A DNA stretch of 64,000 nucleotides, taken from contig CAMPDV010001786.1 in the NCBI GenBank assembly GCA_946699065.1, positions 1-64,000 of the forward strand. The letters are read 5' to 3'. The position numbers and the translations under genes were made by a program. The DNA comes from Loxodes magnus. Lineage: Eukaryota > Ciliophora > Karyorelictea > Loxodida > Loxodidae. The notes beneath the pieces were generated by a model. It had not been told where the DNA came from. It worked only from the letters and a program-made list of their open reading frames with translations, and made no database searches. This document shows positions 1-64,000 of the stretch, piece by piece (positions within the stretch are counted from its first letter, which is position 1; every line of letters starts with the position of its first letter).

Positions 1-3000
1 ATTTTGCACTTTTAAATTTAATTTTTTCTCTCATTCTAAAACCACTTTTTCATTTCACACCTTCCTTCTAATTTACAAAATCACACTTTTACTCTTCTTT
101 TTTTTTATTTTGAATTTTTAAAATTTAATTTTTTCTCTCATTCTAAAACCACTTTTTCATTTCACACCTTCCTTCTAATTTACAAAATCACACTTTTACT
201 CTTCTTTTTTTTTATTTTGAACTTTTAAAATTTAATTTTTTCTCTCATTCTAAAACCACTTTTTCATTTCACACCTTCCTTCTAATTTACAAAATCACAC
301 TTTTTGCTCTTCTTTTTTTTTATTTTGAATTTTTAAAATTTAATTTTTTCTCTCATTCTAAAACCACTTTTTCATTTCACACCTTCCTTCTAATTTACAA
401 AATCACACTTTTTACTCTTCTTTTTTTTTATTTTGCACTTTTAAAACTTACTTTTTTCTCTCATTCTAAAACTACTTTTTCATTTCACACCTTCCTTCTA
501 ATTTACAAAATCACACTTTTTACTCTTCTTTTTTTTTATTTTGAACTTTTAAAACTTAATTTTTTCTCTCATTCTAAAACCACTTTATTTTTCACACCTT
601 CCTTCTAATTTACAAAATCACACTTTTTACTCTTCTTTTTTTTTATTTTGCACTTTTAAAATTTACTTTTTTCTCTCATTCTAAAACCACTTTTTCATTT
701 CACACCTTCCTTCTAATTTACAAAATCACACTTTTTACTCTTCTTTTTTTTTATTTTGAACTTTTAAAACTTAATTTTTTCTCTCATTCTAAAACCACTT
801 TATTTTCACACCTTCCTTCTAATTTACAAAATCACACTTTTACTCTTCTTTTTTTATTTTGAATTTTTAAAATTTAATTTTTTCTCTCATTCTAAAACCA
901 CTTTTTCATTTCACACCTTCCTTCTAATTTACAAAATCACACTTTTTACTCTTCTTTTTTTTATTTTGCACTTTTAAAACTTACTTTTTTCTCTCGTTCT
1001 AAAACCACTTTATTTTTCACACCTTCCTTCTAATTTACAAAATCACACTTTTACTCTTCTTTTTTTTTATTTTGAATTTTTAAAATTTAATTTTTTCTCT
1101 CATTCTAAAACCACTTTTTCATTTCACACCTTCCTTCTAATTTACAAAATCACACTTTTACTCTTCTTTTTTTATTTTGCACTTTTAAAATTTACTTTTT
1201 TCTCTCATTCTAAAACTACTTTTTCATTTCACACCTTCCTTCTAATTTACAAAATCACACTTTTACTCTTCTTTTTTTTTATTTTGCACTTTTAAAATTT
1301 ACTTTTTTCTCTCATTCTAAAACCACTTTTTCATTTCACACCTTCCGTCTAATTTACAAAATCACACTTTTACACTTCTTTTTTTTTATTTTGCACTTTT
1401 AAAACTTACTTTTTTCTCTCATTCTAAAACCACTTTTTCATTTCACACCTTCCTTCTAAATTACAAAATCACACTTTTTACTCTTCTTTTTTTTTATTTT
1501 GAACTTTTAAAACTTAATTTTTTCTCTCATTCTAAAACCACTTTATTTTTCACACCTTCCTTCTAATTTACAAAATCACACTTTTACTCTTCTTTTTTTA
1601 TTTTGAATTTTTAAAATTTAATTTTTTCTCTCATTCTAAAAACCACTTTTTCATTTCACACCTTCCTTCTAATTTACAAAATCACACTTTTACTCTTCTT
1701 TTTTTATTTTGAATTTTTAAAATTTAATTTTTTCTCTCATTCTAAAACCACTTTTTCATTTCACACCTTCCTTCTAATTTACAAAATCACACTTTTACTC
1801 TTCTTTTTTTTTATTTTGAATTTTTAAAATTTAATTTTTTCTCTCATTCTAAAACCACTTTTTCATTTCACACCTTCCTTCTAATTTACAAAATCACACT
1901 TTTACTCTTCTTTTTTTATTTTGCACTTTTAAAATTTACTTTTTTCTCTCATTCTAAAACTACTTTTTCATTTCACACCTTCCTTCTAATTTACAAAATC
2001 ACACTTTTACTCTTCTTTTTTTTTATTTTGCACTTTTAAAATTTACTTTTTTCTCTCATTCTAAAACCACTTTTTCATTTCACACCTTCCTTCTAATTTA
2101 CAAAATCACACTTTTACTCTTCTTTTTTTTTATTTTGCACTTTTAAAACTTACTTTTTTCTCTCATTCTAAAACTACTTTTTCATTTCACACCTTCCTTC
2201 TAATTTACAAAATCACACTTTTACTCTTCTTTTTTTTTATTTTGCACTTTTAAAACTTACTTTTTTCTCTCATTCTAAAACCACTTTTTCATTTCACACC
2301 TTCCTTCTAAATTACAAAATCACACTTTTTACTCTTCTTTTTTTTTATTTTGAACTTTTAAAATTTAATTTTTTCTCTCATTCTAAAACCTTTTTTTCAT
2401 TTCACACCTTCCTTCTAATTTACAAAATCACACTTTTACTCTTCTTTTTTTTTTTTTATTTTGCACTTTAAAAACTTATTTTTTTCTCTCATTCTAAAAC
2501 TACTTTTTCATTTCACACCTTCCTTCTAATTTACAAAATCACACTTTTTACTCTTCTTTTTTTTTATTTTGCACTTTTAAAATTTACTTTTTTCTCTCAT
2601 TCTAAAACTACTTTTTCATTTCACACCTTCCTTCTAATTTACAAAATCACACTTTTTACTCTTCTTTTTTTTTATTTTGCACTTTTAAAACTTACTTTTT
2701 TCTCTCATTCTAAAACCACTTTTTCATTTCACACCTTCCTTCTAATTTACAAAATCACACTTTTACTCTTCTTTTTTTATTTTGAATTTTTAAAATTTAC
2801 TTTTTTCTCTCATTCTAAAACTACTTTTTCATTTCACACCTTCCTTCTAATTTACAAAATCACACTTTTACTCTTCTTTTTTTATTTTGAATTTTTAAAA
2901 TTTACTTTTTTCTCTCATTCTAAAACCACTTTTTCATTTCACACCTTCCTTCTAATTTACAAAATCACACTTTTTACTCTTCTTTTTTTTTATTTTGCAC

Positions 3001-6000
3001 TTTTAAAATTTACTTTTTCCTCTCATTCTAAAACCACTTTTTCATTTCACACCTTCCTTCTAATTTACAAAATCACACTTTTTTACTCTTCTTTTTTTTT
3101 ATTTTTTATTTTGAATTTTTAAAATTTAATTTTTTCTCTCATTCTAAAACTACTTTTTCATTTCACACCTTCCTTCTAATTTACAAAATCACACTTTTAC
3201 TCTTCTTTTTTTATTTTGCACTTTTAAAATTTACTTTTTTCTCTCATTCTAAAACTACTTTTTCATTTCACACCTTCCTTCTAATTTACAAAATCACACT
3301 TTTACTCTTCTTTTTTTTTATTTTGCACTTTTAAAATTTAATTTTTTCTCTCATTCTAAAACCACTTTTTCATTTCACACCTTCCTTCTAATTTACAAAA
3401 TCACACTTTTACTCTTCTTTTTTTATTTGCACTTTTAAAATTTACTTTTTTCTCTCATTCTAAAACCACTTTTTCATTTCACACCTTCCTTCTAATTTAC
3501 AAAATCACACTTTTACTCTTCTTTTTTTTTATTTGCACTTTTAAAATTTAATTTTTTCTCTCATTCTAAAACCACTTTTTCATTTCACACCTTCCTTCTA
3601 ATTTACAAAATCACACTTTTTACTCTTCTTTTTTTTATTTTTTATTTTGAATTTTTAAAATTTAATTTTTTCTCTCATTCTAAAACTACTTTTTCATTTC
3701 ACACCTTCCTTCTAATTTACAAAATCACACTTTTACTCTTCTTTTTTTATTTTGCACTTTTAAAATTTACTTTTTTCTCTCATTCTAAAACTACTTTTTC
3801 ATTTCACACCTTCCTTCTAATTTACAAAATCACACTTTTTACTCTTCTTTTTTTTTATTTTGCACTTTTAAAACTTACTTTTTTCTCTCATTCTAAAACT
3901 ACTTTTTCATTTCACACCTTCCTTCTAATTTACAAAATCACACTTTTTACTCTTCTTTTTTTTATTTTGCACTTTTAAAATTTACTTTTTCCTCTCATTC
4001 TAAAACCACTTTTTCATTTCACACCTTCCTTCTAATTTACAAAATCACACTTTTTACTCTTCTTTTTTTTTATTTTTTATTTTGAATTTTTAAAATTTAA
4101 TTTTTCTCTCATTCTAAAACTACTTTTTCATTTCACACCTTCCTTCTAATTTACAAAATCACACTTTTACTCTTCTTTTTTTATTTTGCACTTTTAAAAT
4201 TTACTTTTTTCTCTCATTCTAAAACTACTTTTTCATTTCACACCTTCCTTCTAATTTACAAAATCACACTTTTACTCTTCTTTTTTTTTATTTTGCACTT
4301 TTAAAATTTAATTTTTTCTCTCATTCTAAAACCACTTTTTCATTTCACACCTTCCTTCTAATTTACAAAATCACACTTTTACTCTTCTTTTTTTTTATTT
4401 TGAACTTTTAAAATTTAATTTTTTCTCTCATTCTAAAACCACTTTTCATTTCACACCTTCCTTCTAATTTACAAAATCACACTTTTTGCTCTTCTTTTTT
4501 TTTATTTTGAATTTTTAAAATTTAATTTTTTCTCTCATTCTAAAACCACTTTTTCATTTCACACCTTCCTTCTAATTTACAAAATCACACTTTTTACTCT
4601 TCTTTTTTTTATTTTTTATTTTGAATTTTTAAAATTTAATTTTTTCTCTCATTCTAAAACCACTTTTTCATTTCACACCTTCCTTCTAATTTACAAAATC
4701 ACACTTTTACTCTTCTTTTTTTATTTTGCACTTTTAAAACTTACTTTTTTCTCTCATTCTAAAACTACTTTTTCATTTCACACCTTCCTTCTAATTTACA
4801 AAATCACACTTTTTACTCTTCTTTTTTTTTATTTTGAACTTTTAAAACTTAATTTTTTCTCTCATTCTAAAACCACTTATTTTTCACACCTTCCTTCTAA
4901 TTTACAAAATCACACTTTTTACTCTTCTTTTTTTTTATTTTGCACTTTTAAAATTTACTTTTTTCTCTCATTCTAAAACCACTTTTTCATTTCACACCTT
5001 CCTTCTAATTTACAAAATCACACTTTTACTCTTCTTTTTTTTTATTTTGCACTTTTAAAACTTACTTTTTTCTCTCGTTCTAAAACCACTTTATTTTTCA
5101 CACCTTCCTTCTAATTTACAAAATCACACTTTTTACTCTTCTTTTTTTATTTTGCACTTTTAAAACTTACTTTTTTCTCTCATTCTAAAACTACTTTTTC
5201 ATTTCACACCTTCCTTCTAATTTACAAAATCACACTTTTACTCTTCTTTTTTTTTATTTTGCACTTTTAAAATTTACTTTCTTCTCTCATTCTAAAACTA
5301 CTTTTTCATTTCACACCTTCCTTCTAATTTACAAAATCACACTTTTACTCTTCTTTTTTTTTATTTTGCACTTTTAAAATTTACTTTTTTCTCTCATTCT
5401 AAAACCACTTTTTCATTTCACACCTTCCTTCTAATTTACAAAATCACACTTTTTACTCTTCTTTTTTTTTATTTTGCACTTTTAAAATTTACTTTTTTCT
5501 CTCATTCTAAAACCACTTTATTTTTCACACCTTCCTTCTAATTTACAAAATCACACTTTTACTCTTCTTTTTTTTTATTTTGCACTTTTAAAATTTACTT
5601 TTTTCTCTCATTCTAAAACCACTTTTTCATTTCACACCTTCCTTCTAATTTACAAAATCACACTTTTACTCTTCTTTTTTTATTTTGAACTTTTAAAATT
5701 TACTTTTTTCTCTCATTCTAAAACCACTTTTTCATTTCACACCTTCCTTCTAATTTACAAAATCACACTTTTACTCTTCTTTTTTTATTTTGAACTTTTA
5801 AAATTTACTTTTTTCTCTCATTCTAAAACCACTTTTTCATTTCACACCTTCCTTCTAATTTACAAAATCACACTTTTGCTCTTCTTTTTTTTTATTTTGA
5901 ATTTTTAAAATTTAATTTTTTCTCTCATTCTAAAACCACTTTTTCATTTCACACCTTCCTTCTAATTTACAAAATCACACTTTTTGCTCTTCTTTTTTTT

Positions 6001-9000
6001 TATTTTGAATTTTTAAAATTTAATTTTTTCTCTCATTCTAAAACTACTTTTTCATTTCACACCTTCCTTCTAATTTACAAAATCACACTTTTACTCTTCT
6101 TTTTTTTTATTTTGCACTTTTAAAATTTACTTTCTTCTCTCATTCTAAAACCACTTTTTCATTTCACACCTTCCTTCTAATTTACAAAATCACACTTTTA
6201 CTCTTCTATTTTTTTATTTGCACTTTTAAAACTTACTTTTTTCTCTCGTTCTAAAACCACTTTTTCATTTCACACCTTCCTTCTAATTTACAAAATCACA
6301 CTTTTACTCTTCTTTTTTTTTATTTTGAATTTTTAAAATTTAATTTTTTCTCTCATTCTAAAACCACTTTTTCATTTCACACCTTCCTTCTAATTTACAA
6401 AATCACACTTTTACTCTTCTATTTTTTTATTTTGCACTTTTAAAACTTACTTTTTTCTCTCGTTCTAAAACCACTTTTTCATTTCACACCTTCCTTCTAA
6501 TTTACAAAATCACACTTTTTACTCTTCTTTTTTTTTATTTTTTATTTTGAATTTTTAAAATTTAATTTTTTCTCTCATTCTAAAACCACTTTTTCATTTC
6601 ACACCTTCCTTCTAATTTACAAAATCACACTTTTACTCTTCTTTTTTTATTTTGCACTTTTAAAATTTACTTTTTTCTCTCATTCTAAAACTACTTTTTC
6701 ATTTCACACCTTCCTTCTAATTTACAAAATCACACTTTTTGCTCTTCTTTTTTTTTATTTTGAATTTTTAAAATTTAATTTTTTCTCTCATTCTAAAACC
6801 ACTTTTTCATTTCACACCTTCCTTCTAATTTACAAAATCACACTTTTACTCTTCTTTTTTTTTATTTTGAATTTTAAAATTTAATTTTTTCTCTCATTCT
6901 AAAACCACTTTTTCATTTCACACCTTCCTTCTAATTTACAAAATCACACTTTTACTCTTCTTTTTTTTTATTTTGAATTTTTAAAATTTAATTTTTTCTC
7001 TCATTCTAAAACCACTTTTTCATTTCACACCTTCCTTCTAATTTACAAAATCACACTTTTACTCTTCTTTTTTTTTATTTTGAATTTTTAAAATTTAATT
7101 TTTTCTCTCATTCTAAAACCACTTTTTCATTTCACACCTTCCTTCTAATTTACAAAATCACACTTTTACTCTTCTTTTTTTTTATTTTGAATTTTTAAAA
7201 TTTAATTTTTTCTCTCATTCTAAAACCACTTTTTCATTTCACACCTTCCTTCTAATTTACAAAATCACACTTTTACTCTTCTTTTTTTTTATTTTGCACT
7301 TTTAAAATTTAATTTTTTTCTCTCATTCTAAAACCACTTTTTCATTTCACACCTTCCTTCTAATTTACAAAATCACACTTTTACTCTTCTTTTTTTTTAT
7401 TTTGCACTTTTAAAATTTACTTTTTTCTCTCATTCTAAAACCACTTTTTCATTTCACACCTTCCTTCTAATTTACAAAATCACACTTTTACTCTTCTTTT
7501 TTTTTATTTTGCACTTTTAAAACTTACTTTTTTCTCTCATTCTAAAACTACTTTTTCATTTCACACCTTCCTTCTAATTTACAAAATCACACTTTTGCTC
7601 TTCTTTTTTTTTATTTTGAATTTTTAAAATTTAATTTTTTCTCTCATTCTAAAACCACTTTTTCATTTCACACCTTCCTTCTAATTTACAAAATCACACT
7701 TTTACTCTTCTTTTTTTTTATTTTGAATTTTTAAAATTTAATTTTTTCTCTCATTCTAAAACTACTTTTTCATTTCACACCTTCCTTCTAATTTACAAAA
7801 TCACACTTTTTACTCTTCTTTTTTTTTATTTTGCACTTTTAAAACTTAATTTTTTCTCTCATTCTAAAACCACTTTTTCATTTCACACCTTCCTTCTAAT
7901 TTACAAAATCACACTTTTACTCTTCTTTTTTTTTATTTTGCACTTTTAAAATTTACTTTTTTCTCTCATTCTAAAACTACTTTTTCATTTCACACCTTCC
8001 TTCTAATTTACAAAATCACACTTTTACTCTTCTTTTTTTTTATTTTGCACTTTTAAAATTTACTTTTTTCTCTCATTCTAAAACTACTTTTTCATTTCAC
8101 ACCTTCCTTCTAATTTACAAAATCACACTTTTACTCTTCTTTTTTTATTTTGAACTTTTAAAACTTACTTTTTTCTCTCATTCTAAAACTACTTTTTCAT
8201 TTCACACCTTCCTTCTAATTTACAAAATCACACTTTTACTCTTCTTTTTTTTTATTTTGAATTTTTAAAATTTAATTTTTTCTCTCATTCTAAAACCACT
8301 TTTTCATTTCACACCTTCCTTCTAATTTACAAAATCACACTTTTACTCTTCTTTTTTTTTATTTTGAACTTTTAAAATTTAATTTTTTCTCTCATTCTAA
8401 AACCACTTTTTCATTTCACACCTTCCTTCTAATTTACAAAATCACACTTTTTGCTCTTCTTTTTTTTTATTTTGAATTTTTAAAATTTAATTTTTTCTCT
8501 CATTCTAAAACCACTTTTTCATTTCACACCTTCCTTCTAATTTACAAAATCACACTTTTTACTCTTCTTTTTTTTTATTTTTTATTTTGAATTTTTAAAA
8601 TTTAATTTTTTCTCTCATTCTAAAACCACTTTTTCATTTCACACCTTCCTTCTAATTTACAAAATCACACTTTTACTCTTCTTTTTTTATTTTGCACTTT
8701 TAAAATTTACTTTTTTCTCTCATTCTAAAACTACTTTTTCATTTCACACCTTCCTTCTAATTTACAAAATCACACTTTTTACTCTTCTTTTTTTTTATTT
8801 TGCACTTTTAAAACTTACTTTTTTCTCTCATTCTAAAACTACTTTTTCATTTCACACCTTCCTTCTAATTTACAAAATCACACTTTTACTCTTCTTTTTT
8901 TTTATTTTGCACTTTTAAAATTTACTTTCTTCTCTCATTCTAAAACTACTTTTTCATTTCACACCTTCCTTCTAATTTACAAAATCACACTTTTACTCTT

Positions 9001-11490
9001 CTTTTTTTTATTTTGCACTTTTAAAATTTACTTTTTTCTCTCATTCTAAAACTACTTTTTCATTTCACACCTTCCTTCTAATTTACAAAATCACACTTTT
9101 ACTCTTCTTTTTTTATTTTGCACTTTTAAAATTTACTTTTTTCTCTCATTCTAAAACTACTTTTTCATTTCACACCTTCCTTCTAATTTACAAAATCACA
9201 CTTTTACTCTTCTTTTTTTATTTTGCACTTTTAAAATTTAATTTTTTCTCTCATTCTAAAACCACTTTTTCATTTCACACCTTCCTTCTAATTTACAAAA
9301 TCACACTTTTACTCTTCTTTTTTTTTATTTGAACTTTTAAAATTTAATTTTTTCTCTCATTCTAAAACCACTTTTTCATTTCACACCTTCCTTCTAATTT
9401 ACAAATCACACTTTTACTCTTCTTTTTTTTTATTTTGCACTTTTAAAACTTACTTTTTTCTCTCATTCTAAAACCACTTTTTCATTTCACACCTTCCTTC
9501 TAATTTACAAAATCACACTTTTACTCTTCTTTTTTTTTATTTTGCACTTTTAAAACTTACTTTTTTCTCTCATTCTAAAACTACTTTTTCATTTCACACC
9601 TTCCTTCTAATTTACAAAATCACACTTTTACTCTTCTTTTTTTTTATTTTGAATTTTTAAAATTTACTTTTTTCTCTCATTCTAAAACCACTTTTTCATT
9701 TCACACCTTCCTTCTAATTTACAAAATCACACTTTTACTCTTCTTTTTTTTTATTTTGAATTTTTAAAATTTACTTTTTTCTCTCATTCTAAAACCACTT
9801 TTTCATTTCACACCTTCCTTCTAATTTACAAAATCACACTTTTACTCTTCTTTTTTTTTATTTTGCACTTTTAAAACTTACTTTTTTCTCTCATTCTAAA
9901 ACTACTTTTTCATTTCACACCTTCCTTCTAATTTACAAAATCACACTTTTACTCTTCTTTTTTTTTATTTTGAATTTTTAAAATTTAATTTTTTCTCTCA
10001 TTCTAAAACCACTTTTTCATTTCACACCTTCCTTCTAATTTACAAAATCACACTTTTACTCTTCTTTTTTTTTATTTTGAATTTTTAAAATTTAATTTTT
10101 TCTCTCATTCTAAAACCACTTTTTCATTTCACACCTTCCTTCTAATTTACAAAATCACACTTTTACTCTTCTTTTTTTTTATTTTGCACTTTTAAAATTT
10201 ACTTTTTTCTCTCGTTCTAAAACCACTTTTTCATTTCACACCTTCCTTCTAATTTACAAAATCACACTTTTACTCTTCTTTTTTTATTTTGAATTTTTAA
10301 AATTTAATTTTTTCTCTCATTCTAAAACCACTTTTTCATTTCACACCTTCCTTCTAATTTACAAAATCACACTTTTACTCTTCTTTTTTTTTATTTTGCA
10401 CTTTTAAAACTTACTTTTTTCTCTCATTCTAAAACCACTTTTTCATTTCACACCTTCCTTCTAATTTACAAAATCACACTTTTTACTCTTCTTTTTTTTT
10501 ATTTTGCACTTTTAAAATTTAATTTTTTCTCTCATTCTAAAACCACTTTTTCATTTCACACCTTCCTTCTAATTTACAAAATCACACTTTTACTCTTCTT
10601 TTTTTTTATTTTGCACTTTTAAAATTTACTTTTTTCTCTCATTCTAAAACTACTTTTTCATTTCACACCTTCCTTCTAATTTACAAAATCACACTTTTAC
10701 TCTTCTTTTTTTTTATTTTGCACTTTTAAAACTTACTTTTTTCTCTCATTCTAAAACCACTTTTTCATTTCACACCTTCCTTCTAATTTACAAAATCACA
10801 CTTTTACTCTTCTTTTTTTATTTTGAACTTTTAAAATTTAATTTTTTCTCTCATTCTAAAACTACTTTTTCATTTCACACCTTCCTTCTAATTTACAAAA
10901 TCACACTTTTACTCTTCTTTTTTTTTATTTTGCACTTTTAAAATTTACTTTCTTCTCTCATTCTAAAACCACTTTTTCATTTCACACCTTCCTTCTAATT
11001 TACAAAATCACACTTTTACTCTTCTTTTTTTTTATTTTGCACTTTTAAAACTTACTTTTTTCTCTCGTTCTAAAACCACTTTTTCATTTCACACCTTCCT
11101 TCTAATTTACAAAATCACACTTTTACTCTTCTTTTTTTTTTATTTTGAATTTTTAAAATTTAATTTTTTCTCTCATTCTAAAACCACTTTTTCATTTCAC
11201 ACCTTCCTTCTAATTTACAAAATCACACTTTTACTCTTCTTTTTTTTTATTTTGCACTTTTAAAACTTACTTTTTTCTCTCGTTCTAAAACCACTTTTTC
11301 ATTTCACACCTTCCTTCTAAATTACAAAATCACACTTTTTACTCTTCTTTTTTTTTATTTTGCACTTTTAAAACTTACTTTTTTCTCTCATTCTAAAACC
11401 ACTTTTTCATTTCACACCTTCCTTCTAATTTACAAAATCACACTTTTTACTCTTCTTTTTTTTTATTTTGCACTTTTAAAATTTACTTTT
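1..11490. repeat. Satellite array, about 107-bp unit, roughly 107 copies
   Basis: A head-to-tail tandem array fills the first 11.5 kb and continues past the left edge. Successive copies of the anchor ctctcattctaaaac lie about 105-110 bp apart, for example at 135 and 242. Each unit holds the same blocks in order: a TTTTG(C/A)A start, TTTTAAAA, the anchor, an ACTTTTTCATTTCACACC block, CTTCCTTCTAATTTAC, AAATCACAC, then CTCTTC and a T-run. Units differ by fixed variants: GCACTTTT or GAATTTTT, AACTTAC or AATTTAA, CCAC or CTAC, and T-run length. Runs of variants recur in the same order, for example 4380-4620 and 8340-8585, so larger blocks were duplicated. The written strand is nearly free of G. 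No coding frame or promoter is visible. Confidence 0.98.
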
Positions 11491-14400
11491 TCTTTCTTTC
11501 TATTATCTCAAAGTATTTCTCTATGATTTTTATTTTTTTTTACAAGTTTTTTTAAAAATTCTTTAAGTTTTTTTAAATATTTTAAATGATTTGTCTTTTT
11601 TCTTATTTAAAAAATATTTTATTAAAAATTTTCATTTTTTTTTTAATTTTTTTTCAATTTTTTTTTGAAAAGTTTCAATAAAATAAACTTTTATATTTAT
11701 TTTTGCCTTTTTTTTTGGATTTTAATTTTAAAATCTGAAAAATTTTAATGAGAATCATTTTTTTTTACTTGTTTATTTTTATTTTGTTTTCAATTTTAAT
11801 TAAGTGACTCTTAAAAGCCATATTTTTTATATTTTTTATATTTTTCTGTTACGACTAGTATTTTATTTTTTTTTTTAGTCGATTTTTAATACTTGCTTTG
11901 TATCATCATTTGAAGTTGCTTTTATTACTTTATGGCTGTAGATTTAAATCATATTTCCACTTCAATTGATGAATTTTTTTTAGATCTTTAAAAGGTAATT
12001 ATTAATTTAATTATTGTTGAATTTTTATTTTGTAATTACTAAGAAATTATTTTTTTGTATTTCTTTTATTTCTTTGTAAATAAATGAAAATATTTGCTGT
12101 AGATAAATTATCGATATAATTCTTTAAATTATTCATCCTATAATTTTCAAGAAACTATTTAAATAAAATATGCTACATATGATAATCTAGTTTGTTGCTA
12201 AAGCTGTTTTTTGCTTTTTTATTTGAAACTAATTTAGCTTTTTTATAGAAATTATTCAAATAACATAAATTTTTTCCTTTACTATCATTTCCTTCTTATT
12301 GTAAAATTTTTTCTAATTAATTAAATTTTAAGAAATTGAATTAATTCATTTTCAAATTTCTTATCAAATTTTTAAAGATCATATGTTCATGGATTTCTCA
12401 AAACTAGTTATTACATTTATATGAAGCAAATAGCAAAAAATTTTTTCTAGTTTTTAATAAGCATTTTACCAATCAAGTTCATTCATTATTTCATATGATA
12501 TTAAAGCAACAGTTTCCTTATAAAAATTTCTTAAGTTTTCTTTCTTATTATCTTCGTTTTGAATAACGTTAAATATCTTCAAAATTACTTTAATCCTAGA
12601 TATTTGAATTTTATATTTTCAAATCCTTAAGAAAGCCTTATTCATAATGACAATATATTGTATTAATATTTTCAAATTTTTGAAAATTTTGAAAATATTA
12701 AATACTATTATTTTTTTTAAATGATTTATTGTCCATTTATTTTTATTCGATTATCATTTCTTATATTTCATCATTTATTAAAGAGTGTGATGCTACGCAT
12801 AATTTCTTTCTTAAACTATTTTAAGTTATTGCTAATGTATTCGTTCTTTCTATATTAAGGGGAAAATTAAATGGTCTGACAGTCATGTTTTATAAATATT
12901 TAGGTAAAAATTATAAAATTTTATATAATAGCTTAATATTAATGATAGGTAAATATCAATAAAAAGTAGCTCTACCACAGATAGTTGTATACTTAAAATA
13001 TCCATTCTTTAAATAAAATTACTTTTATTTATTAGGTATTTTTAGTAATCTTAAATTGCCTTTTTCATAGTAAGTTTATTGTGAATTCATAAATGTCAAA
13101 ACTACCTCTCTAAGCTTGATAAAAATTGCTTATTTTTAACAAAAACTAAAGTTCTTTAAAGTAATATTGAAAATATTTCAGCTTATTTATTGAATTCACA
13201 CAAAAAGCAATCATTATTAATTATTTAAACAAGATTATAAAACTTGCCATCATATATTTGCTTAACTCTTTCTAAAAAATAAAAATAATAATTAAGTTAG
13301 TTTTTTTTAAATATAGGACTAAATTAATTTAACAAAAGCAATAATTGCATTGACAGCTAATTACTAAAATCAATAAGATTTCAATTATATTAAATAACTA
13401 TAATTAACATAAACCATTGAAAAAAAGTCTTCGATTTATTAAAGTGGAAATTTTTTACATATAAAATCACTTTATTTTTAATATTCTAAGATTATTAAGT
13501 TATAGAAAATCAAAATTAATGATTCTTATCGTAAATTAATAGGAAAATAAAGAAAAAGCATTTCGATCTTAGCGTATTTTGATTTTTTAAGATAAAAATT
13601 AACAAGAAATTATAAAAAAGTATGTAAAAATTAAGAAATATCGATGAAATAAATATTTATCATAACATTTGTAATAATCGTTTTATATTTTAGTAGCAAT
13701 CTCTAATTAATCAAACAGGAACAGTGATAATAATCAAATATCATGATAAAATTTGTAATATTCTTGCTAATTAAGTTTTTGTTTCTTAATTTTTTCATAT
13801 CTTTTATCTTTGAAGTTCTAGATAATTTTTGAGTTATCTTTGTATTTCAAAATTGCTTTACTTTGTCATTATAATAACTTTTAGATGAAGACCAATCAAA
13901 GTTAAAAGTAATAAACATAACATAAACTTCATGTTTTTCAAAAGTGAAGATTTTTAAGTATTTATTTTAACAAAGTTCAATAGTAGCACATTTGAAAAGC
14001 AATAAAATTAAAATCCATCTGGTCTAAAAGTAGAGCGAATAAAATTGTAATTATTATACTTTAAACTTAAATTTAAGTATAATTTTTAAGGATTCATATT
14101 TATTAGTTCTGACAAGGAAGAGCAAGAGAGTATAAATACATCGGGAATTTAAAATTTAATTACTTGAGTTAATATACATATAAAGTAAACGTCTTTTTTT
14201 ATTTTTAGATATAAAAATTTTATACTATTGAAATCAATAGATTGTTAGTGTAGACCCATCATAATTCAAAAGTTCCTTTTATCTTACAAAAATTAGAATT
14301 AAAAATGAAAATCTCATTATGAGTTAAATGATGAAAAGTTTGATAAAAACATCATTTAAATGCTAGAAATGTAAATTCATTAGGGTTACAATGGTTGTAG

Positions 14401-15685
14401 AGTTATAAATTACTTAGATATGAGAATTTTTATAGTTTAAAAGTTTGATATCAGAGTCAAATGAGAAATAAATATCAAATCAAGATCCATCAGAGCTAAA
14501 AATAAAACAGATAAAAAAGATAAATACTATGAGAGATAAATTATTTCTTTATGAATTTTTAAATTTTAAGTAGATAATGATTCATTTGAAAAGAAAACGA
14601 GAAGATATATCTTAATGAAATAACATAAATAGAGAATCGTAACATATTTAGATTGTTGATTTCTTCATGAATTTAAAGATTTCAATATTTACCAGCAACG
14701 CTATATAAAAAACTTATATTTGAATTATTTTAGATCAATAACATTTTATGAGTACCCTAGAGATGTTAGTTTCTATAATTTATTTTAATCAGATTTTGAT
14801 AATCTTGCCGATTGAAGAGCTAGCTAGCATATTTTCATACATGATAAAAGTAGAAAGATAAACTTTTTAAAGTCCTTAATTATGATGTTTATTTTAAGAA
14901 ATTTTAAGGTTTATGAATTTTATAGGCGTGTTATCATAAGAGTTAGTGCATAAAGTTTCATCGGTACTGAAAGAAATGTAAATAACACAGCTAAAGGAGT
15001 TTTTATCAAGATAAAATAACGAAATTTACTTCATTTCAATTTAAAATTAAGTAAATTTGTTATTTTTTCTTATAGAGAGAGGTTTTATATGAGATAGTAA
15101 GATAACGAAGTTTAATTTTTGTACAGATGAACTAAATTTTTAATAATTTTTATATTTCATTAATTAAGCTTCAATATAATTAAAACTTTTCATTAATTTT
15201 TTTTATGTCTTAAAATTTTAATACAAAAAATGAAAAATTGCACACTCATCACATTTTATATGTTTTTTCTATTCTGACTGATTGTTGCGAATAACAATTT
15301 CATTTAATATCTTAGATTCTTTATATTAAGCTTCTTAAAATGCTAAATCCCTGTTACATTTCAAAGTAATACTTACTAAAATTTTATAGATTTAAAATTT
15401 TTTTTATTTTTTTGGTCTTTACAAGATTCGATTATTTACTATATCAATATCTTTTAAATTAAAATATAATAATAAACTTTTTTGAGCTAGAATAAATAAA
15501 GACTTAAAGTAATTCATATAAAGTATTTATTTAGAAAAGCATTAATTGCTTAATTAATTATATTTAACTAATCTTTTAAGTACTTTATCTATTTAAAAAA
15601 AGAGTATTCAAATAAAGAGAATTTAATGGAAAAGCTTTATTTTAAGACATTTTTATAAGTAATAATTTTGATTTTAATTGTAGAG
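11491..15685. other. AT-rich spacer, no gene recognised
   Basis: The satellite ends in a TTTCTTTCTTTC transition and gives way to non-repetitive AT-rich sequence. I see no domain motif, tRNA or frame with protein-like composition here. The part next to 15,686 should contain the 3' UTR of the minus-strand channel gene. Confidence 0.5.
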
Positions 15686-18600
15686 TCAATTTATTTAGGA
15701 CTTTGCACTTAGCAGCCCAATAAGGGAGTCCAGTTTTAATTCAAGCGAGTCCATCTTTTTATCGATAGAACAAGTTTGAACTTTAAGAAGTTCAACTTCT
15801 TTCAATTTCTCCTCAATAGAATTCATCTTTCCATCCATAGAGCTTGTTTAGGTCTTAAGAATTTCTATTTCTTTCAATTTCTCCTCAATAGAATTCATCT
15901 TTCCATCCATAGAATTCATCTTTCCATCCATAGAATTCATCTTTCCATCCATAGAATTCATCTTTCCATCCATAGAATTCATCTTTCCATCCATAGAACT
16001 TGTTTAAGTTTTAATATTTTCTATTTTTTTTGCTGTTTTCTCAAGAGAATTTGATGTATTATTTTTTCCTTCATGAGATTCTATTTTAGTAATCTTTCCT
16101 TCAAGATTATCTAATTTCTTTGAGTTTTAATCAATTTTTTCGTTTATTTTATCTTCAGTCTTTTTGATGCACTCTCTTACATCGGCAACTTTTCCTTCCC
16201 ATCCAAAACCTTCTTCTTGATAGTAATTATCGCAAATATGAAGATATTGATCTTTATTTTCTGGTTTTCATAATGAAGTGATCTGTTCTATCTCAAGAAG
16301 AATTGAAGTCTTTTCTCTATAGTCATAATAGACTTGCTAAATTTAAAACTCATCAAAGGAATCTCCTAGAATAGAGATTATCATATTAAGCATTATAACT
16401 ACATTTAAAATAACAGCTAATAGGAATGTGATATACATTATATCCAATCCTTCCCTATCAAATTCTCCTGATTCTCCTGTTATCAAATCAAAAGATGAAA
16501 TTCATAAGCTTTTAAATGAAATTTCTTCACCTTTTGCTGTAATATATAGAAGGCCAAATGCTAGTGTGGTGTAAACCATTATTGCAAGGAAGTATCTTAT
16601 TCTGTAAAAGGAATCTAAAATCAGCTTTATGTAATATCTTGTTTCGTCAAATGATCTAAAAGCCGTAATTCCTCGTAATACGTTCAGCAGTAGAAAAATT
16701 CAGTTAAATGTTTCTATTTAGATATCTAAAGCGCAGAAAAATATCCATGGAACTATACAAATTATTCTAGTAATATCAATTATATTCCAAGCATCCTTAA
16801 AATAGTCTAATCTAGTTACTTTAATTTAAAGAAATTCCCAAGCAAGCAAGCAAGCATTTATTAGCACCAATAAAATCAAGGTAAGGTAAAAAAAGCAAAA
16901 AGGCTGAATTATCAAAGTGACAATAAGGAATAAATTAAATCATATCAAGCAAGAAAAACCAAAGATTACATATCATAAGCTATTTCACTTTAAATTAATA
17001 TAACTTCTTATTATTTTATGTTTGTATAAATCTTTATCTTTAGAGTCCAAGAAGGATTTCAATAATTCAAGGCTTTAAGCAGATCCCACAACAGAAGGAA
17101 ATTGGAATCAAGATGTAGATATTTTAAGATGTTATTTAGATTATTCGTCAATTTGAGAAATAGTTTCTGGAGATAAATTTTATTAACTAGTATTTTATTA
17201 TTAGTTAGGTAAAGAACTTTGCTATTTAAATAACTCAAAGCTTTAATCAGCAAAATCAGAGAATTTAATACGTTAATCAAACTCAACATAAAGAAATTAT
17301 CGCAGTTTTTTGTTGAAGTAAAGAATGTTGCTAAGTAAGTTGTTTAAAAAAGTAGAAGAATTGCGTATAATATCAGTAAAATCAAGTTATAAAGATTAAT
17401 AAGTATTTCTTGCGACCATAAAGTCAATTTCTTCAAGTTAATAAAAGTATTCCAAGAGTAAATCAGTAGTACTTTGATGTTAATAAAATATCGAGTAAAA
17501 AAGAGGCGAATGACCGAAAATATCAGCAAGTAAAGATATTTAGGTTTCTTTAAATACTTATTTAAAAAATTAAGTCTATCCTAAATAGCAACAAAAATGA
17601 AGAGGGGTGAATAAAAAATAAGTAAACTAGCAATTTCATGTCGAAAAAAATGCAAAGTTTCCTAAAAGCAAACTTTATAAAGTAGAAACTATGTTGAGCA
17701 TAGAATCATATTATAAAGGAATAAAATAAAGGTCAAACAGAAATAAATATCTAGAAGTAGATTTTGGAAAACTTGAAAAGAGTTAAGAAAATCGAGAATA
17801 AAAAACCGCAAGATTCCAGAATTTGATAGTATTATCATCTGAGGAGCTAGCGAGAGTATTTCCATCAGGACTGAAGGTAACGTTGTTAACAGAATTTGAA
17901 TGTCCTTGTAGAGTGGTAATTTCTAAATGAGTTTGTAGATTTCACAGTTTGATAGTTTTATCTTATGAGGAGCTAGCGAGAGTATTTCCATCAGGACTGA
18001 AGGTAACATTGGTAACACAATCTTTATGTCCTTGTAGAGTGATAATTTCTAAATGAGTTTGTAGGTTTCAGATCTTGATAGTTTTATCTTATGAGGAGCT
18101 AGCGAGTGTATTTCCATCAGGACTGAAGGTAACGTTGGTAACACAATCTTTATGTCCTTGCAGAGTGATAATTTCTAAATGAGTTTGTAGGTTTCAGAGT
18201 TTGATAGTTTTATCTTATGAGGAGCTAGCGAGTGTATTTCCATCAGGACTGAAACTAACGTCTGTAACAGAACTTGAATGTCCTTGTAGAGTGATAATTT
18301 TTTGATAAGTTTGTAGATTTCACAGTTTGATAGTTTTATCTTATGAGGAGCTAGCGAGTGTATTTCCATCAGGACTGAAGGTAACATTGGTAACAGAACT
18401 TGAATGTCCTTGCAGAGTTATAATTTCTTGATGAGTTTGTAAATTTCAGAGTTTGATAGTTTTATCTTATGAGGAGCTAGCGAGTGTATTTCCATCAGGA
18501 CTGAAACTAACGTTGGTAACAAAACTTGAATGTCCTTTTAGAGTGATAATTTCTTTATGAGTTTGTAGATTTCACAGTTTGATAGTCTCATCTCTTGAGG

Positions 18601-20489
18601 AGCTAGCAAGAGTATTTCCATCAGGACTGAAGGTAACATTGGTAACAGAACTTGAATGTCCTTGCAGAGTTATAATTTCTTGATGAGTTTGTAAATTTCA
18701 CAATTTGATAGTTTTATCTTATGAGGAGCTAGCGAGTGTATTTCCATCAGGACTGAAGGTAACATTGGTAACAAAACTTGAATGTCCTTTTAGAGTGATA
18801 ATTTCTTTATGAGTTTGTAGATTTCACAGTTTGATAGTCTCATCTCTTGAGGAGCTAGCAAGAGTATTTCCATCAGGACTGAAGGTAACGTTGTTAACAG
18901 AACTTGAATGTCCTTGTAGAGTGGTAATTTCTAAATGAGTTTGTAGATTTCACAGTTTGATAGTTTTATCTTATGAGGAGCTAGCGAGTGTATTTCCATC
19001 AGGACTGAAGGTAACATTGGTAACACAATCTTTATGTCCTTGCAGAGTGATAATTTCTTGATAAGTTTTTAAGTTTCAGAGCTTGATAGTTTTATCTTAT
19101 GAGGAGCTAGCGAGTGTATTTCCATCAGGACTGAAGGTAACATTGGTAACACAATCTTTATGTCCTTGCAGAGTGATAATTTCTTGATAAGTTTTTAAGT
19201 TTCAGATCTTGATAGTTTTATCTTATGAGGAGCTAGCGAGTGTATTTCCATCAGGACTGAAGGTAACGTTTGTAATTCATTCTTTATGTCCTTGCAGAGT
19301 GATAATTTCTTGATGAGTTTGTAGGTTTCAGAGTTTGATGGTTTTATCATATGAGGAGCTAGCGAGTGAATTTCCATCAGGACTGAAGGTAACATTGGTA
19401 ACATAACTTGAATGTCCTTGTAGAGTGATAATTTCTTGATGAGTTTGTAGGTTTCACAGTTTGATGGTGCTATCATATGAGGAGCTAGCGAGAGTATTTC
19501 CATCAGGACTGAAGGTAACGTTGTTAACAGAACTTGAATGTCCTTGTAGAGTGATAATTTCTAAATTAATTTTTAGGCTTCACATTTATAGTTTTATCTT
19601 ATGAGGAGCTAGCGAGTGAATTTCCATCAGGACTGAAACTAACGTCTGTAACAGAACTTGAATGTCCTTGTAGAGTGATAATTTATTTATGAGTTTGTAG
19701 ATTTCACAGTTTGATAGTTTTATCTTATGAGGAGCTAGCGAGTGTATTTCCATCAGGACTGAAGGTAACATTGGTAACACAATCTTTATGTCCTTGCAGA
19801 GTGATAATTTCTAAATGAGTTTGTAGGTTTCACAGTTTGATGGTGTTATCATATGAGGAGCTAGCGAGAGTATTTCCATCAGGACTGAAGGTAACGTTGG
19901 TAATACAATCTAAATGTCCTTGTAGAGTGATAATTTCTTGATAAGTTTGTAGGTTTCAGAGCTTGATAGTTTTATCTCTTGATGAGCTAGCGAGAGTATT
20001 TCCATCAGGACTGAAGATAACGTTGGTAACAGAACTTGAATGTCCTTGTAGAGTGATAATTTCTTGATGAGTTTGTAGGTTTCAGAGCTTGATAGTTTTA
20101 TCATATGAGGAGCTAGCGAGTGTATTTCCATCAGGACTGAAGGTAACGTCGGTAACATAACTTGAATGTCCTTGCAGAGTTATAATTTATTTATGAGTTT
20201 GTAGATTTCACAGTTTGATAGTCTCATCATCTGAGGAGCTAGCGAGTGTATTTCCATCAGGACTGAAACTAACGTTGGTAACACAATCTTTATGTCCTTG
20301 CAGAGTGATAATTTCTAAATGAGTTTGTAGGTTTCACAGTTTGATGGTGTTATCATATGAGGAGCTAGCGAGAGTATTTCCATCAGGACTGAAGGTAACG
20401 TTGGTAATACAATCTAAATGTCCTTGTAGATTTTTTTGGTTTTAAAATTTAATTTCTTAGAATTTTTCTATAAATGTATTTTGTAACAT
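15686..20489 (-). CDS. WD40-repeat cation channel (polycystin/TRP-like) with coiled-coil tail
   Basis: This is a membrane cation channel of the voltage-gated/TRP/polycystin superfamily with an N-terminal beta-propeller region. From ATG 20,489 ([10 protein letters not shown]) come 21 WD40 units (residues ~35-885) of pattern [24 protein letters not shown] soluble linker follows. Membrane segments (residues ~1165-1375) include [14 protein letters not shown], an S4-like segment with [13 protein letters not shown]5 ([15 protein letters not shown]), a pore loop and S6 ([19 protein letters not shown]), which strongly resembles polycystin-2 and TRP S6 ends. A heptad coiled coil closes the protein, probably for subunit assembly, and the TGA at 15,686-15,688 follows the sequence SQIN. 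The frame is consistent except for two missing bases near 19,585 in one WD unit; restoring them gives exactly 1,602 codons. That may be an assembly error or a real break. Ion selectivity cannot be read from the sequence. Confidence 0.88.
15897..16001 (-). repeat. 21-bp minisatellite coding a heptad (MDGKMNS) in the coiled coil
   Basis: About five perfect tandem copies of a 21-bp unit encode the seven residues MDGKMNS. One more copy sits alone near 15,830. A seven-residue repeat keeps coiled-coil phase, so expansion or loss of units would lengthen or shorten the C-terminal rod of the channel without changing register. Confidence 0.9.
17830..20430 (-). repeat. 21 near-identical 126-bp WD40-coding units
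   Basis: The SFSPDG core recurs every 126 bp (42 codons) from about 20,384 to 17,866, which is 20 intervals or 21 units. Units are nearly identical at DNA level; they differ mainly in AGTGTA/AGAGTA and in the segment just after the core. Twenty-one units would fit three seven-bladed propellers. The high identity points to recent unequal exchange or gene conversion. One unit near 19,585 is two bases short. Confidence 0.93.
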
Positions 20490-23400
20490 TTTGTAACATT
20501 TTTCGATAAATTTTGCTTAATCTTTTTTTTTGATTAAAGATTGTTCGAAACTAATTTTTTAACTCATGAAATAAATTAAAAAAAAGAACTAAATAAAAAA
20601 AAGTTACAAAATAAAAAAAATTAAATTTTTTTTTCATACAAAAATAGTTTTTTTTTTTATTTTGTAATTTTGTTTAGTTTTTTTTAATTTTTTTTATGAA
20701 TTGAAAAATTTCTTTCGACTAATCTTTATTTTTCAAAATTTTTTTTTAATTTAAGTCAAAATTTTTATAAAATTTAATTAAATATTTTTTTTGATCATTA
20801 AATTAAATTTTAATTATCTATAGTTAAGATATGAAAAAATTCCTGAATAATATTTACATTTAAAATTGTTTATTTAAAAAAACAAGGTTAATAATTAATC
20901 TTATGAGACTCTCTTATATGTTCCATAATTTACCTTTTTCATTAAAGACTTTTTTAAATCTTTTTTTTACTGCTATTTTTAAATTTAAAATTTCAGATAA
21001 TTGTAAATTTAAATTACTATGATCAATTAAAAATAAGCTGAAGTTATTTACTTTGTTTAAATATATACACTTTTTATATATTAAATATATTCATTTTGTC
21101 AATAGCGTTTATCAAAACTATTTTTATATATAATATATTTTATACTTCATTGCGATTAATTTCGCCTTAGATGCCGTCAATTAGAAACACTGCCAATCTT
21201 AAAAGAGAAAAACTTAACGCGATCAGTATTTTTTTTTCATTTGAACTTCTAAATTAATTATTAATTATTTTAAATTCATATTCAGGAAGACTTGAACTTT
21301 AGTTCACTATTTAAAACTAATAAAAAAAAATAGATTCCCATTCGAAAAGATGATAGTAACTCATTGTACAGCTAAAATAATTCCAAGATGTACGTATAAT
21401 TATTTTTAATTATTAATATTGAAAATGTTGCGCACTACTACGTGCTATGGCTTCTACAAGCTCTTCTTAAAATTTATTAATATTAATAAAAATGCAACTA
21501 AAATATAAAATAACTAAAATCGAACTTACAATAAATAATAATTTATCTCATCTTTAATAAATAAAACACTCTATCATTCTCTTTATTTAAATTATAAAAG
21601 TTTGATAAGATTCTTGGTATTTGACATAATACTTTAAAATAGAAAATATATTAAATTTATATAAAAAATTAAACTTTTAAATTCTCAAATATTAAAAAAG
21701 ATATTTAATTTTTTATTCGTTCTTGTTAATAAACTCAGATGTTTTTCTATTGTATTTTTATATTTACGTAAATAATTCACGAAATAAAATAATCTAACTA
21801 GCTTAATTTTATTTTTTAATTCTTGTAAATTGACTAAACAATATCTTCTAACTTTTTTAAGTTAAGATACTTTTGCTCAATCATCAAGTTTACCTTTAAA
21901 TTCGCCCTTATAGTATTTGTTCAATTAAGTATATTAAATATTCGAAATATTATATAATTGAAAGTATAAAGTTTTCAAACTTTTACTTACTTAGCTTGCT
22001 TTGATATTTATAATTTTAAAGGAAATAAATTAATCAATCGTGATACAAAATAAAAAATATCTTAGAAAGCTGATGGTGAATCAAATACATGTAATAAATT
22101 ATATAAATAACTGCTTTTGCTTATTCTCGAAACATATAACTAAAGAATATCAATTATATTAATTTTTTATTTTGGGTTGAAATTGGGTGATAAGAGAGTA
22201 ATATTCAGTAGTCAATTTACACAATCTGTTATGAATCCATTTTCAGGATTAAAATAATGACCTATATTGAAAATTTAAACTCGTAATTAACCTAAAAAAA
22301 ATTAATACTACATTAATTTGTTTAGTATAATAATTATTATTATAAACTTCTTAAATTTAAATTTATTTTATCTTAGACTTTATAACTTTTAAAATGAACG
22401 ATTAAGTTATTAATTTGTAATTACTTTTATAGTTTCACCATTATTCTTACAAAAACTTTTTCATTTTAAAATGGATTGTTAAAAACTTACATAGTTATTG
22501 ATTAAATATGATATTTATTAGTTGTATTTTTGATTAATTTTAATTTAATTTGCTTTTGATAACTCGTTTTTCCTCTTATTTTTTTAATCAAAATAATATT
22601 TTAAATCTTTTAAAAAAATTAAAAAAATAAATTTCTAGTAGAAAGTAAAATTAAATGAAGTTGCATATTTTTCCATTTTTTTTTACTTTTACTTCTTTTT
22701 TATAGAAATGTATACTAAATTTATTCCTATTTTCTTTTTAAATATTTACTTTAATGTCAAATATAATCTTCATATAAATATTATTTGAACTCGATTCATA
22801 TTAATTTAACTCTGTTAATCTTTAAACTAGGATTTAGTTTTTATTTTTATAAATTTTTATTTAGTTTTTTATTAATTTTTACTGACTTTTTTAAACTTTT
22901 TCTAGTAAAATTAAGATTTAAATGTTGAAAATACTAAAAAAGATTTAAAAAATTTTAATCTTGAAAATTTACTAATAAGAAATTATCGTTTATTATTATT
23001 TTACTAAGTTATTTTTAGTATCTTAATATTGAATTTGAGTTTAAGTGTTTCTGTTTATGCCTATAGTTCCTTTTTAATATTTTTTTCAAAAATTAGTTTA
23101 AAATTGAGCATGCTTTTCTATACTATTATTCAACTAAAATAATCAAAAATGTTAAATCTATTCTACAAAACTCCAAACTTATCTACTTTTATTATTATAT
23201 TCTTATTTAAATTCTTGAATATTATTATATAAATCTTAATATTGCTAAGTCAACTGTTATATTAGTTATCATTCTGTTGTTCTTTGTAATTGCTTTTTTA
23301 CTTAAATTTTATTATTTATTTCTAATAAGAATATGCTTAAATTAAACTTAAATATTGCTTAAAGACTTAATTAATATTCCTAATTGATATTTTTAATTGA

Positions 23401-25680
23401 ATTCTATTAATTATTTCATATATATCTTTAGGATGTTAATCTTCAAATATATCTAGATCTTTTATGGATTCTATCTCTTAAACATATTTTTGAATCTTAC
23501 GAAGGTATCAATGCAGTAAACTATTTTTAATTTATAAATATTTATATTATTTTAAAATTATCTAAATTACATATCCATGTTTTAGATTTATGCTTAGTAA
23601 TTTTAAAAGAGTTCGGATGGCATTTACTTATAAGTTACTAGTTAATGTTTCTTAAAATTTTTTTAAACAGTTCATAATTTCTTTAACGCTCTATAGTTAA
23701 ATCTATTCCAAATATATTCCTTTAATATAGACAAGCCTATTATATGTTTATCTTTTTATCTAGTATCTTTAAAAATTTTTAAGTAAAGAAAGGTTGATAA
23801 GAATAGACTCTTGCGATTATATTCCTCCAAAACTTCTATTGATAATTTTAAAAAATGGTAATAGTAGCATAACTTGTTTTATCAAGCTTCCTTTATAAAT
23901 TTTGAAAACAATAGATTAACATTTTATTAAAGAGTTTCAATAACTTCAAAGTCTAGTATAGAGTATTAAAATTATAAAAATTACTTTGAATTAAGAAAAG
24001 CAATTTCTTAAGAAAAGTAAGACATAAATGTGACAAAAGAACTATATAGAAACTTTAATAGTATAAAAATATAAAAATACCAATTTGATTGATTAATATT
24101 AAAGGAATAGAAATAGAATTTGAATTAATAAATTTCTAATGATGTCATCTTTGAAATTAGATTTAAAACTATAATCTAATAAATAAAATAAAATTTTAAG
24201 GATAAAACTAGGCTAAATATTGAAAAAAAAATCTGAAATGTTAGAAAAATAATTTATATAACTTGTAAAATAAAACGAATAATTTTCCTAAAGGTTTTGC
24301 TGAATTTAAAAGCAGAGCAGTAAAATTACCATAGAATTGTCACTCCTATCTTTAAGAAAAACTGTGCAAATAAATAAAATCATTCTTACATTAAAAGGCT
24401 TCAGAATTTTTTGCAACTGAGTAAATGGGTTTGAGATAACTAATTTAGCTTTTTTGAAACTGAAGGGTGAAATAAAACACTAAAAAGCAGATATAAATAA
24501 TTGTAAAATTTAATAAAAAAGATTAAATAGTTTCAAGACATATATCATTAAAGTGTGTTACGAATATTTCCTTTAATAAAGTTAAAATAGTTACTCAAAA
24601 ACTAATTTAATAACCTAAAATATAAAATATATAAATTAACATTATAATAAATAAAATATATATAAAATAATAGTTCTACATGAATAAGGAAGTTGACAAA
24701 AAGAAAATAGAAAAATAAAAATTGATAAACATATAAATAAAATTAAGAAAAACTTTTGATGATATTCGAATATATATTTTATAAAAAATGACAAAAATTT
24801 CAATAGATTCACACAGATTTATGAAAGAAAAAAATTATAATATAAAATAAATATTAAAATTAATTGAAAATAATAAAAAGAAATCGATAACAATTACAAT
24901 GTAGTTACTAAAATAGGATTTATAGACTCAGAAAGTAATTTATTGCTGAGAAATTTCCAAAAGATAAGATATCTCATTAAGTAATAAAAAATAAAGATAT
25001 TAGAACTTTAAAAATTTGATTGAAATCCAGGTAGCACTGAAAATCAGTAGGAAAAAGATTTAAATTCTAAAGAATACCAAAAAATTTTATCTACTATCTA
25101 ACTTAAGTAAGACCGATTCTAAATTTAGGTATAAAAAAGATATAGTTGGAAAAAGCTGACAATGTCAGATTGAATTAGTGAAGCTTATAACTGTACAAAT
25201 TTTATAGATTTTTTAATTTATTGATAGAAAATTTATTTTGCATAAGCTAAAATTAATTTGAAATATCTTAAAAATAACAATCTTAGTTTAATTTTATTGA
25301 AATAAAACTATTTTAAGTAATTCAGTAGTGAGATTTAATATTTTAAATAATTTTCTTTTATTTTTATGATTTTTAATGAACAAAAAGTTAGGTTTTATAA
25401 TAATTAAATAAATTGTTTACCATTAAAATTTAAGATAATACATATCAATCTTATCAGAATTCTGTTTAAATGAAAGAAAATTTTTAATATATGGTTTATA
25501 ATCTAAACACATCTTATAAGCTAGAATCCCAAACTTAATAATTATATTATACTTTAATCACCATATTTATCAATATTAGATATTAAAAATATCAAATAGT
25601 AAATTTTATAGTGATTAATCTTTATATTTTCTTACATTAACATCATATTTACATATTAAGCTAAGCATCATGTTTTTAAC
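20490..25680. other. AT-rich spacer, no gene recognised
   Basis: There are long T and A runs (20,500-20,760), then AT-rich sequence with no recognisable motif. The part next to 20,490 should hold the promoter and 5' UTR of the channel gene. A short GC-richer patch lies at 21,425-21,470 and is of unknown origin. Confidence 0.45.
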
Positions 25681-25689
25681 TAAAATTTT

Positions 25690-26443
25690 TTAATTTAAGT
25701 GATCAGTAATAAATAAATCAATCTACCAATTTATTATGATAGTGTGTAACTTTAAATTCTTTAAGAAAAAAGAACTCTCTTCGTGCTGATTACTCTGTAC
25801 AGTCTTTTAATTAAAATAAATAGAAACATTTTCTGACCCTTTTCTGTAAGCAAGAACTGCAGTAAAAAGGAGAATACTCCTTAATTGTAGACATTGAACA
25901 CTTATCAATCAAATAAATGTTTAGATAAATTATTTTCAAAATATTGAATCCAATTAATAACAATTTTAAGATTTGGAAGCGTAATAAAATAGTTAGAAAT
26001 ATTGCTTCCATCATTCTTTTGACCTAAACTATCAACTTTTTTTTATTAATTTTTTTAATCAATCTAAAATAAGATATAATGATATTATTAATACAATTTA
26101 ATTATAGTAGCTACATTAGTCATCAATAGGTTAGCATTCAAATTTTATACTATAAGTTTCTCATCTACTTCCTTTTATTGATTATACAATTATAAGCTCT
26201 TATTGTAGGTTTAAAACTTCTGGGTATACTTCTTCAACTTCATTTATTACACTTCTTCTTTAAAGTTTTCAGACTGAAAAACAAATTACACATAGATTAT
26301 TAGTCTGCTTTATTTAATCTAGATTTCATTTTCTCTTGATAATCTACAAAATATTACTATTTGTATTTTTAACTTTCAGTGTCTGCATTTTTCAGTTCTC
26401 TCCCTTCTTTATTGCAAATTAGAACTAAATATTTAATATCCAT
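25690..26443 (-). CDS. Coding-like stretch, unknown small protein
   Basis: On minus, ATG 26,443 opens MDIKYLVLICNKEGRELK and continues with lysine/glutamine-rich, protein-like sequence to about 26,200. A second good stretch near 26,018-25,850 reads NYFITLPNLKIVINWIQYF in another frame, so either an intron or an indel lies between them. The first residues faintly resemble longin or sigma-adaptin N-termini (hydrophobic strand, then N-K-x-G), but the later part does not match that family, so I assign no function. The 3' end is not defined. Confidence 0.3.
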
Positions 26444-26904
26444 CTAATCATTAAGAACAATTTATGGTTCAAGCTGGTTATTTACTTAATTTAGAATTTA
26501 ATCAAACTTGATCGCGCAGACAATTTATAGTTAAAAGCTTGAAGCTTTTATAAAATATTTATGTAAATCCTTTAATCATTTTAATTTGATAGTCTACATT
26601 TCTAATAAAACTTACCTTCCCATTTGTTAGTCTCTATTCAAATATTTAACAAAAATATAACGATAAACTAACTCATCATATTTTCCTTATTTTTCCTCCA
26701 AACCTAATAAATGAAGCACTTAATTATAATTTGCTTCAGATATATACAAATTGAATCTCATATTTCCATAGATAGATAATGGTTTTAAAATGAAAATATA
26801 GGTAAAAATTTATAAGAAGATTAAACTAATTTTTAAAATTTAAGATAAATGTTGTAAAGCTAACATAACTAAGTTATATTAGAAATTATATGGATGAAGA
26901 AAGA

Positions 26905-27359
26905 TAGTAAAGTATAGAAATTATGAAGAAGAAGATTCATGGCAGATCAATAAAAGTGGCGCTATAGTATTATTATATATATTATTTTTTAAAACCGTCA
27001 TAGTTGTTCGAAGGTGAACAACAAGGTCATCTTCATCAGAGGTGGGGAATTTAAGTACCCATAATTGACACATATCGTCCTCTGCTTTGGTGATGCAATG
27101 AGACGCAATCCTGCCATGTCCTTGGACCTCCAACAAGTAGAAAAGATTACGAGTATTCTAAAATTATATCAGTATTGAACATTTTTATCAGTACTAAATA
27201 ATTATACCAGTATTAAACAAGGTCTACCAGTATCTGATAATTTTATCAGTAGCAAACATTCTTGTCAGTATGAAACATTTTTTTTTAAAGAGCTGTGCAC
27301 CAATGAGAGTGCTACGCGCTCTATAATCAAATTTATTTATTTATTTATTTATTTATTAA
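26905..27359 (+). mobile_element. SINE-like element sharing a 3' tail with the LINE at 58.7 kb
   Basis: A GC-richer body (26,930-27,135) is followed by about six degenerate ~20-bp copies of a TATCAGTA-containing unit (27,165-27,280). A tail follows (27,287-27,335) and then (ATTT)n at 27,330-27,357. The tail aligns over ~48 nt with the minus-strand 3' end of the LINE near 58,681-58,730: both have AAAGAGCT, CAAYGAG, GTGCTAC and CTCTATAAT followed by TTTATTT repeats. That is the hallmark of a SINE mobilised by a partner LINE; a 5'-truncated LINE copy is the alternative. I see no clear tRNA-type A/B boxes in the head. A 71-codon minus ORF across the body has no family match. Confidence 0.55.
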
Positions 27360-27590
27360 ACTATTTTGTTATAAATAAGGATAATAATTGAGCAATATCA
27401 TTTGATTATAAAAATTTAATAAAAAGTATAAAATTTAGATTAAAAATGCTTTGCTTATGGATCAGCAAATAAAGGAAGTAATTTTAAAATTAATCGCAAT
27501 CGTAATTAATATAATACATAATAAAATAAAGGGCATGAAATTAATGAGTAGACAATGTAAAAACAAATACTTCGAAGTAGAATATTACAA

Positions 27591-27690
27591 AGTAAAATGA
27601 TATAAGATTGAAAATAGTAAAATGATATAAGATTGAAAATAGTAAAATGATATAAGATTGAAAATAGTAAAATGATATAAGATTGAAAAT
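27591..27690. repeat. 25-bp minisatellite, 4 copies
   Basis: Four essentially perfect tandem copies of agtaaaatgatataagattg plus aaaat. It lies in AT-rich spacer with no coding role seen. Confidence 0.97.
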
Positions 27691-27699
27691 GTAAAAAGA

Positions 27700-28560
27700 G
27701 CGATAAATATTGTGAAATCTGAAAAAAGAAAACAATAGATAAAAAAGTAATGAGGATATAAAATTTTAAAATTTATATCCTATTTATTAGTATAAAAAGT
27801 GGCATTTTTCCAAGGTTATAAATTTTAATAAGTATGATTACTTAGATTATGAAAGTCTAAAATTAGATTCGTATATTAGAGAAAATATTGGATCTGAAAT
27901 TAAATAAAGTTTATATAATTATAGAATCTAAGAAACTAATTGCAACAAAAGTATGATTATCTTCGTTAGTGTAGTGATTTCCTCATATTTGAATCGGTTG
28001 GAAAATCGAACTGTTTAATTAAAGCAAATTCTATTTAGATATAGTTTAACAGCATATTATTTCAGAATAAATTCTCATTATTATCATTAAAATTTAATGA
28101 AGTGCATAAAAAAGATATTAGTAACTAAGTTTCTCTTTAGTAATTCAAATGTCTCTTCATATTTTGGATTTAGATGAAAAAATCTCTTTACAAGCGTGCG
28201 AAGAGCAGTAAAGAGAATTTTTATGATATGATTAACGAGAAAAAAGACTCTGTTCTAATAGATTCTGGACTTTCATTTAGAGATATTTATATTAATTAAT
28301 AAAATCCTAAATACATTCTTGCATTTTAAAAAGGAGAATAAGTAATTAGTTGAATTAAGAAAGTTATGTTGAAAATAAGAAAATTTAATAAGAGGATTAC
28401 AGTATTAAGTATGAAGGTGGGGCATATAAAAAAATTTTAAGAAAAAATAAAAATTCTAAACTTTAGAAAAAACAGCCTCAAAGAAAAATTTACCTGCTTA
28501 AAAAAATTCATTAAAGAAGTATAAAAAGAATTTAAAGTTGTTTTTATGAAGGATAAAATA
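27700..28560. other. AT-rich spacer, nothing recognised
   Basis: No motif or convincing frame is seen. It lies just 3' of the giant minus-strand gene. Confidence 0.4.
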
Positions 28561-28561
28561 A

Positions 28562-31500
28562 TCAAATAAATAAGAAAAATTTCCTATATATATTTTTTTA
28601 TTTTTAATTCAATTCTCTAGATAGCTAGGTTTTTTCTTCTTTCTTTTTAGTTTTTATTATTGCACAATATTCTACAGGTACCTTCCATGCTAGTTCTATA
28701 GCGTCTCTCATTTTGTTTTCTTTCTTAACCTCCTTTAATTATTTTTCATTCAATTGATAGATTTTAATTTAATTGAACACTTTAAACTGCTGCTTAGTTG
28801 CTATTTATTAGTTAGAGATTACCATATATTTCCCTTCTTTTCTATTAGAGATTTGAATATTCTAAAGTTATTTCTGGATTTATTTCCCTGCATTTAATGT
28901 TTTAAAGATGTCTATATATCCTTTTTTGATAATAAAGTAATAAAGGTAGTTTGATTTATAATAGAAGGTATAACTAAGGTTATCTAGTTTGATAATTAAA
29001 TTTTATTAAGTGTAGCAATAAATTAGGTTAAAATAAGGCAGACTATTGATATGAATTTATGGTTAATAATAAACAAAATGGTAATTAGTACTAATTAGGA
29101 ATTTTAGTTATACTAGTTAGCTATTGAATGGTATTGATTATTATTAGTGTTATCTATTGCTATTTAAGTAGTAATAAAATGGTAATTGGAATGCTTATAA
29201 TTAAAAGTTAGTTTGTATTTTAGTTTACTAAAAGCTTTTTGTCTTGGTGCTTTTAAATAAGATAAATAAGTAGTTTGGATTTGTTAATTGGTAACTTAGC
29301 TTTACTAAATCTATATTTAGTATAAGCTTCTTTAATACATTTATTAAATTACCAAGTCAAATATAATTTATATACCTTAACTGACTCTAATAATATACAG
29401 TTTCAATTCCTCTGATTTTAGATAATATTAAACTCACAGATGTAAGATTAATAGTTTTAATTATATTGGTATTTCTCATAATTAGTTATCTAAAAGCTTA
29501 GAAAAAACAAAAGGTTGCTCATCAATAAAATCTGGGAATCTACAAGCAGAAATCAATTAAAAAATATTGAATTAGATATTTAACTATTGCAAGCTTCATA
29601 AAGTGAGTAATTAAAAAGAAGTTGAACAACTGTTTCATTTCTTTACCACATACAACATAAGGATAATCATTTCTATATAAGCATTCCTAGAACTTAAATT
29701 CATTATTTGGTTTAGCAGCCTAAATAAGACTCTACTAAAGTGGTCTTAAATATAATGCGTAGTAAGATAACTGAAGTTTCTGTAGAAATACAGACTAATG
29801 AATATAACATAGTAAATCAAACTAATGTCTTTATAATGTATGCAGTTATTTCTAATCCAAATTTGATGGCATTTTTTATTAAGAAAAAACATATCCTTTA
29901 AGATACTATTATATACTTAATAACTATCAATAAGAGTTTCCTTTAATTAAGATAGAGAAATATAATATCAGAAGGTTTAAGTTAACTTAAGTAGGATGAA
30001 ATAGTTAATTAATAGTAGGTGTTACTAGCTGTCACTATTTAAATGCACATACTCTAATATTTTCTTGCATTTAAGTACTAACTATATTCAAACTATCATA
30101 TTAATATAAATATATACCATTTTAACTTCCTTATACACCTCTAATTTAACTATTTTAGGTAACACTTAACTAAACTAACTAATAACTACATCTCAAACTA
30201 AAACTCACTCCTCAAAATATGAGATAGTTCTTAAGGTATCTATCTTAAAATCAAACAATCAAAAATAAACCGCTATAGCAATTTCAAGTTATTATGAAAT
30301 AACATTAAAGTAACATCAGGAAGTTTATAGAAATAGTTACCAGTATCTTAACTAGTAAATAAAGTATCAGAATGCCTAAAATTAGATTCATAGCTTATGC
30401 GAATCACTAAATAATTCTACTATTTAAAGTTTAACATTGAGCAAGATACAAGGAATAGTCTAAAAGTTAGAGAAAATACCTTTAAGTATTTAATTGGTCA
30501 TACATTTACCTATTAAACTTCTAATATCTCAATTTGATAAATCTTTGAAGTAATTCTAATATTTTAAAAAGCAATTCTTGTAAGATGGATGATTTAAGTC
30601 ATGAGGAATATTAAATTTCTGAGGGATTAAAGGAATAATTCTATATCATGAAAGAAATCTTAGGAATGTAAATATCTATGTTGAATTCGTTCTAAATAAA
30701 ACCAACGCTTGGACATTTCTATTTATAGTATATCAAATGGGAAATATCAACTAATAAGCGTAACGTAAAGAAACAACATGCTCTACAGAAAAAGCCTATC
30801 TAATTAACTATTATTAATTTAAATGCTATTTTTTAGGATTAGTTCATTTGTGTAAAATTTTGAAGAATAAGAAAATGATGATCAGATGGAGGAAGGAATG
30901 AAGAAGAGTAAAATTAAGAATAAGTTTAAGTTTAAGAAGACTTAAAATAATAAATGCAAAATGTGGGAGAATCAAAATAAGAGATTGATTTAAAATAAAA
31001 AATGAGAGAATAATGAAAATTATCAAGCTATAAGCAGCCAGTAACTGCTTACTCATTATTAATCTTATGTTTTATTTTATTTAACTAAAAGGTTTGCAAT
31101 TCTTCTTCAGTACAAAAGGCAGAATTAATTTATATAGAGCTATAGGTTTTAATCCTATAATTTTTCAGCATTATCCCAATTAGCAACTTATCTTCCATAA
31201 TAGATCTTTTAATAAAAATTGATTTCAAACAATAAGAAAATTTTACTGAAGTATAAAAACTATACTTTTAATTTTGATGCTTATTGATAAACCTTATAAT
31301 TTTATTTAATAAGAAGATTAGGATAATTTAAAGGTTAAGATTTTAGAGTTTGTTTTAGTAAATCTAGGATTACTGATGGAAGTAGATTTGTAAAAATATC
31401 TTGCACAGGTTTAAGAAAGTACAGTAAATCATATAATTTATTTACTATATTTATGCTTAAATTTCGTTTTTTTTTGTTTGCGCTTTTTTTATCACAAAAG

Positions 31501-34500
31501 AAACTCTTTTTTGGCTTCCTTGTCTCTTTATCAGCTACTTTTTCCACTATCTCTTTTTTGATCAATTTTTTTCTTTAATATGATTTAATATCCTAGCAAG
31601 ATTTTAAGATCTACTAGTGAATAAAACAAATTTTAAGTATCATAAATTATTCATCAATCTTAAGATGGTAATCAATTTAATGAATGTTAGAAAAAGAGTG
31701 TCTTAGCTAACCAACCTAACGAGTGATTTATAGATCTATGCTTTGACTGAATATTGCTATATTTCCTTGAATAAAAACACTTTATAACAATCCTAAATTG
31801 CTGCATAATCTGTTGATTAATGGAATCTTTTATACGTCAAGATTATTATATGGATAATTAGCAAATCATGAACGATGAGACAATAAAGGAAAAAGCAGAA
31901 AGAGTGATAAAATTGTTATCCTATAAAAATAATGGAAAGAAAATACCGGATAATCTGAAGAAATATTAATCTATGTGAAAAATTAAGAAGAAACAATCAC
32001 TCCTTTATACTCAAAGTTTTTTCCTAAAAATCTACATTCTAAATAGGAAGTTGATAACTTTTTATTACGAAGAAAGAAAAGGCTAAAAATACTGTAATTT
32101 AAATCTTGAGATATAGAAGGATATAATGAAAAGATCTCGTACTTAATGAAAAGTAATCATTATACGAATGAAATCTATATTTGATATATTTATTTGATTA
32201 TCCTTATTTCTATAAATCTATTAATTTTCAAATTTTTAAGCTTAGGTATCTTCAAATAGTTTGAAAGGTCAGTAATTTCAGAACTTAAGATGCTTATAGT
32301 AATAGTTAACCTAGTAAAAGAAAAGCAATGCGGAAGAGAATTTTTATATGGCTTAGTTTAAATTTCTTTTTCAGATTAATTTAAATTTTCTTTGAGAAAA
32401 TAGCAAGATAGAAACTAGATATCAGAGATTATATTTTTTATCATACTGCTTTATTCAAAATTAAAAGAATTTACAATAAACACTTCGAGTAAATTTTTAA
32501 AGTCTAATTAAGTCCTTCCAGCAATACTGAAATTAACCTACTCTTTGAACTTTAAATTAGCATTCTTAACTTTTATCCAGTTTGTGAACTTTTAGCTTAG
32601 CTTTAAGATTAGATCCTTTAATCTTGTTCCAATACCACCTCAAACTTCTTTAATAAAAGCTGCTAAAAATAAATATTTCTTGTATTTTAATAAATTGCCT
32701 TACAATAAGTATTTAGGCCATAAACTAAAATGATTAAAAAATTTGAAAAAATGAAATAGATACTTCTTCGTATTTTCGCAAAAGTTATTTTAATTTTAAT
32801 TTTAATTTAATGACTTAAGCTAAATATACATCTGATAGCAGAAGTTTATTTATTAAAAGACTATTACTAATATCTTTACAAGTTACTCTTTTAATAATAG
32901 ACATATCTTATTATCATTAAACTTACTAAAATAAGATATTAAATTTGCTAATGTCCGTCCCATCTCATAATTATATCAAAATATACTTATAAATTGATAT
33001 TTTAATCAAACTTTTCAGAGACGATTATTTATTGTATTAAGCTTTTTATTGTATGAATCTAGTTAAAATAGCTACATGCTAGCATTTGATTGCATTTCGT
33101 ACTTATTAATCCTTTCTGAGAAATTATTTTCTTATTGTAGAAAGAAGCGTTGATTGGAACAAGCTTTATGGATAAATATTAAAACTCAATTTCTTCTTCG
33201 AATTTGCTTTTTTTAATTTAAAGCAAGTTATTTTCTTTTTAAATGCTTCATTATATGAAAGTTTAGCCAGAGGCTCAGTTCAAATCTTAAATTTCTTTTT
33301 TTTTCTACACTGTAACTAAAGATAATATCCTTTAATAGCATAGGTAATAATCAGATCAGGATTTATTTTTATAGATATATTTAGCATTCTGTAGTTTCGT
33401 CATATTTGCCTATGTTTCTTACTGTTCTTCTTTTATAACTTCAAGCAATACCTTTATTAAGATTTAGCTAAAGAGCTACTTTATAATCTCAATAGTTCTT
33501 TCTTTCTTATTAAATTTTTTCAGTATAGCTCCTTACTATAATGAGAGTCAACAAGCATAGGATCTATTCTTATTATATTGCTCAAACGCTCTATTTTTCC
33601 TTCAAATTTATTAATTTTGAGAAAGCAAATCCAACATTGTATTGAGCAGAAGCAAAACTGAATCGAACTTTATAACTTAATAAAGCTTTTAATCTTTTCT
33701 TTACTGTTCTTGAAAATTATAAGTAGGTCCTTATTACAATAGGCTGAAGCTATGAAAGGATTAAGCTTAATAGATATGTTCAGCTATAAAATTAGTTATT
33801 GTAATAGCCTGCATTGCATAAGCTCTCCTTTACTACAGAATGTTATACTATTGTTAAAGACAATCTAAGAAGCTAAATCATACCATTAAATTGTTAGTTA
33901 GTATTGATTTTATTTTGTAAGTCAGCTCGTTGTGAAACTTTAGTAATAATAAGCCAATAATTAATTTCTATAACTATACTTCAGTTAAAATAGCTTCTTG
34001 TTAATTTGCTTAGAAGCATAGTAAAATTTCTGTATTATATAATAATCAAAATGTTTCACATATTTGATATTATATCTTAAATATCTTAAATATCTTAAGG
34101 ATAAATAGCCTCTTTATTATTTTATTCCTAAAATATTATAAAGAAGGATTAACCAGCCAGAGTAAAATTAGCTATAGTCATTTTAGAATTAGCAAATAAA
34201 GGGATTACTCTTCAATACTTGGGCTTCTGATTACTCAATATTGAAATTACCTTTTATCTCTTAAAAAACCCAGAAAGGCTCTTTTAAATAGCTGAATATT
34301 CGTATTATTAAATATCCGTGAAAATAAAAGTGTACTGATTTCCTTTATTTCAGCCAAAAAATAAAATGTGAGTAAAAGATTGCCAAGATAGTAGATTCCT
34401 GTTAGAGAAGAACCAGTTTAGTGAATTATAGCTAAACCAACCATAGCTGACATTGAAATATGTCAATTACTTTCATCAAATTTTAAGATATTTTTAGGAA

Positions 34501-36632
34501 AATTCGATCTTTCCTTAGCACTTTAAAGCTTGAAAAGCAATAATGCTTCTTGCTAATACCAAGCTTAATGAAATTCTTAACACAGTAGATTTATCCATAA
34601 TTTATGTCTGAAAATAAAGAATTTCCTAAGTAAGTTTACTAAAAAGTTAGGAAATTATTGATTTTGTTCTAGAAATAGATAAGTTTTACAACTTAAAAGA
34701 TCAAAAGAACTAGTATTGTAGCAAGCAGACAATAATTGCAGTTTATTAAATCTAATAAGCAAATAAGGTAATACAACTTTTTTTAAATAGAACAAATTAT
34801 AAATTGAAAGCAAAAATGTTTGCCTTTTGAAGGGTTATAAAAGAAGCAAATCATTCTTGTTTAAATATCTAAACTGCAAGAGTTCATAACTGCTAATAAG
34901 AAATTTAGTTACTTATTCAAAAATTATCTTCAGGCACTTTTACTAATTAAGTAGAGAAAGTTTAGCTTAATCATGGATTGAAAACAACAAATTTAGTTTT
35001 TCACATTGACTAATTAAAAGCAAAAGCTTAAAAATAATAACATTACTTGCTAATAATTCTTTGATTAAGTTTGGCTAAAGTTACTTGAGACGTTCTTTCA
35101 AGAGTTACTGAAAACTTTTATTTATTGCTACTAACTTTATGCTTAATTCCTGGAGAAATTGAATATGAGTATATCAAAGAATTATAATTAAGTTCTTGAT
35201 TAGCTATTCTCTATTAAAAATAACCCTGATTTTAGCACTAATTAAGCAGGAACTAGAATAAATAATTTTGGAAATCTAAACAGAAAGAGATATAAATTCA
35301 TTAGAATTGCAAGGAGTTGCTTACATTATGCTTTGAAAGTCTACTCATAAAATTAAACCCTCAAGCGGAAAAATTTTAGTACTCATATTTAAGGAATTGT
35401 TAGCAATTCAATTATGTCTCAATTATAGAATACTCTCATTAGTCTTTTGCCTGGCTAAAAGAAGAATTTTAAAGTAAGAATTAATAGAGTAGAAATAAAC
35501 ATATAGATCACTTATTTTAAAAGCCAATACAGCAAAAATGGTTAAACAACTAAATCAGATATAGATAATCAAAAGGAAAAGCAGAGACAGAATAATAATA
35601 AAATAAAAAGAGAAGAAAACAGAAAAAACACTAAGATTACTAAACGGATATAGAAACCAAATTAACAAGAAAATTCTTTCTTTTATTTATAAAAAAATCT
35701 GAAAAGCTCAACATAAAAGCCAAAAATACGTTAAATAAATAAGGAAGAGAGAATTAGATAATTGAAGAAAATAATGATTGGTAAATCCTTCAGAAACAGA
35801 AATTTTTCTACGATATAGCACGACAAAAAAATTAATTTTGTACTTATTTGTACTTTAAGTACTTTCAGTATTGAAATTAGCAGTTTCCAGCGATTTTTTC
35901 TTTCAGTTCAGCCTATTTAATTATTCTTCTGTCTGCTGAGACAAAATTTAGCTATTCGCTTTAAATCAGCTTGCAAATAGATGTACTCAATTAAAGAATA
36001 CCTCAATTTATTTTAAGAACTATTAGTTACTAAGTAACGAGGGAAGATTTGAGAAATATGAAAGATCTATAACAACATATTTGGATTTCTTAAATGAAGA
36101 GATATGTTCACTTAAGAACAAATGGGTTCCATTATGCTTCTCGTGATCAAGTCTGAAATAAAGATAAAAAAATAATATCAAATAAAATACAAGAGCTATC
36201 AAAGTAAGCAAGCCCTCTAAAAAAGAAGCAAAAAAGCTCAAATCTAAGATTTCCTAGTTGTACTTAGAAGCGAAGTTAGATATACTTTCAGCTATTTCAA
36301 GAAATAGTACTAACTTCATAAAAAGCCTTGATACACTTTAGCGTTATTTCAGAACTTTAGCTGGCAAAATCTTGAAGAAGCAATAATTTTTTATATTTCC
36401 TACTTTCAAATAGAAAAAGTAGAAATAGTAAAATCTCTAGGAATTCTTAAGCAGCAGGAAACTTTATGAGCCTAGTAAAGGTTTTTAAAAAGTCTCTCTT
36501 AACTCGCTTACGCTATTTCTAGTCTTTATTTGAAGCAATATTTTTAAGCTCTGCTATTTAAGCTCTCAAGTCAATTTCAAATATTTGCTTTTGTCTTTTT
36601 GTAAATTTATAGCAACATAAGCTTTTACTCAT
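28562..36632 (-). CDS. Giant protein of unknown function (about 2,700 codons)
   Basis: I do not recognise this protein. From ATG 36,632 (MSKSLCCYKFTKRQKQIFE) one frame reads on with soluble, charged composition through many checkpoints: residues near 36.5 kb (AQIAELKNIASNKDQKQRKR), 35.9 kb (FVSADRRIIKQAELKEKIAG), 35.0 kb (VSSNKQKFSVTLERTSQVT), 33.1 kb and 31.5 kb (EKVADKETRKPKKSFF). Hydrophobic, possibly membrane, segments lie near 36.4, 36.2 and 35.6 kb. Short leucine-rich stretches occur near 32.2 kb. By about 30.1 kb the best frame has shifted by one (VTQNSQIRGVQGSQNG, then CLYRNDYPYVVCGKEM near 29.68 kb), consistent with a short intron or an indel. That frame ends at TGA 28,562-28,564 after the sequence FFLFI. 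Glutamine is mostly TAA/TAG and some Trp are TGA. It could be two adjacent genes. Confidence 0.5.
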
Positions 36633-36639
36633 ATTCACC

Positions 36640-38530
36640 TACGATTCTAATAAAAAAACTAAAATACCTTTTTTATCTTGTCTTTTAGGCTTAAATAGGA
36701 CTAAAAGAGTCTGATTCATAAGCACAACCTTTTAATAATGTTTTCTTATTAAATTCATGTTAGTGACTTCATAGTAACTTTTAATTTTTTCTTAGGAGTC
36801 TAGCAATTAGGAAATTAATATTTAAATGTGGGATTAAAATTCACATTCATTTATAATAAAAATAATAATAAACAAGGTTATAGTAACTAAAGGAACTAAT
36901 TTAGATAATAGAGAGTCTGATAATCTTTTACATTTTAAAATTTAAATCAAATCTAGCTAAAAGATCTTAAATTAATTCCCTTTAACAATTCATAAATATA
37001 AAAGAGCAAAATATTAAATCTTTAATAGATAATAAGTAAACGATAATTATTAAATGAAATAGAGATTAGTAAAATTATAAACTCTTAACTCTTTATATCA
37101 AAATGATTAAAAAAGGATATTATAATTAGATTATAAATAATAAATAGCAAGTTTTAGTATTCTGGATATTAAAATAATAGCCTTATTAATAACTTAGATG
37201 TAGTTATTATAAGTTTATATTTTATAAAACTTAGCTAAGATATTATTGTTTATTACTAAAGGTTAAATTAATAATTTGATAAAATTTAATAAATTAAAGA
37301 AGATTATTACTAAGATTAGCAATAACCAAATCTATTAATAAATAGAAGAATAATTACTCATTTATTACATGGATTCTTATGTGTTTGTATTAATAGAACC
37401 TCCAAAAAAAATTTAAATATAAGCTTACTTTTATTATTATTATTCTAAAGTTAGTATTATTAATGTAATAGGATAAAGTTCTATTAATTATATAATTAAG
37501 CTATCAAGTATTTACATTCTTCATAAAACCTTTTCTTTTCTAAATTTCTTAAATTATTATTAAGGTAGCCAATTATTAATATTTCTACTAATATTCATTT
37601 TGCAAATCCTATCTAAGAAATTTTTACAATCAAAGAAATATTCTCTTAATTAATTAAAATTCTTCTAATTTTCAAAGGAATATTTTTATGTTTCTACAAT
37701 TATTAGGACAATAAGAGACAATTCTAAAGGAATCTTTTATAAAATTTAGATATATTTCGTCATCATTAATTCTACTTGCTGATAATTTCTTAAAGTTGAA
37801 CATAATTATAATAATTAACTTGTTCGAGTATTTTTCCTATTTTTACCTTATTATAATATCATAATAAACAGGGTTTATAATGGAATATTTCTTGCTTTGT
37901 GGATACAAATGAGATTGGTAATTATCTTTTAGAACTACATCTTTAGTTTTAAAATATCTAATTTAACAATAGTTTAAAAGGAATAAATTAAAGAACCTAT
38001 TCTATTAATTTTAGCTTTTATAAATTAGATTTGCTTTCTTTTAGATTCTTTTATTTAAAATAGCAGCAAATTAATTGAAAATATCTAGATTATGGAAAAA
38101 AGGGATATGTAATAAATTAATCGCCAGTTAGTAAAATAGCAAACTAGTTACTTTAATAGAGAGTTATATGGAACTTTCTCTTCACTAAATTATAATGAAG
38201 ATTCATTAACTTTTAATTAGAAAGTATGAAGCATATATTTCATTATAAAGTCTATTCAATTAAGAATATAAATTGTATGGTATAAACATAAGAGCCTTGT
38301 CATGTTAATAAGTTTGCTCTTTATTTATTTTTTTAACTTCCTTGGTCTATTATACATTGCATTGCTTTTTTTAACCCAATTGTAGTGATAAAAAAAGAAG
38401 CACAGAAGCCAGTAAAGTTCTATTATGGGGTTGGTTCTATATACTGTGTCTTAAATTATAAATGGATTTCCTCGAAATTAGCTTAGATATAAGATTTAAC
38501 TTCTTAGATACTCAGGTATTTTTCTATTCT
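36640..38530. other. AT-rich spacer between divergent coding regions
   Basis: The giant gene leaves this spacer leftward and the coding-like stretch at 38.5 kb leaves it rightward, so both promoters may lie here. No domain or RNA gene is recognised. Confidence 0.4.
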
Positions 38531-38559
38531 AAGTATTATTTATTGCTATTTCTTATTTA

Positions 38560-39480
38560 ACCTATTTTAAAATCTGGAAATAATTGACAAACTTAAAGCT
38601 GAATTTGAATACTAAGAAAAATATTAGAAAGCTGCTTACAAGGTTGTTATGAACCATAAACTTAGAAATAATTTAATAGCAACTTTAGAAAGAATGAAAT
38701 ACGTTAATCCTCAAAGTAACTGCAATAAATCCATAGCTAACTGATAGAGATGATTACTTGTAGTGAAGAAACTCTGATAAAATAAATAAAAAGCATACTA
38801 GAAGCTGAATAAAATAGTAAGCGTGTTCCTTATAACAAAAATGTAACTAAATTCAGAAAAGTCTTATGATCTATTATTACGTCCAAGTTATACAAAGTCC
38901 TAGAAAACAATAATTTGCTAAAAACAAAATTTAGTCTTTTACTCCTAAATGACTAGAGTAGATTCAGTAAATATTTAGTAAGTAATAATTAATTAATTAG
39001 GCAATGCAATCAATCTATTCAAGAAGAAAAGTAGGAGTTTATTTAAATAGATTCCTGATGATTTAAGAACTTCAAAAAAATCTAAAGAAAATTAATAAAA
39101 ATTTATTCTTACAGATGAGATGAATATGCATTTAGTTAATTTTGAGCTTTCGTATAACATGAATGAAGCTATATCAGTTAACTTTTACAAAAGAGCTTGT
39201 ATTAACTTTCAAGGTAAATAATCTACTAGAAAAAATTATTTTGGGCATTTAAATTAGAAAGAATTATCTAAGCAGACATATAAAAAACAATTTAAAAGCT
39301 AAAAGAATGAAGATTAGAAGCTTTTAAAATGATTCAGAGTTTATTAATAATATTTGAAGCATAAGGAAATAAAAAATAAATCTAAAAAACGGAAGAAAAT
39401 ATAGAAATTCAAAAATCTAAAAAAGGTAAAAGCATTTGAATTTATAAAATGTTCTTTTAGTAATAAATTTTGTTAAAGTC
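38560..39480 (+). CDS. Coding-like stretch, unknown protein
   Basis: Plus-strand frames have protein-like composition: KAAYKVVMNHKLRNNLIATL near 38.64 kb, then after a frame change LYKVLENNNLLKTKFSLLLL near 38.9 kb and QCNQSIQEEKQEFIQIDSWW near 39.02 kb, then FILTDEMNMHLVNFELSYNM near 39.12 kb and a strongly basic end (NKSKKRKKIQKFKNLKKVK near 39.4 kb). At least two frame changes are needed, so it is either intron-containing or decayed. No family is recognised. Confidence 0.35.
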
Positions 39481-40149
39481 ACAACTCTAATTCTATTTTT
39501 CAATTTTTTAATTATAAAACATATAATTTTATCTATTATTAGACTATCTAGATAATAACTCCTAATATTCAAACCTTTTCATTAAGAAAATATCTCCTTA
39601 GAGCTTTTATACAAATTTCTTTGTTTAAGAGTTAAAAACACAAAATTTATAATTATATTTTTCTATAAAGTTTTTGAATAAAAAGTAAAATAATTAGAAT
39701 AAATTAGCCTTATTTCTTAACTTTATTTTAGCTATCTTTGTTAATATTGATAAATAAAATAAATACTAGTTATCCTTTATTTAAAGAAGAATAATAAATT
39801 AGGCTTAATTTTTAGATTAATCTAATTTAAATCATCTATTAGATCAGAAATTCAATTATTTTAACTTTAGACTGAATTTATAAAATGGATGAATTTCATA
39901 AAAATTTTATTATTTTATGACTAGTGAGGCAAAAATAGGCTACTTATCAAAATCCAAGTAAAGCAATACTGAAAACTAGAATGATATCATTATGAACATA
40001 ATCAGCTATAATAATAAAAAAGATAATAGAAAATAGACTAAAATTTGATGAGCAAGTCAAAGTAAGTCTTTTGTATTTAGCTGATTAAAGATTGTTTTTG
40101 ATCAATTGGAACTAAAAGCACATTTTAAATAAAAATTTATTAAACCTTA

Positions 40150-40600
40150 AAAATAAGAGTGTAAAATGTGAATGATCCTCAGATTTATAATAAAGTAATG
40201 AAGAATATAATAAAGGCACTTTAGGAGATAAAATTTGCAAATAATTGCTAATATTGAAGAAAAAATACTTGAATATGAAAGAAAAGTAAATTTATTAAAT
40301 CTAACTAAACCTAAATTTAAGAAAAGCCTTTATTCCATAAAAAAGTTTTAAGAGAGTATGCTACATTCATAAATCTGGTAGTTATTCAGTTGAAAATAGA
40401 AACTTTTTAAGAATCTCTTAAATGCTTATTTAATCAACTTTAAAAAAGCATACTATATGTGTTTATATATTCTCATAAAACAAAAATTACTAAATAGAAT
40501 ATAGATAAAACAATAGAAAGAATTATAAAAACTAAAGATTTGCGAAACTTAATCGAAATTATAGCTGAACAATGTTAATGTTAGAATTTATAAAAAAATA
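40150..40600 (+). CDS. Coding-like stretch, unknown small protein
   Basis: One plus frame reads NDPQIYNKVMKNIIKALQ, later KPLFHKKVLREYATFINLVV, and near the end KTIERIIKTKDLRNLIEIIA, with TAA/TAG as Gln. The composition is helical and basic. Start and end are not defined. It may belong with the stretch at 38.6-39.5 kb as one intron-bearing gene. Confidence 0.3.
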
Positions 40601-41589
40601 AAGATTTTTATTTTTTAAATCACCAGAAGTTATCTCTGAGTGTTAAATTTAGCTCATAATTCTATAAAAAATAACCATAGAATAATGAAGCTATTATTTA
40701 TTTATATCTTAAGCTTTTTGTTTATTTCAGTATTATTTTATTTACAAAATCAAGTTATTTATAACTATCTTAAGAGTTATAAATTCACGAAAATAGCCTA
40801 GCTTATATTTATTTCTTTTATATTAATAATTAAATTTTTAATACTATTGCAAGTTAAAATAATAAATAGTTAAGAGTGATATTAGATATAGATTTTTAAT
40901 AAAGGAATATTAAAGTTATTATAAAGGCAATCAACTCAAGTCAATCTATATTCTATCTGTAAATAAAACTTTTACCACTAAGGATTATCAGAGACATTAG
41001 AAAATAATCAGTCTGAAAGTTTATCCAGCAGAAAAGAAACTCAAGCAATGCGTAATGAATGCTAATAGACACAATAAAGCAAGATCATTAGCTTATCATC
41101 AAAAGAAGGTTAAAAATAAACTGCAAATGAAGGTAAGAATATTAGTTAAATAAGAAATCCAAAGCTAGTTAAAGTTTAATATATGGACTAATAGCAGTAT
41201 TTAATGCTTGATTCAAGAATTTCTCAAAAATATGGACATTTGTAAATTGTATAAAGTTAATAAATACTTGATCCAATTTAATTTCTATTTAACTTGCTAA
41301 AAATAGAGAAAACCTGAAAGTTTGAAAATTAATGAATATAAAATAAAATAAACTGAGCTTTAAGATATATTACTAATAATAGAGTTGGTTTAGAAATATA
41401 TTCAGAAGGTTTATCTTAAAATATATAACATCTAATTAGAAAATATTTAAACAATTGCTTCCAAATAAAAAATAAAATCAGTGTAATAGAAACTTAAATA
41501 AACTAGAACATCTATAACTACAAAATTAGCATATTTAAGAAATAAAATTACCTTTACTATATCTAATAATTTGATTTCTTTAGATAAAT

Positions 41590-41890
41590 TTAAATTGAAA
41601 AGATGGTGGGAGCTGAAAATGACCTTCGTGACTAATCTTTCTGGTTTTATGGCTAGGAACAAGTTCCATTCCTGTCGCTGAGAAAGTCCCTGGTCAGAGT
41701 CATTTTCTGAAGGGAACGCTGTCTTTGAGATTATCTTCTCTTGGTAGGAGCTTGAAGCCTGGATGCTCATAGCGATGGAGCTCCCTAGCAGCTGTGCCTG
41801 GAGCACAACAGGATATCCCCGTTATTCCATAAAAAGAGAGCGTCGGGTCGTGCAATCAAAAAGAAGTTTCCGGTCCAAAGACTTTTTGAG
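41590..41890 (-). other. Isolated GC-rich island, possible mobile-element fragment
   Basis: This ~300-bp patch is far richer in G and C than everything around it. On minus it contains an open frame (MSIQASSSYQEKIISKTA, later LSQRQEWNLFLAIKPERL) that writes Gln as CAG/CAA and never as TAA/TAG, unlike the genes nearby. The 14-mer tcttggtaggagct occurs here (41,739-41,752) and again at the last 14 bases of the window, just upstream of the LINE in the same orientation. It may be a fragment of the LINE's 5' region or foreign DNA. No RNA family is recognised. Confidence 0.5.
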
Positions 41891-41899
41891 TTGAAATTA

Positions 41900-44290
41900 A
41901 TTAACTAGATAAATTTAATTATTTATTCAATTTTTTTAAGTTCTGTTACTGTTATAATCACAAACGATTAAGTGGTCTAAACAAATGTTTCTCACTAAAT
42001 TTACTTATACATTTTGCTAAATAATTCTTAAAATAGTAACTGAAATACATATAAGTGATAAGCTTATTTAATTACTTACATATCGTAAATAATACTTAAA
42101 TAAATGTTCTAATCTTAATGAAATTTCATATCTGAGTCCTAATATTTTACCTAGAAGATAAGAAAATTTCGTATTAGTGACTAATTAAACTTATCTAATT
42201 TAACTAGTTAAAGTACTTATATCTCTAAAGAATAATTTATTAAATTTAAAAACAATAGCAAAACAGTAATTTTCAACATTAAACTGGATATTAAAACTTA
42301 AAAATAGCATCTATTTATAAATAAAACCTAAAATTACTAAGGTATATCTTAAGAAATCTATTATTTAGACTAAAAATAATTAATAGAACTAAAAAAAGGA
42401 AAAGGAAAATAATTTTATTCAAGCTGAGGAATATGAAATAGAACTTAAAAATAATTTAAAAGTTTGATACTAAGTTTAAAATTTAGTATCTAGAATAAAG
42501 ATAATATATAAGATAAAATGAGGAAAAGAAATAATGTCTTGTAATTTGAGCATTTAAATGTAGTGAGAAAATTAAAGATTAAATATATGAATATGGAGCT
42601 TAAAATTTTAAAGATTGAAGAAGATTTAAAAGATAATAGATAGAGGAAAAAAGGGCTAAACAATTCTGTCAATAAAAATTTTTAAATAAAAGAGATTTTT
42701 TTATTTTAAATTTAGCATTATTAATTTAATAGGATAAAGTCCTGGTAAATAATCGCTATCAATTACATAATAACTCTAACAAGTTTTAGCATTCTTATTA
42801 ATTTCTATACATTTAATTCTAAGAAATATCTATATATAAAACCTCAAACTATTAGAAGCTTAAAAAAGTAATTTAATAATAAGAATAGTATAATGAAATA
42901 ATAGCAACAAATAAGGTAATGTAGTTAATTAAAGGTAAATAGCAAATACTAGCAAGTTTAGTATTTTAAATAGAAACTTATAAATAAATTAAATATTCCT
43001 TTCTATAATTGATCTAAACAAAAGCGAAATCTACTTTTATTACTATAAATTTTATAGGCATATCATTAATATTTTATTAACTACATTTACACTAAAATAA
43101 TTAAATTAGCTACTTCTAGTTTAAAATAGTTTTCAAATATAAAGGCTTGAAATAGTCCTTAATATATCAAAGAATAGTAAAATGATCCGAATCTAGAAAA
43201 TAAGATGATAGTAGAGTTATTAGAATGAAGAAGCTAAGAGTTGATTAATTAAATAGTTAAATAAGAACAACTAAAACATAAGAAAATTTGAAAGACAAAA
43301 CTTAAAGTGTTATTATTCTTTTTATAAATAAAGCTTTATTTAGTCTTTTAAGATTCTAAATAATTAAAATTGCAGCTCCTAAGTATCTTTATTCATGAGG
43401 CTGTTTATTCTCTCTATATCACATCTTTCTACTATATAATTTTTCCCTTTACTTTCTACTCAAAACTAGGCTCATATTATTACTAACCCAGGATTCTCTC
43501 TTAATTAGTAAATAGTTAGCGTTATCTAATTGTGCTTTTTTTTGAGTTTTATCTTTGTAATAATACCTTATAAAATACATACTAAACTAAGTACAAAAGC
43601 AAGGTAGAATGATACGAATTAAAAAAGGGTAAGTAACAAGGTTTAATATAAGAACTAGATTAAGGAATAAAGATTTATAGCAGCTTAGAAATAGCCATAC
43701 AAGTGAATATTTAAATTACATATCTTAAAGATAAGAAAAAACTAATCATATAGTAAAAATAGGAAGCAGCAGCTATAATGAATTAACGTATTCTTTGCAA
43801 CTAAATGGTTTTATTCTGATAGTATTCGACTCTAGGTCTTGCTTAATGCTTATTTTTCATTGATGCATTAAAGAAGCATTAGTACGTTTAACAAAGAAAT
43901 TTTAATATCTTACGGAAAATGATTAGAAGATGAAGATAAAAGCCAAAAATTAAAATATTCTAATAAATAACTAATAAAAAGGATTATCTAATTTAAATTA
44001 TTTATCCTTATAGAGTTTAAAAAAAGGCCTTTGCTTATTGAAATATAATACTAATGGAATGTATAATTTTCAAATTTAAAATGCTTCTTTTAATCTATTA
44101 AAATAATATCTTTCTATATTAATCTTAATTATTATCTTACCTATATTAATTAAGTAATATGAACTATAATAATAATCATATAGATAACCTTAAAGCTTAA
44201 TTATATAAAATTAAAATCAGTTACAAGAGGCTTTATTATGTAATTTTTTTTAATTAAACTATTGAATTAATATAGTGCATAATCAAAAAT
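41900..44290. other. AT-rich spacer, at most a short coding-like patch
   Basis: The only protein-like stretch is on plus at 42,510-42,660 (MRKRNNVLQFEHLNVVRKLK, later KILKIEEDLKDNRQRK), too short to call. The rest shows no motif. Confidence 0.35.
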
Positions 44291-44294
44291 TTAT

Positions 44295-47200
44295 TCAGCT
44301 CAATTGACTCTTAATAATATTATTTGATTTCTCAGATAAGTCAAATTCAATTTCTTGAATATCACTAAGAACTTTTTATTTTTTCTACTTCTTTGCCTTT
44401 TATTCCCTTTTTAAATGTTTAAAACTTTCTTAAGAACTCTTTTACAAAGCTTTGAACTTTGAAGACTGATTTTTTTATTTATTTATTGAAGGAAATTTAA
44501 GACCTTGATTTTCCTTTTCGACTATATTTTAAGGAATTAACAAAGAATGCTAATCTGATTATTAGCTTGCCAATATTTATTGTAATAGTGATGATTGATT
44601 CTCTTTTTCTCGATTGTACTATCAAAAGCATTATCTTAAGATTATTAGTTTTTTACTTTTGATACAGTTTGCTCTTCAAAAAACGAAAAGTCATTTAATT
44701 TCTTACAAGCTTAAACTTCTTCTTTCTTTATATTTTCTCCTTTAGACTGTTTTAAAATATTTTCTTTAAAAATTCTTCGTCTCACTTCTTACAAAAGTAT
44801 TTTAAAGCCTCTTTACCTATTTTAGATTTTAAGCAGGTGCGTTAAATGCGTTAAATGTAATCTTTAGCCTTTTTAAACTTCTTCATCTTCTTCATTAAAT
44901 TTCTAAAATATCTAATCATTTTTCCTTTTATTTAAATTAGGTTCTTTTTATGATTTTAATAGTTAAAGGTCAAAATTTTATTGCTCTTATTTTAAAATGA
45001 TATCTTCTACTTCCTATCCCAGGTTTTATAAATAAAAGTCCATTACTTGATCATTCTCATCATTTATATCTTACCGCCCTTCCATCCTAGTAGAAATTAA
45101 AAAATTTCCATCCTGCTTTTGCCTATAATTTGAATAACTAGCGCTAATTTTTTTTTCCTGATATATTTCCTTGAACATTACTACTTTTTTCCTCTCTAGA
45201 TTCTTTTTAAGGATTCTCTTTTATTTTCTTATCTAATTTTTATCTAGTTCTTAGATAAAGTCATCAATCTTTCCTTTATGTTTACACAAGGACATTAAAA
45301 CTGTAGAACTAATGTGAAGCCATCATTATCATTTCGGAATTTACTAGAATTTCTCAGATAATCAGTATAGAAAGAAATGAAAGTTATAATAAAAATCACT
45401 AAAGCAAAGCCGTATTTTAGAATCTATGATTCACTAAAAGAAACGTTTTATGAGAGAAGTCCGCAGTAGATAGTTAAGGTGGATACTAGAATGCTTCATT
45501 TCTAACAGTTATTTAAAGAGATGTTAGCAAAGGCTAATATCTTAACTATAAATTAAAACTTATTTCTAAGATTAGCATAACTAACAGACTTTACAGTTAT
45601 CCTTCATTTATATAAAAAACCCTGAAACTAGTGAAATTGAAAGCTTTCTATAAATATGACAAACTCCCAGTATCAAGCTTCCTTTCTATATCCTAATTAT
45701 AAGAACCCAAACTTGCTTTTTAGAGGAAAAATATGAAGCTTTTATTTTTGCTTTCGTATATAGATGAGTATTGTAAGTGGAACCATTGAACCTCATATAA
45801 TAATCCCAGGTATTCGCATAAAATAAGTATTTTTTTATATTCCTTAGTCCAATATTAAATAGTCGTGTCTTAGGAAACAAATGACTCTTCATCTATATCG
45901 ATATCAGAGAGCAGACCAAACGGATTCTTTTATTTCAGAGAATTAATCGTGAAGAAAAGAACTGTGATAGTGGTGATGTATTAGTTTCTCATGGGAGTCA
46001 AAGTTCTTTAACAAAACTAACGATCAATCAAAGCATAGATGAAGCTGCTAATACAATGCAAGGTAAAAAAACCATAAAGACGAGTTTTATGTAGTATATA
46101 TCGTTATCTCTCCTATCTGATTACACAAAGCAATCGAAACTAAAAATCGAACTATTCATGCTTTCCACATTTTCTTAAAAGGCAAATATTTAATGAAGCT
46201 CTTTGGGCCAATTTAAATCAAAGTTAGAAGTTAGAACAGATAATTAAATATAATTTATAAAATCTTGAAATAGATTGAATGATACTTCTCTAACTTTTCC
46301 GATCTTTAAATAGTTGATTTTATTAAGAATCAGGATATTAATAGAATCAAAGCGCACAAACTTACAAGAATTAATGTATTATCAATTTAATTAGGACACA
46401 TTGAACATTTATTTTTACTTTTTCTTTCATATCCAACTAAGCAAGAATTACACAGATTTCTTATGTAGACTTCTTGACATACCCTTTCCAGTTGATTTAT
46501 TTCCTTTATAACTCATCAGATAAGTAACTTATGTTTGATATTTAAGTACCAAAACACGATTTTTTTCTAAAGTATTCTATAAAATTAGCTGAAGTATAAT
46601 TAGTTCGTCAATATCCTTATAAAGGAAGCATGTCTGCTCCATAGCATATAGCCCCAAAAGGCATCCTTTGCATACAGTTCCATTAAGTTCTAAGGAATAT
46701 TATTTTTGCTTCACAAATTTTACATTTTCCTGACAGTTCCTAAGCTTCTCCTTATATAAAATTTCTTAGTCTTATGTCAATAAATAGCGAAGAGCTTACA
46801 TCAGAGATAGCATCGTTTATAACGATAGCATTAGTAATTAAATTAAGTTGCCTATGAGTTCCAGGAGTAGAAGTGACTACTATTCAATCAACAGTGAAAA
46901 TACCATTAACTTTTACATACTTGCTATTTATAATAGAAACCTATTGGTCTTTTGCAGGTTCAATGGTCAGTTCAGATGTTTAATCATTTTATACTATTTA
47001 ACTTAATTTATCCTTCAAAAAAATATAGTGCTATTGATTCATTTGCTGACTTGACACTAACTCTATTTCAATTAAAAAAAAGCACTCTAAACCTATCTTT
47101 GTGGCTAAAATAGTGAATTACAGTCAATAGTTAAGCTATAAAAGCCTATACTTTGATTGCTAATAAATTGCATCTTAAAAGCTCTTGAAGCAAAATCTGG

Positions 47201-47430
47201 ACCATATTAGTAGAATTATACACGAAGAGTTAGCAAATTTCTATTTAGTTATAGTTAGGAGTTAGTACTGGCTCAAAATTATCGTTTGATATAGCTCCAC
47301 CTTATCCCTTCCCATTCAAAGCTCTGCTATAGATGAAATAATTTGAATCAAACACAGGAATTTCCCTTTATCAGCATATTTGAATTGAACAGTTTCTCCT
47401 TAGAATTCAGTTCAGTTTAATTAAAGCCAA
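44295..47430 (-). pseudogene. C-terminal part of a beta-helix/cysteine-rich multi-TM ciliate surface protein
   Basis: This belongs to the large ciliate family with an extracellular parallel beta-helix, a GCC2/GCC3-like Cys region, several membrane spans and a cytosolic tail. On minus, in order: beta-helix end (ALNGKGQGGAI, then YGPDFASRAFKM near 47.2 kb); the membrane-proximal linker (VNGIFTVDWIVVTSTPGTH); Cys-rich region (CKICEAK, CYGADMLPLQGYWRTNYTS near 46.65 kb, CNSCLVGYERKSKNKCSMCP near 46.4 kb); spans with the family signature MRIPGIIIWGSMVPLTI and GFLQLGYRKEAWYWEF (45.6-45.8 kb); and an acidic/Gln-rich tail ending at TGA 44,295. At least three frame changes occur, one at an A-run near 45,150. 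The N-terminal helix is missing: the sequence meets a kelch copy at 47,430. It is either a truncated relic or a gene with homopolymer errors. Its ligand is unknown. Confidence 0.75.
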
Positions 47431-47434
47431 TTAT

Positions 47435-49002
47435 TAGCAAAATATGAAATCTGGTCTAATCTACACTAATATAAAATTGCAAATATAATTACTTTCAAAT
47501 ATAAGAAAGATCTATAACATTAAAGTCTAATAATTTTAAGAAGAAGAAATTAACATTTAGAGCATGTGTTATCATATCACTTCAATAGAATAAATAACTT
47601 CAAACGATTTAGTTATATCAGGATCAAAAAATATTGAATAAAATAATTTTATTATATATATAAAAAATGGTATCTAAGAAAGCAAAGACCTCTCCAACAA
47701 AATTTACCAATTAACCTGACCTTTCTAACGACTTCTATTTACTGCAATTGGATAATCAGAAGCTAGCAAAAGAAGTGTAAGATCTTAAATAAATAACTTA
47801 ATCTCTAATGCTAACAATCAACAGATTGTTAAATGAATAAAATCCTAAAGAAAAATTTAAATAATAGACATCTTCTTAAAAGATGTAAAGATAAATTACC
47901 TAAATCGAATGGAATCTAAGACTAAACTTCGACCAAAGAATTAGTTAATTAGAGCAAATCAAGATTAACTAATGTTCTAATCCAAAATCAAGAGGAGTGC
48001 AGAACAAGTCACTTTCCTATCAGAAAATAGAAAAAAGATGTTGATATTGTAAAAAATATGGTCACAAGGTAAATCAATGCTATAGATTCAAGAGTAAATA
48101 ATATGAAGAAACGAAGAGAGGAATTTAAAATTTATTTAAGATTTATTGTACACCAAACGGAATTTTATACTAGAAAAAAAGATTTTAACCTTACTAAGAA
48201 GCTCCAAAGATTACAGATGCACTAAGACGATATAAGAGATGACAAGTAGGATTTGATTTCCAAGCACAAAATAGAGGATAAAATAAACAATTTATAAGAA
48301 TTTATGATCCGGAAAAACCAGATGAATATGACATTGAAGAATTTTGATTTGGATAAACTTTTACAAACTCTAATTTCCTGACTAACCAAATAAAGGTGAA
48401 GTCACTTTAATAAATTATGTTATGTTATATATTCTAAAGATAAAGTTGAGAATTATTAGATATAATTTCAAAGGTACTTCCACAAAACTAAATCCAACAA
48501 GAGAAACTTAATTTATATATTATCTGGGAAATATGACGATTGTATATTTGAGTGTGAAGTTTTCGATATAAACAATAAAAGTTTTAGAAACATTTAGACT
48601 ATACGAAATCAAGTAAATCTTTTTGGTTGCGATTACAGTTATTAAAAATTTATATTTTTGGAAGTTGAAACTAAAAAAAAGGAGGCTAAGATACAATATA
48701 GATATTCGATTATAGAAGAAACGAATGAAATATACGTGACTAAGTAATAATAAAAAAAGGTAGAAACTTCTGCTATTTTCATTCCTTAAATATAGTCTTA
48801 TTTTATTTTCTCTAATCTAAATTCTATAGATACTTAGATATTCGATTTTAAAATAATATAAGTTAAAGGTTAAAAATATCCATTAAATTGATTAAGTGAT
48901 TATATTTAGCCAATATGAAGTGGGAATCTAGTTTATTAATACAGAAGTGATGATTAACTATTAAGTTACGATTTAAGAAGTGAAAAGTGGACTAAACTTT
49001 GA
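47435..49002 (+). pseudogene. Kelch-like paralog A, interrupted by a zinc-knuckle ORF
   Basis: It is homologous along its length to the intact kelch gene at 57,707-58,621: left part 47,435-47,650, right part about 48,430-49,002 (CEVFDINNKSF, VNLFGCDYSYQKF, then VYQYRSDDQLLSYDLRSEKW). The conserved TGA is at 49,000-49,002 and similarity to the sister stops there. A ~0.78-kb segment carrying the zinc-knuckle ORF lies inside it where the sister gene is continuous. A further single-base loss occurs in the A-run before the FGGW kelch motif. Clearly not functional as a kelch protein. Confidence 0.8.
47667..48347 (+). CDS. Coiled-coil/CCHC zinc-knuckle protein 1 (gag-like), inserted in kelch copy A
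   Basis: The 226-residue frame opens MVSKKAKTSPTKFTN, continues through Gln-rich coiled coil (LAKEVQDLKQITQSL) to a CCHC knuckle CWYCKKYGHKVNQC (C-x2-C-x4-H-x4-C), then a basic linker and an acidic end (YDPEKPDEYDIEEF) before TGA 48,345-48,347. CCHC knuckles of this spacing bind single-stranded nucleic acid and occur in retroelement Gag and LINE ORF1 proteins as well as host RNA-binding proteins. The Trp of CWYC is written TGA. The closest relative in the window is the gene at 54,631. It splits a kelch paralog, so the segment arrived there secondarily. No reverse transcriptase, protease or terminal repeat is seen next to it. Confidence 0.72.
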
Positions 49003-49284
49003 GAGTATTAAGTACATTTAGAGATTTTAATAGAGAATAGATTTACTCTAAATATTTTAAGTATAAGTTTTATCAAAATTATTTATATAAAAAGAGTAAT
49101 TATTTCAAATTTGTTTGAATCTTCAATGTCTTTAGTATTGATGAAATTAAGATTAATTTTCTTGATTTATTTCTTTAGGTCAAATCCCAACCATTTTCTA
49201 TTGAACTCATTATTAACTTATTAGAAATAGGGAAATTCTTTGTTTTACTTGGCTTAGTTTTTTCCTTAAAGTAAACTTTCACTT

Positions 49285-49684
49285 ATGCAGCATATTAAAA
49301 TATATCTTACTATTACTTTTATATTATTCTCTTTTATTTTTATTAAAATTGCTAGCAACTTAATACTTTATACCTTATCCACTTATAGCACCGTTATATA
49401 TTATTCTTCGATCGGGAATTTTTCATGTTGGAGAATATTACTCTATATTAATTGGATTATTGAGCTATTAGATTCAATAGCTAGTCATTTATAGCATAAA
49501 AGAGATAAGGATAAACATTTAATTTAACTTAGGCTTAATAAGGTTTTTTCTTTCTTAGTAGCGATAATAAATAAAATAAGCTTTAGCTTAAAAAGGGAAA
49601 TTCTTATATCAGCAAAGTTTATCCTCTTTAATATTTTTATAATGCTTATATATTTAAACAGCTTTCAATAGTAAAATATAAACC
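49285..49684 (+). CDS. Possible small membrane protein
   Basis: From ATG 49,285 a frame with two or more hydrophobic segments runs past TAG (read as Gln) into basic sequence (QHKRDKDKHLIQLRLNKVF) and another hydrophobic stretch before reaching the tRNA-Thr relic. With no absolute stops, hydrophobic AT-rich frames arise easily, so this may be a shadow. No family is recognised. Confidence 0.25.
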
Positions 49685-49753
49685 TCTATGGCACAGTTGG
49701 CAGAGCATTCGCATTGTAAGAGAAAAGACAAGGTTCGAGCCCGCGTGGAGCTT
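49682..49753 (+). pseudogene. Decayed tRNA-Thr (anticodon TGT)
   Basis: The sequence TATGGCACAGTTGGCAGAGC is a typical tRNA 5' half, the loop ATTGTAA gives anticodon TGT, and GGTTCGAGCC is the T-loop/B box. A T6 tract follows at once. Pairing is imperfect: about one mismatch each in acceptor, D and anticodon stems and two in the T stem. That suggests a relic or a tRNA-derived fragment rather than a working gene. Confidence 0.75.
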
Positions 49754-50206
49754 TTTTAAAAAGAATAAATTTTATTTAAATAAAAGCATAATAAGATGAA
49801 AATTATATTAAGAAATAGAAATTAAACTAGGAAAGGCTTTAAGTAGTCAATTCAAATACTCTTCATACTATCCAAATAACTATACAATATACTAAACTTT
49901 GAGTTAAAAAACAATTGGTGATTATATTTTAAAGCATATATTTAGCTGAAATATTTTAACAAAGGATAATAAAATAGAAGGAATAATAACTTATAATAAT
50001 GCTGATGCTTTAGAAGAATATTTTATTTAGCTTAAAGAATTAAAATAAAAACTAATATCCAAATTAAAAATGCTAAGAATAAATCTATATCTTGGATATT
50101 TAATTCTTGCTATAGACTAATATTTTTAAAATAATTGTAAGTAATTAGATCTCATAGTTATCTTGACCTATTAAATAGTTATTTTAATTCTAATTTTAGG
50201 CTTTTA

Positions 50207-50983
50207 ATGGAAAATAAAGAGCCAACTAAATATTAGATCCCATCAAATATAAGAGCAAATGATTCTTAGTGATTCTTACCTCTGCAAGTCACATTAATGA
50301 CTATTCAATATAAATCCTTGGAGATTTTCTTTTTGGTAATATTTTATATGCCTGAAGCAATAGCAATGGCTTTATTTATGTTCATTTCTTACTTTTTCTC
50401 TTAGAAAGTGAAAGTAAAAATAATTGAAGTTTGTCTAATTTTGCTTTATCTCTAGTATATTACAAGTTCCTCACTTTAAACTTAAATCTATGAGAAATAA
50501 TATATAACTGTGCTTAAAAACTCTTAAATTGAGATAAATTTTGAAAGTATTTGATTATAAAAGTTTCTGAGTAACAAGTATGAAATTAAAATCCTAGACA
50601 AAGAGAAAAAATCTTTAATAAAACTCAAGAGTGAAAATAAAAAATAGCTATCTATAAAAATAGGTTAATAGATAGAAAATTATAGCTAATAATCATTATG
50701 TGTTATTAACTGGAAATAACAAACTTAAGAGCATTTTCTATGAACTATATTTAAGAGCTTCCTTTCATAATAATTTATTTATAAAATCTTAATAATTTAA
50801 GTTATTTTTTAATAGAACCAGAGACATTTAGATGATGAGGCTATAATAAGAAAATAACAATCAGATTAGATGAACCTTGTAAATAAAAGTTAAAAACTAA
50901 TAAATTTATTTTCCACATTAGAACATTAAGAAAGCATAGTATCTTCTTAGATAAGGGTTTTAATCCATACCAAGCATATTTGA
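50207..50983 (+). CDS. Unknown protein, 258 residues, N-terminal hydrophobic hairpin
   Basis: One uninterrupted frame of exactly 259 codons runs from ATG 50,207 (MENKEPTKYQIPSNIRAND) to TGA 50,981-50,983. Two hydrophobic segments (residues ~35-75, IFFLVIFYMPEAIAMALFMF and a following helix) are followed by a Lys/Gln-rich soluble part with coiled-coil character (KILDKEKKSLIKLKSENKK) and an acidic C-terminal region (RHLDDEAIIRKQQSDQMN). Gln is mostly TAA/TAG and at least three Trp are TGA. Family unknown. It probably sits in a membrane with its C-terminal part in the cytosol. Confidence 0.55.
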
Positions 50984-51498
50984 AGAATTAGAATATTAAT
51001 TAGAATATTTCTTTATTATTTCAAGATAATGATCTAAGATAGTTAAATTTAGCTTAAATAATTAAAACTAATAGTTATATTTCAAATAGATAAACTCATT
51101 ATTTCAAAATTTAAATAGTCTAATAAAGCTTTATTAAACTAAAGAAATAAACTAGTTATAGATAATTAAAGTATTAGCTAGTAAAGGATATTAATGTTCT
51201 TATTCTTAAGCATATTTTTCCTCAATCCAATTTAAAATAAAAATAATAATGTTTTAAGCTTTAAGACAGCAACTACTCATATAATACAAATCACATACTA
51301 GTATTAGCATTTATATGTTTTATAATTTAGTAGGAAATATATAGTTAGAATAATAAAGCATATTATAAATCTTTTCTATTATTTAAAATATAAATCTCTC
51401 ACTTTAAATATCTAAATTAATTTCAATTTCCTTTAAAATTGTAGAATCAACGATAATTATAAATGTACCAATAGTAATAAAACTAGAGTGTTAAGATT

Positions 51499-52387
51499 AT
51501 GTATCTCAGGAAAATCATAAGAAGATTATAAACGTTTGATAGAAATTTAATTTTTGGTAGATTTGGTTTAGGAGTCGTTAAATAAGAAATTTGTGCAGGT
51601 ATTAGAGAAATTCCATAATACCATAATGTATCCACTATATATAAAAATACGAGTAAAAGGTAAACTTATTCGATAACCTCTTAGAAGATTAAAAGTAAAA
51701 AGCTAAATATAGAAAAGATTGATTATCATTTCCCTTGGATAGAATAAATTTATGAAGATACTTTGCTAATTTCAGGTGCTAAGAATATCAATCAAGATAA
51801 ATTTACTGTTTATTCTGATTAAAAAGTAGATAATTTTTAAATGCTGTTTAAGAGGTATTTTCATAGAACTAACTACAATAGAAAAATAAGATTAACATTA
51901 TTTCAGGATAAAGTCGAGAGGAAATAGATATACCAAGCTGTGAAGTTTTCAATATAAATACCAAAACTTTCCAAAGCATATAATAAATTCTAACTCCAGT
52001 ACATGTATTTGGATGTGATTCATATGATTAGAAAGTTTATGTATTTGGAGGTTGGAATCTTGAAAAAAGTGGCTAAAATAGTATATAGATAATGATAACA
52101 ACAGTGATGTATGAGTGAAAAGTATTTAGATAATAACTAAAAAAGTATAAAATACAGCTATCTACATTCCTTACCAACATTTTTTTCTTATTTATGCAAA
52201 TCTTAACGCAATAGAAACTCAAATATTTGACTTGAAGCAAATAAACATCAGAGGTTAATAATATCCATATATTCTTGGAAGCGACTTTACCAAACCAGTT
52301 TTAAGCAAAAATGTAGTATATTAATTTAGGAGTGATAATTAATTACTCTTCTACGAATTGAAAAACGAAAAGTGGACCAAAGTTTGA
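51499..52387 (+). pseudogene. Kelch-like paralog C, frameshifted
   Basis: It aligns with the intact kelch gene from MYLRKIIRRLQTFDRN to the end: LLISGAKNINQDKFTVYS, CEVFNINTKTF, VHVFGCDSYDQKVYVFGGW, TQIFDLKQINIRGQQYP, VVYQFRSDNQLLFYELKN, then the conserved TGA at 52,385-52,387 after KWTKV. The Trp of FGGW is TGG here. Two single-frame changes (near 51,890 and 52,115) break it. The true start may lie slightly upstream of the ATG at 51,499. Confidence 0.72.
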
Positions 52388-52929
52388 AAAACTCCTTAAA
52401 TTATTTATTTTTTTAATAAAGTAAACAAAAAATTTTTTTTAATTCAAAGAATTTCATAAAATAAAAAATCACAATATCACTAGTACAATAGTATGAAGCT
52501 TACTAGTAAAAAGGGTTATAGTTTAAATAAGTTTGATACTCTTATAGTTATATTTTTGTTGTATTTTATTTACTATGCTATTTCATATTATAATTAATGT
52601 ACTAATACTAAAAAGTTTTTGATGAGCCTTCTAAATCATTATTTAGCATACCTTTTTAAGATCACAACTAATTAATAAAAGAAAACTTTATCAATCAAAA
52701 TTGTTATGCCTCACTTGCTAAACTATTTCTATGAGTTTTGGATCGCTGAGTTCTTAATTGATTCTGACTTATTAAATACAATACTATTAATAGATTTTGA
52801 TTTCTATTACTTTCAATGTGCTAGCAACCTATTTTTTTCAATCTCTTAAGAAAAAATTAATAAAAACATGAATTTTGTCTAAATTAAGCAAGCATAAAAA
52901 TGCAAGCAGAAAGCAATTTAATAAGTATT

Positions 52930-54237
52930 CTTTATCTTAGAAAGATCTTAAGGTAACTTCCATTTACTAAAGAAAGCTAAATTTTAGCAAAGCTTGGTAT
53001 AGGAAATTTAAATATGAAATATGTTATAATCTTTGATATTAAATGGATCTATTAAGTATAATTACAATGTGATTGAATACTAATGTCAAAAAGAATTATA
53101 GCGTTAATAATTAAAATTTACAGAAGAGTTAACTAATATCAAAGAGATTGATATTTATAATATTTTTATAGAGCAAACTTCAGAAGATGCTTTAATAATA
53201 CCAGGAGCTTAGAATATTCAATAATAAAGGCTTATTATTCACTCCAGTAATAATAATAAGATAAAAAAGTTTCAATACTTTGATTATTGGGACATTACTG
53301 CACTACTTATAATTATATTTCATGCGAATTATGTTAAGTATAAGAGTTTATGTAGGTTTATAGTCAACCTCTAGTTAATTCTTCCTGCTCCTGTTCTTTT
53401 GTTTCTTCTATGTTAGTTATAATATGTGTTGATGAAAATTTTTAAAGTATTTGCCAATCTTAGGGATTTTACTTTTTATAAAGTTTGAATTAATATAATT
53501 TTAGTAATACATAATTAGTTTTTTATAATCTTTTTCATAAAGTGTTTTTCGATTAGATAATTCCTAGCAGACATTTTTATAGAAAGTACATTCAAATATA
53601 TGATTAAGTTCGTCATAGCTAAACCACATGCCCAATCAATCCCATTTTATGTGTTTATTGACGCGTACCCTCTAGTAATAAAATTGGAAATTATGAGATG
53701 TAACATAAAAAATATTTTTCATAAGACTAGATTCAATAAAAGTTGCTTATATTTTATCAAAAGCATATTAATTAAGCAATAGAGAAGAGTGTAAGATCTT
53801 CAATACAAGTACTAAAATTTTAGAAACATCGAGAAGATTAAAGAACCAGTGTTTATTTTTGGATGTAACTAAGCTAATAAATATTTATACTTTCGGAGGA
53901 TGAAATTTTGAAAAAATATGATTAAAATTTAATTTAAATGTATGATTAATTAAGAAAAGAGTGAAATATAAGTAACTAAGTAATAACTAAAAAGGTTTAA
54001 ACTTCTGCTATTTTTATTCCTAAACTATGATCCTTTCTCATATACTCTAATAACAATTCTATTGATACTCAGATATTTGATTTTAAGGAAATAAAAATTA
54101 AAGAAGAGAATTATTCAGTAAGTAGATATGTTGATTATACTTAGCCATTATTAAGTAGAAGTATAGTTTTCTAATATAAAAGTGATAATGGATTATTTGG
54201 CTGCTATATAAGTAGTGAAAGATGGATTGAACTTTGA
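52930..54237 (+). pseudogene. Kelch-like paralog B, interrupted and degraded
   Basis: Homology to the intact kelch gene begins near 52,970 (ILAKLGIGN; compare ILSKFGIGI in the intact copy). It continues at 53,170 (EQTSEDALIIPGAQNIQ), breaks at about 53,285, resumes near 53,670 (NIFHKTRFNKS, compare YFHKTKFNKR), shows a kelch core TFGGWNFEK near 53,890 and ends at the shared TGA 54,235-54,237. About 390 bp of unrelated sequence sits inside it. Several frame changes occur in the last third. Confidence 0.62.
53285..53670. other. About 390-bp insert within kelch paralog B
   Basis: This segment has no counterpart in paralogs A, C or D. It has no long ORF, tail or terminal repeat that I can identify. 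Its ends are approximate because the flanking kelch sequence is diverged. Confidence 0.45.
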
Positions 54238-54598
54238 GAGCTTTATATCAAATAACTCTTATATTCCTATTAATTAATTAATTCTGAAATAGATATAGTT
54301 TCATATGAAGGTATATATATTAAAGCATCTCTTTATAATTTACAAAGCTAACTTTTTAGTTTGATTAGCTAAGTTTTGCTAATGTAAACTTATTTTGCGT
54401 GATTAAGCAATTATTTGCATATGGAAGAAGTTTAAAAGCTAAGCACTGATAATCTTTATTTTATTAATCTTGCAAAGCCTTGAAAGTCATTTGAAGGATT
54501 TTAAATTTATATAGTGATCGTCTAGAATTAATTGGATCATAAGAAGATAGAAAAAGGTTATTTAAACTGGATCTATTAGATATTAGAATAAGAGTTAA

Positions 54599-54615
54599 AT
54601 TATTGAGAGAGGAGT
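54599..54615 (+). repeat. 17-bp direct repeat, left copy
   Basis: attattgagagaggagt occurs here and at 55,463-55,479, bracketing the zinc-knuckle gene 2. It resembles a target-site duplication. Confidence 0.9.
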
Positions 54616-54630
54616 AAAAAAAAAAAAAAG

Positions 54631-55470
54631 ATGGAGCAGAACATTAGATTAAATAAAAATCAAATAAGAAATGCTCGGAAAAAGGCTGCTTAAGTTCTTC
54701 GATAAAAAGCAAAACAATAAGAAGAATCAAGCTCCGACTCATAAGGTAAAATAATGATCGGAACTTTGCAAGCTGAGGAATTTAAATCAGATATTTCAGA
54801 GGAACTACGACAAAAGATCGAACAAATGTAAAAAATTATATCCCGATACGAAGAAACAATATATAATTAAGACTTATTAATACGGGAACTTACAACAAAC
54901 ATTGACGTGCAAAATAATGAAATGGAAATCCTTAAGAATCAGCTAATAGAAAACAAGGTAATAACGGAAGAACAACTTTGAATGTAATCGCAATAAAAAT
55001 CTTAACGTACATCAAAGATGGAAATCGAAAAAACTTTCACTCCATTATAAAGTGTTTAAGAACAGAAAGAAATTAGATATGATAATAACTTAATTAAAAG
55101 ACTAGAAAATATTGAAAATAAGCTATTTAAAAAACATATTAGTCAAAAGAAGATTAAAAAATAATGTTGATATTGCCAATCCAATTACCACTTATTAAGA
55201 AGATGCTGAGAATGAAAAAAATTAAATGAAAAGGTATAATAAAGAACATGAAGAGCATTGAATTTTCTATGGATAACTCCAACAGGAATATACAAATAAA
55301 AACTGCCTATGCGCTCTTTTGAAAGCAATCAGTGGTAACCATCCACATAAAAAAAATGGTCGCGGTATCCATCCGAGTCAAAAAAATGGCGGCAGGAACT
55401 GGTTGAAAGTCCAGAATATGCCAAAACATTTTTTTAACATTTAGTTTACTATTATTATTATTATTATTGA
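54631..55470 (+). CDS. Coiled-coil/CCHC zinc-knuckle protein 2 (gag-like), intact
   Basis: An uninterrupted frame of exactly 280 codons runs from ATG 54,631 to TGA 55,468-55,470. In order: a basic N-terminus (NQIRNARKKAAQVLRQKAKQ); an acidic/Ser stretch; a long coiled coil (residues ~55-110, EELRQKIEQMQKIISRYEE, ENKVITEEQ); a CCHC knuckle CWYCQSNYHLLRRC near residue 177; a Trp-rich basic tail (KKWSRYPSESKKWRQEL); and a poly-Tyr end coded by a (TAT)n microsatellite. It is the relative of the ORF at 47,667: both have CWYC with TGA-coded Trp and a T-P-x-G-I/Y motif downstream. It probably binds RNA or DNA and oligomerises. A poly-A run lies directly before the ATG. Domesticated Gag/ORF1-like gene or short mobile unit; host RNA-binding protein is the alternative. 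Confidence 0.75.
55320..55380 (+). repeat. Imperfect 30-bp tandem duplication inside zinc-knuckle gene 2
   Basis: ggtaaccatccacat plus an A-run and atggtcgc is followed by a diverged copy beginning ggtatccatccgagt. In the gene's frame the two copies give KKW-containing, Ser/Lys-rich segments. This patch is GC-richer than its surroundings. Confidence 0.7.
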
Positions 55471-55479
55471 GAGAGGAGT
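55463..55479 (+). repeat. 17-bp direct repeat, right copy
   Basis: A perfect copy of the repeat at 54,599-54,615. It overlaps the terminator of zinc-knuckle gene 2. Confidence 0.9.
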
Positions 55480-55499
55480 TTGAATATAGTAGATAGAAA

Positions 55500-56480
55500 G
55501 TGCATATAAAATAAAACTTAAAATACTTATTAAAGATGTAACTAATCAAATTAGTGAAAAGTATAAGGAAGAATAAAGGATTCATCTATCTTCAAAGAAA
55601 TAGGATTAAATGGAATAATTAATTATTAACAACAAAAGCATCTTTACATAGGCATATTCTACCTCAGAAGAAAACTTCGAAAATAGGTAAAGTCAGATTT
55701 CCATTAGCAAGCATTTGAGATCTTTACAAATGAAAAATTAAACTTTAAGCAGATAATAAAATTAATATTAAAATTGCAAGAAGAGATCAAGAATTTAAAG
55801 GAAAATGTAAGATATATGGAATACTTTAGCAAATAGAAAGAAATAAATATATGTCTTAGGAAGATATTTAAAAGTCTTATGAAGTGAGCAATAAAACAAA
55901 ATAGTCAATCTATATCCAACCTTAGAAGATAGAATTACAAATTTTATAAATAAATAGAAAATTAAACATTAAAAAGAAATATCTTACTAATTGAAGGACA
56001 AGTCAATCTAATATATATAGAAGGTAATTAATTTCTAAATTAGAAAAGGAGGAAGAAATAATTCTAAAAATGTAATTTAGCGAAAATATCTATATAGGAG
56101 ATGCAAAATGTTTTTGACATCCAATGAAAAAAAATAAAAAGCGACTAGAAAAAGTAAAAAACATTAAAATATAATAATGAAGAAGAACAAGGAGAGAATA
56201 AGAACAGCTTTACTTCAATAATCTAGGAGAAGTTTATAGAAATAAAACATTTACTTAAAAATAAAAATAATAAAGATTAAAAGAATAATATAATATATAA
56301 GTAAGTATAATAAGATTAACAAAGGAAAGCTAATTATCAAGAGAACTAAATAAGATTTTAAAATATTGGAAAAAGACTTTTTAAATATTTATTTTGCCTC
56401 CAGACAATGGAATTTAGTTTAAACGAAGTAGAAATTCCTTCAAACAGAAATACTAGCCACTATACTACCTCGGATCTTAT
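55500..56480 (+). pseudogene. Probable third, degraded coiled-coil gene of the zinc-knuckle type
   Basis: It opens with a soluble frame (DVTNQISEKYKEEQRIHL, then MEQLIINNKSIFTQAYSTSE) and after a frame change gives a coiled coil (LQEEIKNLKENVRYMEYFSK near 55.8 kb). Near 56.11 kb comes KCFWHPMKKNKKRLEK, at the position where the relatives carry the knuckle, but without the C-C-H-C set. A weak C-terminal match to the gene 54,631 may follow. It starts directly after the right 17-bp repeat. Confidence 0.4.
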
Positions 56481-56577
56481 AATATATTCTATAAAAAGTT
56501 TAAATATAACTTAAGTTTATAAAATGTAATAAAAAAGTTTATAAGATATAAATAATAATTTAATATATATATTATAA

Positions 56578-56651
56578 GCCTCCGTAGCTCAATAGGTTAG
56601 AGCGTTTGGCTGTTAACCAAAAGGTCGGTGGTTCAAGTCCACCCGGTGGCG
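56578..56651 (+). tRNA. tRNA-Asn (GTT)
   Basis: A complete cloverleaf: acceptor GCCTCCG/CGGTGGC with one T-T opposition at the fourth pair, D arm GTAGCTCAATAGGTTAGAGC, anticodon stem TTGG/CCAA with loop CTGTTAA giving anticodon GTT, and T arm with GGTTCAAGTCC. A and B boxes fit RNA polymerase III. No intron and no encoded CCA. Confidence 0.95.
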
Positions 56652-56657
56652 TTTTTT
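56652..56657 (+). terminator. RNA polymerase III terminator
   Basis: A T6 tract immediately after the discriminator base of tRNA-Asn. Confidence 0.9.
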
Positions 56658-56811
56658 AGATATCATTTAAAAGTTTTGATGTAAAAATATTTATTTTAGA
56701 TAAAGAAATATGTGAGTAATAAGGTTGATGTAGAAAAGTTTCATAAATATTTTTGCAATAATGACTTAAGATTTTTGTATTGTTTAAATATCGGAAAAAT
56801 AAAAGAAAAAT

Positions 56812-57385
56812 TCAGAGGCCGGGGATTGAAACTGGGTCGTCTGCGAGACAGGCAAGTTCTAGTTGTTCAATTTCCATCATTATTGGTGCTTATTATTGAT
56901 TCGCTTCTTTTCGATCTTATTATTTATGAACAAAAATGCATTTTTCATTTTAAAAACTTCCTTCTTTTGTTGTTCTCCTAGGATTTCTATATCCCCATTG
57001 ATCTTTAAAGTTACTCTTGTTTAATCTATAATCCTTTATGGGGAAAATCAACTTCGAAATGATCCTAAAACTTTCTGCCCTTATAGGCTTTAGTCGCCCA
57101 TTCTTTATATGCTTTTCCTTTCATCTTGTAAGTAACCAAGTGAGCGCAGGAATTACTCTCGCCATATCTTCCCTAGTCATTCCTAAAATCAGTTCCTTGA
57201 TGAGATCCCCAAGATATATGTAAGAATTTAATGTTGTGATTCTTGGCTGTCACTATCCTTCTTCTTTTATAGCAGGTTCTCAGCTGATGCAGTTGCATGT
57301 TAATCTTCTTAGATTATCTAGGAGTGATTATTTGTAATTACTCTTATGTGACTTTAATTGAAGAATCTATTTTAAAAGAAGACAT
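56812..57385 (-). CDS. Unknown small protein, relatively GC-rich
   Basis: On minus, ATG 57,385 opens MSSFKIDSSIKVTQEQLQII followed by basic sequence (TCYKRRRIVTAKNHN). From about 57,230 a frame one base away carries strongly protein-like sequence: LGDLIKELILGMTREDMARV, IPALTWLLTRWKEKHIKNG, DQWGYRNPRRTTKEG, and finally MEIEQLELACLADDPVSI before TGA 56,812-56,814. A short intron or one-base indel must lie between the two halves. The codons are richer in G and C than in neighbouring genes. No family is recognised. The end of this gene mimics a tRNA T-arm by chance. Confidence 0.5.
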
Positions 57386-57706
57386 GAATAAGAAAGTTGT
57401 GGTATTTTTCTTCATTTTTTCTTCCTCATCTTTTTCTTAGAGGTTATGTAAAAGCACTTTTTGAAAATTCTATCATTAAAAAGATTAAGCCTAATTATAA
57501 AATAATTATAAAACTACTTTAATTTTAAATTATTAAATCATTTTATATTAAATTATCACATATAAACCTATTTATTGAACCATTTTTAATGATATTCTCC
57601 CTTTAAACATTTTAACTATTTCTTCCATAAAAATGTTTATAATATTTAAATTTAAAATTTTAGATTAGTAATGTACTTTATTAAAGTCTAAATGTATTTA
57701 TCTTTC

Positions 57707-58621
57707 TCAAAGTTTAGTCCACATTTCACTTCTTAAATCGTAACTTAACAGTGAATCATCACTTCTGTATTAGTAAACTAGATTCCCACTTCATATTGGC
57801 TAAGTAAAATCACTTGAGCTATGTACTGGATATTTTTAACCTTTAACCTATATTGTTTTAAAATCGAATATCTAAGTATCTATAGGATTAAGATTAGAAT
57901 AAATAAGATAAGATTTTATTTAAGGAATGAAAATAGCAGAAGTTTGTACTTTTCTTGTTATTACTTAATCACATATATTTCATTCGTTTCTTCTTTAATC
58001 GAACACCTATATTGTATCTTGGCCTCCTTTTTTATTATTTCAACCTCCGAAAATATAAATTTTTTAATAACTGTAATCGCATCCAAAAAGATTTACTGGG
58101 TTTTTAATTGGCTAAATGATTCTAAAACTTTTGCTTTTTATATCGAAAACTTCACACTCAAATATATCTCTTTTTTATCTCCCAGATAATATATAAATTA
58201 AGTTTCTTTTATTAAATTTAGTTTTGTGGAAGTATCTTTGGAATTACATCTAATAATTCTAAATTTTATCTTTGGAGTTTATATCGAATCTCTTTCATTC
58301 TATACTATGTGAGCCAGATATTACTAAAGTATTCGAAGTTATTTATTCTATTGAAGTAGCATGATAATAAAGGCTTTGTGCATCAATTTTCTCTTCTTAA
58401 AATTGTTTGGCTTTAATGTTATAGTTCTTTCTTATATTTGAATTATATTTAAAAGTAACTATATCTGTAAAGTTTTTTAGATAGCTTAGATTTGAGCAGA
58501 CTTCATATTTAACAATTCCTATTCCAAATTTAGATAGAATTTAGATATCTTGATTACATTAGATTGATCTTAAAAGTTTTCTAAGGTAAAGGATTTTAAT
58601 GCATTAGTTTTCACTTAGCAT
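57707..58621 (-). CDS. Kelch-like repeat protein (paralog D, intact)
   Basis: An uninterrupted frame of exactly 305 codons runs from ATG 58,621 (MLSENQCIKILYLRKLL) to TGA 57,707-57,709. After a soluble N-terminus come kelch-type blades: LVISGSHSIEWKRFDINS, LIYILSGR with CEVFDIKSKSF, VNLFGCDYSYQKIYIFGGW followed by QVFDQRRNEWN, TQIFDFKTIQVKG, and VYQYRSDDSLLSYDLRSE ending at KL. Kelch blades form a beta-propeller used for protein binding; the partner is unknown. Four Trp (EW, GGW, NEW, IW) are TGA and many Gln are TAA/TAG, yet the last TGA ends the family alignment. Three broken paralogs lie on plus at 47.4, 51.5 and 52.9 kb. The LINE ends only about 60 bp upstream of the ATG. Confidence 0.85.
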
Positions 58622-58739
58622 TTTATTTATAATTTTAAAAGTTAATAATCATTTAAATAAAATCCACGTAATAAATAAAAAAACTTAATTATAGAGTGTG
58701 TAGCACCTCGTTGATGAGTAGCTCTTTCCATATCTCAAT

Positions 58740-61700
58740 ATATTACTGTTTTTTCAAGTAAGCCTTCAGGTAATAAAAATTATTTCCTTATTAGTTACAT
58801 ATCTTCCTCATTTTCCTCAACATTATCTCTTATTCTTCTTTCTTCTATCTATTAAGCTTTATTATATCTTTATTGCAAGCTTAATTTATTTTTTCTTACA
58901 TATCTTACTAATTTTCATTTCTAATTCTTTTCTTCTTTATCAAGCTTTTATACATTCATAATAATTATCCTTTTCCTGCTCTATAGTCTTTTACTATTTC
59001 TTTATTCATTCAATTTTCTTTCTATTTATCCTTTTTTCTAATATATTTTTTATATAATCTTTTATTATCAAGTCAGCTGAACTCTTTTTAGGTTCTAATG
59101 AATTTTTTGAATTTGGCCGTACCTCATATTATATCAAATAGTTCCATTCCTTATCTCTCTACTCCTATAGCTCTTAGATTTCAAAACATATTTATCTTCC
59201 TTCTTTGTATTCTGCACATTTTTCTATGATATGCCTTTCATTTTCTCTTGCCTCATTACAGAAAGGGCATTGACTTGCCACACAAGATGTTTTTCTTTAA
59301 GGAATCCTATCTTCTATTACATCTCGTTCTTATTCTAAATATGTAACTTATTTCTTCTTCTCTATTTTTATTCTATCTTGGATAGTAGGGTGGTCCTACT
59401 ACATATTCATCAAAATATATTTTTCTATATTGTAATGTTGCTATCATTTACTCCATTCTTTCTCTATCTTCTACGTATACTCTATATTCTCATATTACAC
59501 GATTAGTGTTTTTCTTTCCTTTTTAATTGCTGCATCATCTATAAATATTTCTTTGTCTTCAACTTTTAATTCTAATTTTATTGCTGTGCAATATTTTTCA
59601 TATATAAAATTCTCTTCTTTACTTAGGTCGATCATTATTCCGTCTACTTTTTTCTTTAGTTTCCTATTAATTTGCCTCTTAATCTCAGCATTTTTTGTCA
59701 TAGATAATGCTTAAATTTCATAAACTGCAATTCATGTTCTAACATCTCATTTTGCACTTAAAAAGGGGTATCTATGATTATTCGTAAAGACCTTCTCTAT
59801 AATATTTCTAATTTCTCCATTATTTATTTTCCTACAAATTATTCGCAATATGAGATCACTTCTGTCCCATAACTGAAAACTGAGCTTACGAAGGATTTTA
59901 TCATTATTCTTCATTATATGGTGTTAATCCCTTATTCATTGCTATTTTTTCCAATATTCATGCATTTTTATGCTGCTTCTAGTCTAGCTCCATGTGTTTT
60001 TCAAAACTGATGTTCTCTTCTATTATATGACCTAGGTACTAAAAGGTCGTAACTCTTTCGATCCATAAATTTCCCATCTCAATAGTATTTCCAATACTTT
60101 CTCAGTTACTATTTTCTGCTGATTTTCACACTATTCATTTTGCTTTATCTGCAATTTCCAATTTATCTTTTCTGCCCATTAGGTTAAATTTTCTATTACT
60201 TCCTCTAATTATTCCCATTCACTTATTAAGGGTAGGTTATCTGCATATGCAAAACATCCTACATATATTTCTTATGTTCATCCCTCTTCATTTTTATAGT
60301 CTATCGTAATTCCTAGCTTTTAATCTTCCAAGCTATGGAAAAGTTTGCTATTATCAAGCTAAATAATCTCATCGACGCTATGCTTCCCTGTTTTAGCCCT
60401 TTATTTGTCGCGAATGATTTTGCTATTTAATCATTAAATTTCAGTTTAATTTCTTCTTCGCTGAAGAAGTTTTCTAGAAGTTTAATTATCTATTCCTGTA
60501 CTTTTAGATTGTTTAGGATTTCTCATATATCTTCTTTACACTGATTCATAATCTTTCTTAATATTAACAAGCATTACAAAAACATCTTTTTTGTTCCGCA
60601 TTGATTATTCCTATACTGTTCTTAGATTGAAGATTCATAGTCCCATGACTTATCTTTTTTGAAACCATATTAATATTCGCTTTCATCATTATGTAGATAT
60701 CCTTACAATTGACTAGAAAATTCGAGTGTCTACAATTTTTAAAGCATGATTCAATAAAGAGATTGGTCTATAGTTTATCGGGTTCGTCTATCCTCCTTTT
60801 TTTTATATTAGTTTTATGTATTATTATTTCATCTCCTAAGGTATTACTCCCTCTTAAATCTTCTTAGCTATTATTTTTCGAGTTACTTCAATTGATTTTT
60901 TCCCGCTTATTAAAATTGCTCCTACTTATATTTCATCAGGTCCTGGTGCTTTTATTTCTCCAATTAGTTAATGTTTTCTCAAATTTCATATTCATTTATC
61001 ATTATTTGTCTCTTGCTTTATAATTTATTTAGTATCATATTATCGCCATCTTCATATAACTGCTATCATTCGTCCCTGAAAGTCTTAACATCTTCTTTTG
61101 ATAAGGGTACTCACTAATTATTTTTTCTATTAAGCAGGCTTTTTAGTTTCTTCCACATTTCTTTCAGGATTCCTTTATTTACGTTGTCCATAAATAGGTT
61201 AAGTTAATTTTTTTATCTTTTTTTCTTGATTAAATTATTTTTGTCTTACTCTTTGATATTCTCTATATTTCTAGCTTTATTGATTTTCATTTATTTCTTC
61301 GTTGTTCTTTATCCTTTATTTTATTTGTTTGCTACGTTTTCTGAATTTTTTATTACATTATTTTGTTGCTTCTGAGTATTTAAATATCCTAAATTTTATA
61401 TTTTAACTGTTGTACATACCATTTAAACTCCTTCTTATATGTTATATCTTATGTCTTTTTCTTTCATCATTTATAAGTATATGTACCGTTTAGTAGTTAT
61501 CGATTTCTTCTTCTATGATATTTCTTGCATAAATCTTTCAAATTTTTTGTAGATCTCTTTTTCTTTAATAGTAGGTAATTTATTTTTGTTATTTTTAATG
61601 GTTTTCTAACTTCTTTAGCAATCTTTTCCTTTATTATACCGGGTCTATAATCTCCTATTACGTATGAATAATAAAAATCACTTTTTATCACAATTTTTCT

Positions 61701-62185
61701 CATTATATCTTCATTTAAAAAGTAATCTATTCTATATTCATTGTTTTAGTGTACAAAAGTACCTATTTCAATGGGTCTAGGCACATTAAATTATTCTGTT
61801 CCATGAACTGTAGCATTCTCTTACCAGCTGAGTTTGTTTTCTTCGGTAACCATTACTCTATATGCACATTTTAATCTCCTATGATCATTACATTAAGTCT
61901 TTTTTCTGTTGCTTATAGTTTGAATTCGTTCACTAAGTTATAGAATGTCTCATATTATTAGCTGTCTCTTGCCACAGGTGTATATATATTTATTACTGTC
62001 AGTTTTTTCATTATTTCAATGACCATCACTCTCGCTCCTCTAAAAAGCGTCATTTGGTTGATTTCATTCTACATTTCTCTAATCTCCTTAAATATGTCGT
62101 TTCTAATATAGAATATATTTATTTCTATATCCTGCTATATTACACATATCTTTTAATCTTTAATCTAAATCTCTTAAATTGCCAT
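58740..62185 (-). pseudogene. LINE ORF2: endonuclease-reverse transcriptase, broken
   Basis: From ATG 62,185 the endonuclease reads VINIYTPVARDSQQYETFYN, LNVMIIGDQNVHIE and, in a shifted frame near 61,740, RIDYFLNEDI and IGDYRPGII (the usual I-D-Y and S-D-H-R-P positions, with G for S and Y for H). Reverse transcriptase motifs: EIKAPGPDEIQVGAI at about 60,930-60,960 and the catalytic block CFAYADNLPLI at about 60,235-60,255, where the second Asp is Asn. A C-terminal zinc finger CVASQCPFCNEARENERHII followed by EKC lies at about 59,230-59,290. The endonuclease nicks target DNA and the transcriptase copies RNA from the nick. The catalytic change and at least one frameshift make this copy dead. 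Confidence 0.85.
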
Positions 62186-62259
62186 TATACGATGATTTTT
62201 TGAATCAATGAATTTGATATGTGCCCCTTTTGCACTTCTAACTCCCCTAACATTTACTG

Positions 62260-63840
62260 TCCCTATTTTTATGACTTATTCTTATTCTTCTTTTTTCACT
62301 CATCTCCTCTGCTTCTTCATCACCACTTTCTTCATTTTATTCATCTTCCTTCTCCACCTTTCTTTCATCCTATCTATCATTCTCTGCTTCTATATTATTT
62401 TCATTATTAATTCTTTCCCCTTTTTTATCTTTTTCCACTTATTATCTATCTTTTCCTTCTTCTTATTTATTCTAGTCTTCTTCTTTTGCCTTTTCCTATT
62501 AATTAATTGTTGTTGGATAATTGTTTATTTTCTTTTCTTTTCTTAGTATAGTAAATTCTAATTAAAGTTTGTTTCGGTTTTCTTCTTACTTCTCAATTTT
62601 ATCTTGTATTTTATTATTTTTCTTCTTAAACTTGTTCTATTTCTTTATACTTTTTTTCTTTATTTAAGCTTTTCCTTACATACTCCATTACGCTATTTTT
62701 TTGTTTCTTATTTCTTCTATTAGGGTTTAGCGTTTTTACCATCACTTATCCTATCCTTTTCTCTGATTTTTATATTATATCTTATTATATAGTTGATTGC
62801 TTTCTATTTCGTTTAGTTTTTGAATATTTCTCTATTCTTCTACCTTACATATATCCAATTCCATTTTTGATGAAAAATAATTATTATTTATTCATTTAAC
62901 ATGAAAATTTTTATTATTTGATTGTTTAGTTGTTTTAATAATTTTTCTATTCTCCTCAAATTATTTTCTTCTCTTCTTCTCTTCTTCCCTTGCTTCCTCT
63001 ATAATCATTTATTCTCCTTCTTCAATTATCCTCTTATTTGCTTTTAAATCTGGCTTTTTTATTGTTAATTTTATCTTTCATGCATCTCTAATTCTCTTGC
63101 ATGTAGTATTTTCGTTTTTGCAGCTTCCACCCTTCTACATTGTTGGTCGGTGTGCCTTTTCAATTTGCATAGATAGCAGATAAAATTTACTGGGTGCTGT
63201 ATCATTTTGTTTCCATTCAGGTCTATTACTTCTGATATCCTCTTTACTTCATCTATATCCTGTAAATCTAAGTACACTACACTATTACCTGTTAGCATTT
63301 TTGTGCTTGGATATGTATGCTATACCTCTAGGTTTTTCATATTACCTCATTTTCTCCATTAATTCCTTCGTGCTTAAATATTCGTTTATTTTGAAGTAAA
63401 CTGGGTAGTTATGAATGCCAAAGTTTTCTAATTAGTTTCTTGCTTGAATAGGAAAAATCTAACACCTTTGAATGTTCATTTCCTGAATTAAACGAATTGC
63501 TAGTGTCTTTTTCATCATTGAAGTCCAAATATACTATTCCGTTTTTTGTAGCAATTAATTTGGCCATGCTTGTCCATACTCGCTCCATATTTGATTCCTA
63601 AGTCACTTCTTCGTCTTTGACTTTTTTCTCTACTAAATCAGTATATTCCAGATAGTGGTTAAAATAAACTACGGTCGTCATATCTGATAGATCATCATAT
63701 TCATTTTAGTAGATTCTTACCATTTAGTCTTCAGGTACGTTAGCTGAAATAGTTTGTTCACTTTTTGTTAAATTATTGCTTAGGTTGTGATTTTTTTTAC
63801 CATTTCATTCTTTTCTTATTTTATGCTCTTCCTTTTATTG
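62260..63840 (-). pseudogene. LINE ORF1: nucleic-acid-binding protein with CCHC knuckle, broken
   Basis: The N-terminal part reads YDDLSDMTTVVYFNHYLEYT and LIATKNGIVYLDFNDEKDTS near 63.5 kb, then INEYLSTKELMEKMRQYEK and, in another frame, MLTGNSVVYLDLQDIDE (63,298 down). A CCHC knuckle CYLCKLKRHTDQQC lies at 63,137-63,178, followed by long charged Gln/Lys/Glu-rich sequence. The arrangement N-terminal domain, knuckle, basic tail matches LINE ORF1 RNA chaperones. There are at least two frame changes. The plus-strand hydrophobic ORFs at 62.2-62.5 kb are antisense shadows of its tail. Confidence 0.75.
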
Positions 63841-63899
63841 AAGTCTATCCAATTATAGATAAAATGATATCCTTTTCCCGTTGAGTGTATTATTATATA

Positions 63900-64000
63900 T
63901 AAATAAATAGGGAGGAGCTGCTTCCAACTGAGCTGACTTATACTCTAGCACCAGGAAGTACCCATGGACGAAGAACCAATCAAAAATCTTGGTAGGAGCT
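63900..64000 (-). other. LINE 5'-proximal region at window edge
   Basis: The last 100 bases are GC-richer than the surroundings. They contain the 14-mer shared with the GC island at 41.74 kb, in the same orientation. It may be LINE 5' UTR; the element is cut by the window edge. Confidence 0.4.

Follow-up and report, generated by a model that had tools for sequence, protein, structure and literature searches.

A family of gag-only, SINE-sized elements in the Loxodes magnus genome, probably retroposons mobilised in trans

The window, by which we mean the whole stretch of DNA analysed (64,000 nucleotides of Loxodes magnus, C1786:1-64000), contains a small element at positions 54616-55462. This element, here called A, is ~0.85 kb long (about 850-852 bp), carries one ORF and belongs to a dispersed family. 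Its features, together with those of related small elements, are listed in Table 1. Coding frames at this locus require TAA and TAG to be read as glutamine and in-frame TGA as tryptophan, which is the karyorelict code. Under this code (table 27), the A ORF has an ATG at 54631 and its frame stays open into the tail. An earlier note on this DNA had described an 840-bp ORF with its stop in the right-hand repeat. The open frame is there, but the TGA within the right repeat is not A's own stop and the remainder of that ORF is read-through into the tail and host DNA. The same note held that the unit codes only for a coiled-coil/zinc-knuckle protein and for no polymerase, which agrees with the single ORF in the unit.

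Table 1. Features of element A and of related small knuckle elements. Positions are those of the window; locus names are given for elements found elsewhere.
Feature	Position or locus	Strand	Remark
Left target-site duplication ATTATTGAGAGAGGAGT	54599..54615	+	own duplication in 44/44 distinct insertions
5' A-run, 14 A in window copy	54616..54629	+	length differs between near-identical copies
Gag-like ORF, 225 codons to conserved GIYKQKL	54631..55305	+	table 27
Long predicted helix, residues 57-129, coiled-coil candidate	54799..55017	+	AlphaFold
CCHC zinc knuckle CWYCQSNYHLLRRC	55165..55206	+	its W encoded by TGA
Conserved ITPTGIYK stretch	55267..55296	+	weakly predicted beta-hairpin (strands 213-216, 219-222)
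3' hairpin H1, GTGG-7 nt-CCAC	55332..55346	+	
3' hairpin H2	55361..55377	+	
3' hairpin H3, CTGG-TTGAAAGT-CCAG	55391..55422	+	outer stem, internal loop, inner stem as given
3' terminal sequence closing in (TTA)n tail	55423..55462	+	
Right target-site duplication, 17-mer ATTATTGAGAGAGGAGT again	55463..55479	+	
A-type 3' end, H3 + TTTAGTTTAC(TTA)n			expected of a partner LINE
Element K inside kelch-labelled copy A	47650..48425	+	boundaries approximate; ORF from 47667
K 3' hairpin	48378..48405	+	matches 3' hairpin of resident LINE
Family E, small knuckle element in flanks	L051, L018		
Family C, small knuckle element in flanks	L069, L056		
Family G, small knuckle element in flanks	L073, L021		
Family K, small knuckle element	window, L006, 12 fetched copies		
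Small knuckle element fragments	L058, L036		

Elsewhere in the window, tandem arrays occupy positions 1-11502 (unit about 107 bp, copies about 95% alike) and 17811-20433 (unit about 126 bp, copies about 88% alike). Related stretches at 47440-49086, 57627-58510, 51939-52423 and 53678-54240 are labelled kelch, a term that serves as a label only. Two of them are inverted copies, 86% alike over 48426-49086, and one of these two holds the K insertion. The other kelch-labelled stretches are 66-73% alike, and the nearest one upstream of A stops about 360 bp short of it. A tRNA-Asn (GTT) is located at 56578-56651, 1.1 kb downstream of A. At about 60.4 and 63.2 kb, on the - strand, are LINE remnants of the L069 group, with an RT region and the ORF1 knuckle CYLCKLKRHTDQQC.

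The perfect 17-bp direct repeats that had been noted on either side of the gene are present at 54599-54615 and 55463-55479. The first 6 bases of ATTATTGAGAGAGGAGT could equally be part of the (TTA)n tail, so that the duplication in the window measures 11-17 bp. These terminal direct repeats are site duplications that differ from site to site and are not LTR-type repeats of the element's own. Terminal inverted repeats were not found in A, where a single internal 12-nt pair was present, and a search of Rfam over 54500-55600 gave no match at E≤1. The tail at the right end varies mostly by TTA units. The left A-run varies too; the lengths recorded for other copies may be one too high, as the pattern tolerated one mismatch. 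Polymerase slippage is our guess as to the cause of the A-run variation. The variation of the right-end tail by TTA units, the direction of the ORF and one 5'-truncated copy suggest that the RNA corresponds to the + strand, in which case the A-run would be its 5' end and almost the entire 5' leader. The poly-A run had previously been taken to lie at the wrong end for simple LINE-style copying on this strand. The data do not support this objection: it is the right-hand (TTA)n that forms the 3' tail, and the unit starts with the A-run.

To find further copies, the genome (705,730,643 bases, 706 Mb) was searched with the element. The best 40 of 2409 candidates were scored and all were 99-100% identical. 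Patterns for the two ends, with one mismatch allowed, detected 176 right and 158 left A ends genome-wide, counts that include some insertions present on two contigs; the reversed-pattern controls gave 0. The similar numbers of right and left ends suggest that most A copies are full length. Consistent with this, 29/30 right-end matches were essentially full length and 1/30 was 5'-truncated; locus L068 is a 5'-truncated A copy. The recent spread of A has brought it to well over a hundred sites. An assembly artefact is ruled out, as the copies are on many contigs and each has its own flanks. The window and contig C511 are identical over 3881 bases at A, and were therefore taken to hold one insertion on two contigs.

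We fetched 68 loci, which gave 44 distinct insertions; another 22 fell at sites that were already represented, and two were dropped, one being 5'-truncated and the other outside the pattern used by the script. A duplication of at least 10 bp was observed at 44/44 distinct insertions, and one of at least 12 bp at 43/44. In the null set of mismatched left/right pairs, the corresponding numbers were 106/1892 and 12/1892. This comparison of flanks, which the earlier note had proposed, rules out chance repeats. The duplications were 11-18 bp in 43/44 insertions, the shortest call being 11 bp (one insertion), and the single call of 30 bp sits in repetitive flank. At the target, base -1 was A in 86% of cases and bases 0 to +2 were A/T in 98-100%, against a background of 75% A+T, the excess at 0 to +2 coming partly from overlap with the tail. 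Duplications of 15 bp were also observed in both copies first found of a related subfamily, B.

Empty sites, another check that had been proposed, were sought by joining the flanks of seven insertions with one duplication kept and searching the genome with the result. Uninterrupted junction matches (best 100, 99, 97, 98 and 98%) were present within this genome for 5/7 insertions; several of the tested flanks are repetitive, and these empty sites are paralogous or allelic. For the remaining 2/7, no empty site was among the best 40 matches listed. A therefore shows the variable-length duplications, 3' tail, 5' truncation and empty sites of target-primed insertion. Single-copy genes without flanking repeats are excluded within this genome, and the near-identical dispersed copies with their duplications bear out the initial view of a very small, recently copied mobile unit.

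The AlphaFold model of the A protein is of low confidence as a whole (mean pLDDT 58), with values of 82-86 over residues 61-100. The order along the chain is a long predicted helix, the CCHC knuckle, a helix and the short ITPTGIYK stretch. Pfam gave nothing over curated cut-offs for the A region or protein, and PDB sequence and Rfam searches gave nothing below E=0.8. A profile comparison of A/B with families K, C and E gave a 95% probability over 48 residues comprising the knuckle and ITPTGIYK, with 2-3 sequences per side in this and the other profile comparisons. As the match covers those 48 residues, it is in the knuckle and ITPTGIYK that elements outside the A clade resemble it. To determine the constraint on the protein, substitutions were compared between and within subfamilies. 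A versus the B copy B35 gave a dN of 0.46 and a saturated dS of 3.1, with a ratio of 0.15, while the shifted frames gave 1.4 and 1.1. The ratio was 0.21 for B20 versus B35, and synonymous sites were past saturation for A versus B20. Within A (18 unique sequences less one that was too distant), 32 synonymous changes were counted versus 8 nonsynonymous ones, a tally that counts a shared change more than once and is drawn from the copies that best match the window copy. Across subfamilies, pN was lower than pS over the knuckle-to-GIYK stretch in 131/134 pairs, compared with 65/134 and 74/134 in the shifted frames. This set comprised 17/21 sequences, four with a poor or absent motif match being left out, and two near-identical pairs were skipped. 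The gag-like ORF of the A clade is under purifying selection.

The 3' module of the A clade consists of H1, H2, H3 and the tail. In an alignment of 21 rows (L125 and L126 left out), pairing in H1-H3 was kept in 91.3% of cells compared to 28-44% with slid partners; 18 of the rows were taken by the exact pattern of the H3 inner stem, so that this stem cannot vary. Covariation in H1-H3 was not above that of shuffles. The H3 stem of family E differs, with GAGG/CCTC around the same TTGAAA loop. The pattern CCTGGTTGAAANNCCAGG (H3, stem CCTGG) had 1087 exact matches in the genome and its reversed control 0. From the 100 matches listed, 20 H3 loci were fetched, chosen to span loop variants. Their translations revealed a gag body upstream of H3 in 20/20 loci, recognisable in 19 and a frame-broken remnant in L120, and an intact in-frame CCHC motif was kept in 11/20. 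Sorted by eye, about eight subfamilies (A, B, D and about five from the H3 loci) share the gag body and the three-hairpin 3' module.

The TTGAAA loop of H3 holds a UGA. It is in the frame of the ORF in 14/22 loci whose motif is readable (a 23rd locus has none), namely 5/6 B copies, 5/5 of the L107 type, 2/2 D copies tested, L116 and L118. A, L111, L112, L114, L115, L117, L119 and L123 have it out of frame. Reading on from the conserved motif, the first UGA met is that of the loop in the L107 type and in those B copies that have it in frame, but an earlier one in D, L116 and L118. Passages of PMC11441545 report that a UGA acts as a stop in L. magnus when it is close to the poly-A tail and that 3'-UTRs have a mean length of 53 and a median of 41 nt. 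On these grounds, the H3-loop UGA is a candidate stop in the subfamilies that have it in frame.

Other small knuckle elements include families G and K. The G copy at L021 has two knuckle-like motifs, the first one decayed. The G copy at L073 (rc about 1400-2200) follows immediately on a LINE 3' end and closes in a K-type hairpin. At least 40 near-full K copies, the window copy included, are 91-100% identical, and the left boundary of K in the window is uncertain by about 20 bp. The earlier note had regarded K as a relative inserted in a kelch copy. K does break up a stretch that has an inverted, uninterrupted paralogue in the window, but no duplication above the null was found there or in 12 sister copies (13 copies, one mismatch allowed). 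One copy each of two LINE groups showed no clear duplication. The K substitution ratio was neutral at 0.68, 0.67 and 0.66 in the three frames, as would be expected of dead copies.

A 3' hairpin with the core CCAAATAAAGGT ends K, one G copy (L073) and a LINE, in which it was present in 6/6 copies read (L070, L083-L087). In 12 distinct rows of this hairpin, 91.7% of cells pair compared to 25-45% when slid, and 0/500 shuffles reach either 91.7% pairing or nine doubly changed cells. Three pairs have changed on both sides, a number that 303/500 shuffles reach. The doubly changed pairs represent one LINE-versus-K difference rather than repeated events, and two K rows break one inner-stem pair. The shared 12-base core in the same place is a plainer argument for the link between K and this LINE than the double changes. 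The core and the hairpin at the 3' end suggest that K and G probably use the machinery of the L070/L083-L087 LINE.

For A, a LINE with an A-type 3' end was sought among the RT matches, of which the best 150 of 3403 candidates were scored. The sequence 3' of the RT was read for 14 LINEs outside the L070 group (L069, L071-L077, L088-L093) and six within it (L070, L083-L087). None of these 20 LINE 3' regions carried H3 at its end. Of the 14 outside the L070 group, 12 end in one other hairpin type, and L072 and L091 have neither type. L072 does have one H3, on the opposite strand and within a small gag element. An Exo_endo_phos scan gave 617 candidates, of which the best 150 were scored. Since no H3-carrying LINE was found among the regions read, we only infer that A is mobilised in trans. 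According to passages of PMC11441545, the repeats of L. magnus fall into 915 families, most of them unclassified. Complete LINE families number at least two in that account, rnd-1_family-27 and -19, which are 5-6 kb long with RT and endonuclease. The two LINE groups found here presumably correspond to these. Two contigs, C20 and C5131, have RT matches of identical score at a spacing of 2532 or 2504 bp, which are LINE pieces in tandem arrays. We had also considered that family C ends in the 3' hairpin of the other LINE group. This was dropped, as the similar stretch is internal and C runs on for about 150 bp.

The small elements could instead be HAL1-like deletion derivatives of an RT-bearing LINE that had this protein as its ORF1, the parent being rare or extinct. 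HAL1 provides a precedent, in passages of PMC5322556, and a third LINE clade could lie outside the best 150 of 3403 RT matches. The ORF1s of two LINE families, read from one copy each and 30% identical to each other, also both carry a knuckle. However, these ORF1s are of another type, with a profile match of 0.3% to A/B and of 8.9% to K/C/E, the latter over the knuckle only. A description of them as RRM-like was dropped, Pfam giving nothing over cut-off. Furthermore, 0/20 H3 loci had LINE sequence in place of the gag body, and the subfamilies read are all gag-only. We consider an origin by deletion unlikely.

Processed retrocopies of an ordinary host gene, recently amplified, would also have duplications and near-identical copies. 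However, several long-separated subfamilies each hold the frame under constraint, the 3' hairpin module is conserved along with the subfamilies, and the tails are (TTA)n and not poly-A, which makes this origin very improbable. A DNA transposon or MITE would likewise be short and dispersed with target duplications, but is barely credible given duplications that vary (11-18 bp in 43/44), ends that differ (A-run and (TTA)n) with no terminal inverted repeats, and the 5'-truncated copy L068.

We favour the reading, at a probability of about 0.82, that A is a gag-only, SINE-sized non-autonomous retroposon that is mobilised in trans and works in a manner like HAL1 or HeT-A. This reading accommodates the copies, duplications, empty sites, tail, protein selection and conserved 3' module observed for A. 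The intermediate would be an mRNA with the 5' A-run, one ORF, the 3' three-hairpin module and a TTA end. Its translation would produce the coiled-coil/zinc-knuckle protein, which would bind in cis, probably coating its own RNA. A LINE-type endonuclease/RT, supplied in trans, would nick an A/T-rich site, and the RT would then prime on the 3' end to give a mostly full-length insert with a duplication of about 15 bp.

A typical SINE is non-coding and derives from a pol III gene product, whereas A codes for a protein under selection. Stringent-type SINEs have LINE-like 3' ends and are short and mostly full length with a microsatellite tail. A is likewise short and mostly full length with a microsatellite tail, and K and one G copy share their 3' hairpin with a resident LINE. 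HAL1, as described in passages of PMC5322556, codes only for an ORF1-type RNA-binding protein, has target-site duplications and depends on LINE RT/EN. A too codes for an ORF1/gag-type protein without RT and has target-site duplications. In contrast to HAL1, which derives from L1 ORF1 and ends in poly(A), A has a protein with no match to the ORF1s of the two LINE families, a (TTA)n tail, hardly any 5' leader in a unit of about 0.85 kb, and many persisting subfamilies. HeT-A of Drosophila, according to passages of PMC5537684, is a non-LTR element that codes for Gag, is without RT and needs the enzyme from elsewhere. A also codes for a gag-type protein without RT. However, HeT-A joins chromosome ends in head-to-tail arrays, while A was found at 44 dispersed sites with duplications, 11-18 bp long in all but one. 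Like the LINEs described in passages of PMC11441545, A resides in a genome with abundant non-LTR elements, but it is 0.85 kb long and without RT or endonuclease. Since the tail, the relation of the protein to LINE ORF1 and the target differ, we do not claim that A is a member of HAL1 or HeT-A. The earlier statement that no element of this form had been described was nevertheless too strong, as HAL1 and HeT-A are ORF1/gag-only and comparable in their working. In the open literature searched by keyword, we met no description of such units in ciliates; the words SINE, nonautonomous, zinc and gag are absent from the main text of PMC11441545, and no passage on Dictyostelium TRE5-A as an ORF1-only parallel was found in PMC4559204.

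More tentatively, and at somewhat less than even odds, these elements may represent a separate long-lived SINE-sized lineage that has its own gag-like RNP protein, not from LINE ORF1. Such a lineage would ride different LINEs by means of different 3' hairpins, which are of LINE type in K and G and form the H1-H3 module in the A clade. In the several subfamilies with an in-frame UGA in the loop of the last hairpin, a single structure may act as both stop codon and RT-recognition signal.

Retroposons that are not autonomous often lose coding capacity, whereas here a gag-like gene is retained by purifying selection in several subfamilies in parallel. This suggests that the element benefits from the protein it encodes, and it raises the testable question of what a gag/ORF1 protein brings to an RNA that already relies on the enzyme of another element. 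In L. magnus, which passages of PMC11441545 report to undergo no extensive genome editing, the genome also hints at how small parasites come to bear the 3' signals of different LINEs.
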